Assembly: GCF_023715325.1 (NCBI RefSeq)
Contig: NZ_JAMBNX010000003.1
Span: 350,992 to 414,991 of the forward strand
Reading direction: 5' to 3'
Length of the DNA: 64,000 bases
From: Agromyces mediolanus
GTDB taxonomy: Bacteria; Actinomycetota; Actinomycetes; Actinomycetales; Microbacteriaceae
Below, in pieces: positions 1 through 64,000 of the stretch; position 1 is the first letter of the stretch; each line of letters starts with the position of its first letter. The translations under genes and the position numbers were made by a program. The notes beneath the pieces were generated by a model. That model ran no database searches, was not told the DNA's origin, and saw only the letters and a program-made list of their open reading frames with translations.

Positions 1-1
1 C

Positions 2-697
2 CTCCGCTCGCTGGTCAACACCCTGGTGATCCTCCTCGTCGGCGGCGCCGTGATCTTCATAGTCGGCTTCTTCTTCGCAGCGTTCATCCGGACCATGCGG
101 GGGCGGAACTTCATCCGTTCTGCGCTGTTCTTCCCGTTCATCGCGTCGCCGATCGCCCTCTCGATCGTGTGGGGCGTGCTGTTCCAGTACCGGGGCATCG
201 TGAACACCCTGCTCGGCGAGCTCGGCATCGAGCCGCTCGAGTGGCTGTCGAGCGAGAACATCTTCAAGATGGCCGTCACCGGCACCATCTGGGTGAGCGC
301 GGGGCTCTATCTCACCATCCTGCTCGCCGGGATCGACCAGATCCCGCCCATGTACTACGAGGTCGCGGAGCTCGAGGGTGCGAGCGCCTTCCAGCGGTTC
401 CGGTACGTCACGCTCCCGCTCTCCTGGGACGTCGCCTCCGTCGCCGCGATCCTCTGGACGATCGAGGCGCTGAAGCTCTTCGACTTCCTGTTCGCCTTCG
501 GCGGGGCCACGACGACGATGCCGCCGGTGGAGATCTGGAACTCCTCGCTCTTCGTCTACGGCCAGACCTTCGGCGACCAGGTGCCCGCGTACCGCTTCGG
601 GTACGCCTCGGCATCCGCGGTGCTCATGCTGCTGCTGTTCGGCGTCATCGTCGTACTGCTCCGGCGGATCCTCCGCAGGGAGCCGATCGAACTATGA
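2..697 (+). CDS. Carbohydrate ABC transporter permease, MalF-like (5' partial)
   Basis: The reading frame is open from base 2, so the true start lies upstream of the window. It is an inner-membrane permease of the binding-protein-dependent sugar importers. Several hydrophobic helices are visible, and the EAA cytoplasmic loop (YYEVAELEGASAFQRF, then TLPLSW) that contacts the ATPase lies near the middle. The second permease follows 58 bases downstream, and both precede hexuronate-type catabolic genes, so the cargo is probably a uronate or uronate-containing oligosaccharide (inference). The solute-binding protein would be expected upstream; the ATPase is not in the window and may be shared. Confidence 0.93.
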   Translation, partial: LRSLVNTLVILLVGGAVIFIVGFFFAAFIRTMRGRNFIRSALFFPFIASPIALSIVWGVLFQYRGIVNTLLGELGIEPLEWLSSENIFKMAVTGTIWVSAGLYLTILLAGIDQIPPMYYEVAELEGASAFQRFRYVTLPLSWDVASVAAILWTIEALKLFDFLFAFGGATTTMPPVEIWNSSLFVYGQTFGDQVPAYRFGYASASAVLMLLLFGVIVVLLRRILRREPIEL

Positions 698-755
698 CCC
701 GCCACCGCCCCCGCGGCCGGCCCACGCCGGACGCCCCGTCGAAAGAGGTGCACCG

Positions 756-1646
756 ATGAGCCCGCAGAACACGGCCCGCGCGCCTCGGCGAGCGTTCCAG
801 CGTGCCACGCGCTCCACTCCCGGCCGACTCTTCGGCTGGCTACCCCGCCTCGTCATCTGGCTCTTCGTCGGGTTCAACCTCGTGGTCCTCGCGATCACCC
901 TGTTGTCATCGGTGAAGACCACGAAGGACATCTTCGCGGCCCCGCTGGGCCTCCCGACCACGTGGGAGTGGGGCAACTGGAGCACGGCCTGGTCCAACAG
1001 CGGGTTCGCCGTCGGAGCGATCAACTCCCTCATCGTCGTCGGCTCGGCGTCGATCGCGGTCGTGGCGATCGCCGCGCCGGCCGCCTACGCGCTCTCGAGG
1101 ATGAATGTGCGCTGGGCCAAGCAGCTCTCGACCGCGTTCGTGCTCGGCATCGGCATCCCGCCGCACATCATCATCATCCCGCTGTTCATCGAGTTCTCGC
1201 AGCTCGGCCTCATCAACAGCAAGCTCGGGCTCATCATCGTGTACACGGGCGTCTCCTTGCCGTTCGCGGTGTTCCTGCTCACCGGCTTCATGGCCGCCGT
1301 GCCGAAGGAGATCGAGGAGGCAGCTTCCCTCGACGGGGCGGGGCCGATCGCGACGCTCGTCCGCATCTTCTTGCCGACCGTGCGCAACGGCCTGCTGACG
1401 GTGTTCATCATCACCGCGGTGAGCCTCTGGAACGAGGTGCTCATCGCCCTCACCTTCGTGCAGTCGAACGACAACTTCACCCTCGGGTTCTCGCTCATGT
1501 CCCTGCTCTCGGCGATCCAGTACAGCGGTGCGGACTACGGGCTGCTGTTCGCCGGCGTCGGCATCATGCTCGTGCCGATGCTGCTGCTGTTCGTCCTGCT
1601 GCGGCGATTCGTCATCGAGGGCATGACCCTCGGCGTCGGCAAGTAG
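756..1646 (+). CDS. Carbohydrate ABC transporter permease, MalG-like
   Basis: 296 residues, the second membrane subunit of the sugar importer. A hydrophobic helix at about 30-50 is followed by further membrane segments, and the EAA loop reads EIEEAASLDGAGPIATLVRIF near residue 190, as in the CUT1 MalG family. A GAAAGAGGTG ribosome-binding site sits just before the ATG at 756. The permease pair, then a hydrolase and three sugar-acid enzymes on the same strand with short gaps, forms one likely operon. Substrate specificity cannot be read from the permease itself. Confidence 0.94.
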   Translation: MSPQNTARAPRRAFQRATRSTPGRLFGWLPRLVIWLFVGFNLVVLAITLLSSVKTTKDIFAAPLGLPTTWEWGNWSTAWSNSGFAVGAINSLIVVGSASIAVVAIAAPAAYALSRMNVRWAKQLSTAFVLGIGIPPHIIIIPLFIEFSQLGLINSKLGLIIVYTGVSLPFAVFLLTGFMAAVPKEIEEAASLDGAGPIATLVRIFLPTVRNGLLTVFIITAVSLWNEVLIALTFVQSNDNFTLGFSLMSLLSAIQYSGADYGLLFAGVGIMLVPMLLLFVLLRRFVIEGMTLGVGK

Positions 1647-1694
1647 CCGCGCACCGCGCCATCAACGACGCACCCATCTCGAAAGGACCTGCAC

Positions 1695-2768
1695 GTGACC
1701 ACCCCAGCCGTCCCGCTCGGACATCGCAATCTCAGCCCGAACGCCTGGCTCCTCGACCGGGCCAGGAAGCACACCCCCCGGTTCCACTTCGACCCGGAGA
1801 CCACCGACGTCGAGGCCTGGCGGGAGAAGACGCTCGCCGCGGTCCTCGCGACGCTCGGCGAGGAGCCGCCGGCCTGCGAGCCGAACCCCGTGCTGCTCGG
1901 CGAGATCGAGCTCGACGGCTTCATCCAGCAGCGCTGGATGATGGACGTCGAGGACGGACTGTCCACAATCGTGGCGGTGAACCGGCCGAGCGGCGGCGGC
2001 GAGGAATCGACCTGGGCCCCGATCCTCTGCTGGCACGGCCACGACATGGGCGGCAAGGAGCCCATCATGGGCAACCGCTCGACCGCGCTGCTCCGCTCCT
2101 ACGCGGACGACGGCTACAACTACGGCGCGGTGATGGCGCGCCACGGCTTCGTCACCATCGGCGTCGACTGGATGGGGCACGGCGACTTCGACGAACAGCG
2201 GAAGTGGCGCATCAGCTCGCCCCAGAAGGGCGTCGAGATGGACTGGTGCGACACGTACTACCTCAACGCGACCAACCTCGGCATGACGCCGCTCGGCATC
2301 AACATCGCCCACGGGAAGCGCGTGCTCGACTTCGTGACCACGCTCCCCTACGTGCAGGACGGGCCGATCGGGGTGATGGGCGTCTCCGGAGGGGGCACGA
2401 TGTCGCTGTGGTCGGCGCTCGCGGACCCGCGCATCGCGGCGACCGAGATCATCTGCTACTCGGACACCTTCCCCGACTTCGGCTTCCGCGACAGCAACTA
2501 CTGCGGCATGCAGATCACGCCGGGCCTGTTCTCGCTGGTCGACGTCTCCGATCTGCAGGGGCTGCTGTTCCCCCGCGCGCTGATGGTCGACCTCGGGTTC
2601 TTCGACGACTGCTTCATGCTCGAGTCGGCCGGCCCCTGCGCCGACCGCGTCGAGGAGATCTATCGACGGGCCGGTGCGTCGCACCGGTTCCGCCGACAGC
2701 TGTTCGCGGCCGGGCACAGCTGGTGCGACGAGCAGTCCGCCGACTTCTTCGGGGAGCACCTGCGATGA
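1695..2768 (+). CDS. Alpha/beta hydrolase, acetyl-xylan-esterase / dienelactone-hydrolase-like
   Basis: 357 residues starting at GTG 1695 behind GAAAGGACC. The nucleophile elbow G-V-S-G-G is near residue 231. A possible acid lies in the ALMVDLGFFDD segment near 298, and the catalytic His is probably in AAGHSWCDE near 340, giving the order of a Ser-Asp-His hydrolase. There is no signal peptide, so it acts in the cytoplasm. The HGHDMGGKE segment near 115 resembles the oxyanion region of Abhydrolase_7 proteins. It sits between the importer and uronate enzymes and overlaps the next gene by ATGA, so removal of an acetyl or methyl ester from imported pectin- or xylan-derived sugars is a reasonable inference, not shown by sequence. 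Confidence 0.82.
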   Translation: MTTPAVPLGHRNLSPNAWLLDRARKHTPRFHFDPETTDVEAWREKTLAAVLATLGEEPPACEPNPVLLGEIELDGFIQQRWMMDVEDGLSTIVAVNRPSGGGEESTWAPILCWHGHDMGGKEPIMGNRSTALLRSYADDGYNYGAVMARHGFVTIGVDWMGHGDFDEQRKWRISSPQKGVEMDWCDTYYLNATNLGMTPLGINIAHGKRVLDFVTTLPYVQDGPIGVMGVSGGGTMSLWSALADPRIAATEIICYSDTFPDFGFRDSNYCGMQITPGLFSLVDVSDLQGLLFPRALMVDLGFFDDCFMLESAGPCADRVEEIYRRAGASHRFRRQLFAAGHSWCDEQSADFFGEHLR

Positions 2769-4201
2769 GCGGACAGGAGCACTGCGAACTGACGATCGAG
2801 ACGGTCGCGGGCGAGCGCCTGCTCGCCGTGGCGGGCGCCTCGGACCGGGAGCGCGCCCGGTTCGAGCGGATGGCGCCGGGCCCTCGCGCCGGCGTGTCGT
2901 ACGGCCCGCTGTCGGCGCGCAACGCGGCGGCCGCCCGGATCGTCCGGCCGAACCTCGCACCCCGACCGATCGGGCTGTCGACCTCGGCCGGCACCGGGGA
3001 TCGGCTCGGCCTCGCAACCCCGGGTCAGGCCGCAGCATTCCGAGACTTCGCGCCGGGCCTGCGAGCGATCTTCGCGCAGCAGTCCATTCGAGAGATGGAC
3101 CGCCTGGGCCGCAGCCCGCAGCAGGTGCTGGACGACGCCACGTTCGGCTGCATCGAGGCCGGTTGGACCGCTCCGGTCGGCGCGGATGCCGACCATCTGA
3201 AGACCACGGACGACATCGACCGCTGCCTCGCCGCTGGCTTCAGCCTTTTCACGATCGACGTGGGCGACTTCGTCGAGGCGTGCGACGCGGTGCCGTCCGA
3301 CGCTGAGCTGGCCGGGCTGCCCTGGGCCGAGCTCGAGGACGACCTCGCCTCGGCCAGGCGCCGATACGCCTCGCTTCGACTCGAGCTCGACTCGGGCGTG
3401 CAGACCGTCGGCGAGGCCGAGCTCGCCCATGCGATGGGCAAGTACGGACGAGCTGTCGCCATGGGAGCGCGACTCGCCCGTCACCTGATGGACCGCGCCA
3501 GCTCTCCCGTCGAGATCGAGATCGCCGTGGACGAGACCGACGAGCCGACGACCTCGGAGGAGCACATCTACATCGCGACGGAGCTCGCGCGCCTCGGCAT
3601 CCGCTGGGTGAGCTTCGCTCCTCGCCATCTCGGCTCCTTCGAGAAGGGCGTCGAGTTCGCCGGCGACCGCGCAGCGCTGTACGACGCGATCTCCCGGCAC
3701 GCCGCGATCGCGCGGGCGCTCGGGCCCTACAAGATCGGCATGCACTCGGGCTCGGACAAGTTCAGCATCTACGACGGCGTGATGGAGCACACCCGGGGAC
3801 TCGTGCACCTGAAGACCTCAGGCACCAGCTATCTCGTGGCGCTCGGCGTCCTCGCGACGCAACGTCCCGAGCTCTTCCGGCGGGCCTACGAGGCGAGCCT
3901 CGCCGCGTATCGCGCCGCCCGCGCGAGCTACCAGGTGTCCGCGGAGTCCGGCGCGGTCCCCGCCCCTGACGCGCTCGCCGACGCGGAGCTGCCGCGCCTG
4001 CTGCTCGCCCCGGCGACGCGGCAGATTCTGCACGTCGGCTACGGTGCGGTGCTCCGCACGGCGGACGGAGGCGGTGCGTCGTTCCTCGGCACGGAACTCG
4101 TCACCGCACTCTCGGACCACCACGACGAGTACCGGGCCGATCTCCGTGCGCATTTCGGCCGACACCTCGCCCCGTTCTCGGCCGTGAAGGTCCGCTCGTG
4201 A
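2765..4201 (+). CDS. uxaE: Tagaturonate epimerase family protein (UxaE-like)
   Basis: 478 residues. The start ATG at 2765 overlaps the preceding stop as ATGA. The sequence resembles the tagaturonate/fructuronate C4-epimerase family, with the segment MHSGSDKFSIYDG near residue 325 and conserved FTIDVGDF and EIAVDETDEPTT stretches. UxaE interconverts D-tagaturonate and D-fructuronate, joining galacturonate breakdown to the glucuronate branch. The neighbours are an SDR that could reduce fructuronate and a mannonate dehydratase, exactly the next two steps. The family call is by motif memory; the exact substrate is inferred from context. Confidence 0.78.
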   Translation: MSGQEHCELTIETVAGERLLAVAGASDRERARFERMAPGPRAGVSYGPLSARNAAAARIVRPNLAPRPIGLSTSAGTGDRLGLATPGQAAAFRDFAPGLRAIFAQQSIREMDRLGRSPQQVLDDATFGCIEAGWTAPVGADADHLKTTDDIDRCLAAGFSLFTIDVGDFVEACDAVPSDAELAGLPWAELEDDLASARRRYASLRLELDSGVQTVGEAELAHAMGKYGRAVAMGARLARHLMDRASSPVEIEIAVDETDEPTTSEEHIYIATELARLGIRWVSFAPRHLGSFEKGVEFAGDRAALYDAISRHAAIARALGPYKIGMHSGSDKFSIYDGVMEHTRGLVHLKTSGTSYLVALGVLATQRPELFRRAYEASLAAYRAARASYQVSAESGAVPAPDALADAELPRLLLAPATRQILHVGYGAVLRTADGGGASFLGTELVTALSDHHDEYRADLRAHFGRHLAPFSAVKVRS

Positions 4202-4980
4202 CGATCGCCCCGTCGGTCGCCGGCCTGTTCGACCTGGAGCGGAGCACCGCCCTGGTCGTCGGCGGCACCGGCGTCCTCGGCGGCCGATTCTGCGAGGCGC
4301 TGGCCGCCGCCGGCGCTGAGGTCGCGGTCGCCGGTCGCTCCCGCGAGCGCGGCGAGCAGGTGGTGCGCCGTGTGCTGGACGCCGGCGGTGCGGCGCGGTT
4401 CGTCGAGCTGGATGCCACAGACCGGGCGTCCGTCGAACGCGTTGCCGCGGACTGCCGGGAGCGGGGAGGAATCGACATCCTCGTGAACGCCCCGGGCGTC
4501 AACAGCGCGACACCGTTCGAGGAGATCACCGACGCCGAGTGGGAGCTGCTGCTCGACACGAACCTCGGATCGATGTTCCGGACGATCCAGGCGTTCCGGC
4601 CACAGCTGGCGGCCGCCGGGGGCGGCAGCATCATCAACATCTCCTCGGCCTCTTCCGGCCCGCCGCTGTCGCGGGTGCTGGCCTACGGGGTCGCAAAGGC
4701 CGGCGTCAACAGCCTCACCCAGTACCTCGCCCGGGAGCTCGCACCGGACGGGATCCGCGTCAACGCGATCGTGCCGGGGTTCTTTCCCGCCGAGCAGAAT
4801 CGTGCGCTGCTCAGCGAGGAACGGGTCTCCGACATCGTCCGGCACACCCCGATGGGCCGCCTCGGCGAGCAGCACGAGCTCGACGGCGCGCTGCTCTGGC
4901 TCGCCTCCGGCCGAGCCTCCGGCTTCGTCACCGGTGCGCTCATCCGCGTCGACGGCGGGTTCTCCGCCATGACTATCTGA
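4198..4980 (+). CDS. SDR family oxidoreductase, probable D-mannonate oxidoreductase / fructuronate reductase
   Basis: 260 residues, a classical short-chain dehydrogenase. The start GTG 4198 overlaps the previous stop (GTGA). A glycine-rich nucleotide motif GGTGVLGG lies at about 21-28, the NxxG-type segment NAPGV near 101, the catalytic Ser in NISSASSG near 147 and YGVAK near 162-166; the C-terminal RVDGGFSA is typical. Lying between the epimerase and the mannonate dehydratase, it probably reduces fructuronate to mannonate in place of the unrelated UxuB. The assignment of substrate is contextual. Confidence 0.87.
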   Translation: MTIAPSVAGLFDLERSTALVVGGTGVLGGRFCEALAAAGAEVAVAGRSRERGEQVVRRVLDAGGAARFVELDATDRASVERVAADCRERGGIDILVNAPGVNSATPFEEITDAEWELLLDTNLGSMFRTIQAFRPQLAAAGGGSIINISSASSGPPLSRVLAYGVAKAGVNSLTQYLARELAPDGIRVNAIVPGFFPAEQNRALLSEERVSDIVRHTPMGRLGEQHELDGALLWLASGRASGFVTGALIRVDGGFSAMTI

Positions 4981-5040
4981 GATCACGCCCGACCGCACCC
5001 CGCGGCTCGCCCCTCCCCTCCCCTGCAGAAAGGAACCGGT

Positions 5041-6279
5041 GTGAAGATCGAACGCGCCGAGGTGATCGTCACCAGCCCGAATCGGAACTTCGTCACGTTG
5101 AAGCTCACCACCGACGATGGCCTGACCGGTCTCGGCGATGCGACCGTCAACGGCCGGGAACTGGCCGTGGTCTCCTATCTCACCGATCACGTCGTCCCCC
5201 TGCTGCTCGGACTCGATGCACATCGCATCGAGGACACGTGGCAGTTTCTCTATCGGAGTGCGTACTGGCGCCGAGGGCCGATCACGATGGCGGCGATCGC
5301 GGCGGTCGACATGGCGCTCTGGGATCTCAAGGGCAAGGCGGCCGGCCTGCCGGTCTACCAGTTCCTCGGCGGCGCCTCGCGCAGCGGGATGATGGCCTAC
5401 GGGCACGCCTCGGGGAAGGAGCTGCCGGAGCTGTTCGATTCGATCCGGGAGCACCAGGAGCTCGGTTACCGCTCGATCCGCGTCCAACCCGGCGTACCGG
5501 GGCTGAAGGCGATCTACGGCGTCGCCTCCAACACCGGCCTCGCCGGCAACGAGGGCGTCAGATACGACCACGAGCCGGCGCAGCGCGGCGTGATGCCCAT
5601 GCTGGAGGACTGGGACACGCGCGCGTACCTGCGGCACGTGCCGACGGTCTTCGAGGCGATCCGCGCGGAGTTCGGCGCAGAGCTGCCATTGCTGCATGAC
5701 GGCCACCACCGGATGACCCCGCTGCAGGCCGCCGCCTTCGGGAGGTCGCTGGAGCCGTACGACCTCTTCTGGCTGGAGGACTGCACGCCGGCGGAGAACC
5801 AGGAGGCGCTCCGCCTCGTCCGACAGCACACCACGACCCCGCTCGCCATCGGCGAGGTGTTCAACACGATCTGGGACTTCCAGGCGCTGATCAAGGAGCA
5901 GCTGATCGACTACGTGCGAGCGGCCTCGACGCATTTCGGCGGCATCAGTCCGCTGAAGAAGGTGATGGACTACGCCGCCCAGTATCAGATCAAGTCCGGA
6001 TGCCACGGACCGACCGACATCTCACCGGTCGGCTTCGCCGCGCAGCTGCACGTCGGGCTCGCGATCCACAACTTCGGCATCCAGGAGTACATGCAGCACG
6101 GGGCTCGCACGAACGCCACCTTCGAGCAGTCGATGACCTTCGTCGACGGGTTCCTGCACCCGGGCGAGCGCCCGGGTCTCGGCGTGGAACTTGACGTCGA
6201 CGAGGCCGGCAAGTACCCCTATGTGACCGCCTACCTGCCGTACAACCGCCTGGCGGACGGGACCGTCCACGACTGGTGA
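5041..6279 (+). CDS. manD: D-mannonate dehydratase family protein (ManD, enolase superfamily)
   Basis: 412 residues, GTG start at 5041 behind AAAGGAAC. The N-terminal MKIERAEVIVTSPN and the capping segment AYWRRGPITMAAIAAVDMALWDLKGK are ManD/RspA-like. Active-site residues are in place: the Asp and His of HDGHH near 219-221, Glu in WLEDCTP near 246, Glu in IGEVFN near 271 and His in GCHGPTD near 321. ManD dehydrates D-mannonate to 2-keto-3-deoxy-D-gluconate. Family members vary from efficient mannonate dehydratases to low-activity proteins, but the operon partners favour a catabolic role. Last gene of the operon; it faces mutM convergently. Confidence 0.9.
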   Translation: MKIERAEVIVTSPNRNFVTLKLTTDDGLTGLGDATVNGRELAVVSYLTDHVVPLLLGLDAHRIEDTWQFLYRSAYWRRGPITMAAIAAVDMALWDLKGKAAGLPVYQFLGGASRSGMMAYGHASGKELPELFDSIREHQELGYRSIRVQPGVPGLKAIYGVASNTGLAGNEGVRYDHEPAQRGVMPMLEDWDTRAYLRHVPTVFEAIRAEFGAELPLLHDGHHRMTPLQAAAFGRSLEPYDLFWLEDCTPAENQEALRLVRQHTTTPLAIGEVFNTIWDFQALIKEQLIDYVRAASTHFGGISPLKKVMDYAAQYQIKSGCHGPTDISPVGFAAQLHVGLAIHNFGIQEYMQHGARTNATFEQSMTFVDGFLHPGERPGLGVELDVDEAGKYPYVTAYLPYNRLADGTVHDW

Positions 6280-6308
6280 CGTGCCCCACCCGGTGACGTG
6301 CGCCACCG
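6275..6308. repeat. Two-copy 17-bp tandem repeat
   Basis: GGTGACGTGCCCCACCC at 6275 is followed directly by GGTGACGTGCGCCACCG at 6292, and a degenerate GGCGACGTGAGA follows at 6318. The repeat begins inside the ManD stop codon and fills most of the 50-base convergent gap to mutM. Function unknown; it may be a small duplication. Confidence 0.7.
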
Positions 6309-6319
6309 ACTGCGGTCGG
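6306..6319. terminator. Possible weak bidirectional hairpin between manD and mutM
   Basis: CCGAC at 6306-6310 pairs with GTCGG at 6315-6319 around a TGCG loop, in the short gap between the two convergent genes. There is no T-run on either side, so termination is only a guess from position. Confidence 0.25.
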
Positions 6320-6329
6320 CGACGTGAGA

Positions 6330-7298
6330 TCAGCCGGCTCGTCGCGCCCGCAAACGCTGGCAGCGCGGGCAGAAGTGCGAGGAGCGGTTCATGAACGGCT
6401 CACGCACCATGAGCGTGCCGCAGCGCGGGCAGGCCTTGCCCTCGCGACCGTACGCGTTCAGGGAGTGCGCGAAGTACCCGGACGCCCCGTTCACGTTCAC
6501 GTACTGGGCGTCGAAGCTCGTGCCGCCCTCGGCGAGGGCCTTCTGCAGCACCCCGCGCACGGCCTCGAGGAGCTCGCCTGCCCGGCGCGCACTGACGCTC
6601 GACGCGGGCTGCTCGCCGTGCAGGCGCACCGCCCACAGCGACTCGTCGGCGTAGATGTTGCCGATGCCGCTGACGAGCGTCTGGTCGAGCAGCACGCGCT
6701 TCACGGCGGAGTGCCGTCTCGCGAATGCCATGAGGAAGCCGCGCTCGTCGAAGGCCGGGTCGAGCGGGTCCCTGGCGATGTGCGCGACCTGGCTCGGCAC
6801 GAAGTCCGCCCATTGCCCCGTCACTCCGGCGGAGAACCCGGCCGCACGGCCGTCTGGCGTCGGCGCCATCCGGTCGATCGCCATCGAGCCGAAGATGCGC
6901 TGGTCGACGAAATCGACACGGAGCTCGCCGTGGTCCTCGTGCTCGAGGTGGATGCGGATGCGGGCGTGCGCGTCGCCGCCCGGATGGTCGGGCGTGCGCA
7001 GCAGCACCTGCCCGCTCATGCCGAGATGCGCGACGAGCGCCCGCGGCTCGGCCGGCGCCTCGGATGCCTCGGATGCCTCGGATGCCTCGGATGGCAGGAT
7101 CGGCAGCCAGAGGAACTTGCCGCGGCGGACCGCGGCGGCGAAACGCGCCCCGACGAGGCTGCGCTCGAAGTCACCGCTCGCGGGATCGTGCCGCTTCAGC
7201 GACCGCCGGTCGAGCACCTCGACGCCGGTGACGAGCGCACCGGTGACGGCGGGAGCGAGACCGGCGCGGACGACCTCGACTTCGGGGAGTTCGGGCAC
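6330..7298 (-). CDS. mutM: Formamidopyrimidine-DNA glycosylase (Fpg/MutM)
   Basis: 322 residues, somewhat longer than usual. It begins with PELPEVE after the initiator Met, giving the catalytic Pro1 and Glu2. The C-terminal zinc finger has four Cys (CPRCG near 282 and FCPRCQ near 310). It excises 8-oxoguanine and formamidopyrimidines and cleaves the abasic site. The extra length is partly a SEA tripeptide repeat in a loop near residues 69-80 (DNA repeat at 7058-7093). It begins one base after the rnc stop, as in the conserved rpmF-rnc-mutM order. Confidence 0.97.
   Translation of the reverse strand: MPELPEVEVVRAGLAPAVTGALVTGVEVLDRRSLKRHDPASGDFERSLVGARFAAAVRRGKFLWLPILPSEASEASEASEAPAEPRALVAHLGMSGQVLLRTPDHPGGDAHARIRIHLEHEDHGELRVDFVDQRIFGSMAIDRMAPTPDGRAAGFSAGVTGQWADFVPSQVAHIARDPLDPAFDERGFLMAFARRHSAVKRVLLDQTLVSGIGNIYADESLWAVRLHGEQPASSVSARRAGELLEAVRGVLQKALAEGGTSFDAQYVNVNGASGYFAHSLNAYGREGKACPRCGTLMVREPFMNRSSHFCPRCQRLRARRAG
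7058..7093. repeat. 9-bp in-frame tandem repeat (4 copies) in mutM
   Basis: Four perfect copies of CCTCGGATG (plus strand) lie head to tail, encoding Ser-Glu-Ala repeats in the surface loop between KFLWLPILP and ALVAHLGMSGQ. Nine-base units keep the frame, so copy number could vary without inactivating MutM. Confidence 0.9.
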
Positions 7299-7299
7299 C

Positions 7300-8010
7300 T
7301 CAGCCCGCGCTCAGGGCGGTCCAGGCTTCGAGCGCCGCGGCCATCTCGGCCTGCTTCTTGCTCGATCCTTCGCCTGAGGCCCGGACGAGCTCACCCACGG
7401 AGACGGTGGCGAGGAAGTGCTTGCTGTGATCGGGACCGCTCTCGGCGACCTCGTACACGGGCGGCGGGGAACCGAGCCGCGCGGCGGCTTCCTGCAGACT
7501 CGTCTTCGGGTCCATCGCTGCACCGAACCGCGCGGGGTCGCTCATGAGCGGGGCGACGAGACGCAGCACGAGCGCCGTCGCGGCATCGCCCCCGGCGTCG
7601 AGGTAGGTCGCCCCGATGATTGCCTCGACCGTATCGGCGAGGATCGACGGCTTGTCGGCACCGCCGGTCATGGTCTCACCGCGCCCGAGCCGGATGAAGC
7701 GGCCGAGGCCGATCGCGCGACCGACCTCCGCCAGCGCGGCGCTCGAGACGAGGCTCGCCCGTCGCTTGGCCAGCTCGCCCTCGTCGAGCTCGGGGTGATC
7801 GCGGAACAGCCGCACCGTGACGGCCTGACCGAGGATCGAGTCGCCGAGGAACTCGAGGCGCTCGTTCGTGGGGATGCCGCCGTTCTCGTACGCGAACGAC
7901 CGGTGCGTGAGCGCGAGCAACAGCAGCTCGGGGGCGATCTCGATCTGCAGCGTCTCCTGGAGCGCTGCGAGGTCTCGATCCGCAGTTCCCGTCTGCCGCG
8001 CGTGCGCCAC
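7300..8010 (-). CDS. rnc: Ribonuclease III
   Basis: 236 residues, normal length. The catalytic signature NERLEFLGDSILG is near residue 50, with the second acidic cluster EAIIGATYLD near 125. A double-stranded-RNA-binding domain occupies about 160-232 (SLQEAAARLG to KKQAEMAAALEAW). It processes rRNA precursors and structured transcripts. It follows rpmF by 28 bases and is followed by mutM after one base, suggesting co-transcription. Confidence 0.97.
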   Translation of the reverse strand: MAHARQTGTADRDLAALQETLQIEIAPELLLLALTHRSFAYENGGIPTNERLEFLGDSILGQAVTVRLFRDHPELDEGELAKRRASLVSSAALAEVGRAIGLGRFIRLGRGETMTGGADKPSILADTVEAIIGATYLDAGGDAATALVLRLVAPLMSDPARFGAAMDPKTSLQEAAARLGSPPPVYEVAESGPDHSKHFLATVSVGELVRASGEGSSKKQAEMAAALEAWTALSAG

Positions 8011-8038
8011 GACCGGTCGTTCGGAGTCCGAGGGCCGA

Positions 8039-8242
8039 CTAGACGTCGGCGACCTTCCGGCCCTTGTACTCGAGGAAGAGCGGGGTGCCCGCCGAGTCCT
8101 CGACCACGCGCGCGCGGTGCGGGAGGCTGTAGGTCACCTTGCCGTTCTCGACGGTCTTGACGAGCGTGGGGACCTCGGCCTTCCACTGCGAACGGCGCGC
8201 GTGGGTGTTGGCGCGTGACTTCTTCCGCTTGGGAACAGCCAT
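8039..8242 (-). CDS. rpmF: 50S ribosomal protein L32
   Basis: 67 residues beginning [20 protein letters not shown], the universal L32 N-terminus. There are no CxxC pairs, so this is the zinc-independent type. It lies 9 bases after DUF177, its usual partner. Start ATG at 8242 has a GAGAGAG-rich leader. Confidence 0.98.
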
Positions 8243-8251
8243 GTCTCTCTC

Positions 8252-8812
8252 TCAATCTCTCTCAGAATCAGCGCTGCCCGCGGCAGCGCCCTGGTCTTCG
8301 GAAGCCTCGAACCCGGCGAGCGCGGCCCATCGAGGGTCGCGCTGCTCGGACGTGACGAGTTCCGGATGATCAGCCAGACGCTGCCCGGTCACAGGGTCGA
8401 GACCCGGGCAATCAGGCCGGCACACCGGCTGGAAGGGCAGTGCCAGCACTACCGCATCTCGGATAAGCGGTTCAAGATCCACGTGGTCGTCTTGAACCTC
8501 ATACTCGAAAGCTTCCCCAGAATGATACGCGAAAAGCTCCTGGAACTCGACTTCGACGGGCACGGCGATGTCGATGAGGCACCGACTGCACTCCCCCTCG
8601 GCCACCGCATCGAGCTCGACACTCGCGAGAACCCCCTCGTGCACCGACTCCAGCCGAACGTCGAGCTCGAGCTCGGAGCCTTCGCGGACGGCGACGAGGC
8701 CCTCGCCGAACTGGGCCGGCGCGGGGACGTCGAGCTCGACCTCACGCATCTCGCCAGGGCGGTGCATGACGTCGCGCACGTTGATGCGGAACGGGGAATC
8801 GTGATGGGCCAC
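8252..8812 (-). CDS. DUF177 (YceD-like) protein
   Basis: 186 residues from GTG 8812. PFRINVRDVMHRPGEMREVELD is the typical beginning of the family; it carries CSRC near 90 and CRPDC near 140, a likely metal-binding set. DUF177 genes nearly always precede rpmF and are implicated in 23S rRNA or ribosome metabolism; the biochemical role is not settled. The frame is open further upstream, but no start codon lies between here and the end of the upstream transglutaminase gene, and a TAGAAT box 8 bases upstream of the GTG supports this start. Confidence 0.9.
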   Translation of the reverse strand: MAHHDSPFRINVRDVMHRPGEMREVELDVPAPAQFGEGLVAVREGSELELDVRLESVHEGVLASVELDAVAEGECSRCLIDIAVPVEVEFQELFAYHSGEAFEYEVQDDHVDLEPLIRDAVVLALPFQPVCRPDCPGLDPVTGQRLADHPELVTSEQRDPRWAALAGFEASEDQGAAAGSADSERD

Positions 8813-8826
8813 GATCGGCCATTCTA
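8813..8826 (-). promoter_or_regulatory. Candidate leaderless promoter for DUF177-rpmF-rnc-mutM
   Basis: On the minus strand TAGAAT (8826-8821, five of six matches to TATAAT) is followed by 8 bases and GTG. The hexamer overlaps the TAG stop of the transglutaminase gene. No convincing -35 is seen. It would give the ribosomal-protein part independent expression with almost no 5' untranslated region. Confidence 0.5.
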
Positions 8827-11124
8827 CGCGCGCGCAGCCGACCGTCGGCCCGCCCGCGCCGTATCGAGCAGCGAGACCGGGAGAAGTCGGGCCCGCACTC
8901 GCGTCACGGGCGTCGCCCGGCGCCGCAGCGCCGTCACGAGTTCGACGAGCGCGGCCTCCGACACCGGCGCCTCGGTGCCCGGCGGTCCGTACCGGGCGCG
9001 CTCCACCGCGTCTCGCAGCGCGTACAGGGCACGCCGACCGGCGTCGTCGAGGCCCCCGAGCTCGTCGAGCAGCACGTCGGCCGCCTCGCGCGGGGTGAGT
9101 GCCGCCGTGCCTGCGGCAGAGCCGAGGTCGCTCGCGGTTCCCATCGCCTCCCGCCAGGCGGCATCCGCGCCGCGATCGTCGCGCCGGACCCGGCGGAACC
9201 GTACGCGGCGGACCCAGCTGCGCACCCCGGCCGGCAGCAGCAGGACGACGACGAGGCCGAGGGTGACGAGCGGCCACACGACCGGATCGCTCGTCGCCCC
9301 GGCTGACCCGCCGGACGCGAGCTGACGCTCGGGATCGAGGTCCGGCCTGGCTCCGGGCGTCGGCGGCGGCGTGCCCGGGGCGCGCTCCGGCACCGGGGCG
9401 GTCTCGCTCGCCCCCGGGCGCGAGTAGTCCGGGACGGTGCCCCGGCCGGGCGTCGGTTCGAAGGGCACCCAGCCGACGCCTTGGAAGTAGAGCTCCGGCC
9501 AGGCGTGGAGATCCTGGCTGTCGACCTGGACGACGGCGACGTTCTCCACGCGGGTCGTCGTCGGCGTCCCGGCCGTGTACCCGACGGAGATGCGCGAGGG
9601 GATGCCGAGCTCGCGGGCGAGGACGGCCATCGTCGAAGCGAATTGCACGCAGTAGCCTTCCCGCTGCTTGAGGAACTCGGCGACGACGTCGAGGCCGCCG
9701 CCGTCGTAGCTTTCCTCGACCGGTGCCTCGACGGAGTATCGGAAGTCCGGGCCGCGAAGGTACTCCTGGATGGCGACGGCGCGGTCGTACGCGGTGTCGG
9801 CGCTCGCGCCGAGTTCCGCCGCGAGCTCGGCGATCGGAGCGGGAGTCTCCTCGGGGAGCTCGGTGAACTCCTGGATGGACTCGGGAATGCGGCTGCCGGC
9901 CGCTCGGAGCTGCTCGGCAGTGGGATCGATCTCGAGCATCGTCGCGCGGTACTGCTGACCACTGGTGTCGCTGTCGGCGCTGCGGACGGTGAGGGGCCCG
10001 CGGTCCCAGAACCAGGACCCGTCGAGCCCTTCGACGGACGACACGGGGTACGGCAGGGGCAGCCAGGTGGTGCGCAGCTGCTGCACGGTGATGTCGATGG
10101 GATGCTGGGTGCGCGCCACCGCATCGCCGAGGCCCGTCGGCGTGGGGAACTCGTCGACCGCGTTGTCGCCGTCGATCCGCCGGTCGCTGGGAGCCCAGAC
10201 CTCGCCGTCGAAGCGATCGATCGTGAGGAGCCGGAAGTACGGTCGGTCGCCGTCGCGTGCGACGTAGCTGAACGCGGGCACCGCGTCCGGTCGCCGAAGG
10301 TCCCGCCCGAGGTCGAGGAAGGGGCTCACCCCGCGCGCGAACAACGCTCCCTGTCCCCCGCTGCCGAGCAGGAGGCTCGTCGAGACGCTCGGCGTCGAGG
10401 CGGTGAGGAGCGACGCCGCGACGAGTCCCGCCGCGGCGAGACCGATGGTCGGGAGCACGCTCGACGCGACGGGCGTCCGCCGCGGCGCCGTGATGAGTAC
10501 CTCGTCGTCGTGGTGGGCGAGGGCGGCTCGCCGACGTACGCGCACATCGACCCGGAGCAACAGGAGGAAGGCGGCGGCGGTGAGCACGAGCGTGCCGACC
10601 TCGGCGCCGTCCTCGATCAGGAAGCCGGGCACGAGGATCGGCACCAGTGCGGGCGCGGCGGCGAGGGCGGGGAGCCGGAAGGTCAGCACGAGCAGATCCG
10701 CGAGCACGGCGAGCAGCCCGGTTCCGAGCGCCAACCCGAAAGCGAGGGACGGCACCACCACGGCCGGCACCGACTGCTGCTGGATCGTGCGCTGCGCACC
10801 GCCGAGCAGCTCCCCGAACACGCCGAAGGTGTCGGCGGTCGGGACGAGCAGCAGGAGCGAGCTCGAGCCGCCGAAGAACAGCGTGAGCGTCGCGAGGAGG
10901 ATGAGGAGCTCACCCAGCGGCACGAGCGAGGCCGGCAGGCGGATGGCCCGGAGCCCGGCGCCGCCGAACAGCACGGCGGCGGCGACCGCCGTGCACAACC
11001 ACCACCACCCGCTGCCGGCGAGCAACGGGCCGAGGGCCATCACGGCGATGACGAGGAGCAGGAAGGTGGCACCGCTCAGGGCGAGCGCTTGCAGCCGGCT
11101 GAGCGGCGCACGGTCACGGCGCAT
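8824..11124 (-). CDS. Transglutaminase-like membrane protein, TgpA family (cluster A, catalytic residues intact)
   Basis: 766 residues. The N-terminal third has several membrane helices (DUF3488-like), then an extracytoplasmic transglutaminase core: catalytic Cys in REGYCVQFAS near 491 and His in SQDLHAWPEL near 538, followed by GVGWVPFEPTP. A Pro-rich linker, a final membrane helix near 625-640 and a cytoplasmic DUF4129-like tail follow. The start ATG 11124 overlaps the DUF58 stop by 11 bases. With the adjacent MoxR ATPase and DUF58 protein it makes the common MoxR-DUF58-transglutaminase set, presumed to act on envelope proteins; substrates are not known. Confidence 0.9.
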   Translation of the reverse strand: MRRDRAPLSRLQALALSGATFLLLVIAVMALGPLLAGSGWWWLCTAVAAAVLFGGAGLRAIRLPASLVPLGELLILLATLTLFFGGSSSLLLLVPTADTFGVFGELLGGAQRTIQQQSVPAVVVPSLAFGLALGTGLLAVLADLLVLTFRLPALAAAPALVPILVPGFLIEDGAEVGTLVLTAAAFLLLLRVDVRVRRRAALAHHDDEVLITAPRRTPVASSVLPTIGLAAAGLVAASLLTASTPSVSTSLLLGSGGQGALFARGVSPFLDLGRDLRRPDAVPAFSYVARDGDRPYFRLLTIDRFDGEVWAPSDRRIDGDNAVDEFPTPTGLGDAVARTQHPIDITVQQLRTTWLPLPYPVSSVEGLDGSWFWDRGPLTVRSADSDTSGQQYRATMLEIDPTAEQLRAAGSRIPESIQEFTELPEETPAPIAELAAELGASADTAYDRAVAIQEYLRGPDFRYSVEAPVEESYDGGGLDVVAEFLKQREGYCVQFASTMAVLARELGIPSRISVGYTAGTPTTTRVENVAVVQVDSQDLHAWPELYFQGVGWVPFEPTPGRGTVPDYSRPGASETAPVPERAPGTPPPTPGARPDLDPERQLASGGSAGATSDPVVWPLVTLGLVVVLLLPAGVRSWVRRVRFRRVRRDDRGADAAWREAMGTASDLGSAAGTAALTPREAADVLLDELGGLDDAGRRALYALRDAVERARYGPPGTEAPVSEAALVELVTALRRRATPVTRVRARLLPVSLLDTARAGRRSAARA

Positions 11125-12481
11125 CGCGCTCACCCGCCAGGAACTCGTCCCATCTGGCCTCACGAGCCGCGCCGGCGCCGACGGTCGTCGGGCGGGCGGT
11201 GAAGACCGTCGCGAGCTCGGCCGCGCGGCGGATGCGGATGATGCGCCAGTCGGCGTGCTCGAGCGTCTCGATCCAGCGTTCGGCGACCGACGGCAGCACG
11301 ATGGCGACGGCCGGTGCGAACGTCGCTCGGAGCGCCGCGAGTTCCGCGAGACGCTCGTCGGCTGGCCGAACGAGCACGGCGAAGCCCGGCATCGGCGCCC
11401 GCCGTTCGCGAGTAGCCGTGAGCCGGCCCGCCCCGTTCGCCGCGCTGCCGCCGCCCGCGCGCTCCCGACGCCGCCACTGCCCGGGCGTGGGGAGCCGGGC
11501 GAGATCGTCGAGGAGCAGCGCCGCGCCGCCTCCGGGTTCGCGATACTCGCCGCGTCCCGGCGCGCCGTCGTCGAGCGGATCGACCCGCAGCCGATATCCG
11601 CGATCCAGCAGGTGCACGCCGAGGGAGGCGGCCGCCTCGACCGCGAGCTCGAACTCGAAGTCCGGCGCATCGCCGCGGTGAGCCTCGTCAGTCCGGCCGC
11701 GCGGCGCGGTGTCGAGGAAGAGTCGAGCTTCGGGGTCGCCGCGCTGCTCCTCCTCCCGCACCATCAGCTCGCCCCGCCGGGCCGTCGCCGCCCAGTTCAC
11801 CCGGCGCAACGGGTCGCCGTAGCGGTACTCCCTCGCGATCAGCTCGTCGGAGTTCGGGTTCGTGCGCCGCTGCAGCCCGTGCCGAGCTCCGTCGACCGCG
11901 GCGCTGCGTGCGATGGCACCGTCGATCGCGGTCACCCGCGGGGTGACGAGCAGCTCGCGTTCGCCACCGACCGCGCGCCGCATGACGGCGAGGCCGAACG
12001 GGTCGCCGAGCGACAGCTGCAGCGGGCCGATCGGGTACGCGCCCCGCCGGGGCGTCCGGAGCAGATAGTCGAGACGCACCGTGTCGTCACCGCTCGGCAG
12101 GGCGCGCTCCCAGGACCCGATGCCGGGGAGCACCTCCTCGCCGGGCGCGAGCAGCGGTGACGGCACCTCGTCGCGCCACCTCGCCCCGTCGAACGGTCGC
12201 CGCGAGCGGTTCTGCACCGTGAGCCGCACCCGGGTCGAGCCGCCTGCCGCGACCGTCGCCGGGGCGAAGGTCCGGGTCACCGCGAGCCTCGGTAGTCGGA
12301 GCATCGCGTAGCCGAGGCCGACGAGCGGCATCGCGATCGCCACGAAGGCCAGCAGCAGCACGTCTCGCAGGTCGAACCAGAGACTCACCCCCGCCAGCAC
12401 CGCCCCGATGACCACCAGCCCGGCCCCGCGCCTCGTCAGCCGCGGAACGTTCCGCGGCTGGCGGCGGGAGGAGGCCGGCAC
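11114..12481 (-). CDS. DUF58 domain protein (cluster A)
   Basis: 455 residues. The start GTG 12481 lies 2 bases after the MoxR stop with AAGGGA upstream. Two membrane helices near residues 18-60 (GLVVIGAVLAGVSLWF and VLLLAFVAIAMPLVGLGYAM) are followed by a soluble region with the DUF58 signature YRYGDPLRRVNWAATARRGELMVRE near 225, and a VWA-like C-terminus. DUF58 proteins usually partner a MoxR AAA+ chaperone, as here. Confidence 0.9.
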   Translation of the reverse strand: MPASSRRQPRNVPRLTRRGAGLVVIGAVLAGVSLWFDLRDVLLLAFVAIAMPLVGLGYAMLRLPRLAVTRTFAPATVAAGGSTRVRLTVQNRSRRPFDGARWRDEVPSPLLAPGEEVLPGIGSWERALPSGDDTVRLDYLLRTPRRGAYPIGPLQLSLGDPFGLAVMRRAVGGERELLVTPRVTAIDGAIARSAAVDGARHGLQRRTNPNSDELIAREYRYGDPLRRVNWAATARRGELMVREEEQRGDPEARLFLDTAPRGRTDEAHRGDAPDFEFELAVEAAASLGVHLLDRGYRLRVDPLDDGAPGRGEYREPGGGAALLLDDLARLPTPGQWRRRERAGGGSAANGAGRLTATRERRAPMPGFAVLVRPADERLAELAALRATFAPAVAIVLPSVAERWIETLEHADWRIIRIRRAAELATVFTARPTTVGAGAAREARWDEFLAGERDAP

Positions 12482-12483
12482 GA

Positions 12484-13500
12484 CTAGTCCCTTCGAGCGC
12501 TGCCGATCGGCACGGGCGTGTCGGTGACGATGCGGCGCACGATCGTATCGATGAGGGGGCCGCTGTCGTGGTCGTGCGAGCCGAGCGCCCGGCTCGTCGG
12601 AACGAGCCGGTGGGCGAGCACCGGCACCGCGAGCGCGTCGATGTCGTCGGGCAGCACGAAGTCCCGGCCGTGCATCGCCGCATGCGCCTTCGCGGCACGG
12701 ACGAGCTGCAGCGTCGCGCGCGGACTGGCGCCGAGTCGCAGCTGGCGGTCGTCGCGCGTCGCCCGGGCGAGCTCGACCGCGTACTCCTTCACCGGGGCGG
12801 AGGCGAACACCCGGGACACCGTGCGGATCATGGCCTGCAGTTCGTCGAGGGCGACCACCGGGTCGACGAGGTCGATCGGACTCGCCGTCTCCCGCGTCGA
12901 CAGCATCGCGAGCTCGTCGGCCTGGGCCGGATAGCCCATCGAGATGCGCGCCATGAAGCGGTCGCGCTGGGCCTCCGGCAGCGGGTAGGTGCCCTCCATC
13001 TCGACCGGGTTCTGCGTGGCGACGACGACGAACGGGCGCCCCAGTCGGTGCGTCACGCCGTCGGCCGTGACCTGACGCTCCTCCATGCACTCGAGCAGCG
13101 CCGACTGGGTCTTCGGGCTGGCGCGGTTGATCTCGTCGCCGATCACGAGGTTCGCGAAGACCGGGCCGGGCTTGAACGTGAAGCTCCGCGTGGACTGGTC
13201 GAAGACGGAGACACCGGTGACATCGCTCGGCAGCAGATCGGGGGTGAACTGGATGCGGCTCACCGTGAGGTCGACCGAGCGCGCCAGGGAGCGGGCGAGC
13301 ATCGTCTTGCCGACGCCGGGCACGTCCTCGATCAGCAGGTGCCCTTCCGCCAGCAGGACCGTGAGCGCCGCCACGACGGCCTCGCGTTTACCGCTGATCA
13401 CCGTCTCGACGTTCGCGACGATGGCGGCGGCGCGGGCGCCGACCTCGTCGATGCCCGGATCCGGCATCCCCGTCATGGTCGCAGCGCCCGCTTCGCTCAC
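12484..13500 (-). CDS. MoxR family AAA+ ATPase (cluster A)
   Basis: 338 residues. Walker A GVGKT near 62, Walker B VIGDEINR near 118 and the MoxR stretch [15 protein letters not shown] near 80 are visible. MoxR ATPases act as chaperones that mature VWA/DUF58 partner proteins. The GTG start (13500) overlaps the coaD stop as GTGA, so it is translationally coupled to coaD, and the DUF58 gene follows after 2 bases. Confidence 0.95.
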
Positions 13501-13988
13501 GGGGTCATCGCCCCCGCGAGATACTCCGCGACGGAGGCCGGCACGTATGGGCGCACGTCGCCGCCGAGGGCCGCGACCTGGCGCACGAGCGAGCTCGAGA
13601 CATGCGCGTTCGCCGGGTCGGGCAGGAGGAAGACGGTCTCGACCCCGGCCAGGTGGCGGTTCACGATCGCCATCGGCGTCTCGTACGCCACGTCGAGCTG
13701 GGAGCGGATGCCCTTCACCAGCACGCTCGCCCCGACATCGGTGCAGTAGTCGACGAGCAGCCCCATGCTCCAGCTGGCCACCACGATGTCGCCCTGGATG
13801 CCGGCGTCGGAGATGGACTGCTCGATGAGCGCGACCCGCTGGGCGATGGGCAGGAGGGCGCTCTTGTCGGGGTTGTGCACCACGACCACATGGAGCTGGT
13901 CGTACAACCCTGCCGCACGCCCGATGACATCGAGATGTCCGAGGGTGACGGGGTCGAACGAGCCGGGAACGACGGCGATCCGCTGCAT
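13497..13988 (-). CDS. coaD: Phosphopantetheine adenylyltransferase
   Basis: 163 residues, standard length. [14 protein letters not shown] at 9-22 contains the TxGH nucleotidyltransferase motif, and [19 protein letters not shown] follows. It joins ATP and 4'-phosphopantetheine in coenzyme A synthesis. It lies between recG and moxR on the same strand. Confidence 0.98.
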
Positions 13989-14000
13989 GGCTCCAGCGTA
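13989..14000 (-). promoter_or_regulatory. Candidate leaderless promoter of coaD
   Basis: TACGCT on the minus strand (14000-13995) is followed by GGAGCC and then the coaD ATG, fitting the TANNNT-N6-ATG layout. The GGAG could alternatively serve as a very close Shine-Dalgarno. No -35 is recognisable. Confidence 0.4.
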
Positions 14001-14030
14001 GTGCCCGGCGGAGCCGCCGGCCCGGCCGCC

Positions 14031-16241
14031 TCAGCTCTTGCTCAGGAACTCGCTCGCCTCGTCGTCGAGTCGCCGTCGCACCGCCTCGGCGAGCGCCTCG
14101 TGCCGGGTGAGTCCGGGATCGTCGTCGAGCAGCGCGGCCGCGTGCCCGCGCGCCTCACCGATGAGCTCGGCATCGCGGACCACTCGCAACAGCTTCAGCG
14201 AGGACCGGCCGCCCGACTGGCGGGCGCCGAGCACATCGCCCTCCTGGCGGAGCTCCAGGTCGACCTGGGCGAGCTCGAAGCCGTCGAGCGTCGCCGCGAC
14301 CGCCTCGACGCGCTGCAGTGCCAGGGAGCCGGGCGCCGCCCGGGTCACGAGCAGGCAGAGGCCCGGCACCCCGCCGCGCCCCACGCGCCCGCGCAACTGA
14401 TGGAGCTGCGAGACGCCGAAACGATCGGCGTCGACGACGACCATCGCGCTCGCGTTCGGCACGTCGACCCCGACCTCGATGACGGTGGTGGCGACGAGCA
14501 CGTCGACCTCCCCGGCGGCGAACGCCCGCATCACCCGGTCTTTCTCGTCGGCCGCCATGCGACCGTGCAGGGGTTCGATGCGGGCGGAGCCGAGCTGCGG
14601 ATGCTCCCGGAGCTCGGCGAGCGTGGCGAGCACGGTCGCCGCCGGCGCACCCTCCGCCTCGGCCGCCTCGATCGGCGCGACCGGCTCGCCGTCATCCTCG
14701 GTCTGCTTCTGGTCGATCGCCGGGCAGACGACGAACGCCTGCCGACCCTGGGAGAGCTCTTCGGCGAGCCGCTCCCAGATGCGGGACCGCCACGCCGGAC
14801 GGATGGCGAGCGGCACCACCTGGGAGGTGATGCCGGCGCGGCCCGCGGGCAACTGCCGGATCGTGGACACGTCGAGATCGCCGAAGACGGTCATCGCGAC
14901 GGTGCGCGGGATGGGCGTGGCCGTGAGCACGAGCACGTGCGGGGCGGTGCGGCCCTTCAGGCGCAGGGCCTCGCGCTGTTCGACGCCGAAGCGGTGCTGC
15001 TCGTCGACGACGACGAGCCCGAGATCGGCGAAGGTCACCCGGTCGCCCATGAGCGCGTGGGTGCCGACGATGATGCGAGCCTGCCCCGCGGCGGTGCGGA
15101 GGAGCGCCTTCCGGCGTTCCGCGGCCGGCAGCTGGCCCGTGACGAGGGTCGGCATGAGTTCGGCCGAGAGCTCGGGGCCGAGCACTTTCGCGATGGAGCG
15201 CACGTGCTGGGCGGCGAGCACCTCGGTCGGCGCGAGCAGGGCGGCCTGCCCGCCCGAGTCGGCCACCGCGAGCATCGCCCGCAACGCGACGAGGGTCTTG
15301 CCGGAGCCGACCTCGCCCTGCACGAGGCGGTTCATCGGGGCGGCGCTCGCGAGGTCGTCGGCGATCTCCCGCCCGACCTCGTGCTGGTCGTCGGTGAGCT
15401 CGAAGCCGAGTGCCGCGTCGAAGCGCTCCAGCAGCCCGCCCGGCTTCGGCCGGCGTTCGATCGCCGCGTGCGAACGGAGTGCGGCGCGCCGCTGCAGCAG
15501 CGCGGTCTGCAGCACGAAGGCCTCGGTGAAGCGCAGCGTGCGCCGCGCGCTCTTCCAGTCGCCCTCCGACGACGGCCGGTGGATCAACTCGAGCGCTCGG
15601 CGGTGACCTTCGAGCCCGCGGGCCTCGCGCACCTCGGCCGGGAGCGGGTCGGCGACGCGGCCGAGACCGTCGAGCACGAGCGCCATCGACTTCGCGAGCT
15701 GCCAGCTGGCGATCGTGGAGGTCGCCGGGTAGATCGGGATGGGCGCCTGCGCCCAGCGCACCGCCTCGGCATCGTCGACCGTGCGGGGGGTCTCCTCGTC
15801 GAAGAGCTCGTAGTCGGGATGGGCGAGCTGCCGCGCGCCCTTGTACGAGCCGACCTTGCCCGCGAAGATGCCGCGCCGGCCGGGCCGCAGCTCGTTCTGC
15901 CGCCACGACTGGTTGAAGAACGTCAGCGTGAGCACCCCGTTGCCGTCGGAGATCTTCACTTCGACGATCGAGCCGCGTCGCTGTCGCATGGACCGCTCGC
16001 GCACCTCGAGCACCTCGGCCACGATCGTCACGTTCTCGTCGAGCGGCAGCGAGTCGAGCGCGGTGAGCTCCCCGCGCATCGCATAGCGCCGCGGGTAGTG
16101 CGACAGGAACTCCCCCACCGTGCGGTAGCCGAAGGCGCGCTCGACGGCCTGTGCCGTACGCGAGCCGAGCGCCGTCGCGAGCTTGGACTCGAGGCCGAAG
16201 GAACCGGGCTCCACACTCGGCTCAGCTGCTGCGACCGTCAT
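14031..16241 (-). CDS. recG: ATP-dependent DNA helicase RecG
   Basis: 736 residues from ATG 16241. The N-terminal wedge/OB domain contains LRPGRRGIFAGKVGSYKGARQLAHPDYEL. Helicase motif I GEVGSGKT is near 313, the motif II DEQH box near 413, and LTATPIPRT and LRGRVGRGG follow in order. It remodels stalled replication forks and Holliday junctions. Overlaps the upstream TPR gene by ATGA. Confidence 0.97.
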   Translation of the reverse strand: MTVAAAEPSVEPGSFGLESKLATALGSRTAQAVERAFGYRTVGEFLSHYPRRYAMRGELTALDSLPLDENVTIVAEVLEVRERSMRQRRGSIVEVKISDGNGVLTLTFFNQSWRQNELRPGRRGIFAGKVGSYKGARQLAHPDYELFDEETPRTVDDAEAVRWAQAPIPIYPATSTIASWQLAKSMALVLDGLGRVADPLPAEVREARGLEGHRRALELIHRPSSEGDWKSARRTLRFTEAFVLQTALLQRRAALRSHAAIERRPKPGGLLERFDAALGFELTDDQHEVGREIADDLASAAPMNRLVQGEVGSGKTLVALRAMLAVADSGGQAALLAPTEVLAAQHVRSIAKVLGPELSAELMPTLVTGQLPAAERRKALLRTAAGQARIIVGTHALMGDRVTFADLGLVVVDEQHRFGVEQREALRLKGRTAPHVLVLTATPIPRTVAMTVFGDLDVSTIRQLPAGRAGITSQVVPLAIRPAWRSRIWERLAEELSQGRQAFVVCPAIDQKQTEDDGEPVAPIEAAEAEGAPAATVLATLAELREHPQLGSARIEPLHGRMAADEKDRVMRAFAAGEVDVLVATTVIEVGVDVPNASAMVVVDADRFGVSQLHQLRGRVGRGGVPGLCLLVTRAAPGSLALQRVEAVAATLDGFELAQVDLELRQEGDVLGARQSGGRSSLKLLRVVRDAELIGEARGHAAALLDDDPGLTRHEALAEAVRRRLDDEASEFLSKS

Positions 16242-17041
16242 GCCTCGATCGTAGGCCGTGCCCCCGTCAACGCCTCGAGCTCGGCCGTCACGAACGGATC
16301 GCCGGCGCGCTCGGCGTCGAGCGCACGCTGGATGGCCAATGCCTCGTCGGTGCGCCCGAGGGTGCGCAACGCGCGCGCCATCGACCACCGCGCGACACGG
16401 AGCTGCTCGGCGCTGCCGTACTGCTCGGCGGCCTCGGCGGCGAGGGTGAAGTGGTGCAGCGCGGCGACCGGATCGTCGCCGTCGTGCTTCGTCCAGCCGA
16501 GGTTGTTGTGCAGCGCGATGCCCCAGCGCAGCACCCGCGGATCGCGGGAGCCGGCGAGCACGTCGAAGCCCTCGGCCGCCCATTCCTCCTCGTGGCCGCC
16601 GTCGGTGAGCGCGAGCATGTGCAAGCCGTCGAGCACGAGGAAAGCGGCACCCGCCGCGGCGGCCTCCCGGACGGCGCGGGTGAGCTCGGGCAGCGCTTCC
16701 TCCGGGCGCCCGGCGGCCGCATGCAAGCGGCCGCGCTCGAGCGCCACACGGGCGCGCAACTCCGCCGCCTCCGGCCCGGACTCCGATCCCGGCGCGGCGG
16801 CGGCGACGCCGTCGAGCACCGCGAGCGCCTCCTCGGTACGGCCCTGCAGGCCCACGGCGCGCGCGAGCTGGGCGGCCATCACGGCGCGCTTGTGCGGCGT
16901 GCGCTCGGGATCCGCGGATGCCGCACGGAATCGCTCCTCGCTCGCCACCGGATCGGCGAAGTCCCAGAGCCGATCGATCTCGCGCTGCTCCGTGCCCCGA
17001 TGGCGGGACGGGCTGGCTGGAAGGTCGGTCGATTCGTCCAC
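16238..17041 (-). CDS. Tetratricopeptide-repeat protein of unknown function
   Basis: 267 residues, Ala- and Glu-rich, built from helical pairs that look like TPRs (for example GRLHAAAGRPEEALPELTRAV near 118 and ARALRTLGRTDEALAIQRAL near 230). No signal peptide or membrane segment; probably a cytoplasmic scaffold. GTG start at 17041. The stop overlaps the recG start, so expression is coupled to recG, but no specific function can be assigned. Confidence 0.82.
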   Translation of the reverse strand: MDESTDLPASPSRHRGTEQREIDRLWDFADPVASEERFRAASADPERTPHKRAVMAAQLARAVGLQGRTEEALAVLDGVAAAAPGSESGPEAAELRARVALERGRLHAAAGRPEEALPELTRAVREAAAAGAAFLVLDGLHMLALTDGGHEEEWAAEGFDVLAGSRDPRVLRWGIALHNNLGWTKHDGDDPVAALHHFTLAAEAAEQYGSAEQLRVARWSMARALRTLGRTDEALAIQRALDAERAGDPFVTAELEALTGARPTIEA

Positions 17042-17081
17042 GAAACCATCATGGCAGCGCCTCCCCCGAACGGGCGACCCC

Positions 17082-17124
17082 TTGACGGCGGATGACGCCC
17101 CGCCTATGGCACCGCCGCTAAGCT
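17082..17124 (+). promoter_or_regulatory. Candidate promoter(s) for rsmD
   Basis: TTGACG at 17082-17087 and TATGGC at 17105-17110 are spaced by 17 bases. A second box, TAAGCT at 17119-17124, lies 9 bases before the rsmD ATG and could drive a near-leaderless transcript. Confidence 0.4.
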
Positions 17125-17133
17125 GCCTGGAGC

Positions 17134-17736
17134 ATGACGCGCATCATCGCCGGCTTCGCCGGTTCTCAGACCCTCGCCGTCCCCCGCTCGGGCACTCGGC
17201 CGACGAGCGACCGCGTGCGCGAGGCGATCTTCTCCGCGCTCGAGGCCCGCGACGCGATCGCCGGCGCTCGCGTGCTCGACCTCTACGCCGGCTCCGGGGC
17301 GCTCGGCCTCGAGGCCGCGAGCCGAGGGGCCGCGGAGATCGTGCTCGTCGAACGTGCGAAGCCGGCCGCCGACATCTGCCGCCGGAACGCCGAGGGCGTG
17401 CGCCGCGCGGCACCGCGCGGCACGGCGCCGATTATCCGGGTCGCCCAGCGCAGCGTCGCCGCGTTCCTCGAGCCCGGCGCGGCCCCCGGCCCCTGGCACC
17501 TCGTCTTCATCGACCCGCCGTACGAGCTGGGCGAGTCGGAACTCGCGCGCGAACTCGCCGCGCTCGCACCGGCGCTCGCCGACGACGCGCTCGTGATCGT
17601 GGAGCGGAGCGCGCGCTCGCCGGAACCATCCTGGCCGGAGGAGATCGACCTCGAGCGGCGCCGCGACTACGGCGAGACGACCCTGTGGTGGGCCGTGCCC
17701 GCGGATCACCCGGCCCGGCCGTCCCAGCCCGAGTAG
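17134..17736 (+). CDS. rsmD: 16S rRNA (guanine(966)-N(2))-methyltransferase RsmD
   Basis: 200 residues. TRIIAGFAGSQTLAVP at the start, RPTSDRVREAIFSAL, the SAM motif VLDLYAGSGALGLEAASRG near 48-66 and the catalytic FIDPPYE near 127 are typical. It methylates G966 of 16S rRNA. The 3' end overlaps convergent thiL by 31 bases (17706-17736), so the last codons are coding on both strands. Confidence 0.97.
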   Translation: MTRIIAGFAGSQTLAVPRSGTRPTSDRVREAIFSALEARDAIAGARVLDLYAGSGALGLEAASRGAAEIVLVERAKPAADICRRNAEGVRRAAPRGTAPIIRVAQRSVAAFLEPGAAPGPWHLVFIDPPYELGESELARELAALAPALADDALVIVERSARSPEPSWPEEIDLERRRDYGETTLWWAVPADHPARPSQPE

Positions 17737-18701
17737 GGGTCCCAGCCGAGCGCCTCCACGGGCTCGCCGTCCAGCGAGAGCCGGCCCGGTGCGTCCACGA
17801 CCCGGCCGATCCGCTCGAACGGGGGCGGCGGCGTCTGCCCCGCGGGGAACGTCGCCAGCAGCCCGTGATCCTCGGCTCCGGCGAGAGCGAGCCGCGGGTC
17901 CGGGCCGAGCGCCGTCGCGGCGAAGTCGAGCCCCACGCCGCTCGCGACCGCGATGCGTCGGGCGTCGCGGGCGAGCCCGTCGGAGACGTCGAGCATCGCG
18001 GTGGCACCGGCCGCCGCAGCGGCGACCCCCGCCGACACCGGCGGCCTGGGCGCGAGCTGCGCAGCCAACAGCTCGGGCTCGCGCCGCCGGAGCTCGGCGG
18101 CGAGCGAGGCATCCGGCTCTCCCGATGCGTCGCGGGCCTCGTCGAACAGCAGGGCCAGGCCCCGCGCGGCGTCGCCTCTGACGCCCGCGTGCGCGAGCAC
18201 GTCGCCGACGCGGGCACCGGAGCGCAGCACCGGCGCGCGGCCCTCGAGATCGCCGAAGGCGGTCACGGCCAGGGTCAGCACGGTGGAGGCCGAGAGGTCC
18301 CCGCCGACGACTCCCGCCCCGGGGGCCAACACCACGAGCGCCTCCCGGAACCCGTCGGCGATGCCCTCCAGCACGGCGACGTCGAGCTCCGGCGGGGCCG
18401 CGATCGCGACGGTGAGGGCGGTGGGCCGGGCGCCCATCGCCGCGACATCAGTGAGATTCGTCGCCGCCGCCTTCCACCCGAGTTCGAACGGCGTCGACCA
18501 GGCGAGTCGGAAGTCGGGTCCGTGCACCATCAGATCGGTCGTGACGACGAAGCGGCCGTCGGCCGCCGCGACGACGGCCGCGTCGTCCCCGGCGCCGAGC
18601 AGTGCGGCCTCGCCCGGCCGCAGCCTCGGGAGCACCCGCGCGAGCACCGCGTCCTCGCCGAGCCGTCCGATCGAGGTCGCCGGGCTCAGAGCGTCTTCCA
18701 T
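17706..18701 (-). CDS. thiL: Thiamine-phosphate kinase
   Basis: 331 residues from ATG 18701; a GTG at 18710 would add three residues. LGAGDDAAVV near 36, the acidic VTTDLMVHGPDF near 55, NLTDVAAMGARP near 80 and GGDLSAS near 136 match the ThiL/PurM fold and its Mg-ATP site. It phosphorylates thiamine monophosphate to the diphosphate cofactor. ATG is preferred because TAGCGT lies exactly 7 bases upstream. Convergent overlap with rsmD; divergent from the DUF3515 lipoprotein with only 24 bases between the starts. Confidence 0.93.
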   Translation of the reverse strand: MEDALSPATSIGRLGEDAVLARVLPRLRPGEAALLGAGDDAAVVAAADGRFVVTTDLMVHGPDFRLAWSTPFELGWKAAATNLTDVAAMGARPTALTVAIAAPPELDVAVLEGIADGFREALVVLAPGAGVVGGDLSASTVLTLAVTAFGDLEGRAPVLRSGARVGDVLAHAGVRGDAARGLALLFDEARDASGEPDASLAAELRRREPELLAAQLAPRPPVSAGVAAAAAGATAMLDVSDGLARDARRIAVASGVGLDFAATALGPDPRLALAGAEDHGLLATFPAGQTPPPPFERIGRVVDAPGRLSLDGEPVEALGWDPYSGWDGRAG

Positions 18702-18725
18702 GGCTCCCACGCTAGCCTGGCCTGG
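18702..18725. promoter_or_regulatory. 24-bp divergent, apparently leaderless double promoter (thiL / DUF3515)
   Basis: TAGCCT on plus (18713-18718) is followed by 7 bases and the ATG at 18726. TAGCGT on minus (18714-18709) is followed by 7 bases and the thiL ATG at 18701. The two -10 boxes share a central TA inside the palindrome GCTAGC (18711-18716). No room exists for ribosome-binding sites at normal spacing. Confidence 0.55.
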
Positions 18726-19229
18726 ATGTCTCTCCGCCCCACCCGGTTCCGCCGCGTCCTGCGCGCCGCCGCCGTCATCGCCCCCGCCGCCCTCGCGCTG
18801 TCCGCCTGCACGCCGATCGTGCCCTTCGAGGCCGCCCCCGACGCGAACGACGCCGACTGCGCCTCGCTCGTGGTGCGGCTGCCCGACACCGTCGCCGAGC
18901 TGCCGAAGCGTGAGACGAACGCGCAGGGCACCGGCGCCTGGGGTGAGCCCGCGTCGGTGCTGCTGCGCTGCGGCGTGCCCGTGCCCGGTCCCACCACCGA
19001 CCGCTGCGTGAGCGTCGACGGCATCGACTGGGTCATCGACGAGTCCGACGCCCCGCGCTACCTCTTCACGACGTACGGTCGCACGCCCGCCGTCGAGGTA
19101 CTCGTGGACAACGACGTCGTCGGCGGCACCACGGCGATCGCGGACCTCTCGAACGCGGTCGGCATCATCCCGGCCGACGACGGATGCACCTCCCTCGGCG
19201 ACCTCGGCGAGATGCCGAGCGAGGGCTGA
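18726..19229 (+). CDS. DUF3515 family lipoprotein
   Basis: 167 residues. Signal peptide with lipobox LALSAC (modified Cys near 27), then a secreted domain with paired cysteines (LRCGVPVP, DRCVSVDG, DGCTSLG) and LVVRLPDTVAELPK typical of DUF3515. The family is actinobacterial and conventionally lies beside ddl or thiL, as here; its role is unknown, though the location suggests the cell envelope. Ends 9 bases before convergent ddl. Confidence 0.9.
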   Translation: MSLRPTRFRRVLRAAAVIAPAALALSACTPIVPFEAAPDANDADCASLVVRLPDTVAELPKRETNAQGTGAWGEPASVLLRCGVPVPGPTTDRCVSVDGIDWVIDESDAPRYLFTTYGRTPAVEVLVDNDVVGGTTAIADLSNAVGIIPADDGCTSLGDLGEMPSEG

Positions 19230-19238
19230 ACCGCCGGC

Positions 19239-20348
19239 TCAGCGGGCGCCGCGCGCGTGCCCGACCTCGATGAGGCGGGTGATGAGCTCCGGGTAGCTGA
19301 GCCCGGAGTTCAGCCAGCACGTCGGGAACATCGAGATCGGCGTGAAGCCCGGCATCGTGTTCACCTCGTTCACGACGTAGCCCTCGTCGGTCAGGAACAC
19401 GTCGACCCGGGCGAGCCCCTCGGCCCCGAGCGCCTCGAAGGCGCGGCGCGCGATGCGCTGCAGCTCGAACAGCTCGCCGTCGCCGAGCTCGGCCGGGCAG
19501 ACCAGCTCGACGCCCGGCGCGTCGAGGTACTTCGCCTCGAAGTCGTAGAAGTCGCGACCCGTGACGACGACCTCGCCGGCGACGCTGACGCCGATCTCGC
19601 CCGGAGTCGGGCCCTCGAGCACCGCGATCTCGATCTCGCGGCCGGGGACGGCGGACTCGACGAGCACACTGCGGTCCTCCGCGAACGCGACGTCGAGCGC
19701 GGTGTCGAGCCCGGCCCAGTCGTCGACCTTCGTCACGCCGACCGAGCTCCCCGCGCGCGCGGGCTTCACGAACACTGGCAGTCCGAGGGCCTGCACCCGG
19801 CGCTGCCAGAGCGCCGGGTCGGCCGCGAGCGCCGCCCGGGTGAGGGTGACCCACGGCGCGACCTGGATGCCCGCGCCCTCCAGCAGCGTCTTCGTCGCGT
19901 GCTTGTCCATGCCGGCAGCCGAGGCCAGCACGCCGTTGCCGACGTAGGGCAGGCCGAGCAGCTCGAGGAGCCCCTGGATGGTGCCGTCCTCACCGAAACG
20001 CCCGTGCAGGATCGGGAACACCACATCGACGTCGCCGAGCGAGCGGGTGACCGGGCCGCCGGTCTCCGCCGACCCCGTCGTCACCCGCAGCTCGCGGGAG
20101 ACGGCGCTGTCCGGCCAGCTCACCCGGGTGCCGTTGTCGACGACCTCGGGCAGCTGCGCCGGGTCGAGGGCGAAGCGCGCCGGATCGTCTGATTCGAGCA
20201 CGAAGGCGCCGTCGCGGGTGATCCCGACCGGGATCACCTCGAAGCGGTCACGATCGATCGCCCCCAGCACTCCCCCCGCCGTTGCGCAACTGATCGAATG
20301 CTCGCTTGAACGCCCGCCGAAGAGCAGAACCACCCTGAGCTTGTCCAT
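19239..20348 (-). CDS. ddl: D-alanine--D-alanine ligase
   Basis: 369 residues. LLFGGRSSEHSISCATA at 9-25 is the family N-terminus, followed by the ATP-grasp core (PVFVKPARAGSSVGV near 190, DFYDFEAKYLD near 265, VNEVNTMPGFTPISMFP near 340). It makes the D-Ala-D-Ala dipeptide for peptidoglycan. The start ATG 20348 has GAAAGGACGAACG upstream and lies 101 bases inside the 3' end of gpsA. Confidence 0.97.
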   Translation of the reverse strand: MDKLRVVLLFGGRSSEHSISCATAGGVLGAIDRDRFEVIPVGITRDGAFVLESDDPARFALDPAQLPEVVDNGTRVSWPDSAVSRELRVTTGSAETGGPVTRSLGDVDVVFPILHGRFGEDGTIQGLLELLGLPYVGNGVLASAAGMDKHATKTLLEGAGIQVAPWVTLTRAALAADPALWQRRVQALGLPVFVKPARAGSSVGVTKVDDWAGLDTALDVAFAEDRSVLVESAVPGREIEIAVLEGPTPGEIGVSVAGEVVVTGRDFYDFEAKYLDAPGVELVCPAELGDGELFELQRIARRAFEALGAEGLARVDVFLTDEGYVVNEVNTMPGFTPISMFPTCWLNSGLSYPELITRLIEVGHARGAR

Positions 20349-21387
20349 CGTTCGTCCTTTCGCCCTGGGGCTCGTCGTCGGTCGTGAGGTGCGGGGCGAT
20401 GTCGCGCGGGGCCAGCGTGCCCGCGAGCACCTGCCGCACCTGCTCGACGATGGGCATAGCGACGCCCTTCGCCTTCGCCAGCTCGAGGATCGGGCCGACG
20501 GACGCCAGCCCCTCGGTCGTCTGCTGCATGCGCTCGACGACGTCTTTCAGGTGGTAGCCCTGCCCGAGCAGCCGGCCGGCCGTGTTGTTCCGCGACAGCG
20601 GCGACTGGCACGTCGCGATGAGATCGCCGAGGCCGGCGAGGCCGGACAGCGTCTCGGCCTGCGCGCCGTAGGCCACCGAGAAGTCGGTCATCTCGACGAG
20701 GCCGCGGGTGAGGATCGAGGCCTTCGTGTTCTCACCGTACCCGGCGCCGTCGACGATGCCGATCGCGACCGCGATGAGGTTCTTCAGCACTCCGCCGAAC
20801 TCGGTGCCCGGCACATCGGTGTTCACGAAGGAGTGGAAGTACCGGTTGCGCGACACCGAGGCGACCGCCTGCGCCGTCTCGAGGCTCACCGAGGAGACGA
20901 CCGCTGCGGTCGGCTGCTCCTTCGCGATCTCGAGCGCGAGGTTCGGGCCCGAGATGACGGCGATGCGCGACTCGTCGATCGGGAGCACCTCGGCGATGAC
21001 CTGGCTCATCCGCAGGCCGCTGGCCTTCTCGACCCCCTTCATCAGGGAGACGACGATCGCGTCGGCGTGCAGGTGCGGCGTGATCGCCTCGAGGTTGTCG
21101 CGGAGCGACTGGCTCGGCACCGAGATGTAGACCTGCTCGGCCCCGGCCAGCGCGAGGTCGAGCCGGCTCGTCGAGCGCAGGCCCCGCGGGAGATTGATGC
21201 CCGGCAGGTAGTCGCTGTTGCGCTGCGCCTCCTGGATCTCGCGGGCGAGTTCCGGACGCCTCGCCCACAGCATCACGTCGGCGCCGCCGTCGGCGAGGAT
21301 CTTCGCGAAAGTCGTGCCCCAGCTGCCCGCCCCGAGCACCGCGACGCGGGTGCCGTGGGGCTTGCGGGAGCCGCTCCTAGTCTTCAA
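20248..21387 (-). CDS. gpsA: NAD(P)H-dependent glycerol-3-phosphate dehydrogenase
   Basis: 379 residues, longer than the common 330-345. The GAGSWGTTFA nucleotide motif is at 18-27, SVPSQSLRDNL near 93, MKGVEKASG and FGGVLKNLIAVAIGI near 207 are diagnostic. It makes sn-glycerol-3-phosphate for phospholipids, matching the adjacent acyltransferase. The start is TTG 21387, 8 bases inside plsC. After LAPRDIAPHLTTDDEPQGE the protein continues with an Arg/Gly-rich tail encoded inside ddl, with the last 33 codons overlapping in another frame. Confidence 0.95.
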   Translation of the reverse strand: MKTRSGSRKPHGTRVAVLGAGSWGTTFAKILADGGADVMLWARRPELAREIQEAQRNSDYLPGINLPRGLRSTSRLDLALAGAEQVYISVPSQSLRDNLEAITPHLHADAIVVSLMKGVEKASGLRMSQVIAEVLPIDESRIAVISGPNLALEIAKEQPTAAVVSSVSLETAQAVASVSRNRYFHSFVNTDVPGTEFGGVLKNLIAVAIGIVDGAGYGENTKASILTRGLVEMTDFSVAYGAQAETLSGLAGLGDLIATCQSPLSRNNTAGRLLGQGYHLKDVVERMQQTTEGLASVGPILELAKAKGVAMPIVEQVRQVLAGTLAPRDIAPHLTTDDEPQGERTNDGQAQGGSALRRAFKRAFDQLRNGGGSAGGDRS

Positions 21388-22192
21388 GGCGGCCCGTCTC
21401 CTTCTGACCGTGCACCACGGGGTCCCAGCGTTCGGCGGGCGCCGGCTCCCCGCGGAGCTCCGCGAGCAGCGCGGTGATCGCGTCCATGAGGTCGGCCGTC
21501 GCCGCGACCATCGTCGCCTGGTCGAGCGGCTTGCCGCGGTACCGCGAGAGGTCGACGGGGTCGCCGATGGCGACGTCGATCGTCTTGCGCGGGAACAGGC
21601 TCAGCTTCTTGCCGTAGCGCGGCATGAGGGCCTGGGTGCCCCAGTGCGCCGCGGGGACGAGCGGGATGCCGCGCTCGAGCGCGATGCGCACCGCGCCGGT
21701 CTTGCCGCGCATGGGCCAGAGATCGGGATCGCGGGTGAGCGAGCCCTCCGGGTAGACGATGACCATCCGCCCCTTCTCGACGAGCTCTTCGGCGGCGCGG
21801 AGGGCGTCATGCCCCCGGCTGCCGCTGCGCTCGACCGGGATCTGACCCGAGGCGCGGAGCGCCCAGCCGACGACCGGCACCTTGAAGAGCGAGGCCTTCG
21901 CGAGGAAGCGGGGGGCGCGTCCGAGCTTCCAGCTCGCGGCGCCCATCACGACCGGGTCGATCTCGCTGTAGTGGTTCGGCGCGAGCACGAACGCCCCCGA
22001 CTGCGGCATGCGCTCCCGGTGGTGGAAGCGGAACTTCACGCCGAGGTTGAGGATCGGCAGGATGACCGCCGCCAGGAACCAGAAGAAGGAGGGCCGTCGG
22101 GTCTCGGACCGGGGCTTCGCCCGCGCCGGAGGCGGGTCGCTCACCGGCTTCGACTCATCCGCGCCGTCGTCGTTCGCCACCTGGCCGTTCAC
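21377..22192 (-). CDS. 1-acyl-sn-glycerol-3-phosphate acyltransferase (PlsC family)
   Basis: 271 residues from GTG 22192, which overlaps the murA stop as GTGA. A membrane-interacting helix (FFWFLAAVILPILNLGV) at about 30-46 precedes the acyltransferase motif NHYSEID near 76 and the PEGS block VIVYPEGSLTRD near 150. It forms phosphatidic acid from lysophosphatidic acid. gpsA follows directly and makes the pathway precursor. Confidence 0.93.
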   Translation of the reverse strand: MNGQVANDDGADESKPVSDPPPARAKPRSETRRPSFFWFLAAVILPILNLGVKFRFHHRERMPQSGAFVLAPNHYSEIDPVVMGAASWKLGRAPRFLAKASLFKVPVVGWALRASGQIPVERSGSRGHDALRAAEELVEKGRMVIVYPEGSLTRDPDLWPMRGKTGAVRIALERGIPLVPAAHWGTQALMPRYGKKLSLFPRKTIDVAIGDPVDLSRYRGKPLDQATMVAATADLMDAITALLAELRGEPAPAERWDPVVHGQKETGRLED

Positions 22193-23559
22193 CCTTCGAG
22201 TTCGAAGTCCGCCCCGAGCAGCTCGAGCTTCCCGATGAAGTTCTCGTAGCCGCGGGCGATGATCCCGACGTTGGACACGGTCGAGCGTCCCTCGGCCGTG
22301 AGCGCCGCGATGAGGTGGCTGAATCCGCCGCGAAGGTCGGGCACCTCGATGTCGGCGCCGGTGAGCTTCGCCGGGCCGGAGATGACCGCGGAGTGCTTGA
22401 AGTTGCGCTGACCGAAGCGGCACGGCTTGCCGGTCAGGCACTCCTTGTGCACATCGATCTTCGCGCCCATCTCGACGAGCGCGTCGACGAAGCCGAAGCG
22501 CTGCTCGTAGACGGTCTCGTGCACGATCGACACGCCCTTGGCCTTGGTGAGGGCGATCACGAGCGGCTGCTGCCAGTCGGTCATGAAGCCGGGGTGCACG
22601 TCGGTCTCGATGATCGTCGAGCTCAGTTCGCCACCCGGGTGGAAGAAGCGGATGCCGTCTTCTGCGATCTCGAACGCGCCGCCGACCTTGCGGAAGACGT
22701 TCAGGAACGTGAGCATCTCCGCCTGGCGGGCTCCGCCGACGAAGATGTCGCCCTCGGTCGCGAGGGCCGCGGCGGCCCAGCTCGCGGCTTCGTTGCGGTC
22801 GAAGAGCGCGCGATGGCTGTACCCGGAGAGCCGGTCGACCCCCTCGATGCGGATCACCCGGTCGGTGTCGACCGTGATGATGGCGCCCATCTTCTGCAGG
22901 ATGTTGATGAGATCCATGATCTCGGGCTCGATCGCCGCGCCGGTGAGCTCGGTGATGCCGTCGGCGAGGGTCGCCGTGAGCAGCACCTGCTCCGTCGCGC
23001 CGACGCTCGGATAGGGCAGCTCGACCTTCGCGCCCTTCAGCCCGTTCGGGGCGGACATGCGGATGCCGCTCGGCAGCTTCTCGACGATCGCGCCGAAGTT
23101 GCGCAGCACCTCGAGGTGGTAGTCGATCGGGCGGTCGCCGATGCGGCAACCGCCGAGGTCGGGGATGAACGCCTCGCCGAGGCGGTGCAGCAGCGGCCCG
23201 CAGAACAGGATCGGGATGCGGCTGGACCCGGCGTGGGCGTCGATGTCGGCCATGTGCGCCTGGGCGACCCCGGACGGGTCGAGCACGAGCGCGCCCGGCT
23301 CCTCGCCCTCGGTCACGGTGACGCCGTGCACCTCGAGCAGACCGCGGACGATGCGGACGTCGCTGATGTTCGGCACGTCTTTCAGCACGCTCGGCGTGTC
23401 ACCGAGGATCGCCGCGACCATCGCCTTAGTGACGAGGTTCTTCGCGCCCTTCAGCTCGATGCGGCCGCGCAACGGCTTGCCGCCGTTGATGGTGATCTTG
23501 TCGACCTCGAGCCCCACCGCACTCCCATGCTGCTTCGCGTCATCAACGAGTGTGTTCAC
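22189..23559 (-). CDS. murA: UDP-N-acetylglucosamine 1-carboxyvinyltransferase
   Basis: 456 residues. INGGKPLRGRIELKGAKNLVTKAMVAAIL at 24-52 contains the KN substrate motif, and the active-site Cys is in GGCRIGDRPID near 137. It commits UDP-GlcNAc to peptidoglycan synthesis. Carrying Cys it should be fosfomycin-sensitive in principle. The GTG start directly abuts the leuD stop (TGAGTG). Confidence 0.96.
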   Translation of the reverse strand: MNTLVDDAKQHGSAVGLEVDKITINGGKPLRGRIELKGAKNLVTKAMVAAILGDTPSVLKDVPNISDVRIVRGLLEVHGVTVTEGEEPGALVLDPSGVAQAHMADIDAHAGSSRIPILFCGPLLHRLGEAFIPDLGGCRIGDRPIDYHLEVLRNFGAIVEKLPSGIRMSAPNGLKGAKVELPYPSVGATEQVLLTATLADGITELTGAAIEPEIMDLINILQKMGAIITVDTDRVIRIEGVDRLSGYSHRALFDRNEAASWAAAALATEGDIFVGGARQAEMLTFLNVFRKVGGAFEIAEDGIRFFHPGGELSSTIIETDVHPGFMTDWQQPLVIALTKAKGVSIVHETVYEQRFGFVDALVEMGAKIDVHKECLTGKPCRFGQRNFKHSAVISGPAKLTGADIEVPDLRGGFSHLIAALTAEGRSTVSNVGIIARGYENFIGKLELLGADFELEG

Positions 23560-24177
23560 TCAGTTCCCTGCTTCCGCCGGCTCCCGGATCGGGAGCGTTG
23601 TTGGCCGCCACGCCGCTCGATGCTGTTCGAACTCGGCGATGGCCTCTTCTTCGCGCAGAGTGAGCCCGATGTCGTCGAGTCCCTCCAACAGCCTCCACCG
23701 AGTGTAGTCGTCGATCTCGAACGGCACCGTGAGCTCACCTGCGCTCACCGTACGCTCAACGAGATCCACCGTGACCGGCATTCCCGGAGCCGCCTCGACC
23801 ACCTCCCAGATGCGCTCGATGTCCTCGTACGCGACGAGCGCGGCGAGCAGCCCCTGCTTGCCCGCGTTGCCGCGGAAGATGTCGCCGAAGCGGCTCGAGA
23901 TGACCACCTGGAAGCCGAAGTCGCGGAGCGCCCAGACGGCGTGCTCACGGCTCGAGCCGGTGCCGAAGTCGGGGCCGGCGACGAGCACGCGAGCATCCTG
24001 GTAGGCGGGCTGGTTGAGGATGAAGTCGGGGTCCTGGCGCCAGCCGTGGAACAGGGCGTCGTCGAAGCCGGTCTTCGTGACCCGCTTGAGGAAGACGGCG
24101 GGGATGATCTGATCGGTGTCGACGTTCGAGCGACGCAGCGGGACGGCGACGCCGGTGACGGTGCTGATCTTCTCCAT
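23560..24177 (-). CDS. leuD: 3-isopropylmalate dehydratase small subunit
   Basis: 205 residues from ATG 24177, two bases after leu[17 protein letters not shown] near 18 and the catalytic-loop segment [17 protein letters not shown] near 73 are the LeuD signatures. With LeuC it isomerises 2- and 3-isopropylmalate in leucine synthesis. Confidence 0.97.
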
Positions 24178-24179
24178 GA

Positions 24180-25628
24180 TTACTTCGCCTCCGCCTCGGT
24201 CACGGCCTGTTCGAGATCCCACGGGCTCGAGAGCGTGCCGCGGATCGCGGTCGCCGCAGCCACGAGCGGGGACACCAGGTGGGTGCGGCCGCCCTTGCCC
24301 TGCCGGCCCTCGAAGTTGCGGTTCGAGGTGGACGCGCAGCGCTCGCCCGGCGCCAGCTGGTCGGGGTTCATCCCGAGGCACATCGAGCAGCCCGCGAAGC
24401 GCCACTCGGCGCCGAAGGCCTCGAAGACCTTGTCGAGCCCCTCGGCCTCGGCCTCGAGCCGCACCCGCGCGGAGCCCGGGACGACCATCACGCGGACGCC
24501 GTCGGCCTTCTGCTTGCCCGCGACGATCGACGCGAACGCGCGCAGGTCCTCGATGCGACTGTTCGTGCAGGAGCCCATGAAGACCGCGTCGACCTTGATC
24601 TCCTTCAGCGGCACGCCGGGACGGAGGTCCATGTACTCGAGCGCCCGCTCGGCGGCGGCGCGCTCGTGCTGGTCGTCGATGGCGGCCGGGTCGGGCACGG
24701 TCTCGGAGAGCGAGACGCCCTGCCCCGGGTTCGTGCCCCAGGTCACGAACGGCTCGAGCGCGTCGGCGTCGATGAAGACCTCGGCGTCGAACTCGGCGCC
24801 CTCGTCGGTCGGCAGCGTCTTCCAGTACTCGACGGCGGCGTCCCAATCGTCGCCCTCTGGCGCGTGCGCGCGGCCCTTCAGATAGGCGAAGGTGGTCTCG
24901 TCGGGCGCGACCATTCCGGCACGGGCGCCCGCCTCGATCGACATGTTGCAGATCGTCATCCGGCCGTCCATCGACAACGCACGGATGGCGCTGCCGCGGT
25001 ACTCGAGCACGTAGCCCTGCCCGCCTCCGGTGCCGATCTTCGCGATCACGGCGAGGATGATGTCCTTCGCCGTCACCCCTGGGCGCAGCGTGCCCTCGAC
25101 GGTGATCGCCATGGTCTTGAACGGCTTCAGCGGCAGCGTCTGGGTCGCGAGCACATGCTCGACCTCGCTCGTGCCGATGCCGAACGCCATCGCGCCGAAC
25201 GCGCCGTGCGTCGAGGTGTGCGAGTCGCCGCAGACGACCGTGATGCCGGGCATCGTGAGGCCGAGCTGCGGGCCGACGACGTGGACGATGCCCTGCTCCT
25301 TGTCGCCGAGCGAGTGCAGGCGGATGCCGAATTCGGCGGCGTTGCGGCGCAGCGTCTCGATCTGCGTGCGGCTCGTGAGATCGGCGATGGGCTTGTCGAT
25401 GTCGAGCGTCGGGGTGTTGTGGTCCTCGGTCGCGATGGTGAGGTCGGGGCGGCGCACGGGCCGGCCGGCCAGGCGCAGGCCGTCGAAGGCCTGCGGGCTC
25501 GTCACCTCGTGCACCAGGTGCAGGTCGATGTAGATGAGGTCGGGGGTGCCGTCCTCGCCCTGCTTGACGAGGTGGTCGTCCCACACCTTCTCGGCGAGGG
25601 TGCGGGGGCGTTCGCTTGACGCGGTCAT
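24180..25628 (-). CDS. leuC: 3-isopropylmalate dehydratase large subunit
   Basis: 482 residues, full length. Aconitase-family motifs: [14 protein letters not shown] near 145, and the [4Fe-4S] ligands in MGSCTNSR near 352 and CSMCLG near 414-417. The ATG at 25628 has AAGGAAG about 9 bases upstream, which can pair with leucine codons of a short upstream leader ORF (see 25637-25755). leuD follows. Confidence 0.97.
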
Positions 25629-25636
25629 GCGGTGGT

Positions 25637-25755
25637 CTTCCTTCGGTTCTGCTCTGAATCAGCCGTCGACGGACTCCGCGGCGGGGAAGGGCCTAGAACG
25701 AGGCCCCGCCGCGGCACCGAAGCAGAAGTCGCCGTGCACGCACCCTGACAGATTA
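25637..25755 (-). promoter_or_regulatory. Putative leucine-responsive leader of leuC (promoter, leader ORF, RBS-sequestering fold)
   Basis: Minus-strand TAATCT (25755-25750) is 6 bases before a GTG opening a 16-codon ORF with three consecutive Leu codons. CTTCGG (25722-25717, third Leu codon and next) is complementary to CCGAAG (25646-25641), and CTTC (25728-25725) to GAAG (25640-25637), the leuC ribosome-binding region, with a TG bulge. Between them an 11-base perfect stem (25714-25704 with 25686-25676) can form, and GGGCCT/AGGCCC (25689-25694, 25701-25706) competes with it. No T-run follows, so control of translation is more likely than intrinsic termination. Confidence 0.5.
25693..25743 (-). 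CDS. Putative leucine leader peptide MRARRLLLRCRGGASF
   Basis: Sixteen codons from GTG 25743 to TAG 25693, with Leu codons CTT CTG CTT at positions 6-8. No Shine-Dalgarno is needed if the transcript begins at or just before the GTG, as the TAATCT box 6 bases upstream suggests. Leader peptides rich in the regulated amino acid upstream of leucine genes are an established actinobacterial theme; this instance is my reading of the sequence. Confidence 0.5.
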   Translation of the reverse strand: MRARRLLLRCRGGASF

Positions 25756-26310
25756 CACGCTCGGCGAGGGCAGCCTCGCCACGAGCAGTCGCAGCCGCCC
25801 CAGCACGAGCACCTCGCCATCGCCCACGAGGACGGACGCGCCGGGCGCGAGCTCCTCCGCCTCCGCACCGGCCCGCTCGATGCGGATCCCGTTCGTCGAA
25901 TGCAGGTCGGTGACGACGAGCGCCTCTCCGGCCGGAACCACGAGGGCGTGCGTCTTCGACACCGTACGGCTCGGATCCTCGATCGGCACCGCCGCGCTCG
26001 CCCCTGCCGCGTCCTCGACGCGGGGCGCCCGGCCGAGCACCGAGGGGCCGGTCACGACCGCATCGGCCCCGCCCGCGGCGGCGAGCCGCCACCGGACCCG
26101 CTCCCCCGTGACCTCGAAGGCGGGGTCGAGCGGCACCGGCGCCTGCACGACCGGGCCCGCGGGGGACGGGAGGATCGGCGGCGGGCCGCTCCGGCCCGGG
26201 GCGAAGGAGGGCAACGTGCGCTCGACGGGCTTGGCGGCGCGCTCGGGCGCAGCCGGCGGTTCGCCGGGCACGAGTCCCGGCGGCGGCACGATGAAGTCGG
26301 ACCCGTCCAC
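25753..26310 (-). CDS. FHA domain protein (end of cluster B)
   Basis: 185 residues from GTG 26310. A Pro-rich first half (to about 65) is followed by a forkhead-associated domain: LGRAPR near 108, the phosphothreonine-binding block SRTVSKTHALV near 127 and DLHSTNGIRI near 152. FHA domains read phosphothreonine, so it is a natural partner of the kinase encoded upstream on the same strand. It has its own candidate promoter, and its stop lies inside the leu leader promoter. Confidence 0.88.
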   Translation of the reverse strand: MDGSDFIVPPPGLVPGEPPAAPERAAKPVERTLPSFAPGRSGPPPILPSPAGPVVQAPVPLDPAFEVTGERVRWRLAAAGGADAVVTGPSVLGRAPRVEDAAGASAAVPIEDPSRTVSKTHALVVPAGEALVVTDLHSTNGIRIERAGAEAEELAPGASVLVGDGEVLVLGRLRLLVARLPSPSV

Positions 26311-26322
26311 GCCGCCAGCCTA
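26311..26322 (-). promoter_or_regulatory. Candidate leaderless promoter of the FHA gene
   Basis: Minus-strand TAGGCT (26322-26317), 6 bases (GGCGGC), then GTG 26310. Fits the TANNNT-N6-GTG pattern; no clear -35. Confidence 0.45.
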
Positions 26323-26348
26323 GCGGCGGCGCCACAGCGTCTGCGAGT

Positions 26349-26408
26349 TGCACGACGATCCCCCGGGCCGCCCGCACCGCATCGGCGCGCCGCCCCCATC
26401 GTCGTGCA
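26349..26408. repeat. 11-bp perfect inverted repeat between FHA and transglutaminase-like genes
   Basis: TGCACGACGAT (26349-26359) is the exact reverse complement of ATCGTCGTGCA (26398-26408), with 38 GC-rich bases between. It lies in the only sizeable gap of this gene pair, just after the transglutaminase-like gene and before the FHA promoter. It could be a terminator stem or a protein-binding site; no T-run is seen. A smaller hairpin GCTCAC-GAGC-GTGAGC (26424-26439) overlaps the upstream stop codon. Confidence 0.6.
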
Positions 26409-26425
26409 CGCCGCAGGCGGCCCGC

Positions 26426-28771
26426 TCACGAGCGTGAGCGGCGGCGCCCCTGCTTCCGTCGGCGCGCGTAGCGGTACCGGCTCACGATCCGGCGGACCCG
26501 GCCGGCTGCGGCCGTCGCGGCGGCGGCCACGGCATCCGCCTCCGTCCAGCGCTGCGTCGCGACCGTCTCGTCGAGTTCCCGGCCCTCGAAGACGTCGCGA
26601 TCGACCGCGGCGGCGAGCGTGGCGAGCCCCTCGGCCCCGGCGAGCCCCTGCTCGCCGGACTGACCGGCGAGCGCGAGCGCCGTCTGGCGGCGCGTGGCGC
26701 GCTCGGGCGGCTCGAGCCCGAGCTCCGCATAGCGGTCGACGAGTTCGTCCCAGGCGCCGGCCGAGCTGCGGTCGGGGCGTTCGCGGAGCCGCCGCGCCCG
26801 ACGTCGCCGCTTCGCGAGCGCGACGAACAGCACGGGCAGGAAGACGATCGCGAGGGGGATGCCGACCGAGCCCGCGAGGACCCAGACCCAGCCGGGCACC
26901 TCGAAGGGGTGGTCTCGCTTCTCGTCCTCGGTGTCGTCGATCTCGACCGTCGTGAGCAGTTCGTCGTCGGTCGACTCGTTCCTCGGCGGCTGGCGCACCT
27001 GCGGCTGCGGCTCGCTCTTCGGCCGCGGCGTCTGCTCCTGCGGCACGTCGACCTGGTCGGGCGTGGGGCGGAAACTCACCCAGCCGACGCCTTCGAACGG
27101 CACCTCGACCCAGGCGGTGACATCTTCCCCGCGGATCTCGACCTCCTCCGCACCCTGCTCGACCTCGGGGGCGAAGCCCATCACCACGCGCGCCGGGTAG
27201 CCGAGCTGGCGCACCATGAGCGCCATCGCGGCGGCGTACTGCTCCTCGTCGCCCACCATCTGGGAGCGGGTGAACAGCTCGATGAGCCGATCGGCGCCGT
27301 GCCCGGCGCGTGAGGCCACGGAGTCGGAGGCGAGCCCGTGGCTCAAGAAGCCGTTGGTCTTCAGTCCCGTTTCGATCGCCCGGATGCGTCCGATCGCGCT
27401 CTCCTCGTCGCCCGCGTACTCCTCGGCCTTCGCGGCGACGACGTCCGGCAGCTGGTCCACGGGCGGCAGCTCGAGTCGGGCGACCGGGACATCGGCGAGG
27501 GCGTCGGGGTCGGGCTGCACCTGGATGCGGGCGTCGAGCGCGTAGCTCCCGCCCACCTGGAGCCCGCTCGTGAGCACGGCCGTGCCCGCATCGGCGTTGT
27601 ACCTGAGGTCGCCCGCACGACCGGCGGTGCCGTCGTCGACCAGCTGGAGCCGCGTGCCGTAGCCGATCGTCGGCAGCCAGACGTCGCGGTAGGCGAGCGA
27701 CTCGACCTCGAGGTGCCGCTCGCTGCCGAGCTCGGCGAGCGTCGGCTCGGGCAGCGTCTCGCCCACGATCGCGTAGCCGCCGTCGACCTTGGACTCCGGG
27801 CCGGCGACCGTGAACAGCCGACCGGTGTACGCGTCCATCGAGGCGAGTCGCAGCACGTCACCCGGCTGCATCCCCCGCACGCGGAGCACGGGCTCCTCGG
27901 CGAGGTCCTTCGTGTAGCTCCGGAAGCCGGCCAGCGGGCTCGAGAACTCGCGCGCGTCGAAGGGCGGCACGATCTCGTCGCGGAGCACGAAGCGCTCGGC
28001 GGCAGTCGGTGCGAACGCGAGGCCGGCCACGGTGCCGACGACGACCGCGCCGCCGACGACCGCGGCCGCGCCACCGGCGCGACGCAGCAGCGTGCGGCCG
28101 TCGGCCCCGCCCTGCTCGAGCCCGGAGCTGCGTCGCCACGCCAGCCACAGGAGCGCCAGCGCGCCGAACGCGACGCCCCGAACGGCGGCGAGGAACGCCT
28201 CGTCGGTACCGAGCAGGATGCCGGACACATAGAGCAGCACGGGACCGATGAGGAGCACCGCGGCGCGCAGCACGGTGCGACGCGCCGGCAGCCAGCGGAG
28301 CACGAGCAGTCCGCCGACGAGCGAGACGAGCCACGTCGCCACGTACGGCACGGCGGCGACGTAGTAGGGCGCCTCGACCGGGGCGGCGATCGTCACGAGA
28401 TCCGCCCAGCCGTACACCGCGCCGATCGCGAGGCCCGCCAAGGAGTCGAGGCTCGGCAGGATCACCGCGATCCCCTGTGCGGGCATCGCGAACGGCGTCC
28501 CGAGCAGGAAGTAGGCTGCGAGGGCCAGGAGCACGGTGTTCAGCACGCCGAGGCGCAGCAGCGACCCGAGCAGCGCCGCGCCCGTGCCGACGATGAGGCC
28601 GCCGACGGCGGCGAGGAGGAAGTCCATGCCGCCGAAGCTCGTCTCGTAACCGGCGACGGCGAGCAGGCACAGCGCGGCCAGCACCCCGAGGTCGACGAGC
28701 TGCGTGGTGGTGACCGTGCCGCGAAGGCGTGGCGCGGTCGCCGGTGCGAGGGTCGGGCGGGTCGCGGTCAT
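26426..28771 (-). CDS. Transglutaminase-fold membrane protein lacking catalytic Cys and His (cluster B)
   Basis: 781 residues. About seven N-terminal membrane helices (25-235), a large extracytoplasmic part, a C-terminal helix near 635-660 (VWVLAGSVGIPLAIVFLPVLFVAL) and a cytoplasmic tail, the TgpA-like layout. The core aligns with the cluster A paralogue, but the catalytic block GYCVQFA becomes GDEEQYA near 505 (Cys to Glu) and DLHAWPE becomes DVTAWVE near 551 (His to Thr), while the GYPARVVMGF and GVGWVSFRPTP scaffolds are kept. It is probably a non-enzymatic transglutaminase-fold protein. Overlaps DUF58 by ATGA. Confidence 0.88.
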   Translation of the reverse strand: MTATRPTLAPATAPRLRGTVTTTQLVDLGVLAALCLLAVAGYETSFGGMDFLLAAVGGLIVGTGAALLGSLLRLGVLNTVLLALAAYFLLGTPFAMPAQGIAVILPSLDSLAGLAIGAVYGWADLVTIAAPVEAPYYVAAVPYVATWLVSLVGGLLVLRWLPARRTVLRAAVLLIGPVLLYVSGILLGTDEAFLAAVRGVAFGALALLWLAWRRSSGLEQGGADGRTLLRRAGGAAAVVGGAVVVGTVAGLAFAPTAAERFVLRDEIVPPFDAREFSSPLAGFRSYTKDLAEEPVLRVRGMQPGDVLRLASMDAYTGRLFTVAGPESKVDGGYAIVGETLPEPTLAELGSERHLEVESLAYRDVWLPTIGYGTRLQLVDDGTAGRAGDLRYNADAGTAVLTSGLQVGGSYALDARIQVQPDPDALADVPVARLELPPVDQLPDVVAAKAEEYAGDEESAIGRIRAIETGLKTNGFLSHGLASDSVASRAGHGADRLIELFTRSQMVGDEEQYAAAMALMVRQLGYPARVVMGFAPEVEQGAEEVEIRGEDVTAWVEVPFEGVGWVSFRPTPDQVDVPQEQTPRPKSEPQPQVRQPPRNESTDDELLTTVEIDDTEDEKRDHPFEVPGWVWVLAGSVGIPLAIVFLPVLFVALAKRRRRARRLRERPDRSSAGAWDELVDRYAELGLEPPERATRRQTALALAGQSGEQGLAGAEGLATLAAAVDRDVFEGRELDETVATQRWTEADAVAAAATAAAGRVRRIVSRYRYARRRKQGRRRSRS

Positions 28772-30074
28772 GGCCTGACCCTCCGCATCACCGCGGCGAG
28801 CTCGCCGAGCTCACCGATCGTGGCGACGGTGCTCCGGCCCACCTTCGCGATCCGCGACTCGGCGCCGCGCTGCACGCGGACCGCGACGAGCGGGGTCTCG
28901 GGCGGCAGCACGGTCTGCACCGCGCGCACCTCGCTGAGCGGCTGGGCGCCGCCGGTGACGAGCACCACGACGCTCGCCGCGGGCGCGAGCCGGATCCGGT
29001 CCCGCACGAGTTCGCGCAGCGCGCCGGCGGCCGGCCCGCCGCGACGGGCGTACGGCTCGATGCGGCAGCTGTCGTCGAGGAGGCTCGTCGTGCTCGTCGT
29101 GCGCAGCCGCATCCGTTCGGTGGCGCAGACGGTCTTCGTGGCGTCGCGGATCAGCTGCACGCCGATCGACGCGAACACCGAGACGCCGAGCTCGAACTCG
29201 GCTTCGTCGTCGTAGTGCGACTCCTCGGTCGACTGGAGGAGCACCAGTTCGGAGCGCCGAGTCTCCTCGTACTGGCGCACCATCAGGCGGCCGGTGCGCG
29301 CCGAGCTCCGCCAGTGCACGTTGCGCAGCGGGTCGCCGGGCTCGTAGGCGCGGAGCGCGTGGAAGGAGAGGTCGTGATCGGTGATGACCTTCGTGACCTC
29401 GCCTTCGAGGTCGCGGACGAGGCCGGCCGCGGACGGGCGGAGCCGGGCGGTCACCGGGTGCACGAAGAGCTCGACGGGATCGTTCCAGCGCACCGTCCTC
29501 CGAAGCAGTCCGAGTTCGTCGCCGCGGACCGAGATCGCCGGTCCGGCGACGATCACCGCACGGCGATTGGTCGGCACCGCGAAGAGCTCCTCGTGCTCCG
29601 CCCGCGGCTCCAGCGTCGGAATCCGGAAGACGGCCGATCCCGCTCCGACCGGCAGCTCGATGCGCGAGGAGACCGAGTTCGAGCCGCCGTCGTTCACGAC
29701 GGTCAGCCGGCCGAGCGCACGCTCCCCGGCGACCACCCGACGCGGCTCCAGCTCGACGCCGACGCGGTAGCGCAGTCGACCGAACACGAACGGCACCGCG
29801 ATGAGGAGCGCCCCCGCGAGCGTGGCGGCGAGGAACGCGAACTCCACCCAGTCGAGAACCACCGCGATCAGCGTCGCGACGAGCGCCGCGACCAGCACGA
29901 GCCATCCCGTGGTCGAGACCAGACTCGTGACCGGCCGGACGAAGGCCGCGACGGCCCGCCGGGCTCGCCCGAGCCGTTCGCCGAACGAACCGGCTGTACG
30001 CGCGACGGAGCGCCCGACGGCCTGGAAGGCCAGCCGGGACTGCGAAGGCTGCGGCGTGGTGCCGGCGTCGCCCG

Positions 30075-30078
<4 letters not shown>
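28768..30078 (-). CDS. DUF58 domain protein (cluster B)
   Basis: 436 residues from ATG 30078, overlapping both neighbours by ATGA. Two membrane helices (about 45-62 and 68-88) precede the DUF58 signature YEPGDPLRNVHWRSSARTGRLMVRQYE near 250 and a C-terminal alpha/beta (VWA-like) region. It is the presumed client of the adjacent MoxR ATPase. More than a close duplicate of the cluster A DUF58 protein: overall similarity outside the signature looks low. Confidence 0.88.
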
Positions 30079-31043
<965 letters not shown>

Positions 31044-31071
31044 GTCGTTCGTTCCTCCACGGTGGAAATCA

Positions 31072-34000
31072 TCAGAGTGCGCCCCAGTTCGCGACGCTGC
31101 TGTAGAAGGTGCCGCCCGGCCCCTGGAAGCGGATGCGGACGCCCGGGAACTCGGCCGGGTTCGCCTCGCCCAGGAAGCTGAGCGTCTGGAAGGTGCCGCC
31201 GCTGCCCAGGTTGATCCGCTGCGACGTCATCGAGGTCCAGCCGGCGCTCGTGCTCCAGTGCTGGTACTCGACGGTCACGGTGTAGGAGCCGGGGGTGAAG
31301 TCCGAGTACCTGGCCGCGACGTAGCGGCAGCAGCCGCTGTCGCCGCCCTTGTAGACCGACGCGCTCGGCGAGGGCGGGGGCGGGTTGTTGACGGTGACGC
31401 GATCGGACGCGCCCGGTCCTGCGTTGTTGCCGCCGTTGATCGCGCGCACCTCCACGGTGTGCGTGCCGGCGCCCTGGTTCGGGAAGCTGGCTGCACGAGC
31501 CGGCACGTCCTGCCAGCCACCGCCGTCGAAGCGGACCTGATACCGCAGCTGGCCGCCGCCGTCCTGTGTGGGGGCGTTCCAGCTCGCCCGCACCGTCGTC
31601 GGTGCGTTGCCGTCGGCGCTCACCCGCACATCGGTCGGCGCGCTCGGCGTACCCCAGGGCGTCACCGACGCGGAGAGAGTGGAGTACGTGCCGTCGCCCA
31701 TCTTGTTGCTCGCCCGCACCTGGAAGGTGTACGCCTGGCCGTTCGTGAGGCCGCCGATCACCTGATTCTTGCCCGCCGCGTCCGCGCCGAACGGCCGGGC
31801 CGAGCCGGCACCGGCCACGTCGTAGCCGGTGATCGCGGCGTTGTTGTTCGCCGGCGCGCTCCACTTGATCGTCGCCTGGCCGTCGCCGCTCGCGACGACC
31901 GTGGGCGCGCCCGGTGCGTCCGGCGCATCGCGGACGACGACGGTCACCTGGCCCTGCGCCTGGCGGGTCGGGTCCTTGGTGCCGTCCTCGATGCGGTAGT
32001 TCACCGTCACCGTTCCGGTGAACGCCGAGCCCGTCCGGATCGTCACGTCCTCCGGGGTGAAGCTCGCCGTCGCGTTCGCGCCGACGCTCACCACCTCCGC
32101 GGCCACCACCCGCAGCGGCACGCCGTCCTGCGCGAAGGGGTTGAAGTCGTTCTCGAGCACCGGGACCGTCACCGAGCCCCCGCGCTTCACCTCCAGCTCA
32201 CCGGTGTTCGGGTCGGCGACCGCTCGCGGCTTCGCCCGCGTCGACGACACCACCTTCACGTCGACGTACCCGGGAACGGTGAACTCGTTGAAGCGGAGCT
32301 GGAAAGAGAGGCGAGCGGACGCCCCGGGCTGCACACCGAGGGGCGCCTGCATCCGCAGGATCGAGCCGTCGACGATCTCCGCCTGGATCTCCTCGCTCTG
32401 CCCGCTGAGGCCGGTGTAGCTCACCTTCGCGATGTTGTCCGGGTTCGGCTGATCGGTCATCTCGCGCAGGTCGACCTCGAGCGGAGCCTCGCCGGCCTCG
32501 ATGGTCTCACCGCGCGGGGTGAACGTCGGCGCGACGTCGTTGAAGCCGGGGTCGCCGACCGTGATCGGGAAGCTCAGGATGGCCCGACGGCCGACCGGGT
32601 CGTCGGCGCCCTTGCCGTCGGTCACCTCGAAGGTCACCGTCGCGGGGCCGCGGTAGTCCCGCTCCGGCTCGAACCGCAGCTCGGTGCCGCTCACCATCGG
32701 CGAGCCGGCCGAGTTCGTCGCCGACGCCGACAGGATCGTGGCGGGCTGGCCAGAGGGCACCTCGACGAGCTCGCCGACGCCCCACTCGATGCTGCCGTTC
32801 ATCGGCACGACGATCTCGCCGAGGTTCTTCAGGTACGGCGCCGGGAACTTCGCGCGCTCCTCGGCCGCGATCTCCTCCGGCGTCTTCGGGCGCTGGGTCT
32901 CCTCCGGCACGGCGTCGCCGTCCGGCATGGGTGGCACGATCACGAACGCCATCGCGGACAGCTCGTCGAGCTCGTTCGTGAGCCGGAACGCCACCGCGTA
33001 GCGTTCCTGGGCCGGCCGCACGGAGATGGTGCCGTCGGCTGCGACCTCGGCGCGGCCGGCGTTCGGCCCCTCGACGGTGACGACGAGGTCTTCGACGAGC
33101 CCGCCCGGGTTCGTCGCGTCCTTCAGCGGGTCGACGACCGCGTCCTCGCCGGCGACGAGCCGTTCGGGCTCGAGCACCTGGTCCTCGGCCGTCGGCGGGT
33201 CGATCACGGCGTCCTCGCTCACCGCGAGCTGCAGGAACGCGGTGTCGGTTCCGCCGTGCCCGTTCGAGATCGCGTAGCGGATCGTGTAGGCCCCCTCGCC
33301 CTCCGGCGCGGTCACGATGACCCGGCGGCGGTCCCGGATCTCGGCCTCGATGCCCTCGTCGACCTCGGGGAGGTCCGCGACGTGCAGACTGTAGCCATTC
33401 GGGTCGGAGTCGTTCAGCAGCACGTCGACGCCGACGGTGCGACCCGGCTTCATCTCGATCGCGTCGTCGACCGCGGTCGGCGGCGCCTGCACCTCGGCGC
33501 GCGGGATGACGCCGATCCGGATGGTGCCGACGGCCTCCTCGCCCTGCGTGTCACGCAGCACGTAGCGGAACTCGTCGGTGCCACTGCCTCCGGCGAACGC
33601 CTCGTACGTGAACGAGGTGCTCGTGCGCTCGAGGATCCGGCCGAGGGCCGGCGCCTGATCGATGCCGGTGAGCACGACCGAGTCGCCGTCGGGGTCGATG
33701 CCGTCGAGCGGGACGTCGATGGTCACCGCCGAGCCGGCGAAGGTGCGCGAGGTGAGCGGGGTGGGCAGCGGTGCCCGGTTCTCGGCGTCCCGCCCGATGA
33801 CCGTGAAGGTGACCGTGGCACGTGCGAGCTGCTCGAAGTCGTCGAGCACCGTGTAGACGACGGTGTGCACGCCCGCCTGGTCGGGTGCCTGGAACCGCAC
33901 CGACTCGCCATCGGTGAACGCGAGCGCGCCGGGCGCTCCGCTGAGATCGAGCTCGGGGTCGAGCCACATCGTCGCCGCGTCGGGGTGGTAGTCGTTCGCG

Positions 34001-36393
34001 AGCACCGGCACGGTGACGATGTCCCCGGCGCGCACGATGGCGGAATCGTCGAGCGCGACGGGGGGCTGGTGCTTCACGAGCGGCGGAACAGGGACGACGG
34101 TCACGGTCGAGGTCGCGGTGTTCACGCCGTCGGAGACCGTGTACGAGAACTGCAGCTGCCGGTCGAGCGCCTCGGAGGCGCTCACGCGGGCGACGGTGTT
34201 CGTGAGGAGCTCGACCGAGACGAGGCCGTCCGTGGCGGTGTCGTCGATCGACTGCACCGCGAGCACGCGACCGGAGGGGGACACGTCGTTCGCGAGGACC
34301 GAGACGGAGGTCGGCTCGCCGGGCCGGAGGTAGGCGGTGTCCTTCACGGCGATGGGCGCGGGCGGGTCGGCCGGCGGTTCGACGACCTGCACCCGGATGA
34401 GCCCGACGCTCACATTGGCCCCGGCACCGAGGTCGTACAGGAAGATGTACTCCCCCGCGGTGTTGCTCGAGAAGGCGATCGTGCCGCGCTCGGGGTTCGG
34501 CGTCGTCGTGGCGCCCTCGGGCGGCTCGGGCACGCCGAGGAGCTCCACCGGTGCGCCGGAGGGCGAGAGGTCGTTCAGGAGCGGCTCGATGAGCACGTTC
34601 TCGCCGACGAAGACCTGAGCGAAGTCGGGCGTGCCGATCGGGTTCAGCGAGCCGGCGGGCTTCACGTCGACGGTGAGCGTCCCGGTCGCCGAGTTCTGGC
34701 CGTCGGAGACCGTGTAGACGACCTCCTTCAGGCCGAGCTCCGCCGACTTGTGCTCGAAGGTGACGAAGCCGTCGGGGCTCGCACGCACCAGGTCACCGCT
34801 CGTCGGCGAGGCATCGACGAGGAAGAGGTCGTCGCCGTCGGGGTCGCTCCAGTCGGCGAGCAGGTTGTAGGAGATCTGCTGGCCCTGCTCGACGCTCGTC
34901 GCCCCGTTGCGCATCGGCTTCGGCGCGGCATTCTCGCTCTCGGGCACGACTCGGAGGTTCACGCTCGCCTCGGCGACTCCGCCGCGCCCGTCGTCGGCGG
35001 TGTACCGGAAGCTGACGGTGCCGGCGGCACCGTCAGCCGGGGTGAACTGGAGGGCGCGGCCGCCGTCGATGACGTCGAGGCGTCCGGCCGCTTCGGCGAT
35101 CTCGCTCGTCCGGACGATGGTGAGCACGTCGCCATCGGGGTCGGTGTCGTTCGCCAGCACGTCGACGATCGTGGTCCGCCCCGGGCGCACGCCGAAGTCG
35201 TCGTCGCGTGCGACCGGCGGGCGGTTCTGCTCGGTGCGCTCGGCAAGCGTGTCCTCGAAGGTCTGCTGGGCGCTCTTCTCGTCGCCCTCGAGTTCGTCGG
35301 TCTCCTCCGGGGGCGTGACCTCTTCCCAGTTGTCGACAAGGCGGAGCTCGGAGTCGAGGAGCCAGGCGTCCCCGTTCGCGAGGTTGTTCAGCACCACGAC
35401 GTCGCGGTTCACCCGGAACTCGAGCCGACCGCCAGCGGTCGACTGCTCGAGGTCGACGCCGCGCGGCTCCTCGCCGTCGCAGACCGCGAGGTAGCGGCCG
35501 GCCTCGGCCCAGGCGCCGTGCACGCAGGCTCCGACCCGCACCGGTGCGGCGACGCTCGACCGCTTCTCGGTGCTCGCGGCGCCCTCCCGCTGCACCTCGC
35601 GGACCTCGCCACCGCCGAGCGGTGCGAACAGGAGCGCATCAGCGGTCGCCACGACGGCTTCGGATGCCTCGGGGCCCGACTGCTGCAAGCGCAGGGCGCC
35701 GCCCGGCAGTTCGATCCGCCGCTCGTCGACGAGGAGTTCGTCGGCCTCGAGGTCGAGGACGACGGCCCGCTCGCCCACCGCGGCGAGCTCGTGCTCGCCG
35801 AAGGCGCCGATCGAACGGACCACGGGTGCCTCGGCGCCTCGTTCGAGGCTCAGCAGTTCACCGGGCTTGGGGTCGCTCGCGAAGACGGTGCCCCGTTCAC
35901 TGACCGCGACCGCAGCACCCGAGCCGAGCTTCGCGACGGGCTCGGTGCCGCGCCAGTCGAACGAGAGCGACCCGGCGGCCGGCACGGTCCACAGTTCGCC
36001 CTTCGGCGACAGTACGGCGATCACGTCGCCGCCGTAGGCCACCCTGGAGGCGGGCGGCACGTCGATGCGTTCGACGAGCGTCGTGAAGGCGGCGTCGACC
36101 CGTTCGATCGAGCCGACCGACGGGTCGTACGCGAAGGCGTCCTGCCCGTGCTGGAAGACATCGGTCTCGCTCGCGGCGGTCGCGACCGCCGCGTCGAGCT
36201 CGTCGATCTGCCGGTTGAGCCGGCCGAGCTGCAGTTCTTCGGCGTTCGTGACCCAGACCTCGCGCACGCGGAGGTCGGGGTCGGTCACCGGGAACCCCTG
36301 GTGCAGCACCGCGAAGCCGATCGGGACACCGGCCAGCACCGCGAGCGCGGTGACCGAGGCGATGGTGCGTCGGCGGGCACCGAAGAACCCCAT
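31072..36393 (-). CDS. Giant exported Ig-like / fibronectin type III repeat protein
   Basis: 1773 residues. A short basic N-terminus and one hydrophobic helix (about 10-29) make it a membrane-anchored or exported protein with nearly everything outside. Residues 60-370 have short beta repeats and may form a propeller. From about 385 to 1460 there are about eleven Ig/cadherin-like units, marked by NDTDPDGD-type turns near 414, 517, 608, 703, 803, 900, 997, 1094 and on, a period close to 97. Two FN3 domains follow near 1490 and 1585, then a C-terminal domain with adjacent Cys-Cys near 1686. No LPXTG or second anchor. The genes around it encode kinase, FHA and MoxR functions. Confidence 0.9.
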   Translation of the reverse strand: MGFFGARRRTIASVTALAVLAGVPIGFAVLHQGFPVTDPDLRVREVWVTNAEELQLGRLNRQIDELDAAVATAASETDVFQHGQDAFAYDPSVGSIERVDAAFTTLVERIDVPPASRVAYGGDVIAVLSPKGELWTVPAAGSLSFDWRGTEPVAKLGSGAAVAVSERGTVFASDPKPGELLSLERGAEAPVVRSIGAFGEHELAAVGERAVVLDLEADELLVDERRIELPGGALRLQQSGPEASEAVVATADALLFAPLGGGEVREVQREGAASTEKRSSVAAPVRVGACVHGAWAEAGRYLAVCDGEEPRGVDLEQSTAGGRLEFRVNRDVVVLNNLANGDAWLLDSELRLVDNWEEVTPPEETDELEGDEKSAQQTFEDTLAERTEQNRPPVARDDDFGVRPGRTTIVDVLANDTDPDGDVLTIVRTSEIAEAAGRLDVIDGGRALQFTPADGAAGTVSFRYTADDGRGGVAEASVNLRVVPESENAAPKPMRNGATSVEQGQQISYNLLADWSDPDGDDLFLVDASPTSGDLVRASPDGFVTFEHKSAELGLKEVVYTVSDGQNSATGTLTVDVKPAGSLNPIGTPDFAQVFVGENVLIEPLLNDLSPSGAPVELLGVPEPPEGATTTPNPERGTIAFSSNTAGEYIFLYDLGAGANVSVGLIRVQVVEPPADPPAPIAVKDTAYLRPGEPTSVSVLANDVSPSGRVLAVQSIDDTATDGLVSVELLTNTVARVSASEALDRQLQFSYTVSDGVNTATSTVTVVPVPPLVKHQPPVALDDSAIVRAGDIVTVPVLANDYHPDAATMWLDPELDLSGAPGALAFTDGESVRFQAPDQAGVHTVVYTVLDDFEQLARATVTFTVIGRDAENRAPLPTPLTSRTFAGSAVTIDVPLDGIDPDGDSVVLTGIDQAPALGRILERTSTSFTYEAFAGGSGTDEFRYVLRDTQGEEAVGTIRIGVIPRAEVQAPPTAVDDAIEMKPGRTVGVDVLLNDSDPNGYSLHVADLPEVDEGIEAEIRDRRRVIVTAPEGEGAYTIRYAISNGHGGTDTAFLQLAVSEDAVIDPPTAEDQVLEPERLVAGEDAVVDPLKDATNPGGLVEDLVVTVEGPNAGRAEVAADGTISVRPAQERYAVAFRLTNELDELSAMAFVIVPPMPDGDAVPEETQRPKTPEEIAAEERAKFPAPYLKNLGEIVVPMNGSIEWGVGELVEVPSGQPATILSASATNSAGSPMVSGTELRFEPERDYRGPATVTFEVTDGKGADDPVGRRAILSFPITVGDPGFNDVAPTFTPRGETIEAGEAPLEVDLREMTDQPNPDNIAKVSYTGLSGQSEEIQAEIVDGSILRMQAPLGVQPGASARLSFQLRFNEFTVPGYVDVKVVSSTRAKPRAVADPNTGELEVKRGGSVTVPVLENDFNPFAQDGVPLRVVAAEVVSVGANATASFTPEDVTIRTGSAFTGTVTVNYRIEDGTKDPTRQAQGQVTVVVRDAPDAPGAPTVVASGDGQATIKWSAPANNNAAITGYDVAGAGSARPFGADAAGKNQVIGGLTNGQAYTFQVRASNKMGDGTYSTLSASVTPWGTPSAPTDVRVSADGNAPTTVRASWNAPTQDGGGQLRYQVRFDGGGWQDVPARAASFPNQGAGTHTVEVRAINGGNNAGPGASDRVTVNNPPPPSPSASVYKGGDSGCCRYVAARYSDFTPGSYTVTVEYQHWSTSAGWTSMTSQRINLGSGGTFQTLSFLGEANPAEFPGVRIRFQGPGGTFYSSVANWGAL

Positions 36394-36475
36394 GGCGCTC
36401 CCCCCTCGGTGCCGTCGTCGGGTCGTCGTCGAAACGGCCCGGTCGCCTCAGGTGGAGCGTGCCGGGCCGGGCATC

Positions 36476-36481
36476 AACCTA
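36476..36481 (-). promoter_or_regulatory. Possible internal promoter before the giant Ig-like gene
   Basis: The 150-base gap 36394-36543 is the largest break in the upstream half of cluster B. It contains minus-strand TAGGTT (36481-36476) as a possible -10, and two short palindromes, GGGGAG-GA-CTCCCC (36507-36520) and GGGGCGCCCC (36491-36500). No firm -35. Confidence 0.25.
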
Positions 36482-36543
36482 ACATGCGGAGGGGCGCCCC
36501 CCAAACGGGGAGGACTCCCCATGGCGGGGCATCCGCCGGCCGG

Positions 36544-37263
36544 TCAGGCCTCCGCCGCGCGCGCTTCGTCGGACTCTTCACGCGCCCGATCCAGCAGCGG
36601 GAGCTCGTCCGCGCTCACGAGACGTGTCGCCACCGCGTACTCCACGAGCCTGGCCCGACGGTTCGTCGCGAGCTTGCCGCGGCCGCCTCGCAACCCCTCG
36701 ACCCCGATCTTGTCGAGCTTCTCGCAGACGTTGTCGAGCTTCCGGTTGAACGTCGTCATGCTCCACCCGAGGCGCTCGGCGGCCTCCGCGGAGCTCGGCA
36801 CCGTGGCCCGGCCCGCCGGCTGCACGAGCACCTGCTCCGCGAGGGCGAGCACGAGCAGCCGCTGGCTCGGCGTGAGCGACACCGGCATGATCGTCGTGCC
36901 GGCCGTCGACGTCTCGGCGGTCAGCGAGGTGTTGTAGAAGTCGTCCTCGGCGTGCACGGTGAAGTCGTACGCGGTGGATCCGGCACTGAACATCACGTGC
37001 ATCGTCTGGAACACGATCGGCAGTCGTGCGCCCGGCGCGAGCCACGCTTGCACACTGCCGGTCGCGTCCGACACCGTCGCGGAGAGCAGCTGACCGACGT
37101 TGTCCAGCCACCACAAGCCGTACTCGGCCCTGAGCGTCAGAAAGACGCGGTGCAGGTACGGGTTCTCGTCGATCACCAGCTCGGCCTCGCGACCGATGCC
37201 GAACGGCACGCCCTCCTCGACGGTGTACCACTCCCCGCAGAACTCGATCCGCAACGGCCTCAT
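36544..37263 (-). CDS. FHA-like domain protein with C-terminal helix-turn-helix
   Basis: 239 residues from ATG 37263, overlapping the kinase stop. The N-terminal half looks like an FHA beta-sandwich (FGIGREAELVIDENPYLHRVF near 22-42, then WWLDNVGQ), but the usual Ser of the SxxH block is absent. The C-terminal part LTPSQRLLVLALAEQVL to SAEAAERLGWSMTTFNRKLDNVCEKL (about 140-195) resembles a sigma-region-4 or winged HTH. It may turn kinase signals into transcription, though DNA binding is only inferred. Confidence 0.78.
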   Translation of the reverse strand: MRPLRIEFCGEWYTVEEGVPFGIGREAELVIDENPYLHRVFLTLRAEYGLWWLDNVGQLLSATVSDATGSVQAWLAPGARLPIVFQTMHVMFSAGSTAYDFTVHAEDDFYNTSLTAETSTAGTTIMPVSLTPSQRLLVLALAEQVLVQPAGRATVPSSAEAAERLGWSMTTFNRKLDNVCEKLDKIGVEGLRGGRGKLATNRRARLVEYAVATRLVSADELPLLDRAREESDEARAAEA

Positions 37264-38942
37264 TCTGTGCACCCCCGCACGCTCTCGCTCGTCTTGCTCC
37301 CCCGCTGCACCTGCACGTCGATGCAGATCCGCTGGCCGGGCGCGACCGGCGCCACCACGATCTCCGGTCCGTCCGCGACCTCCGTCGAGCCGGACCCGTC
37401 CGCCAGCCTCCACCGGTAGCGGTCGCCGTCCGCGGCGTCGTCGTGCGACACGGCGAAGACGACTTCGGTGCCGTCCGCCGAGGCGACGCCGTCGGCGACC
37501 ACGGGCGACGGCACCTGCGCACCGGCGATCGCGTCCTCGCCGTCGACCGCGGCCGGAGGACTCGCCTCGGGCGGACCGGCGAGCTGGCCGGAGAGGGCGA
37601 CGGCGATGCCGACCGCGGCGACCACGACCAGTGTGGCGGCGATGCCGATCACGAGGCCGAGGCGCGAGCGTCGGCGCTGCGCTGCGGGCTGCGTCGTCCC
37701 CGCCGCGGCGTCGGCCGCCGGCGTCGCGAACGTTCCGTGCGCTGCGCTCGACGGCGGTGGGGCGGTCGGCCGCTGCGCCTGACGGGGTCGCACGAGCGTC
37801 TGCTCCTCGGCGGGCGGCTCCGGCGCGGCCGTCGCCGGCGCCAGTGCCGGCGCCGGCGCCGTCGGAAGCTGCGCGGGCACGGTCACGGGACCGCGCGCGC
37901 GAGTCGCGTCCGCGTCGGGGGCGGCGGGCTGCGCCTGGATGGAGGCGACTCGCGCGCGAGTGGCGTCGGCGCCGTCCTCTGCGGGGGCCGCATCGGCGCT
38001 CTGCTCGGCGAGCAGCTGCGTCGGCACCTCGATCGCGGTCGCGGCGTAGCCGAGCTCGAGCTCGATCCGCTGCAGCGCCCGCGCGAACTCGACGGCACTC
38101 GCGTAGCGCTGCTCGCGGCGCACCGCCATGCCCCTCCGGAGCACGGACTGGAGGCTCTGCGGCACGTCGTCACGATCGATGGGGGTGATCGCGCCGCGTT
38201 CGATCCGGCCGATCAGGTCGAGCGACCCGTTCGGTCGGCCCGGGAGTTCGAACGGCGAGCGTCCGGCGAGCAGCGTGTGCACGGTCGCGGCCAGCGCATA
38301 CACGTCGCTCCGGGTGTCGGGGCGCGGATCGTCGTCGAACAGCTCCGGCGGCGACCACGGAACGCTCAGGCCGATGGCCGATTGCGCGCCGCCGGTCGAC
38401 CCGGTCTCCGCGCCGCCGCCGAGGAACGTCATCGTATGCACCGGCAGTTCGCCCTCGAGCGTCGACGAGATACCGAAGTCGGTGAGCGCCGGCCAGCCGT
38501 AGTCGTTCGTGAGCACGTTGGCGGGTTTGATGTCCCGGTGCAGGATTCCGGCCGCATGCGCCGTCGCGACCGCACTGGCGAGCCGGATGCCGGTGCGCAG
38601 CGCGGCGTCGACCTGGAACGGCTGGCGCTTCAGCTGCGCGGCGAGGCTCGGTCCCGAGCAGTACTCCATGACGAAGTACGGGCGGCCGTCGGCCGCGACG
38701 TCGGCGTGGAAGATCGTGACGATGTAGGGGTGCGCCGAGAGCTGGGCCATCAGGTTCGCCTCGGCGACGAACTGCGCCCGGGTGTCGCGGGACAGTTCGT
38801 CGGCGATGAGCACCTTCACGGCCACGCGCCGCCGAGGCAGCCGCTGCTCGTACAGGAACACGTCGGCGAATCCGCCGGAGCCGAGCAGGTCGACGTACTG
38901 ATAGCCGGGCAGTTCCGGCGGGGTACTGGGCTGGCGACGCAT
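37260..38942 (-). CDS. Membrane Ser/Thr protein kinase with extracellular FN3-like domain
   Basis: 560 residues. Kinase domain about 10-285: glycine loop LGSGGFADVF, VAVKVL Lys near 43, HRDIKPANVL near 134, DFG near 155. An Ala/Pro/Thr-rich juxtamembrane stretch leads to a membrane helix near 430-455 (LGLVIGIAATLVVVAAVGIAVAL) and an extracellular domain of about 100 residues with FN3-like strands and two Cys (ICIDV and RGCTE). There are no PASTA repeats. It overlaps the FHA gene upstream by one base and the FHA-HTH gene downstream by four. Confidence 0.93.
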   Translation of the reverse strand: MRRQPSTPPELPGYQYVDLLGSGGFADVFLYEQRLPRRRVAVKVLIADELSRDTRAQFVAEANLMAQLSAHPYIVTIFHADVAADGRPYFVMEYCSGPSLAAQLKRQPFQVDAALRTGIRLASAVATAHAAGILHRDIKPANVLTNDYGWPALTDFGISSTLEGELPVHTMTFLGGGAETGSTGGAQSAIGLSVPWSPPELFDDDPRPDTRSDVYALAATVHTLLAGRSPFELPGRPNGSLDLIGRIERGAITPIDRDDVPQSLQSVLRRGMAVRREQRYASAVEFARALQRIELELGYAATAIEVPTQLLAEQSADAAPAEDGADATRARVASIQAQPAAPDADATRARGPVTVPAQLPTAPAPALAPATAAPEPPAEEQTLVRPRQAQRPTAPPPSSAAHGTFATPAADAAAGTTQPAAQRRRSRLGLVIGIAATLVVVAAVGIAVALSGQLAGPPEASPPAAVDGEDAIAGAQVPSPVVADGVASADGTEVVFAVSHDDAADGDRYRWRLADGSGSTEVADGPEIVVAPVAPGQRICIDVQVQRGSKTSESVRGCTE

Positions 38943-40114
38943 CAGTCGGCCACCACGCGCATCGTGCAGCCGCCGCCGAGGTCGATGAGCGTGCCCGCGA
39001 GCACCGGGGTCGCCTCGCCGGCGCGGAGCTTCACGGGCGCCCGGTCGGGTTGGACGACCGTCGTGCCGTTGCGGGACTGCAGGTCGGTGACCACCACGGT
39101 GCCGCCCTCGACCGCGAGGCGCAGGTGGGAGCGCGAGATGTCCGGGTCGCCCACGCCGATCTGCACGAGCTTCGGCAACGAGGTCCCGCTCGACCGGCCA
39201 GCGCTCGGCGAACGACCGAGCACGATCTCGCCCGTGAGCACTTCCTCGCGTCCGTCGTCGAGCACGAGCCGCAGCCGGGGCGCCTCCGGCTCGGGGCTCG
39301 GTGGCGCGGCGCCGTCGGCGGCGAGCGGGCCGGTGACCCGCTCGCGGCGGAGCCGCTGCAGTTTGGTCACCGCGACCGTGAGTCCGTCGTGGTCGCCGGT
39401 CACGGGGGCGGCCGTCGGTTCGCTCGCGGCGGCGGCGGCCGCGATGCCGTTCCCGGCCCCCGTTCCGATGACGATGGTCTCGTCGTCGGCCGGCACGAGC
39501 GTGTGCTCCGGGGCGACCGGCTCGGGCTCGAGCTCGAGCTCGAGCTCCGGCTCCGGGCCGGGCTCCGGCTCCACGTCCCGCACGACGCGGGGTTCGGGCT
39601 CGGCCTCGGGCTCGGCCTCCGGCCGGGGCTCCGCGTCCCGCGCGACGCTGGATCGGGGCTCCGCCCCGGGCTCCGCGTCCTGCGCGTCGAGCTCGCCGCG
39701 ACTCACCGCGTGCGCGGGCACCACGCCCTCGACCATCGGCAGCGGGCCCACTCCGGCGCCCTTGCGGGCGAACGGGGCGAGCACCTCGAACACCGCGTCA
39801 GTCTCCAGGGCGCGTTCGTGCCAGGTCGACACCCCGGCGGCGGTCACGGTGTCGCCCGCCGTGCGCACCCGGAAGCCGCCGCGGACGACCACGCGCAGGC
39901 TTCCCGGCACGGCGACGACGAGGGCGAAGTCCGGGAGCGCGACGATGCCGTCCCGGGCGAGCTCGCCGAGCACGGCCTCGACCGGATCGGCGGCGCCCAG
40001 CGCCTCCCAGAGTCCCGGGTGCGCGGTCCAGGCCGGCACCGGCACGAGGAGCACGGCCTCGCCCCGCACGATGGCGAGCGTCTTCGTCGCCGCATCCGGC
40101 GTGTAACGGATCAT
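38942..40114 (-). CDS. FHA domain protein with Pro/Glu-rich linker
   Basis: 390 residues. An N-terminal alpha/beta domain of unknown type (1-125), a long acidic Pro-Glu repeat region (about 150-205, low complexity), then a C-terminal FHA domain: VLGRSPSAGR near 318, GDPDISRSHLRLAV near 343 and DLQSRNGTTV near 363, with all key FHA residues. It is likely an adaptor for the kinase encoded next. Starts at ATG 40114, overlapping the PP2C stop. Confidence 0.9.
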   Translation of the reverse strand: MIRYTPDAATKTLAIVRGEAVLLVPVPAWTAHPGLWEALGAADPVEAVLGELARDGIVALPDFALVVAVPGSLRVVVRGGFRVRTAGDTVTAAGVSTWHERALETDAVFEVLAPFARKGAGVGPLPMVEGVVPAHAVSRGELDAQDAEPGAEPRSSVARDAEPRPEAEPEAEPEPRVVRDVEPEPGPEPELELELEPEPVAPEHTLVPADDETIVIGTGAGNGIAAAAAASEPTAAPVTGDHDGLTVAVTKLQRLRRERVTGPLAADGAAPPSPEPEAPRLRLVLDDGREEVLTGEIVLGRSPSAGRSSGTSLPKLVQIGVGDPDISRSHLRLAVEGGTVVVTDLQSRNGTTVVQPDRAPVKLRAGEATPVLAGTLIDLGGGCTMRVVAD

Positions 40115-40974
40115 GCGGCGTCGCCCTCCCTGGGCACGGTGTCTTCGGGAACCGGGGCCCGGTCCCGCGTCGTCTCCTCGTCGACCTCGTGCGAGCCGCT
40201 CTGCGCCTCGACCACGACGACGGTGACATTGTCGCGTCCGCCACGGGCGAGCGCTTCATCGACGAGTTCGCCGGCGAGCCCGTGGGCGTGCCCGCCGCCC
40301 GTCGCGAGCACCTCGCCGATGGCGTGGTCGTCGAGCTCCTTCGTCAGGCCGTCGGAGCAGATGAGGAAGACTTGCCGGCCCTCGCTCGGGAGCAGCCACA
40401 CGTCCGGCTCGACGATCTCCTCAGCACCGAGCGCGCGCGTGATGACGTTCCGCTCGGGGTGCCGTTCCGCCTCCGACTGCCGGATGACGCCCGCGTCCAC
40501 GAGTTCCTGCACGGCCGAGTGGTCCACGCTGACCTGCCGGAGCCGCCGCCCGTCCCAGTTGTAGACGCGTGAGTCGCCGACGTTGAACACCATCCAGCGC
40601 AAGCCTTCCCCCGGGCCCGCGTCGACAAGGGCGATGCCGGCGAGGGTGGTGCCGGCGACCGCGGTGCCGAGCTCGCCGTGGTCGCTCAGGGCACGGACGG
40701 CCTCGTTCGAGGAGTGGATCGCGTCGAGGATCTGTTCGGGCGTGGATGCGCGTCCGAACTCGAGGTGCCGGCGGAAGGTCTCGAGCACCGCGCGACTGGC
40801 AGCGTCGCCCTTCGCGTGCCCGCCCATGCCGTCCGCGACGAGGTACACGGGGGCATCGGCGAGGTAGGCGTCCTCGTTCACCTGACGCACCCGGCCGACA
40901 TCGCTCGACGCGCTGTGGGCGATCACCGCCCCGCCGTGCGGCAGTGCTGTGCGCCCCTCGTCGTCGATCGCCAC
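40111..40974 (-). CDS. PP2C-family Ser/Thr protein phosphatase
   Basis: 287 residues from GTG 40974 with AAGGGGAGG upstream. RQVNEDAYL near 31, VADGMGGHAKGDAAS near 47, SDGL near 200 and GRDNVTVVVVE near 250 give the metal-binding aspartates of the PP2C fold. It has no membrane segment. As first gene of the cluster it supplies the eraser for the kinase and FHA readers. Confidence 0.95.
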   Translation of the reverse strand: MAIDDEGRTALPHGGAVIAHSASSDVGRVRQVNEDAYLADAPVYLVADGMGGHAKGDAASRAVLETFRRHLEFGRASTPEQILDAIHSSNEAVRALSDHGELGTAVAGTTLAGIALVDAGPGEGLRWMVFNVGDSRVYNWDGRRLRQVSVDHSAVQELVDAGVIRQSEAERHPERNVITRALGAEEIVEPDVWLLPSEGRQVFLICSDGLTKELDDHAIGEVLATGGGHAHGLAGELVDEALARGGRDNVTVVVVEAQSGSHEVDEETTRDRAPVPEDTVPREGDAA

Positions 40975-41028
40975 GCTCGCCTCCCCTTGGCCGGCTCGGT
41001 CACGCCGGTCGCGCGCGAGCCGGAGACC

Positions 41029-41034
41029 ACGCTA
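41029..41034 (-). promoter_or_regulatory. Candidate -10 for the cluster B operon
   Basis: Minus-strand TAGCGT (41034-41029) lies about 55 bases upstream of the PP2C GTG and just past the terC terminator stem. No clear -35 is visible. Confidence 0.3.
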
Positions 41035-41041
41035 CCAAGAG

Positions 41042-41073
41042 GAACGGGCCGGGCCGCGCGGCCCGGCCCGTTC
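41042..41073 (-). terminator. Strong GC-rich hairpin after terC
   Basis: A perfect 32-base palindrome (16+16) centred at 41057.5 begins 28 bases after the terC stop; it can fold as a stem of about 14 pairs. Only a short pyrimidine stretch (TTCCTCTT on the minus strand) follows, as is common for terminators in GC-rich actinomycetes. Confidence 0.7.
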
Positions 41074-41100
41074 GGCTCGGTCGAAGCTGACGGCGGACTG

Positions 41101-42123
41101 TCAGTCCTCCGTGAAGTGCGGCACTTCCTCCATCAGCGTGTGGCCGCGGCGGCGAGCATCGATCCGCGCCTTCACCAGGCTCGCGACCGTGGCGACGAGC
41201 ATGGCGGCAAGGATCACGCCGAGCGAGGTCCACGTCGAGATCTCCGGCGCCCACTCGATCGGGTGGCCGCCGTTGATGAACGGCAGCTCGTTCACGTGCA
41301 TGGCGTGCAGCACGAGCTTCACGCCGATGAACGCGAGGATGAACGCGATGCCGTACTTCAGGTACTCGAGGCGCTCGAGCAGGCCGCCGAGCAGGAAGTA
41401 GAGCTGGCGCAGCCCCATCAGCGCGAACACGTTCGCCGTGAAGACGATGAACGGGCTCTGGGTGATGCCGAAGATCGCGGGGATGGAGTCGAGCGCGAAC
41501 AGCAGGTCGGTCGTGCCGATCGCGACGAACACGATCAGCATCGGGGTGAAGAAGCGCTGGCCGTCGATCGTGGTGCGGAGCTTCACGCCGTCGTAGTCGT
41601 CGGAGAGGCGCACCCGGCGGCGGAGGCTGCGGATGAGGAAGGAGTCCTTCTGATCCTCGTCGTCGTGCCCGCCACGGATCTGCCCGATCGCCGTCCAGAC
41701 GAGCCAGGCGCCGAAGAGGTAGAAGATCCAGCTGAAGTTCTCGATGAGCGAGGCGCCGAGCAGGATGAAGATGCCGCGCAGCACGAGGGCGAGGATGATG
41801 CCCACCATCAGCACCTCCTGCTGCAGCTTCCGCGGCACCTGGAACTTCGCCATGATGATGACGAAGACGAACAGGTTGTCGATCGACAGGCTGTACTCCG
41901 TCAGCCAGCCGGCGAGGAACTGCCCGCCGTGCTCGGCGTCGCCGAGCATGAACATGAGCCCGGCGAAGATCAGCGCCAGCACGACGTAGAAGACGACCCA
42001 GAGCGTCGATTCCTTGAACGAGGGCACGTGCGGTCGCTTCACGACCAGCAGCAGGTCGGCGACGAGGATGAGGGTCAGAACCACGAGGGATCCGACTTCG
42101 AACCAGATGGGGAGCTCGAGCAC
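41101..42123 (-). CDS. TerC/Alx family membrane protein, probable manganese exporter
   Basis: 340 residues with about nine membrane helices. The family's conserved acidic motifs are present: EYSLSIDNLFVF near 77 and DLLFALDSIPAIFGIT near 205. TerC proteins such as Alx and YkoY are linked to manganese efflux and metalation of exported proteins. The start is GTG 42123 with GAAAGG 6 bases upstream. A yybP-ykoY riboswitch precedes it, strongly supporting a manganese role. Confidence 0.93.
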   Translation of the reverse strand: MLELPIWFEVGSLVVLTLILVADLLLVVKRPHVPSFKESTLWVVFYVVLALIFAGLMFMLGDAEHGGQFLAGWLTEYSLSIDNLFVFVIIMAKFQVPRKLQQEVLMVGIILALVLRGIFILLGASLIENFSWIFYLFGAWLVWTAIGQIRGGHDDEDQKDSFLIRSLRRRVRLSDDYDGVKLRTTIDGQRFFTPMLIVFVAIGTTDLLFALDSIPAIFGITQSPFIVFTANVFALMGLRQLYFLLGGLLERLEYLKYGIAFILAFIGVKLVLHAMHVNELPFINGGHPIEWAPEISTWTSLGVILAAMLVATVASLVKARIDARRRGHTLMEEVPHFTED

Positions 42124-42130
42124 AGGCGGC

Positions 42131-42166
42131 CTTTCGGGGAGTGGAGGGTACGGCGGAACCCGAAAG
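42131..42166 (-). promoter_or_regulatory. terC RBS-sequestering hairpin (riboswitch expression platform)
   Basis: CTTTCGGG (42166-42159) is exactly complementary to CCCGAAAG (42138-42131), which covers the GAAAGG ribosome-binding site. GGAGG (42176-42172) and CCTCC (42147-42143) can form a competing pair. This suggests translational control. Confidence 0.5.
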
Positions 42167-42195
42167 TCTCTCCTCCGCGCTCTCGCACTGCCACG

Positions 42196-42279
42196 CCCGG
42201 AACGTCTTCATCGGCGTTCGTATTGACGATCGTGGCTCACGGCGTTCGCACGCCGCGGGATACTCCCCTTCGCTCCGGG
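42196..42279 (-). promoter_or_regulatory. yybP-ykoY manganese riboswitch aptamer upstream of terC
   Basis: On the minus strand the conserved AAGGGGAGTATCCC (42270-42257) and the ATCGTCAATACGAA block (42230-42217) are the two signature loops of the family. They are enclosed by a P1 stem CCCGGA (42279-42274) with TCCGGG (42201-42196), and the hairpin GGCGTGCGAACGCC lies between. Placement directly ahead of a TerC gene is the usual one. Confidence 0.82.
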
Positions 42280-42330
42280 AAGTCTAGCGGACCCGCGGCC
42301 AGAGACTCGTACCCCCGGAATTCGAGGTGA

Positions 42331-42834
42331 CCGATCTTCCTGAAGGAGCTCTGGCACCTCGTCGAGGGCGTCTTCAACTTCGAGCACGCACTCACCGAGG
42401 CCCAGATCATGCTCGTCGTGCTGGGGCTCATCGACGTCGTGATGATCGCGAACCTGCTGATCATGGTCATCATCGGCGGCTACGAGACGTTCGCGAACGT
42501 GCTGAAGGTGAAGCTCGCGATGGCGATCATCGGCATCTCGTCGATCCATCTCCTGAAGACCTTCATCGGCGTCGGCGCCATCACCGAGCGTGGCGCCGTC
42601 GAGAACGGCGAGGAGTACACCTCCACGGGCGTGATGTGGCAGGTCACCATCCACTGCGTGTTCATCCTCTCGGCGCTCGCACTGGCCTGGATCGACCGGA
42701 TGTCCTATCACCGCGGACACCCCGGCGAGACCCACGACGGCGTCCCGGTGCCCGTCGTCGGCGCGGAGCAGCTCGCACCGGCCCCGGCCCGCTCGGCGGC
42801 GTCGGATCACGAGCAGGTCCCGGCCCGCAGCTGA
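42331..42834 (+). CDS. YqhA/UPF0114 family membrane protein, 5'-truncated
   Basis: Family-like sequence (FLKELWHLVEGVF, LVVLGLIDVVMIANLLIMVIIGGYETF, ISSIHLLKTFIGV, WQVTIHCVFILSALALAWIDRM) runs from 42331, directly after an in-frame TGA (42328-42330). The first membrane helix of the family is missing because the riboswitch region occupies that place. There is no ATG, GTG or TTG before 42409; ATG 42409 (GAGG upstream) would give 141 residues lacking even more, and CTG 42340 is a speculative alternative. Either a pseudogene remnant or a shortened protein. The C-terminus is intact. Confidence 0.7.
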   Translation, partial: PIFLKELWHLVEGVFNFEHALTEAQIMLVVLGLIDVVMIANLLIMVIIGGYETFANVLKVKLAMAIIGISSIHLLKTFIGVGAITERGAVENGEEYTSTGVMWQVTIHCVFILSALALAWIDRMSYHRGHPGETHDGVPVPVVGAEQLAPAPARSAASDHEQVPARS

Positions 42835-42930
42835 CGCCTCGGCGACGACCGACGGATGCCCCGGAGCGATCGATGCGCCGGGGCATCCGTCGTATCCGGA
42901 GGCGGCGACCGCGCACCCCCTGGAAACGAC

Positions 42931-42958
42931 GAAAGCCCCCGCGTTCGCGAGGGCTTTC
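42931..42958. terminator. Bidirectional terminator between the YqhA-like gene and tRNA-Glu
   Basis: GAAAGCCC (42931-42938) pairs with GGGCTTTC (42951-42958) around a GC-rich loop. A/T-rich arms flank both sides, so it can stop plus-strand YqhA and minus-strand tRNA transcripts. Confidence 0.75.
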
Positions 42959-42972
42959 TGCCGTGTTGCCAG

Positions 42973-43048
42973 TGGTGACCCCAGCGGGATTTGAACCCGC
43001 GCTACCGCCGTGAGAGGGCGGCGTCCTAGGCCGCTAAACGATGGGGCC
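42973..43048 (-). tRNA. tRNA-Glu (anticodon CUC)
   Basis: Full cloverleaf on minus: acceptor GGCCCCA with TGGGGTC, D-arm TTTAGCGGCCTAGGACG, anticodon loop CCTCTCA giving CUC, T-arm GCGGGTTCAAATCCCGC. Discriminator A and an encoded CCA (42975-42973) follow. Confidence 0.97.
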
Positions 43049-43088
43049 GTGTCTTCGGAATCTCGTTCCGTTTTTGGCAACTCGAAGA

Positions 43089-43117
43089 GTATGGCACACG
43101 TTCGGAGCACATTCCAA
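43089..43117 (-). promoter_or_regulatory. Candidate promoter of tRNA-Glu
   Basis: Minus-strand TTGGAA (43117-43112), 17 bases, CATACT (43094-43089), 41 bases upstream of the mature tRNA 5' end. This region is less GC-rich than its surroundings. Confidence 0.4.
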
Positions 43118-43227
43118 ATCGAGCGGGACGCTCGACCGGGACGGTTTCCGAGCACACCACCGGGGGCCTCGCCGGCCCCTCGTTCCGCGTGCTTGCGCAC
43201 CGGCGGTGCGGGGTGTTTGCTCGGAAC

Positions 43228-43866
43228 ATGCGCCTCACGAAGCTCGAGCACGCCGCACTGATCCTGGAGGAATCCGGCGTCCGGCTCTTCATCGATCCGG
43301 GCAAGTTCACGACGCCGATCACCGACGCGGAGGGCACGCTCGCGGTCGTCATCACGCACGAACACGACGATCATTGGACACCGGCCCAGCTCGACCGCAT
43401 CCTCGAGCAGAGCCCCGATGCCCGGCTCTTCGGACCGGCGGGAGTCGCGGCGGCGGCGGGCGACTATCCGGTCGAAACCGTGAGCGCCGGCGAGGAGCGC
43501 GAGCTCGGTCCCTTCCGGCTTCGCTTCTTCGGCGGCCGCCACGCGGTGATCCACCCCTCGATCCCCGTCATCGACAACGTCGGGGTCCTCGTGAACGAAG
43601 CCCTGTACTACGGCGGCGACTCGTTCGCCGGCCCCGAGGGGGCCGCCGTGGAGGTGCTCGCCGCGCCCGCGGCGGCGCCGTGGATGAAGCTCAGCGAGTC
43701 GATGGACTACGTGGAGCGCGTCGCGCCGAAGCGGGCGTTCCCGACGCACGAGATGCTGCTCTCCCGCGCCGGCAAGGACCTCTCGAACGCCCGACTGGCC
43801 TGGGCGACCGAGCGCGGCGGCGGCGAGTACCTCGCGCTCGAACCGGGCGACACGCTCGAGTTCTGA
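43228..43866 (+). CDS. MBL-fold metallo-hydrolase
   Basis: 212 residues from ATG 43228. LTKLEHAALILEESGVRLFIDPG at the start and the zinc motif HEHDDH near 43-48, with a late His in FPTHEML near 172, fit the small UPF0173/RNase-Z-like branch of the beta-lactamase fold. Cytoplasmic, no signal peptide. Substrate unknown. It ends 20 bases from the convergent PBP gene. Confidence 0.88.
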   Translation: MRLTKLEHAALILEESGVRLFIDPGKFTTPITDAEGTLAVVITHEHDDHWTPAQLDRILEQSPDARLFGPAGVAAAAGDYPVETVSAGEERELGPFRLRFFGGRHAVIHPSIPVIDNVGVLVNEALYYGGDSFAGPEGAAVEVLAAPAAAPWMKLSESMDYVERVAPKRAFPTHEMLLSRAGKDLSNARLAWATERGGGEYLALEPGDTLEF

Positions 43867-43886
43867 GCCGTGCCGCCGGTGAAGCC

Positions 43887-46172
43887 CTAGCGGCCGGTGC
43901 CGGAGTCCGGCGCGGTCCCGGTCTCGCCTGCACGCGGCCTGACCGCCCCCGGACCGGCCATCGTGAACTCTCCCCCGCCGTACTTCGCGGCCGCCACCGA
44001 CATGACCCGCGGCCACATCCGGTGTCTCGCCTCGGCAGCCCGGCCGCTGTCGAAGTAGATCCCGCGCTGGTTCGCGTCGCCGTTCACGCTCACGACGGCG
44101 GCCGCGGTGGCGACCCTCGTGCTGGCCCCGACCATCCAGGTGTCCTTGTTGCCGTCGGTGGTGCCCGTCTTGCCGATGAGCGGCACGTGCGGCTCCACCG
44201 CCGCATTCGAGGCGTACGCCGTTCCGCTCGTCATCACCCGGCTCATCGCGTAGTGCATCGCTGCGGCGACCTCGGGCGCGACCGAGGCCCGGCAACTCGA
44301 CTTCGGCACCGGCAGCTCCTCGCCGTTCCGGTCGACGATCCGGTCGATGGCGATCGGCGAACAGGTGACGCCGTCGTTGGCGATGCCCGCGTAGGCCACG
44401 GCCATCGTGAGCGGCGCGATCTCGTTCGTGCCCAGGATCGTCGAGGGGAACTGCTGGAGCGGGCCCCCGTCCGCGCGGTGCACGCCGAACGCCTCGGCGG
44501 TCTTCCGGATGCCGCAGAGATCGAGTTTCTTGGCCATTCCCACGAAGCCGGTGTTGATCGACCCGATCGTCGACTCGAGCGCCGTATAGGCGGCACCGGA
44601 CTCGTTCGCGTCGTTCTTCGGGGCCCAGCCCTCCTCGCCGTACCCGCCGACGCAGCTGTCCTGGAAGGAGCCCCAGTTGGACTTCGGCCGGGAGTCGACG
44701 CGCTCACTGAGTGCGTGGCCCTCGTTCAACCACTGGGCGAGCGTGAAGACCTTGTACGAGGATCCCGGCTGGAAGCCGCTCGATCCGCCCTGCTCGTAGT
44801 CGGTGTTGTAGTTGATGCTCGTGTACTGCGGCCCCTGTGCGAGCACCGTCGGGTCCTGGCTGTAGATCTTGTTCTGCGCCATCGCGAGCACCCGCCCGGT
44901 GCCCACCTCGACGCTCGAGATCACGCCGCCGAGATCCCAGCCGGGGTAGGTCTGCGGGACGTTCTCCTCGATCGCGGCGACCGCGGCGGCCTGCAGATCG
45001 GGGTCGAGTGTGGTGTACACCTGGTATCCGCCGCGGCGGAAGTTCGCGAGCCGCTCCTCGCCGTCCTCACCGAAGGTGGGGTCGGTCTGCAGGATCGTCT
45101 TCACGTAGTCGCAGAAGTACGCGCTCGCGCCCGCGGTCTGGCACCCCGTGCTCGGCTCCACGATGTTCGGCGTCACCGGCGTCGCGATGGCCTCGTCGTA
45201 CTCCGCCTGAGTGACCTTCTTCAGCTTCAGCATCTCGCGGAGGATGTAGTTGCGGCGGTCGGTATTGGTGCGGTACTCGTTCGCGACGCCGTTGCGCTCG
45301 TCGTCGGGCCGGTCGATGCGGAACTTCTCGGGGTTGTTCACGATCGCGACGAGCGAGGCGGCCTGCGCGAGGGTGAGCCCGGCGGCGGTTGTGCCGTAGT
45401 AGTAGTTGGCGGCGGCTTCGATGCCGTACACGGTGCCGCCGAAGCCGGCGATGTTCAGGTAGGCGAGCAGGATCTGGTCCTTCGAGTACCGCTTCTCCAC
45501 TCCGATCGCGAAACGGGCCTCCTGCAGCTTGCGGTCGAGGCTCGTCTCGGTGACCTTCTCGTAGCAGCTCTCCTTCGCCGCTGCCACGAGCTCGCTGCGC
45601 TCCTCGGGGGTGAGCTCGCGGCCCTCGGCCGTCGCCTGCTCCTCGGCCTCCGCGGTGGCGGCGTCGCCGGACTCGGTCTCGCACTTCTGGACGCGGACGT
45701 TCTTCACGTACTGCTGGGCGATCGAGGACCCGCCCTGCGTGTTGCCGCCGCTGACCGTCTTCACCGCGGCGCGGAGCGTGCCCTGCACATCCACGCCACC
45801 GTGATCGTAGAACCGCGGGTCCTCGCCCGCGACGGTGGCATCCTTCACGAACTGGCTGACCTGGTCCCACCCGACCTCGACCCGGTTCTGCTCGTAGAAG
45901 GAGGCCATGAGCGTCGGCACCCCCTCGTTCGTGACCGCGTAGATGTTGCTCTTCTCCGACGGCTCGTCGATCTCCAGGTAGCCCGGCAGGTTCTCGAACA
46001 ACCCGATCGACTGAGTGGCGCCGACCCCGACGAGCCCGATGGCCGGCGTGATCCCCGCGACGACGAGCGCGGCCGCGGCCGCAGAGGCGCAGATCAGGCC
46101 GAGGAACCCGCCGAGGACACCGAGCGGCGTGCGCCGATCGACGAAGTCACGATTGCGGAGATTCCGATCCAT
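43887..46172 (-). CDS. Class A penicillin-binding protein (bifunctional transglycosylase/transpeptidase)
   Basis: 761 residues from ATG 46172; a TTG at 46241 is possible but poorer. One membrane anchor at about 15-50. Glycosyltransferase motifs EDPRFYDHGGVD near 118 and GGSSIAQQYVKN near 150. Penicillin-binding motifs SSYK near 471, SIN near 538 and KTGT near 669. Two Cys-containing inserts are present. It polymerises and cross-links peptidoglycan outside the membrane. Confidence 0.94.
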   Translation of the reverse strand: MDRNLRNRDFVDRRTPLGVLGGFLGLICASAAAAALVVAGITPAIGLVGVGATQSIGLFENLPGYLEIDEPSEKSNIYAVTNEGVPTLMASFYEQNRVEVGWDQVSQFVKDATVAGEDPRFYDHGGVDVQGTLRAAVKTVSGGNTQGGSSIAQQYVKNVRVQKCETESGDAATAEAEEQATAEGRELTPEERSELVAAAKESCYEKVTETSLDRKLQEARFAIGVEKRYSKDQILLAYLNIAGFGGTVYGIEAAANYYYGTTAAGLTLAQAASLVAIVNNPEKFRIDRPDDERNGVANEYRTNTDRRNYILREMLKLKKVTQAEYDEAIATPVTPNIVEPSTGCQTAGASAYFCDYVKTILQTDPTFGEDGEERLANFRRGGYQVYTTLDPDLQAAAVAAIEENVPQTYPGWDLGGVISSVEVGTGRVLAMAQNKIYSQDPTVLAQGPQYTSINYNTDYEQGGSSGFQPGSSYKVFTLAQWLNEGHALSERVDSRPKSNWGSFQDSCVGGYGEEGWAPKNDANESGAAYTALESTIGSINTGFVGMAKKLDLCGIRKTAEAFGVHRADGGPLQQFPSTILGTNEIAPLTMAVAYAGIANDGVTCSPIAIDRIVDRNGEELPVPKSSCRASVAPEVAAAMHYAMSRVMTSGTAYASNAAVEPHVPLIGKTGTTDGNKDTWMVGASTRVATAAAVVSVNGDANQRGIYFDSGRAAEARHRMWPRVMSVAAAKYGGGEFTMAGPGAVRPRAGETGTAPDSGTGR

Positions 46173-46334
46173 CCGAGCCTGTCCCCCCGATACTGCTGAG
46201 CGATGCGCTCGCGGTCCCCCGGACGAGGGGCCCTCCGTCAATGGAAGCGCAGGGGCTCCGCCATGTCCAGCCTCACCCCGATCGCGGCGTGTCCCTGAGC
46301 TTCGCTCGGCCTCCGGCCGCGGCGGGCCACCGGG

Positions 46335-47831
46335 TCAGCCGAGCACCGTCGCCGTCGCCTCGGGGAACACCCCCGGGAAGAGCGGCCCCTCCTCCGGGCG
46401 GACGTCGCGCTCGGCGTAGCCGGCGCGCAGGCGCTCGAAGATGCGCTGACTCTCGGCGGCGAGGGCACCGAGGTCGACGCCGGGGATCGTCCCGTCGACC
46501 ACGATCGGGCGGCCCGCGACCATGCTGAACCTGGTGTCCCGCCCTGATCCGGAGAGGACGAGCGCCCGCAGCGGGTCGTCGATCGGCCCGGCGCGGAAGT
46601 CGTCGAGCCCGAACGCCACGAGGTCCGCACTCGCCCCCGGGGCGAGGCGGCCGAGGTCCGGGCGGCCGAGCGCGCGTGCCCCGCCGAGCGTCGCCGCCGT
46701 CACGTACTCCGCGAGCAGCCCGCGGGACAGGTCGCCGTGCTGCGCCTTCGCGAGGTGCACGCCCGCGTCGATGCCGCGGATGAGGTCGGGCGGGAAGGAG
46801 TCGGTGCCGAGCGCGATGTTGACCCCGGCGTCGAGGTACTGCGACAGCCGTTCGAGGAGGAACGCGTAGCGCGCGTTCGTGAGCGGGCAGTGCACGATGC
46901 TCGCGCCCGCCGCGGCGAGCGCGGCGAGATCGCCCCGGTCCTCGCCCGCGACCTCGGGGTGCACGTCGAGGTAGACCCCGTGCGCGAGGATGAGCCGCTC
47001 GCCGAGCAGGCCGGCCCGCTCGATCAGCCCGAGCGGCGTGGTGCCGCTCGCCCTGGCGATCAGCGCGCGCTCGGCGTGGTCCTGGAAGGCGTGCACCCGC
47101 ACCTTGATCCCGCGCTCTGCGGCGATCCGACCGGTCTCCGCGAGCAGGTCCTCCCGGAGCGTCTCGATCCGGCAGGGGGCGAGGATGCCCGTGACGAGGG
47201 GGTCGTCGAGCCCGTCGACGGTGTCGAGGAAGCGCACCGCGTCGGCGAGCCCCCGTCGGCCGAGCTCGTCGTCCCAGTGGATGCCGGCGCTGCCGTCGCG
47301 CTCGGTGACGTGCACCCCCGAGCGGTAGCTCGGCCCGAGGAACGATCGCAGGCCGAGCTCGGACGCGAGGCGTGCCACGTCCAGGAGGTCGTCGTGCGTC
47401 TCCGCCCAGGCCGAGTGCACCTCGGCGGCGATCGGGGCGAAGCTCGTGATGCCGTGGAGGGCGAGCTGGACGAGCGCGGCGCGGCGCATCGTCGAGCGGT
47501 CCTCGGCGGACAGCACCTCGCGCCGGCCGGATCGGGCGTAGTCGGCCGACCAGCCGAGCCGCTGCTCGTGAGCGGCGTCGCCCCAGGCGTCGAGCTGCAG
47601 GTGGTCGAGATCTGCGAGCGCGTCCAGGTCGATGAGCCCGGGCAGGAGCACGCTCCGGCCGAGCGCGAAGCGGTCGTCGACCGGAACGTCGAACGCGGCG
47701 TCCGCGGCGGGACCGACCGCCGCGATGCGGCCGCCCTCCACGAGCACCGCGCCGTCCCGCAGTTGCGCGAAGCGCCCCTCGTGCTCCGTGATCACCCAGT
47801 CGGCGGTGACCAGGGTGCGCCGAGTGCTCAC
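46335..47831 (-). CDS. Amidohydrolase (chlorohydrolase/AtzA-like) without the HxH metal motif
   Basis: 498 residues. GTG start overlaps the ABC ATPase stop (GTGA), so it is the last gene of the transport operon. An N-terminal beta-sandwich (GAVLVEGGRIAAVGP near 30) and TIM-barrel motifs are present: VHAFQDHAE, LAHGVYLDVHPE, VHCPLTNARYAF and GTDSFPPD. The usual HxH after strand 1 is replaced by LPGLIDLDALADLDH. It could use a different metal arrangement or be catalytically altered. The substrate is probably a nitrogen compound imported by the transporter (context). Confidence 0.85.
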   Translation of the reverse strand: MSTRRTLVTADWVITEHEGRFAQLRDGAVLVEGGRIAAVGPAADAAFDVPVDDRFALGRSVLLPGLIDLDALADLDHLQLDAWGDAAHEQRLGWSADYARSGRREVLSAEDRSTMRRAALVQLALHGITSFAPIAAEVHSAWAETHDDLLDVARLASELGLRSFLGPSYRSGVHVTERDGSAGIHWDDELGRRGLADAVRFLDTVDGLDDPLVTGILAPCRIETLREDLLAETGRIAAERGIKVRVHAFQDHAERALIARASGTTPLGLIERAGLLGERLILAHGVYLDVHPEVAGEDRGDLAALAAAGASIVHCPLTNARYAFLLERLSQYLDAGVNIALGTDSFPPDLIRGIDAGVHLAKAQHGDLSRGLLAEYVTAATLGGARALGRPDLGRLAPGASADLVAFGLDDFRAGPIDDPLRALVLSGSGRDTRFSMVAGRPIVVDGTIPGVDLGALAAESQRIFERLRAGYAERDVRPEEGPLFPGVFPEATATVLG

Positions 47832-48685
47832 GACGCCAGCCGTTCGCGACGGACCGGCTTCCAGCCCGGCCGGGGCACCGCGGCCCGCAGCGCCCGGGTG
47901 TACGGGTGCACCGGATCGGCGAGGAGCTCGGCCGTTCGCCCCTGGTCGACGACGCGCCCCTGCTCCATCACGATCATCCGGTCCGAGATCTGATTCACGA
48001 CGGCCAGGTCGTGGGAGATGAAGAGGTAGCTCACCTCGCGGGACGTTCTGATGTCGGCGAGCAGGTTCAGGATCTGGGCCTGGATCGAGACGTCGAGGGC
48101 GGCCACGGCCTCGTCGAGCACGATCACGGCGGGGTCGGCGGCGAGCGCGCGAGCGATCGCGACGCGCTGCCGCTGCCCGCCGGACAGCTGGTGCGGGTGC
48201 TTCTCGGCGAAGCGGTCGTCGAGCCCCACGCGATCGAGGATGTCGAGCGTCCGTCCGCGGATCTCCCGTCTGGTCGTCGAGGCTCCGGCGTGGAGGCCGA
48301 CGCTCGTGGCCACGATGTCGCCGATGCGCTGTCTCCCGTTCAGGGAGGAGTACGGGTCCTGGAACACGTACTGCACCTCGCGCGCCCACCGCCGTCGGTC
48401 GGCGAGCCGGCGGACGCCTCGCGCCCGTGATTCGCCTCCGACGCTGATCTCCCCTTCGGTCAGCGTCTCCAGTCCGACGAGCATGCGGGCGACCGTCGTC
48501 TTGCCGGAGCCGGACTCGCCGACGATCGCGAGGCACTCGTTCGGGTGCAGCTCGAAGGAGACGTCGTCGACGGCGATCACCGGATCGTCCTTGGTTGGGC
48601 CGGGGTACACCTTTCGGAGCCCGCGCGCGACGACGATCGGCTCCCCCGTCTCGTGCGCCCCCGGCCGGCCGTCGGTGCCGATCAT
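47828..48685 (-). CDS. Dipeptide/oligopeptide-type ABC transporter ATP-binding protein (DppF-like)
   Basis: 285 residues. Walker A GESGSGKTT near 56, the signature LSGGQRQRVAIARAL near 160, Walker B VIVLDEAVAALD near 180, and the C-terminal HPYTRALRAAVP typical of Dpp/Opp ATPases. It overlaps DppD-like by ATGA and the amidohydrolase by GTGA. Confidence 0.95.
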   Translation of the reverse strand: MIGTDGRPGAHETGEPIVVARGLRKVYPGPTKDDPVIAVDDVSFELHPNECLAIVGESGSGKTTVARMLVGLETLTEGEISVGGESRARGVRRLADRRRWAREVQYVFQDPYSSLNGRQRIGDIVATSVGLHAGASTTRREIRGRTLDILDRVGLDDRFAEKHPHQLSGGQRQRVAIARALAADPAVIVLDEAVAALDVSIQAQILNLLADIRTSREVSYLFISHDLAVVNQISDRMIVMEQGRVVDQGRTAELLADPVHPYTRALRAAVPRPGWKPVRRERLAS

Positions 48686-49536
48686 GATGCCTCCGTCTTC
48701 AGCAGTTCGTGGGTGGCCCGGTCGTAGCGCAGCACGGGCAGCCGTTCCACGCGGTGCTCGATGCTCGGCCGGGCGCCGAGCAGCTCGATCGTGTACGGGT
48801 GCGTCGGCGCGTCGTAGACGTGCGCACCCTGCTCGACGATCTCGCCCGCGTACATCACCGCGAGCCGGTCGCAGCAGGCGGCCGCGAGCTCGAGGTCATG
48901 GGTGATGAAGAGCAGCGCGAGTCCACGTGCGCGGCGCTGCTCGTCGAGGATCGCCATGACATCGGACTGCGCGGTGACGTCGAGGGCGGTGGTGGGCTCG
49001 TCGGCGAGGATGAGCTTCGGCTCGGCGAGGAGCACGCTCGCGATCATCACGCGCTGCAGCAGTCCGCCGGAGAGCTCATGGGGGTACTGGTGCAGGCGGT
49101 GCTCCGGATTGCGCACGCCGACCTCGTCGAGCAGCTCGACGGCGCGTCGCTCGGCCTCACGACGGTCCACCCCGCGGTCGCGCACGAGGGCCTCGGTGAG
49201 GAAGTCGCCGACGCGGTGCACGGGGTTCACATGGGCGCGCGGGTCCTGGAAGATCATGCCGACGTCGCGCTGTCGGTAGCGGCGCAGCGCCTGGGCGTTC
49301 ATCCGGGGAACGGACACCCCGTCGAAGAGGATCTCGCCGCTCACCCGAAAGGCGGGGTCGAGCATGCGGGTGATCGCCCGCGTCGTGAGCGACTTGCCGG
49401 AACCGGACTCGCCGACGAGTCCGAGCGCCTCCCCCGCCCCGATCTCGAGGCTCACGCCGTTCAGCAGGGTCTGCTCGCCGCCGCGCAGGCGCAGGGTGGC
49501 GCGCACGTCGTCGAGTCGCAGCAGGTGGTCGGTCAT
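48682..49536 (-). CDS. Dipeptide/oligopeptide-type ABC transporter ATP-binding protein (DppD-like)
   Basis: 284 residues from ATG 49536. Walker A GESGSGKSLT near 42, the Q-loop stretch IFQDPRAHVNPVHRVGDF near 92, signature LSGGLLQRVMIASVLL near 150, Walker B LILADEPTTALDV, and HPYTIELLGARPS at the C-terminus. Overlaps the permease stop by ATGA. Confidence 0.95.
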   Translation of the reverse strand: MTDHLLRLDDVRATLRLRGGEQTLLNGVSLEIGAGEALGLVGESGSGKSLTTRAITRMLDPAFRVSGEILFDGVSVPRMNAQALRRYRQRDVGMIFQDPRAHVNPVHRVGDFLTEALVRDRGVDRREAERRAVELLDEVGVRNPEHRLHQYPHELSGGLLQRVMIASVLLAEPKLILADEPTTALDVTAQSDVMAILDEQRRARGLALLFITHDLELAAACCDRLAVMYAGEIVEQGAHVYDAPTHPYTIELLGARPSIEHRVERLPVLRYDRATHELLKTEAS

Positions 49537-50423
49537 CGCATGCTCCGTGCACTCGAGGTGAGGCGGTCGCCGATGACGGTGACGCACCAGACGATCAGGA
49601 CGATGAGGCTGCCGGCGGCGATCGCCTCGGTCGGTTGGCCGCGCAGCACCGAGTCGAATCCGCTCTTCACCATGAGGCCGAGGTCCGCGGTCGGGGGTTG
49701 CACGCCGAGGCCGAGGAAGGAGACCGCGGCCAGGTCGATCACCGCGAAGCCGAGCGAGGACACCGCCTGGGCGACGACGATCGGCTGGACGTTCGGGAGG
49801 ATCTGGGTGAAGGTGATGCCGGCACCCGACTGCCCCTGCAGCCAGGCTGCGGCGACGTAGGGCATGTGGCGTTCGCGGAACGAGGCGCCGCGTACGACGC
49901 GCGCGACGTAGGGCACGTACGCGATCGCGAGTCCGCAGACCACGGTGATGAGGCTCGGGCCCCAGATCGCGACGGCGATGAGGGCGAACACGATGCCCGG
50001 CACGGCGAAGAGTACGTCGAGCAGCCAACTGACCACCGTGTCGATGCGCCCGCCGCGCCACGCCGCGAGCAACGCCAGCAGCGTGCCGACGACCGTGGCG
50101 ATGAGGATGACGAGGCCGGGACCGGCGAGGGTGATCCGTGCACCCCAGATCAGCCGGGACAGGATGTCACGGCCGAGGGCGTCGGTGCCGAGCAGGTGCG
50201 CCGGCGTGGGCCCGGACAGCGACGCGAGCAGGTCGGGGAAGTCCGGGTCGTAGGGCGCGACCACCGGGGCGAACGCCGCGGCGAGCGCGATGACGAGCAG
50301 GATGCCGGCGGCGATGCAGCCGGTGACGCCGAGGCGGCCGCCGGTCGTCCGGAGCAGGCCCGCGGTGCGGCGTTCTCCGACGACCCTGGCGACGGCCAGG
50401 CTGGTGGTGGACGGGGTGGTCAT
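49533..50423 (-). CDS. Dipeptide-type ABC transporter permease (DppC-like)
   Basis: 296 residues. The HLLGTDALGRDILSRLIWGARITL block near 88 is the DppC hallmark. About six membrane helices and an EAA-like loop (AAWLQGQSGAGITFTQILPNV near 200). ATG 50423 overlaps the upstream permease stop. Confidence 0.95.
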   Translation of the reverse strand: MTTPSTTSLAVARVVGERRTAGLLRTTGGRLGVTGCIAAGILLVIALAAAFAPVVAPYDPDFPDLLASLSGPTPAHLLGTDALGRDILSRLIWGARITLAGPGLVILIATVVGTLLALLAAWRGGRIDTVVSWLLDVLFAVPGIVFALIAVAIWGPSLITVVCGLAIAYVPYVARVVRGASFRERHMPYVAAAWLQGQSGAGITFTQILPNVQPIVVAQAVSSLGFAVIDLAAVSFLGLGVQPPTADLGLMVKSGFDSVLRGQPTEAIAAGSLIVLIVWCVTVIGDRLTSSARSMR

Positions 50424-51370
50424 TTCCGGCTCCCGAGGACGATGCGCGGGTCGATGAAGGTGTAGAGCACGTCGACGACGGCGTTCACGACGACGAACGC
50501 GACGACGAGCACGAGGATGACCGCCTGCACGACCGCGAAGTCCCGCTGCAGGATGGCCCGCACGAGCAGGGAACCGAGGCCGTCGAGCGCGAAGACGTTC
50601 TCGACGACCACGGCGCCCGCGATGAGGGTGGCGATGGTGAGCCCGAGCACGGTGACGATCGGGACGAGCGAGTTCCGCAGCACGTGGTGGCGGACGATGT
50701 AGCCCGGCGCCAGGCCCCGGACGGTCGCCGTCTGCACGTGCTCCCGCCCGCGCTCCTCCAGCACCGACGCCCGGGTGATGCGCGCGAGGTACGCGGCGCT
50801 CGCGACCGAGAGGGCGACCGCCGGCAGCGCGAGGTGGACGAGGGTGTTCACCCCGCCGCTGCCGGAGCCGAACGTCGGGAACCAGCCGAGACCGACGGCG
50901 AAGACGCTGATGAGCGCGACGCCGACGACGAACGACGGCGTCGAGAGCCCGATCGCCGCGAGCGTGGAGGTGAGCTGGTCGCTCCAGCCGCCTCGGAGCG
51001 CGGCGAACGTCCCCGCCGCGATGCCGACGACCGCGATCATCAGCGCGGCCATCGAGACGAGCGCGAGGGTCGTGCCGATCCGGCTCGAGATGAGGGCCGA
51101 GACATCCTGGCGGTAGACGATCGAATAGCCGAGGTCGCCGCGCAGGAGGTCGCCGAGCCAGGCCACGTACCGCACGAAGAACGGGTCGTTCAGGTGGTAC
51201 TGGGCGGTGACCGCCGCGATCTGCTCCGGGGTGCCGCCGCGCGGTCCGAGGATGAACGCGAGCGGGCTGCCCGGGGCGAGGTAGAGCAGGCCGAAGACGA
51301 TGAAGGAGGTGACGAGGAGCACGAGCAGCAGGCCGCCCGCGCGCCTCGCCAGATAGGCACCGAAGGACAT
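50420..51370 (-). CDS. Dipeptide-type ABC transporter permease (DppB-like)
   Basis: 316 residues from ATG 51370. Membrane helix near 12-30 (GLLLVLLVTSFIVFGLLYLAPG), followed by DPFFVRYVAWLGDLLRGDLGYS typical of DppB; EAA-like loop TATVRGLAPGYIVRHHVLRNSL near 220. It lies 3 bases after the binding-protein gene. Confidence 0.95.
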   Translation of the reverse strand: MSFGAYLARRAGGLLLVLLVTSFIVFGLLYLAPGSPLAFILGPRGGTPEQIAAVTAQYHLNDPFFVRYVAWLGDLLRGDLGYSIVYRQDVSALISSRIGTTLALVSMAALMIAVVGIAAGTFAALRGGWSDQLTSTLAAIGLSTPSFVVGVALISVFAVGLGWFPTFGSGSGGVNTLVHLALPAVALSVASAAYLARITRASVLEERGREHVQTATVRGLAPGYIVRHHVLRNSLVPIVTVLGLTIATLIAGAVVVENVFALDGLGSLLVRAILQRDFAVVQAVILVLVVAFVVVNAVVDVLYTFIDPRIVLGSRK

Positions 51371-51373
51371 CGG

Positions 51374-53002
51374 TTACTCCGTCCCACCGATCGTGGCGGC
51401 CCACGGCGCGTAGAGGTAGGCGAGCGAGGCGGTCGCTCCGGAGATGCGGTCGTTCTGCACCAGCGTCACGGGCTCGTAGGCGAGCGGGATCCACGGCAGC
51501 TCCTCCGTGATGATCTGCTGCGCCTCGATCACCGCTGCCGCGCGGGCCGCGTCGTCGGTCTCGGCGCGGGCGGCGAAGAGCTGCTCGTCGGCGAGGTCCC
51601 AGCCGGTGTAGTTGTGGCTGTCGGTGCTCGCGAAGAACTGGTACACGTCGAGCGCGTCGGCGAAGCTGCCGTAGTTCGTCGTGAAGAAGCCGTCGATGCC
51701 CTCGCGGGCGGCCGGGTCGAAGTACAGGTTGCCGAACTGCTCGACGGGGATCACCTTGGTCTGGATGTCGAGGCCGATCGACTGCCCGGCCGCCTGGATG
51801 ACGTTCGCCGTCTGCTCGTGCACGGCCGAGCTGCCCTGCACGGCGAGCACGATCGGGGCGACGGTGCCGGCCTCGGCGACGAGCGCCTTCGCCTGCTCGA
51901 GGTCGGGCTCGGCGGAGAACTCGCTGTAGGCCGCCTCGAACGCGTCGCGCTCGTAGCCCCAGTAGTCCGGCCCGGCCAAGGACGTCGCGGGGATGCCCGC
52001 GCCCTGGAACACGACCTTCGTGAGCGCGGCCCGGTCGATCGCGAGCGACAGCGCCTGACGGATCCGCGCGTCGCCGAGACCGCCCTCGAAGTTCGCCGTG
52101 GTCATCGTCCAGAACACGAGCGACTTGCCGTAGGTGGTGGTCACCTCGTCGCTGCGCTCGAGCTGCGTGAGGCCGGCGGGCGGGAGATAGAAGAACTGGC
52201 CGTCGACATCACCCGTGCGGAGGGCGTTGACGGCGGTCGACTCGTCGGCGATGAAGCTGAACTCGAGCGCGGCGGCCTTCGGCACCAGCGCCTGGTCCCA
52301 GTACCCCGGATTCGCGGCGAGCTCGATGCTCTTGCCGGAGTTCCACGCGGAGAGTGAGAACGGCCCGGTGCACTGCAGCCCGCCGTTCGGCGTGCCGAAC
52401 GCGTCGCCGGCCGATTCCGCCGCGGCCTTCGACACGATGGCGCCGGCCGCGGTGGCCATCGCCTGGGTGAAGAGGACGTCGGGCTGGCTGAGCTCGACGG
52501 TGACCTGGTTCGGGGCGGTGGCGGTGATCGAGGCCACGTTCTGGAAGTAGCTCGCGAAGTAGCTGGTCGACGTCTCGCCGGTCTGCCGCTGCAGGGAATA
52601 GACGACGTCCTCCGCGGTGAGCGGGGTGCCGTCCCAGAAGGTGACGCCGTCACGGAGGGTGTAGACGATCGTCGTGTCGTCCGGCTGCTCGATCGTCGCG
52701 GCGAGCCCGGGCTCGGTGCTGAGATCGGGCTTCATCCGCACCAAGCTGTCGCAGAGGTTCGCGACGACGGTGTTCTCGGCGTAGTTGAACGTGTACATGG
52801 GGTCGAGCGACATCGGCTCGTAGGGCAGGTTCCACTTCACGAGGTCGACGGGCTGCGTGCCGGGTTCGGTGGTGGTGGCGAGGTTCGAGAGGTCGACCGT
52901 GAGGCCGGCCTCTTCGCTCGCCGGTTGAGCGGTGCAGGCGGTGAGGGCGAGACCGGCGGCGGCCAGGACGGCCGTCGTGACGGTGATGCGGCGTCGGGAC
53001 AC
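51374..53002 (-). CDS. ABC transporter substrate-binding lipoprotein, DppA/OppA family (SBP_bac_5)
   Basis: 542 residues from GTG 53002 with AAAGGAG upstream. Lipobox LTAC with the lipid-modified Cys at 23. LPYEPMSLDPMYTFNY near 60, TPLTAEDVVYSLQR near 128 and RIRQALSLAIDRAALTKVVF near 310 are family hallmarks. It captures substrate outside the membrane. The neighbours encode amidohydrolases, so it may bind a nitrogen heterocycle, ureide or amidated amino acid rather than a peptide. Confidence 0.95.
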   Translation of the reverse strand: MSRRRITVTTAVLAAAGLALTACTAQPASEEAGLTVDLSNLATTTEPGTQPVDLVKWNLPYEPMSLDPMYTFNYAENTVVANLCDSLVRMKPDLSTEPGLAATIEQPDDTTIVYTLRDGVTFWDGTPLTAEDVVYSLQRQTGETSTSYFASYFQNVASITATAPNQVTVELSQPDVLFTQAMATAAGAIVSKAAAESAGDAFGTPNGGLQCTGPFSLSAWNSGKSIELAANPGYWDQALVPKAAALEFSFIADESTAVNALRTGDVDGQFFYLPPAGLTQLERSDEVTTTYGKSLVFWTMTTANFEGGLGDARIRQALSLAIDRAALTKVVFQGAGIPATSLAGPDYWGYERDAFEAAYSEFSAEPDLEQAKALVAEAGTVAPIVLAVQGSSAVHEQTANVIQAAGQSIGLDIQTKVIPVEQFGNLYFDPAAREGIDGFFTTNYGSFADALDVYQFFASTDSHNYTGWDLADEQLFAARAETDDAARAAAVIEAQQIITEELPWIPLAYEPVTLVQNDRISGATASLAYLYAPWAATIGGTE

Positions 53003-53078
53003 GGGAACTCCTTTGTCGGTGTGTCGGACTATCTGGGTGGGGGGATGCGCCGGATGGCGTTGGGGGCCGCTGAGCGGC

Positions 53079-54173
53079 TCAGCGCCCGGGGACGGGGCGA
53101 CCGTCGCGGAGCACCGCGGTCGGCGCGGGGCGATCGACGACCACCTGGGCGAGCGACTCGCCGGCGAACTCGAGATGGGTGGGCGAGTCGTGGTCGACGG
53201 GGCGCGCGAGCTCGGGGATGCCGAGGAGGCGGCCGCCGTCGGTCGAAGCCGCGCGGTAGCAGCGTTCGAGCTGGGCGTCGGTCATGGCGCCCGTGCGGTA
53301 GGCGAACAGGTGGGACCGGTCGACCATGCTGCCGGTGCCGAACGGGGTCCAGGAGTCGCGGACGCCGTCGGAGCCGAGGGCGAGGTCGACGCCGTGCCGG
53401 TCGAGGAGCGCCGGGTCGAGCACGGGGTCGTCGCCGAGCGCGCACGTGGTGACCCAGAGCCCGGCGGCCGCGACGCGGTCGAGCGTCTCGCCGAGCCGGG
53501 GCGCGGAGGCGTCGGCGAGCGCGAACGCGTGGCTCACCGTGACCCGCCCCTGCATCCCGGCGGCGATCGTGCGCTCCGCGATCTGGCGGATCTGAGCCAG
53601 GCCCGGCTCCCCGCCGTCGTGGAGGTGCAGGTCGAGGTCTCGGCCGCTGCGCTCGGCGAGGCCGAAGACCGCGTCGAGGTGGCCGGCGACATCTCCCTCC
53701 AGGCCGAGCGGGTCGATGCCGCCCACGAGGTCGGCGCCGGCGTGGAGGGCGGCGGCCATGACCGCTTCGGTGCCCGGGTTCGTCAGCAGCCCGAACTGCG
53801 GGAACGCGACGATCTGCACGGTGAGCCAGGGCGCCAGCCGCTCGGCGGCGGCACGGACGCCCTCGACGTTGCGCAAGCCGAGCTCGCTCGACACGTCGAC
53901 GTGGGCACGCATCGCGAGCGTGCCGTTCGCGAGCGCGTTCTGCAGCAGCGCGTGCGCGCGTTCCTCGACACTGCGGGTGTAGCCCCGCTGCGTCGCCAGG
54001 TCGTTCGCGATGAACTCCGGCAGTCGGGTCGCGTTCGCCCGCGACATCCAGGGGCCGCCCCAGCTCGACTTGTCCGGGTGGATGTGGGCGTCGACGAGGC
54101 CCGCGGCGACGACGCGGCCGTCGAGGCGCTGCGGATCGGGGGAAGACTCGTGCGTCGTGACCAGTGCGGACAT
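53079..54173 (-). CDS. Amidohydrolase, cytosine-deaminase-like (CodA family)
   Basis: 364 residues from ATG 54173. The metal HxH in GLVDAHIHPDKS near 32, DLHLHDGG near 180, VSHAFAL near 213 and the SDGVRDSW motif near 270 match cytosine-deaminase-type enzymes (SDN[IV]RDxW). It lacks most of the N-terminal beta-domain usually present in the family. It leads the operon with the ABC importer and diverges from the GntR regulator. Confidence 0.88.
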   Translation of the reverse strand: MSALVTTHESSPDPQRLDGRVVAAGLVDAHIHPDKSSWGGPWMSRANATRLPEFIANDLATQRGYTRSVEERAHALLQNALANGTLAMRAHVDVSSELGLRNVEGVRAAAERLAPWLTVQIVAFPQFGLLTNPGTEAVMAAALHAGADLVGGIDPLGLEGDVAGHLDAVFGLAERSGRDLDLHLHDGGEPGLAQIRQIAERTIAAGMQGRVTVSHAFALADASAPRLGETLDRVAAAGLWVTTCALGDDPVLDPALLDRHGVDLALGSDGVRDSWTPFGTGSMVDRSHLFAYRTGAMTDAQLERCYRAASTDGGRLLGIPELARPVDHDSPTHLEFAGESLAQVVVDRPAPTAVLRDGRPVPGR

Positions 54174-54237
54174 CCGTGCTGAACTCCTTCGTTCGCCGCG
54201 GCTCGACGCGTGGCGGTCGCTCCGGGCGATTTGTCAG

Positions 54238-54256
54238 ATGTATGATAACCATACAT
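54238..54256. promoter_or_regulatory. Palindromic operator between deaminase and GntR genes
   Basis: ATGTATG (54238-54244), 5 bases ATAAC, CATACAT (54250-54256): a perfect 7+7 inverted repeat in an otherwise GC-rich region. It overlaps TATGAT on plus (54241-54246) and TATCAT on minus (54247-54242), both -10-like. It is the probable binding site of the FadR/GntR regulator beside it. Confidence 0.7.
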
Positions 54257-54271
54257 TCGCGAAGAAAGAGA

Positions 54272-54958
54272 ATGGAAATCGTGGAACCCATCCAGCGCCG
54301 CTCGCTCGTCGACACGGTCGTCGACCGCCTGCACACCGAGATCACCTCCGGCTCCTGGCCCGTCGGCTCGCGCATCCCGACCGAGGCCGAACTCACCGAG
54401 CAACTCGGGGTCAGTCGCCCCTCGGTCCGCGAGGCCGTGCGTTCGATCGTGCAGCTCGGCCTGCTCGAGACCCGTCAGGGCGACGGCACCTACGTCGTCG
54501 CCGACGACCCCACCGAGGTCGCGCTCAGGCGCACGATCGACGTCGCGGACGCCCGGGAGGTGCTCTCCGTGCGGCGGGCGCTCGACGTGCTCGCGGCCCG
54601 AGAGGCCGCGACCCACCACGACGCGGCCGATCTCGCCACGCTCCGCGATGCGCTCGCGGGCCGACGGGCGGCGATCCGCGATCACGACGTCGAAGCGTTC
54701 GCCGACCACGACGTCGCGTTCCACCTCGGGGTCGCCGCGGCCTCCCACAATCGCCTGCTCGTCGGGCTCTATGCGAGCTTCGACGCCTCGCTCCGGCACT
54801 CCGTCGCCCAGAACTCGTGTCTCTCGAACAACGCCGACCCGAACACCGCCGACCTGCACGAGGCGCTCTTCCGCGCGATCGAACGGGCCGACGTCGACGC
54901 GGCCTCCGCCGCCGCGGTCGGCGTGCTCGACCAGAGCGAGCAGTCACTCGATGGCTGA
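54272..54958 (+). CDS. GntR family transcriptional regulator, FadR subfamily
   Basis: 228 residues from ATG 54272, chosen because GAAAGAG lies upstream and the conserved domain begins soon after. Winged HTH at about 8-75 (GSRIPTEAELTEQLGVSRPSVREAVR), then a helical FCD effector domain with metal-ligand-like residues DHDVAFH near 150 and DLHEALFRAI near 195. It likely represses both arms through the palindrome just upstream and responds to the imported compound. The MFS gene starts 8 bases before its stop. Confidence 0.93.
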   Translation: MEIVEPIQRRSLVDTVVDRLHTEITSGSWPVGSRIPTEAELTEQLGVSRPSVREAVRSIVQLGLLETRQGDGTYVVADDPTEVALRRTIDVADAREVLSVRRALDVLAAREAATHHDAADLATLRDALAGRRAAIRDHDVEAFADHDVAFHLGVAAASHNRLLVGLYASFDASLRHSVAQNSCLSNNADPNTADLHEALFRAIERADVDAASAAAVGVLDQSEQSLDG

Positions 54959-56207
54959 GCGGCGCGCCGGAGTCGGCGCGCCGCTCGCAGCCGGCGCCCT
55001 CGTCGTCGGCATCGGCCTCTCGGTGCGCTCGCCCATCACGAGCGTCTCCGCCCTCCTGCCGGAGCTCGAGCGCGACTTCGGGCTCGGCGCGATCGGCACC
55101 GCCTGGCTGAGCACCATCCCGGTGCTGCTGTTCGGCCTCGCCGCGCCGTTGGCTCCCCCGCTCGCCCGGCGCCTGGGCGCCGACCGAGCCGCCGCCCTCC
55201 TCCTCACCGCCCTCGCCGCGGCGATGCTGCTGCGCCCGTTCGGAGCCGCGCCGCTGCTCGCCGGCACCGTCGTGGTCGGGGCATCGATCTCCCTGCTCGG
55301 CATCCTCACTCCTCAGCTCGTCCGCACCCACCTGGGTCGCCGCCACGGGCTCTGGTCGGGGGTGTACACGGCGGCCTTCGGCGCCAGCGCCGCCCTCGGG
55401 GCCTCACTCGCCGTCCCGATCCTCGGTGCGGTCGGCGACGACGCCGGCATCGCCGTCGGGCTCTGGGGACTTCCGGTGGCTGCAGCGGCGGTGCTCGCGT
55501 GCACGGTGGCCCCGCGTCTGACGCGGGCGGCATCGACGGCCCCCGAGACGGGCACCGCCGGCCGCACCGGTTCGATCCTGCGGGCCCCTCGGATGTGGTC
55601 GGTCACCGGCTTCTTCGCCAGTCAGGCGCTCATCTACTTCGCGTTCACCGCCTGGCTGCCCACGATCGCGATCGACCGCGGCCTCGCTCCCTCGCAGGCG
55701 GGACTGCTGCTCGCCTGGATGAGTATCGCCGGCATCCCCGCCGCCCTGCTCGCCCCGACCATCGCGGCCGGGTTCCGCACCCAGTCGGGCGTGATCGCGG
55801 TCGTCTCCTGCGGATCCGTGCTCGCCATCCTCGGGCTCGCCCTCGCCCCGATCACCCTCGCCCCCGTCTTCGTCGGAGTGCTCGGCGTCGCGCAGAGCGC
55901 TGCCTTCGGCCTCGCCGTGGGGCTCATCGTCGCCCGCGCTCCCGACATCGCCCGCACCAGCGCGTTCTCCGCCGTCGCCCAGGGCGTCGGCTACGCCGTC
56001 GCGGCGCTCGGCCCCCTACTGCTCGGCACCCTGACGTCGGCCGGCGTGCCGTGGACCCCCGTCATCGCCGGACTCGTGCTCGTCGCCGTCGCCCAGCTCG
56101 CCTTCGGGATCGTCGCGGGCCGCCCCGCCCCCCGCGTGCCGGCCGGGCCGGCTCCGGCCACCACACCCACCACCGATTCCGCGACCACGAGGAGGTCCAC
56201 CACATGA
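54951..56207 (+). CDS. MFS transporter, CynX/NimT-like
   Basis: 418 residues, about twelve membrane helices, from ATG 54951 overlapping the regulator. LSVRSPITSVSALLPELERDFGLG near 20 and GLWSGVYTAAFGASAALGASLAVP near 125 resemble the cyanate/2-nitroimidazole branch of the major facilitator superfamily. Together with the ABC importer this gives the locus two transporters, perhaps one for uptake and one for product efflux. Confidence 0.9.
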   Translation: MAERRAGVGAPLAAGALVVGIGLSVRSPITSVSALLPELERDFGLGAIGTAWLSTIPVLLFGLAAPLAPPLARRLGADRAAALLLTALAAAMLLRPFGAAPLLAGTVVVGASISLLGILTPQLVRTHLGRRHGLWSGVYTAAFGASAALGASLAVPILGAVGDDAGIAVGLWGLPVAAAAVLACTVAPRLTRAASTAPETGTAGRTGSILRAPRMWSVTGFFASQALIYFAFTAWLPTIAIDRGLAPSQAGLLLAWMSIAGIPAALLAPTIAAGFRTQSGVIAVVSCGSVLAILGLALAPITLAPVFVGVLGVAQSAAFGLAVGLIVARAPDIARTSAFSAVAQGVGYAVAALGPLLLGTLTSAGVPWTPVIAGLVLVAVAQLAFGIVAGRPAPRVPAGPAPATTPTTDSATTRRSTT

Positions 56208-56308
56208 TGCTCACCGAGATCCGCCCCTGGGGCGGCCAGACCGCCGTCGCCCGTCGTGATCGAGCCGTCGCCGACGGCCGCCGACTGGTCGAGGGGGTCC
56301 TGGGATGA
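56204..56308 (+). CDS. 34-residue ORF, possible remnant of an amidohydrolase N-terminus
   Basis: ATG 56204 overlaps the MFS stop (ATGA), follows a strong GAGGAGG 8 bases upstream, and its own stop overlaps the next ATG. The start MMLTEIRPWGGQ looks like the first strand of amidohydrolases (LTDIRPWGG type), but the ORF ends after 34 codons. It is either a decayed gene stub or a small coupling ORF for the ankyrin gene. Confidence 0.5.
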   Translation: MMLTEIRPWGGQTAVARRDRAVADGRRLVEGVLG

Positions 56309-57102
56309 CCCGGAGCGCCTCGTCCCCGTCTCGCCGCGCCGGGCGGCCGCGCGCCCCGATGCTGGCCGCGGCTGCACTGGCGGCGGCCGGGGCGCTCGCC
56401 CTCGCCGGGTGCGCCGCCCCCGCTCCGGAACCGACCCGTACCCCACCGCCCGCGACCGCGACCCCCACCGAGGAGGCCACTCCCATGCCCGTCCCGCCCA
56501 CCATGCCGCCCGCCGAAGCGACCGCCCTCCTCGTCACCGCCACCGCCGCCGGCGATCTCGCCGAGGTGCAGCGCGCCCTGGAGCAGGGCGCCGACCCCGA
56601 CGCCCGGGACGCCGAGGCCCGGCCCGTCGTCGTCACCGCCACCCGTGCCGAGCGCGCCGACCTCGTGCGGGCGCTGCTCGAGGGGGGTGCCGACCCGAAC
56701 GCGAAGGACGGCATCGAGGACTCGGCCTTCCTGTACGCGGGCGCAGAGGGGCTCGACGACATCCTCCTGCTCACGCTCGAGCACGGCGCCGACGTCGCGA
56801 GCACGAACCGCTACGGCGGCACCGCCCTCATCCCGGCGAGCGAGCACGCCTACGTCTCGACGGTCCGCATCCTGCTCGACGCCGGGGTGCCCGTGAACCA
56901 CGTCAACCGGCTCGGCTGGACCGCCCTGCACGAGGCCATCGTCCTCGGCTCCGGCGGCGACGCCCACGTCGAGACCGTGCGGCTGCTGCTCGCCGCCGGG
57001 GCCGACCCGTCCATCCCCGACGGCGACGGCGTGCTGCCCCGGCGGCTCGCCGAACGGCTCGGATTCACGGCGATCGTCGCGGAGCTCGACGCGGCTGGCT
57101 GA
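56305..57102 (+). CDS. Ankyrin-repeat lipoprotein
   Basis: 265 residues. Signal peptide with lipobox LALAGC (Cys near 36), a Pro/Thr-rich spacer to about 70, then five ankyrin-like units (for example DLAEVQRALEQGADPDARD near 88, LVRALLEGGADPNAKD near 121, TVRILLDAGVPVNHVNRLGWTALHEAI near 190). It is a membrane-anchored, outward-facing protein-interaction module; its partner is not evident. Confidence 0.9.
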   Translation: MTRSASSPSRRAGRPRAPMLAAAALAAAGALALAGCAAPAPEPTRTPPPATATPTEEATPMPVPPTMPPAEATALLVTATAAGDLAEVQRALEQGADPDARDAEARPVVVTATRAERADLVRALLEGGADPNAKDGIEDSAFLYAGAEGLDDILLLTLEHGADVASTNRYGGTALIPASEHAYVSTVRILLDAGVPVNHVNRLGWTALHEAIVLGSGGDAHVETVRLLLAAGADPSIPDGDGVLPRRLAERLGFTAIVAELDAAG

Positions 57103-57127
57103 TCCCGCGAGGTTGAGCCGGCGGGCG

Positions 57128-57143
57128 GCGCGGTCAGCCGCGC
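57128..57143. terminator. Possible hairpin terminator between convergent genes
   Basis: GCGCGG-TCAG-CCGCGC overlaps the stop of the minus-strand cytochrome-like gene, 26 bases after the ankyrin gene. No T-run. Confidence 0.3.
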
Positions 57144-58102
57144 GTCGGCCCGGGCTTCGCGGCCGGAGGCGGCGGCATCCGCCGCACCTGCCCGAAGCGG
57201 CCCGCGACGCCGGCGAGCAGCAGCGGGCGGGCGAGCACCCATCCCCCGACGAGCGCGAGCACTGAGACCGCGAAGATCGCGAAACCGACCCAGTCGGCGG
57301 CATCGCGCGACGCGTACATGTGGTTCAGGTTCCGCAGCGCGCCGGTGGCGAGCACGAGCACCACGTGCACGAAGGTGAAGAGCAGGAAGAAGAGCATCAC
57401 CGGGAAGTGCAGCGCCCGCGCGAGCCGCTCGGGGAGCACGCGGGCCAGTCGGCCCTGCATGGGCCAGACCGGCGAGAGACGCAGTCCGGTGAGGACGGCG
57501 AGCGGCGCCGCCACGAAGACGATCGCGAAGTACGAGAGCACCTGCGCGTCGTTGTACGACACCCAGGAGTTCTCGACCGGCCAGTCGAGCGAGAGGTACT
57601 GGAGCACGACCGAGATCGTGTTCGGCACGACCGACCAGCTCGTCGGGACGATGCGCAGCCACTGGCCCGTCGCGAAGAGCAGCACGACGTAGACGAGGCC
57701 GTTCACCACCCAGAGCGCGTCCACCACGAGGTGCAGCCAGACGGAGATACCCAGGCGGCGGGGCGTGCCCTTCGTCCGGGGCCAGCGGGTGTTGTCGCGG
57801 GTCCAGAACGCCGGCGGGCGCGCCTTCGAGCGGATGATCAGGCCCGTGCGCACCAGCAGCACGAGGAAGAAGGCGTTGAAGAAGTGCTGCCAGCCGAGCC
57901 AGGCGGGGATGCCGATCGGCGTGCCGTCGGGGAGCGCGCTATGACCCGGGTAGGTCTCGACGAACCCCTGGACCTCGGGCAGCGTCCGCAGCCAACGGGC
58001 GAGCAGCACGGCGGCGCCGAGGAGCACGACCGTCGCGACCGCCACGATCGCCAAGCGCTTCGGCGAACGGAGGTCGAACACGGAGCGCGAGGATGACGGC
58101 AC
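57134..58102 (-). CDS. Cytochrome b/b6-like membrane protein
   Basis: 322 residues from GTG 58102 (the frame is open to 58222, but that would overlap the sortase gene). About five membrane helices. His residues lie in membrane-edge positions: WQHFFNAFFL near 72, WLHLVVDALWV near 121, LHFPVMLFFLLFTFVHVVLV near 245-263, as in di-haem cytochrome b subunits of the Ni/Fe-hydrogenase or thiosulfate-reductase type. No redox partner gene is adjacent, so its electron route is unknown. Confidence 0.75.
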   Translation of the reverse strand: MPSSSRSVFDLRSPKRLAIVAVATVVLLGAAVLLARWLRTLPEVQGFVETYPGHSALPDGTPIGIPAWLGWQHFFNAFFLVLLVRTGLIIRSKARPPAFWTRDNTRWPRTKGTPRRLGISVWLHLVVDALWVVNGLVYVVLLFATGQWLRIVPTSWSVVPNTISVVLQYLSLDWPVENSWVSYNDAQVLSYFAIVFVAAPLAVLTGLRLSPVWPMQGRLARVLPERLARALHFPVMLFFLLFTFVHVVLVLATGALRNLNHMYASRDAADWVGFAIFAVSVLALVGGWVLARPLLLAGVAGRFGQVRRMPPPPAAKPGPTRG

Positions 58103-58155
58103 GATACTCAGCGTGCCGAATCGCCCCCGGCTGCGCAACTCGATGCGTCGCCGTC

Positions 58156-59085
58156 TTACCGCGCGGGACGAGCGAGCCGGACCACCCCCGCCGCTCCCAG
58201 CAGGAAGGCCGGGATCCACCACGCGCCGAGGGCCGTCGGCAGCCAGTCGCCGGCGCCCGGATCGGCGGCGACGCCGGGCTCGTTCGACGACGCGGGTGCC
58301 TCGTCGGGCATCCGCTCGGCGTGCACCAGCAATCGGTGCGTGTTGACGCCGATCGGGGTGCAGGTGAGCAGGGTCAGCAGGTCCTCCCCCGGCCGGCGCG
58401 CCAGGCTCGCCGTCTCGTCGGGGCGCACCGTCTCGAGCGTGGTGACCCGGTAGCGGAGTCGACGGTCGAGCAGCTCGACCTCGATCACGTCGCCGGGTCG
58501 CGCCTCGTGCAACGGGGTGAACAGCGCGGCGTACGGTGCACCCGTGTGCGCCGTCAGCACCGAGTGGGTGCCCGCTCCCCCGACCGGCAGACTGCTGCCG
58601 GGCAGATGACCGGCCCCCCGGCGCAGCACCTGCTCGTCAGCCCCGAGTTCGACCGGCAGGTCGATGCCGAGCCGCGGGACGGTGACGCGCGCCACCACAC
58701 CGCCGGCTCCCACCTGGAGCTGATCGCGGTAGCGTTCCGGCCCGGCGTCGGTGTCGGCGACCGCGACGGAGTACGGGTCGAGCAGCGGACCGTCCGGAAG
58801 CGCCCGGTTGTAGGCCTCCGCGGCGGCCAGCAGCTCGTCGGCCCGGCCGCTCTCGCGGAGCTCGGCCCCGCGCTCGAGGTAGCCCGCGATGGCGCGATCG
58901 TGCCCGATGGTCGAGACCCAGTCGGCGGCGACGGGAAAGAGCAGCAGCGCGAGACCGACGAGTCCGCCCACGACGATCGCGACCGGCGCCGTGGTCCAGC
59001 GGCGACCACGGCGCGACGGCTGAGGCGGGAGCTCCGGGCGGCGGTGCGCGACGGGCGCCGCCGCCGCCACCCGGAGGCCGGTCAT
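58156..59085 (-). CDS. Class C (pilus-assembly) sortase
   Basis: 309 residues. N-terminal membrane helix at about 35-55, sortase core with His in LTAHTGAPYA near 180, the Cys block TLLTCTPIGVNTHR near 238-250 including the catalytic Arg, and a C-terminal membrane helix (AWWIPAFLLGAAGVV). It polymerises pilin subunits through LPXTG. ATGA overlap with the pilin gene. Confidence 0.94.
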   Translation of the reverse strand: MTGLRVAAAAPVAHRRPELPPQPSRRGRRWTTAPVAIVVGGLVGLALLLFPVAADWVSTIGHDRAIAGYLERGAELRESGRADELLAAAEAYNRALPDGPLLDPYSVAVADTDAGPERYRDQLQVGAGGVVARVTVPRLGIDLPVELGADEQVLRRGAGHLPGSSLPVGGAGTHSVLTAHTGAPYAALFTPLHEARPGDVIEVELLDRRLRYRVTTLETVRPDETASLARRPGEDLLTLLTCTPIGVNTHRLLVHAERMPDEAPASSNEPGVAADPGAGDWLPTALGAWWIPAFLLGAAGVVRLARPAR

Positions 59086-60539
59086 GCGTGCCGCCGGCGG
59101 CGCCTGGCGACGGCGAGCGCGAGCGCCCCGCCGAGCAGGAGCACGCCGCCGGCGACGATCGCGGCGGTGCCGGCGAGGCCGGTCGCCGGGAGTCGGAACC
59201 CGGCGTCGTGCGGGGCGTTCGCGACGGTGATGGTGACGACTGCCGGATCATGGCTCGTCACCTCGACCCGGACGGGCGCGGCGAGCAGTTCGTAGCCGGC
59301 CGGCGCGCGCGTCTCGACGAGCCAGTAGCTGCGCCAGCGCGGATCGCCCGGGTCGAGCTGCTCGCCGTCGGCGAAGTCGGAGTAGCGCAGGCCCTCGACG
59401 ACGATGCGTCCGTCGTCGCCCGTGGTGAACTCACTCACTCCGCGGACGACGAGGGGATCGCGCCCGGCCCGCGCGTCGTCCTCGCTGAGGTGCAGCCGGA
59501 AGACCGCGCCGGCGAGCGTTCGCGCCGGGTCGACGGCGTCGACCTTCTCGACGACGAGGGCGCCCCACTTGGTCGCCACGGGCGGGGTGACGATCGGCCC
59601 GCCCGGTTCGCCCGGGCGGACGTCGAAGCTCGGCCGGTTCGGATAGATCACGGCCTCGTTCTCGATGACGCCCGTCGCGGTCGCGCGAGCAGTGACCGTG
59701 ACGAGCACCCGCGCCTCGCCCGCTCGCCCGGCGAGAACGGCGCGGCCGGCCTCGGTGAACTCGACCGTGACGGCGTTGGCGGCCTCGTCGAAGACCACCG
59801 TGTAGTCGCCCGGCTGAGCGATGGCCGTGCCGTCGGTGAGCTCGACCGTCGTGCCGGCGTGGGCGAGGCGGTCGTCCAAGGTGTCGACGATCTTGTAGCC
59901 GTCGATGATCTCGACGCGCGGGATGTCGGCCTCGATCGTGTAGACGATGTCGTCGCCTTCGACCACGGCGGACCCGTCGGTCACCGACTTCTCTGCGCCG
60001 GTGACGGCGTTCTTCGGGTAGACGTGCACGTCGTAGCGCCAGGTGTCGCGGCGCTCGGCGTCGGTGAGCGGCAAGGTCACGAGGAACGGTGCCGCCCGGG
60101 TCACCCCTGCCGGCGCGCGGGTCTCGGTCACGAGGTACAGCCCGAGCGGGAGGACGTCGAACACCGCGTCGCCGGCGGCGTCCGTGACGGCGGTCCGGCC
60201 GGGCCGCTCGACTCGTGCCGCCGCGTCCTCCGCGCTCAGGCGCGTGGCCTCCTGCCAGCCTTCGTTCGTGCGCAGGTCGATGCCGGCGACCCGCTCGACG
60301 GTGAACTCCACGTCGGCGAGCGGGGTGAGGCCGCTCGTGTCCTCCGGTCGGCCGTCGCCGGGCGCCCCAGCACGATCGGGCTGCACGAACTTGTGCACGT
60401 TCAACGTCGCCGTGGCGTCCGGGTCGATGTCGACGACCGATGCCGCGTGCGCGGCGGTGCCGAACGAGAGGACCGCGGCGATCGCGCCGACGAGCGCGAG
60501 GGCGGCCACGGACCGTCGTCTGCGGGTGGGCTTGGGCAT
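59082..60539 (-). CDS. SpaH/EbpB-type LPXTG major pilin
   Basis: 485 residues. Signal peptide 1-33 (AHA/AS cleavage), the pilin motif WRYDVHVYPKN with its Lys near 175, E-box YWLVETRAPAGYELL near 410-425, and the C-terminal sorting signal LPATG near 450 followed by a hydrophobic stretch and RRRRRH. Intramolecular isopeptide bonds are likely. Backbone of the sortase C pilus. Confidence 0.95.
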   Translation of the reverse strand: MPKPTRRRRSVAALALVGAIAAVLSFGTAAHAASVVDIDPDATATLNVHKFVQPDRAGAPGDGRPEDTSGLTPLADVEFTVERVAGIDLRTNEGWQEATRLSAEDAAARVERPGRTAVTDAAGDAVFDVLPLGLYLVTETRAPAGVTRAAPFLVTLPLTDAERRDTWRYDVHVYPKNAVTGAEKSVTDGSAVVEGDDIVYTIEADIPRVEIIDGYKIVDTLDDRLAHAGTTVELTDGTAIAQPGDYTVVFDEAANAVTVEFTEAGRAVLAGRAGEARVLVTVTARATATGVIENEAVIYPNRPSFDVRPGEPGGPIVTPPVATKWGALVVEKVDAVDPARTLAGAVFRLHLSEDDARAGRDPLVVRGVSEFTTGDDGRIVVEGLRYSDFADGEQLDPGDPRWRSYWLVETRAPAGYELLAAPVRVEVTSHDPAVVTITVANAPHDAGFRLPATGLAGTAAIVAGGVLLLGGALALAVARRRRRHA

Positions 60540-60608
60540 GGAGTGCTCCTTCTGGGTCGGTCTCTGGCGGTCGCTCCGGGTGGGAGGCCGCCGGTCGGGG
60601 CGTACCGG

Positions 60609-63062
60609 TCAGCGGCCCCGCAGTCGTCGCGCACCGGCGACGAGCAGTGCGAGGGCCGCGAGCGCGGCTCCCACGGCGACGAGGCCCGCGGTGCCGGTGC
60701 CGCCGGTCGCCGGCAGCTCGATGACCGGCGCCGGGGTGTCGTGCGAGGTGCTGCACTCCTCCCCGACGGCACAGCGCTCGGGCGGCGTCGAGGCCTCGCC
60801 CGTGACGACGTTGCGGAGGCGCTCGGCCCATGCGTCGGCGCGGACGGTCACCCGGTACTCGAGCACGGCCGTCGAGCCCGCGGCCAACGCGAAGGGCGGG
60901 CTGCGCAGGCGACCGCCCTCCGGGTCGGCCACCGGGACGACGGTGCCGTCGTCGAGCACCAATCGCGCGGAGCCCGTGACGAAGTCCGCCGCGTGCAGGA
61001 CATCGCGGAGCTCGTCCACGAGGACGGCGTCGGGGACTGCACCTTCCACGCCCGTCGCGGTCACCGCGTAGCGGATCTGGGCGCCGGGAGCGACCTCCGT
61101 GCCACTCGCCGGGTCGGCCTGTTTGTCGAGCGTCCACGCCGCATCGCCGACGGGATGGTCGGTGCAGTCGAGGGCGTCGTCGCAGTCGGGCGCGGGATCG
61201 GGTGCGCCCTCGACGATGAGGTTCCTGAGCCGGCCGTCGCCGAGCTCGTCGGCTGCGCGCACGACGACCTCGTACACGACCTGTCGCTCCGCTCCCGGGG
61301 GCACCTCGCCCGTGATGCGGAGCCGCTCGCCGTCGAGTCTCGCGTCGAGCGGCTCGTCGGCGACGAGCGAACCGGCGACCAGGGCCGCGTCGTCGAGCAC
61401 GTCGGCGAGGAGGTCGGTGTGCTCGACCGGCGCGGCAGCCGAGTCGGAGTCGTTTCGGAACACGAGCCGGTACTCGACTCGTTCGCCGGGATGGACCGCG
61501 GTGCCGGGTGCGGGCGACGCCTGCTTCTCGACGATGAGCGACGGTGCGGGCGGCGGCGTGTTCGTGAAGACGCAGACGACGTCCGTGCCGGCTGGGATGA
61601 CGACGTCGGCGTCGGTGCCGCTCCCGTTCGCGACGACGGTGCCGTCCGCACGGTTCGTGCACGACCAGCGCGCGTCGTAGCCGGAATCGCCGCCGGCGCG
61701 GGTGCTGCGCTCGCTGAGCCGCACACGCTCGCCGCCGTCGACTTGCACCGGCCCGGCGATCCGATCCTGCCGGCCCGGCGCCGTGCCGTCGGTGGTCGCC
61801 GAGGCCAGCTCGGTGCCGGGGTCCGTCGCCGCAGCGATCACGAGACGAACCTGGTCGCCCGCTCTGGCGCGCTCCACGAACTCCTTCTCGAGCGTGATCG
61901 TGCCGCGCTCCGGCTCCACCGGCGGCTCGGATCGGCAGTCGAACGACGGCCGCCCGACCCACGGCCAGTTGTGCAGCTCGTTGCCCGATCCGCGCGTCAC
62001 GAGGTCGCCGCCCAGGTAGAGGCGCCCGTTCGTGCTCGCCGTGAGGTCGGCCGAGGCGCTGGGAGCGAGGATCGAGCCCATGAAGTTGCCCCCGCCGCTC
62101 AGGGTGAGGTTCGTGGTGTCGGTGAAGTTGTACAGGATGCGCGACGCCGCCTCGCCGAAGATCGGCGAGTCGTAGACATCCGCCCGGTCGCCGCGGTAGC
62201 CGACCGCGAGCGGCGCGATCGAGATGGCGCCGGTTCCGCGGACGTTCACGACGATCGCCGCCTCGTCGGGGATCGACTCCTCGAAGATGAACGTGGTCGC
62301 CCCGTCGATCTCGGAGGCGTCGAGCTCGAACACCTGCAGCCCGTCGACGCTCGGTCCGGTGCTCTCGAAGCTGATGCCGCTGCCGTCGCGCTCGGCGACC
62401 CCCGTCGGGGCGAGACTCGCGAGCGAAGCCGACTCCCGAGTCATGGTGCGGTCGAAGGCGCCGAACGGGCGGAGGGCGTCTTCGGCGCCGAGCTCGTCCA
62501 TGATGTCGCCGCCGTTCGTGACGACATTGCCTTGGAGGTCGAGGTAGCCCCCGCCGCGGACGGAGCCCCCGTAGCCCGAGTCGTCGTCGACGCCGTGCCC
62601 GACATCGACCGTGGTGCGGCCGGTGACCAGGCCGTCGCCGCCGATCGCGAGCATGACCGACCCGCCGGGCGGGAAGATGCCGGAGCCGAAGCCCACTCGC
62701 CCGACGTTGAAGATGCCCGCCTTGTCGAAGCGCGCGTCGCCCTTCACGACGATGTGCCCTTCCGCCTCGGCTGCGTCGCCCGTCACGGTGAGGTCCCTCC
62801 CCACGAACACCGACACGTTCGCATCGGTGAAGGTCGGCACTTGGCCGGGGTTCGGCATCCCCCCGTCGGGAGGGCAGCTCTCGGAGCGGAAGCCGACGGG
62901 CGGCGAGCTCGTCGTGGGCAGTGCGGCGCCGGCGGGTGCCGAGGAGCTGCCGCGTTCGAGCGCCGCCGCGGCGCCGACCGTCGCCGCGGGGACCGCGGCA
63001 CCGGTGAGCGCCCCGACGGCCGCGAGCGTCGCGGCGAGAGCGCGGGAGAGAGGGTGCCGCAT
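60609..63062 (-). CDS. Choice-of-anchor A / DUF11 LPXTG surface protein, probable pilus tip adhesin
   Basis: 817 residues from ATG 63062 with GGAAAG upstream. Signal peptide 1-35, a choice-of-anchor-A beta-helix-like domain about 60-345 (SVFVGRDLTVTG, GGGNFMGSILAPSA), two Cys-containing domains about 370-500, DUF11-like repeats about 510-750 and the sorting signal LPATG near 785. First gene of the pilus operon, where the tip adhesin normally sits. Confidence 0.9.
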   Translation of the reverse strand: MRHPLSRALAATLAAVGALTGAAVPAATVGAAAALERGSSSAPAGAALPTTSSPPVGFRSESCPPDGGMPNPGQVPTFTDANVSVFVGRDLTVTGDAAEAEGHIVVKGDARFDKAGIFNVGRVGFGSGIFPPGGSVMLAIGGDGLVTGRTTVDVGHGVDDDSGYGGSVRGGGYLDLQGNVVTNGGDIMDELGAEDALRPFGAFDRTMTRESASLASLAPTGVAERDGSGISFESTGPSVDGLQVFELDASEIDGATTFIFEESIPDEAAIVVNVRGTGAISIAPLAVGYRGDRADVYDSPIFGEAASRILYNFTDTTNLTLSGGGNFMGSILAPSASADLTASTNGRLYLGGDLVTRGSGNELHNWPWVGRPSFDCRSEPPVEPERGTITLEKEFVERARAGDQVRLVIAAATDPGTELASATTDGTAPGRQDRIAGPVQVDGGERVRLSERSTRAGGDSGYDARWSCTNRADGTVVANGSGTDADVVIPAGTDVVCVFTNTPPPAPSLIVEKQASPAPGTAVHPGERVEYRLVFRNDSDSAAAPVEHTDLLADVLDDAALVAGSLVADEPLDARLDGERLRITGEVPPGAERQVVYEVVVRAADELGDGRLRNLIVEGAPDPAPDCDDALDCTDHPVGDAAWTLDKQADPASGTEVAPGAQIRYAVTATGVEGAVPDAVLVDELRDVLHAADFVTGSARLVLDDGTVVPVADPEGGRLRSPPFALAAGSTAVLEYRVTVRADAWAERLRNVVTGEASTPPERCAVGEECSTSHDTPAPVIELPATGGTGTAGLVAVGAALAALALLVAGARRLRGR

Positions 63063-63261
63063 CAGCTTTCCTTCGGGTCCGGGACCCGGTCGCGGCTGGC
63101 CTGTGCCGCCCCGCCCCGCTCGGCAGGAGCCCGCGGTGGGCGCGGTGAGGCTCGACGGGTGAGGTCGGCCCCGGCAGGCGGACCGCCCCACCGACGACCG
63201 GTGGTCTCGATCACCCGGATCGGCGCGCACCGCGCTCCTGGAATCCCAAGTGATCGCAGTC

Positions 63262-63290
63262 AGGCTAACATTGCGAGGCTTCCTCGCAAA
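63262..63290 (-). promoter_or_regulatory. Candidate pilus-operon promoter with overlapping palindrome
   Basis: Minus-strand TTTGCG (63290-63285), 17 bases, TAGCCT (63267-63262). The perfect palindrome TTGCGAGGCTTCCTCGCAA (63271-63289) overlaps the -35 and spacer, an ideal repressor site. The transcript would have about 190 bases of leader (63063-63261) in which I see no further element. Confidence 0.5.
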
Positions 63291-63348
63291 GGCCGATCGA
63301 TCCGGCGAAACTCAGCGGCGAGCTGGTATTCCGAAGCGCGCCACAGAA

Positions 63349-63933
63349 CTACTGCGGGTACGGCGTCTCTCCCCGAGCCAGCATGCCGACGAGCTTCTCG
63401 AGCCGATTGCGCCGGCTCGTCTCGCTCGGTGCGGTGGCGATGCGGTGCAAGACGGCGTACCGGTTCGTGGCGCTCAGCCGCCCGAAGAGCTCGGCGGCGG
63501 CGGGCTCAGCTTCGAGCGCCGCACGCAGTTCGGCGGGTACTTCGGCGGACCTCGCACCGGCGTAGGCGCGGTCCCATCGACCGTCGGCCTTCGCCCGGGC
63601 GATCTCGCTCTCGCCGCGGGGCCGCATGCGACCCGCCGCGACGAGCTCGGCGACGAGTCCGATGTTGCGCTGGGACCAGAGCGATGCTCGGCGGCGCGGC
63701 GTGAAGCGCTGCAGGAACGTCGCCTCGTCGTAACCCCGCTTCTGCCCGTCGATCCACCCGCTGCAGAGCGCCTCGTCGAGGGCCTCGGCGTAGCTCAGCG
63801 AGGTGGGCTCGGTGGTGCCCTTCTTCGCGAGCAGCAGCCACACGCCGTCGGACTCGTGCTCGTTGGCGTCGAGCCAGGCGCGCCACGCGGCGGCGTCGGC
63901 GACGACGAACGGCTCGGGGTTCTCGGCAGCCAC
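63349..63933 (-). CDS. YdeI/OmdA (OmpD-associated) family protein
   Basis: 194 residues from GTG 63933. The family core SDGVWLLLAKKGTTEPTSLSYAEALDEALCSGWIDGQKRGYDE near 28-70 and FTPRRRASLWSQRNIG near 76 match the YdeI/OmpD-associated group, named for links to outer-membrane and stress phenotypes; biochemical function is not known. Monocistronic, with a TATGGT box 6 bases upstream of the GTG. Confidence 0.87.
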   Translation of the reverse strand: MAAENPEPFVVADAAAWRAWLDANEHESDGVWLLLAKKGTTEPTSLSYAEALDEALCSGWIDGQKRGYDEATFLQRFTPRRRASLWSQRNIGLVAELVAAGRMRPRGESEIARAKADGRWDRAYAGARSAEVPAELRAALEAEPAAAELFGRLSATNRYAVLHRIATAPSETSRRNRLEKLVGMLARGETPYPQ

Positions 63934-63945
63934 GTCCCCACCATA
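63934..63945 (-). promoter_or_regulatory. Candidate leaderless promoter of the YdeI-family gene
   Basis: Minus-strand TATGGT (63945-63940), GGGGAC, then GTG 63933. The C-rich 63951-64000 beyond it shows no gene. Confidence 0.4.
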
Positions 63946-64000
63946 GCGACGCCCCCCGACACCCGCCGCCCACCCAGCCCACCCACCCAACAGCCCCCCC

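Follow-up and report, generated by a model that had tools for sequence, protein, structure and literature searches.

A conserved kinase-phosphatase-FHA operon of Agromyces mediolanus combines a MoxR-DUF58 set, a transglutaminase-fold protein that lacks the catalytic cysteine, and a candidate promoter site found also before WXG100 genes

RESULTS

Comparison of sequences among relatives revealed that a block of nine genes in Agromyces mediolanus is a conserved unit in which the functional residues of the kinase, phosphatase, ATPase and FHA proteins are intact, the transglutaminase (TG)-fold protein has lost its nucleophile, and a palindrome occupies the region before the gene for a giant protein. 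All nine genes lie on the minus strand at positions 25753 to 40974 of the window (the whole 64,000-nt stretch of DNA that was analyzed). In 5'-to-3' order, they encode a PP2C-type phosphatase, an FHA protein of 390 amino acids (aa), a Ser/Thr kinase, an FHA-HTH protein, the giant protein, a MoxR ATPase, a DUF58 protein, the TG-fold protein, and an FHA protein of 185 aa. An earlier note on this DNA had described nine same-strand, mostly overlapping genes, and the coordinates bear this out: five of the eight junctions overlap by 1 to 4 bases, and the remaining three are gaps (150 bases before the giant gene, 28 before moxR, and 115 before the last FHA gene). The starts of the FHA-HTH and DUF58 genes were set inside longer open reading frames (ORFs). 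The domain make-up proposed in the note was likewise backed by Pfam for PP2C, both FHA proteins, Pkinase, Big_9/fn3, MoxR AAA_3, DUF58 and Transglut_core.

The view that such a combination had not been reported as one unit did not hold, and we rejected the idea of a new combination: the core has already been published as the PFNA operon of Bifidobacterium, given in the accessible parts of the published description as pkb2-fn3-aaa-atp-duf58-tgm plus prpC, a hypothetical gene and fha. The core order fn3-MoxR-DUF58-TG is contiguous in the window too, and kinase and phosphatase genes are linked to it. Unlike the PFNA operon, the window adds the FHA-HTH gene, a second FHA gene, and the palindrome before the giant gene; moreover, the operon considered here spans wider taxa, with the order of modules swapped.

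A relative of the TG-fold protein (E ≤ 1e-20) was found in 103 of 198 genomes of the order, and the giant, MoxR and DUF58 genes all lay upstream of the TG gene at 85 of 97 order-level loci and at 75 of 80 named loci. The earlier note had held that a lack of conservation outside this strain would speak against a unit; we looked for this and found instead that gene order is kept in relatives, a conservation that, on sequence comparison, exceeds chance. The kinase gene is placed more variably. Relative to giant-MoxR-DUF58-TG, it was before at 31 of the 97 order loci, after at 29 and opposite at 4, and none was seen within the stretch at 33; 19 of 20 follow-up upstream stretches contained one. On contig C6, a second copy of the operon has its kinase gene directly before the giant gene; in the window, the FHA-HTH gene lies between the two, so that, unlike in the PFNA operon, the kinase gene is not directly before the giant gene. 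One paper states that the distribution is restricted to bifidobacteria, which we rejected, as the operon is present in many other genera, among them Cryobacterium, Arthrobacter, Microbacterium, Brachybacterium and Myceligenerans.

The TG-fold protein (26426 to 28771; Transglut_core E = 1.5e-13, residues 449 to 569) is a predicted membrane protein whose hydropathy suggests an N-terminal transmembrane (TM) bundle, an outer TG core, a further TM segment and a positively charged tail, matching the TgpA type. At the triad positions, it has Glu509 for Cys (codon 27245 to 27247), Thr552 for His and Arg568 for Asp. The catalytic Cys was found in none of 97 operon orthologs at the order level, where the His and Asp positions vary freely, in none of 12 loci of family f45, in none of 120 Agromyces-type proteins, and in none of 120 Bifidobacterium-type proteins, which have Ser at that position and in this respect resemble the window copy. 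It was also absent from all 87 rows covering the 80 named loci, which are no independent test because the contig scan patterns contain the no-Cys motif; the independent tests are the order loci, found with a full-length query, and the protein searches. Five of 102 order loci with a TG score below 300 were set aside from the count (Ser, Cys, Ala, Glu and Cys at L214 to L218, respectively). A single branch (support, 100; 67 rows) separates the Cys from the no-Cys forms. Beside the 7 Cys forms, neither giant nor kinase matches were seen, and the no-Cys TGs at L216 and L233 also had none. The window itself holds a contrast set of MoxR, DUF58 and Cys-containing TG (GYCVQFA) genes at 8827 to 14154 on the minus strand, with no kinase or giant gene adjoining. 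The sole PDB match of the TG-fold family profile was TgpA (6G49; E = 7e-9), likewise a membrane protein with an outer TG core. TgpA of Pseudomonas aeruginosa keeps a conserved triad and, in the part of the report available, showed activity (PMC3507681), whereas the window protein is without Cys-His-Asp.

The MoxR and DUF58 proteins encoded beside the TG-fold protein have kept their core residues. The MoxR-family AAA+ ATPase (30075 to 31043; AAA_3 E = 6.3e-63) has the features of MoxR Proper (AAA_3, Walker A and B, and a DUF58 neighbor), with Walker A retained in 76 of 76 and the Walker B DE in 77 of 77 nongap rows (78 rows in total); a weak bpMoxR match was also obtained (E = 1.2e-10). The DUF58 protein (436 aa; 28768 to 30078; E = 4e-10) has a predicted two-TM hairpin at residues 49 to 102 and retains its H-W core in 81 of 81 rows. 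A column that is Asp in the Cys-type set is Ser in 53, Thr in 10 and Asp in 3 of these 81 operon copies, and the DUF58 protein of the second operon copy retains Asp, so the loss of this residue is common but not complete. DUF58-TG fusions occurred in three clusters among the Bifidobacterium-type matches.

The signaling proteins also appear to be competent. The PP2C-type Ser/Thr phosphatase (287 aa; 40111 to 40974; PP2C_2 E = 2.8e-11) matched NCBIfam Stp1 at an E value of 1.7e-59, below the Stp1 cutoff. Residues were counted in rows above score cutoffs, drawn from the 80 named loci plus the window (31 rows for PP2C, 14 for the 390-aa FHA protein, 23 for the 185-aa FHA protein, 64 for the kinase and 59 for FHA-HTH). 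Among such score-preselected rows, the PP2C Asp columns were intact in 31 of 31; the G-R, S-x-x-H and N-G motifs of the 390-aa FHA protein (38942 to 40114; FHA at residues 306 to 366, E = 1.2e-7) were retained in 14 of 14; and the residues for pThr binding were present in the 185-aa FHA protein (25753 to 26310; FHA E = 2.1e-5) in 23 of 23. The Ser/Thr kinase (560 aa; 37260 to 38942; Pkinase E = 2.1e-32) kept HRDxKxxN in 54 of 54 and the DFG Asp in 55 of 55 nongap rows, and hydropathy predicts one TM segment at about residues 425 to 457 followed by an outer part of ~100 residues, as in the PFNA membrane kinase. In Bifidobacterium, the available part of the report has the homologous kinase phosphorylating the homologous MoxR (PMC8430577). 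With functional residues retained in the kinase, the phosphatase, MoxR and two of the FHA proteins, it is reasonable to suggest, as the note did, that the unit implies an envelope structure controlled by phosphorylation.

The giant protein (1,773 aa; 31072 to 36393; Big_9 E = 5.7e-88 over 8 stretches, fn3 E = 7.9e-12) consists of a TM helix (residues 7 to 30), a predicted beta-propeller (approximately residues 45 to 353), Big_9 repeats, FN3 and a C-terminal part; Pfam gave one fn3 match at 1492 to 1572 and weaker Ig/FN3-like matches to about residue 1659. The giant protein of the PFNA operon is characterized by two FN3 domains and a C-terminal region. Hydropathy predicts that it is located outside the cell. 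A model of residues 1 to 385 (pLDDT, 89.9) matched propellers in Foldseek, the best being the archaeal surface-layer propeller/PKD protein 1L0Q. The propeller domain was found in 88 of the 198 order genomes, and, with the lists compared by eye, all of these but one (G112) are among the TG-bearing genomes. At one locus (L151), the machine genes are present and the giant gene is outside the stretch; a propeller match lies ~0.5 Mb away in that genome.

The FHA-HTH protein (239 aa; 36544 to 37263) is strongly conserved, with 48 to 83% identity to the window copy in 53 relatives. Its longer ORF had no Pfam match at 0.01, and a profile search of the PDB gave no meaningful match. An AlphaFold model built from 54 sequences (pLDDT, 82.6; pTM, 0.48) predicts an FHA fold followed by helices, with PDB entry 6CCD as the top structural match (E = 3.7e-6). 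The HTH label comes from Pfam HTH_8, which matched weakly in 18 of 54 members and at best gave an E value of 0.01, short of the cutoff.

Between the FHA-HTH and giant genes lies an 18-bp palindrome, ATGGGGAGTCCTCCCCGT (36505 to 36522, minus strand), a candidate operator for which FHA-HTH is a putative binder; another regulator is possible. An extended -10-like box, TGTTAGGTT (36476 to 36484, minus strand), begins 37 bases past the start of TGGGGA, and in 22 of 26 palindrome/box pairs the box lies 37 to 38 bases from the palindrome arm (shuffles in the palindrome/box analysis preserved single-base composition only). A scan for consensus sigma-70 promoters found no sites, and a terminator scan found 1 terminator-like site versus 2.8 in shuffles. 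Exact sites of the form ATGGGGA-N4-TCCCCAT numbered 40 in 4.2 Mb of loci versus 0 for the reversed control, and with one mismatch allowed 107 versus 7 in the same loci. At 61 of 110 loci with FHA-HTH, no recognizable palindrome was found before the giant gene. Because loci overlap (L239 to L258 repeat parts of earlier loci), the counts of palindrome/box pairs, of exact and one-mismatch sites, and of sites at FHA-HTH loci all include duplicates.

The same palindrome occurs before WXG100 genes. The own genome (4 Mb) has five sites, which precede the giant gene, a WXG100 gene on a different contig from the block, a Tdi1-like gene, and two places without a clear partner. Two of the own-genome sites are near lipoprotein-like genes. 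Sixteen genomes of the family contain 30 exact sites, of which 7 sit 77 to 132 bases before a WXG100 match (chance, 0.003), 3 precede a giant gene (chance, 0.004), and 20 precede neither. By our reading, 20 of 33 inspected sites away from the giant gene precede a WXG100-like ORF; these 33 were taken from 45 such sites, those at L071, L092, L112, L146, L158, L160, L183, L217, L223, L233, L242 and L243 being omitted. When the first 88 to 90 residues of 10 such proteins were submitted to Pfam, all 10 matched WXG100, 5 of them at or above the cutoff. Searching the loci with three own-genome WXG100 genes yielded 6 ORFs, of which 5 had the palindrome; a broader search with 20 seeds found 27 matches, 16 with and 11 without it, a seed set that is biased because 17 of the 20 seeds came from beside palindromes. 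By our reading, most of the 11 matches without a site either come second in a gene pair or are ORFs that were called with too early a start. In the stretches of eleven loci of family f4, including the Bifidobacterium-type L119, both an FHA-HTH match and a site were lacking; the link to type VII secretion is thus not universal.

DISCUSSION

We propose that the operon encodes an AAA+ machine in the membrane, gated by phosphorylation, by which the giant protein is positioned or released, and that FHA-HTH, through the palindrome, switches on the giant operon together with type VII secretion-type genes, a reading to which we give an even chance. The kinase domain, DUF58 and MoxR are predicted to be inside and the TG domain and giant protein outside. 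The outer part of the kinase would sense the envelope, the kinase would phosphorylate MoxR and partners, and the FHA proteins would read these marks and set MoxR-DUF58 activity, which would act across the membrane on the TG-fold protein. The latter, which we infer from its sequence to be noncatalytic, with a docking role, would hold the giant protein without cross-linking. The state of phosphorylation may also alter FHA-HTH binding at the palindrome before the giant and WXG100 genes, the center of which would lie ~45 bases upstream of where the giant transcript is supposed to begin.

A docking role has a parallel at the erythrocyte membrane, where band 4.2 (EPB42) serves as a scaffold. EPB42 is eukaryotic and keeps the TG fold for binding rather than catalysis, as we suggest here. 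The available part of the report calls it a catalytically inactive transglutaminase (PMC10318531).

Since the palindrome stands before the giant gene and before type VII secretion-type genes, both are likely switched on together, and coexpression through the common palindrome and FHA-HTH is the likely arrangement. WXG100 genes carry the operon's palindrome in many relatives, yet Pfam finds no WXG100 or FtsK gene among the nine genes of the block; these genes lie elsewhere in the genome. In the type VI secretion threonine phosphorylation pathway (PpkA-PppA-Fha), a kinase, a PP2C phosphatase and an FHA protein gate an envelope machine. The block similarly pairs such proteins with an envelope machine, and its 185-aa FHA protein weakly matches the NCBIfam TagH FHA model (E = 3.8e-6, far below the cutoff), but Pfam finds no type VI structural gene in it, and what links it to WXG100 genes is a promoter site. 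Tentatively, and with less confidence than in the reading above, we suggest that PFNA-type operons form the surface and control arm of type VII secretion in actinobacteria, paralleling the phospho-gated trigger of type VI secretion: the phospho-circuit would gate a MoxR-DUF58-pseudotransglutaminase machine, which would dock a giant propeller/Ig contact protein at the envelope, and FHA-HTH would fire the giant and WXG100 promoters together.

It is possible, if on balance unlikely, that the operon instead serves to assemble an adhesin or an S-layer-like structure under tuning by the kinase and is functionally unrelated to type VII secretion; the palindrome would then be a general envelope-stress operator. 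The surface-layer protein that heads the propeller's Foldseek matches, the adhesion role cited for Bifidobacterium FN3 in the sources as available, and the lipoprotein-like genes near two own-genome sites would all fit this; the rarity of the palindrome in the genome and its repeated occurrence before WXG100 genes do not. We consider it improbable that the operon is a sensor of host immunity, as proposed for Bifidobacterium, with the giant FN3 protein as its cytokine-binding part and the kinase passing the signal on. Most of the other genera that carry the operon, such as Agromyces, Cryobacterium, Arthrobacter and Microbacterium, live outside animals, and their number argues against a host sensor. 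In B. longum GT15, the available parts of the reports have a C-terminal FN3 fragment binding TNF-alpha and TNF-alpha inducing the operon (PMC8430577, PMC10688814, PMC12607495); an older machine may there have been put to local use in cytokine binding. A defense role as a MoxR-vWA ternary conflict system, such as Kaur and colleagues described, seems slightly less probable still: MoxR adjoins a vWA-like protein and has the weak bpMoxR match, and conflict systems include beta-propellers and FHA in the accessible part of that description (PMC7159879), but here the propeller is part of a giant protein predicted to be exported rather than fused to vWA, and Pfam finds no effector domain in the block. 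That the TG-fold protein actively cross-links the giant protein into the wall, as its name in databases and papers and the activity of TgpA might suggest, we rejected as extremely improbable, there being no Cys in any operon copy examined and no constraint on the His and Asp positions.

Against the papers searched, the nonbifidobacterial range, the Cys-less TG and the palindrome common to giant and WXG100 genes appear to be new. The bifidobacterial PFNA operon is read in print, in the parts available, as a genus-specific device for dialogue with host immunity that includes a transglutaminase-like enzyme. The spread of the operon over many genera, the absence of the nucleophile across the family and the promoter site in common with WXG100 genes point instead to an older, general actinobacterial envelope machine. 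If the proposal is correct, FHA-HTH would gain a concrete DNA target, type VII secretion of Agromyces and related bacteria would have a candidate regulator and a candidate surface partner, and the role of MoxR-DUF58-TG sets would become testable.

Results

The block occupies 25753-40974 on the minus strand and has the nine genes that the earlier note described. Its largest gap, 150 bases, separates a signalling sub-block (PP2C-FHA-kinase-FHA-HTH, minus strand) from a machine sub-block (giant-MoxR-DUF58-TG-FHA, minus strand), in which "giant" denotes the 1773-residue Ig/FN3-repeat protein and TG the transglutaminase-fold membrane protein. A tRNA-Glu gene and a gene that we take to be TerC-like lie upstream, and presumed leuC- and leuD-like genes lie downstream. 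The assembly (G000) comprises 4.04 Mb in 89 contigs, and the best source-named relatives of TG in a protein search were Agromyces proteins.

Full-length TG matched in 103 of 198 same-order genomes (E <= 1e-20) and in 126 of 296 genomes of the class (E <= 1e-15); among the matches listed below 1e-50, all those outside the order came from one further family, f45. We fetched 102 order loci and based counts on the 97 with a TG score of >300. Within these stretches we found the giant in 91, MoxR in 90 and DUF58 in 96, and all three lay upstream of TG in 85. The six loci without a giant were a short stretch (L117), four contig ends (L173, L185, L186, and L200) and L151; in the L151 genome, a propeller match lies ~0.5 Mb from the machine locus. 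The same three genes preceded TG in 75 of 80 named loci, the other 5 being short contigs, matches close to the end of a contig, or fragmented gene matches (L080). The propeller domain of the giant was present in 88 of the 198 same-order genomes, 87 of which also had TG (listings compared by eye).

The position of the kinase module varied: it lies before the giant in the window, after TG in Arthrobacter, most Microbacterium, Herbiconiux, Brachybacterium, and Myceligenerans, and elsewhere on the opposite strand. Opposite-strand kinase and FHA genes follow TG in L177, L181, L183, and L184. The giant is downstream of TG in two order loci (L188 and L196). Twenty extra upstream stretches contained a kinase in 19 cases, PP2C in 14, an FHA protein of the 390-residue type in 15, and FHA-HTH in 9; in f45, a signalling gene was seen in 3 of 12 stretches, which end near the giant start and so are little informative. 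Since the genes remain linked neighbours despite the shuffled order, these comparisons argue for a functional unit, and the condition under which the earlier note would have been refuted, a block confined to this strain, did not hold.

Several loci (L043, L049, L050, L054, L060, L077, L078, and others) carry two tandem giants before one MoxR-DUF58-TG set, as though several surface proteins shared a single machine. In Labedella (L071 and L073), a second kinase-giant set directly follows the first operon, with a partial MoxR gene in the L073 copy. G000 itself has a second operon (L259; G000:C6:30000-48637) in the order of the Bifidobacterium PFNA operon: kinase-giant (~2,200 residues)-MoxR-DUF58-TG (no Cys)-FHA-PP2C.

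As judged from its residues, the operon transglutaminase is dead. In the window TG, the nucleophile, His, and Asp positions are Glu509, Thr552, and Arg568, respectively. None of the 97 order orthologs has Cys in the nucleophile column (D, 46; E, 17; A, 15; S, 14; G, 3; Q, 2), and the flanking Glu-Gln is invariant. Cys was likewise found in 0 of 120 of an Agromyces-type set and in 0 of 12 f45 loci, and the position is Ser in 120 of 120 of a Bifidobacterium-type set, in which every row bearing a source name is Bifidobacterium. The contig-scan patterns included the no-Cys motif, and the 80 named loci are biased for this count. Cys is also missing from divergent relatives that have a kinase match close by (L214, L232, L234, and L236), and from L216 and L233, though no kinase or giant matched in these two. 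The seven Cys-bearing relatives examined had no adjoining giant or kinase match. One of the Cys-bearing TGs (8827-11763) is in the window, within a MoxR-DUF58-TG set (8827-14154, minus strand) that keeps the catalytic Cys (GYCVQFA) and is without kinase or giant; this set lies ~15 kb from the dead TG. In a 67-row tree, built from 40 randomly drawn order orthologs out of the 97 and from chosen others, one branch with support of 100 split Cys from no-Cys TGs.

A DUF58 column that is Asp in the Cys-type set is S in 53, T in 10, and D in 3 of 81 operon-type sequences, with the H-W core retained; DUF58 of the second G000 operon retains Asp. Working residues are kept in the kinase, the phosphatase, MoxR, and two FHA proteins. 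Loss of the TG residues beside these intact partners indicates that regulation and ATP use are retained and that the TG fold persists as a component rather than as an enzyme. Among the Bifidobacterium-type matches, three protein clusters (P0138, P0143, and P0145) carry DUF58 and TG in a single chain of 1,214 to 1,221 residues, which suggests that the two are in contact; such fusions may also be sequencing or assembly errors.

A model of giant residues 1-385 (54 sequences; pLDDT, 89.9) has one transmembrane helix and a beta-propeller, with Cys290 and Cys305 invariant in this N-terminal part. Designed Pizza propellers gave profile matches (E, 9.3e-6), and the best Foldseek matches were to an archaeal surface-layer propeller and then to BamB (TM-scores near 0.5); both searches support a propeller fold but no more detailed assignment. 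Pfam places Big_9 repeats and FN3 C-terminal of the propeller. Because arginines precede the helix in the hydropathy analysis, the protein beyond it is predicted to be outside the cell.

FHA-HTH (239 residues) is strongly conserved. In place of the usual S-x-x-H, its FHA half carries a motif of its own, in which N and L-H-R are unchanged in 59 of 59 sequences and most sequences also have P and Y or F. Between its gene and the giant lie a palindromic candidate operator, ATGGGGAGTCCTCCCCGT (36505-36522, minus strand), and a box, TGTTAGGTT, 37 bases from the palindrome arm. TGGGGA-n-TCCCCA with at most one mismatch occurred in 64 of 189 giant upstream regions, compared with 1.35 in shuffles keeping single-base composition only. 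The spacer was 4 in 63 of 69 matches, a TGTTA[GC] box started 37 to 38 bases past the palindrome in 22 of 26 pairs, and the consensus of 62 sites was ATGGGGAG-NN-CTCCCCAT. In 4.2 Mb of partly overlapping loci, so that counts include duplicates, there were 40 exact palindromes (reversed control, 0; each of 20 permuted arms, <=3) and 107 with one mismatch (control, 7). The palindrome preceded the giant in 49 of 110 loci with FHA-HTH, was absent in 61, and was present in 13 of 74 loci whose stretch lacked FHA-HTH; because co-occurrence is incomplete, we only infer that FHA-HTH is the binding protein. Eleven f4 loci, including the Bifidobacterium-type L119, had neither FHA-HTH nor palindrome in the fetched stretches, so the core machine can probably operate without both.

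Matches to TGGGGANNNNTCCCCR occurred at five places in G000 (control, 0). One precedes the giant; a second lies 94 bases before a WXG100 gene (PF06013; E, 1.9e-20), and a third, in the same region, 97 bases before a Tdi1/GAD-like gene. The last two (L267:6873 and L268:6990) are near lipoprotein-like genes. Downstream of the WXG100 gene are two more WXG100 genes and a 1,617-residue polymorphic-toxin-like protein; upstream are an FtsK-type ATPase and a protein for which zinc-ribbon and FHA gave weak matches. This type VII-like locus (L266; G000:C11:33000-52900) holds two palindromes; its 1,617-residue protein matches Ntox15 and ADP-ribosyltransferase, and the Tdi1-like gene of the locus is of the immunity type.

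The WXG100 association, first noticed in G000, was then checked in other genomes. Exact 18-mers occurred in 17 of 60 family genomes, one to four per genome (control, a single site). In the 16 besides G000, 7 of 30 sites lay 77 to 132 bases before a WXG100 match (chance, 0.003), 3 lay 83 to 214 bases before a giant (chance, 0.004), and 20 preceded neither. WXG100 and giant genes are 3 to 14 kb apart in G468, G475, G509, G515, and G516. In fetched loci, 20 of the 33 examined palindromes away from the giant (45 in all) precede a WXG100-like gene. Others precede an FHA-FtsK ATPase of 1,554 to 1,570 residues (L057 and L061), MoxR (L173), and a PP2C-like gene (L248). A separate, broader WXG100 search of the loci (27 matches, 16 with the palindrome) was biased, with 17 of 20 seeds taken from beside palindromes.

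Discussion

The core of the combination is already known as one unit. Excerpts of three reports (PMC8430577, PMC6803598, PMC10688814) describe the same core as the PFNA operon (pkb2-fn3-aaa-atp-duf58-tgm, plus prpC, a hypothetical gene, and fha) and report its co-transcription in B. longum GT15 and phosphorylation of the MoxR ATPase by Pkb2; an excerpt of a mycobacterial review likens a moxR operon to it (PMC12067865). A published statement that PFNA is confined to bifidobacteria is ruled out by operon matches in other genera (contig scan and fetched loci). The window block is a PFNA-type operon that additionally has a regulator and a promoter element. Among the literature matches listed, mainly open access, none dealt with the block in other genera, with a TG in it that has lost activity, or with a link to type VII genes; excerpts on WXG100 or type VII genes in Bifidobacterium make no tie to PFNA (PMC9415070, PMC4965825).

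The proposed mechanism would resemble in its way of working the type VI threonine phosphorylation pathway, but the block does not belong to the type VI system. In the course that we consider likeliest, the kinase would sense the envelope, and phosphorylated MoxR or its partners would be read by the FHA proteins. MoxR-DUF58 would act on the TG-fold membrane protein, which may dock the giant outside the cell, and FHA-HTH, with its DNA binding putatively under phospho-control, would relay this state to the promoters of the giant and of the WXG100 genes.
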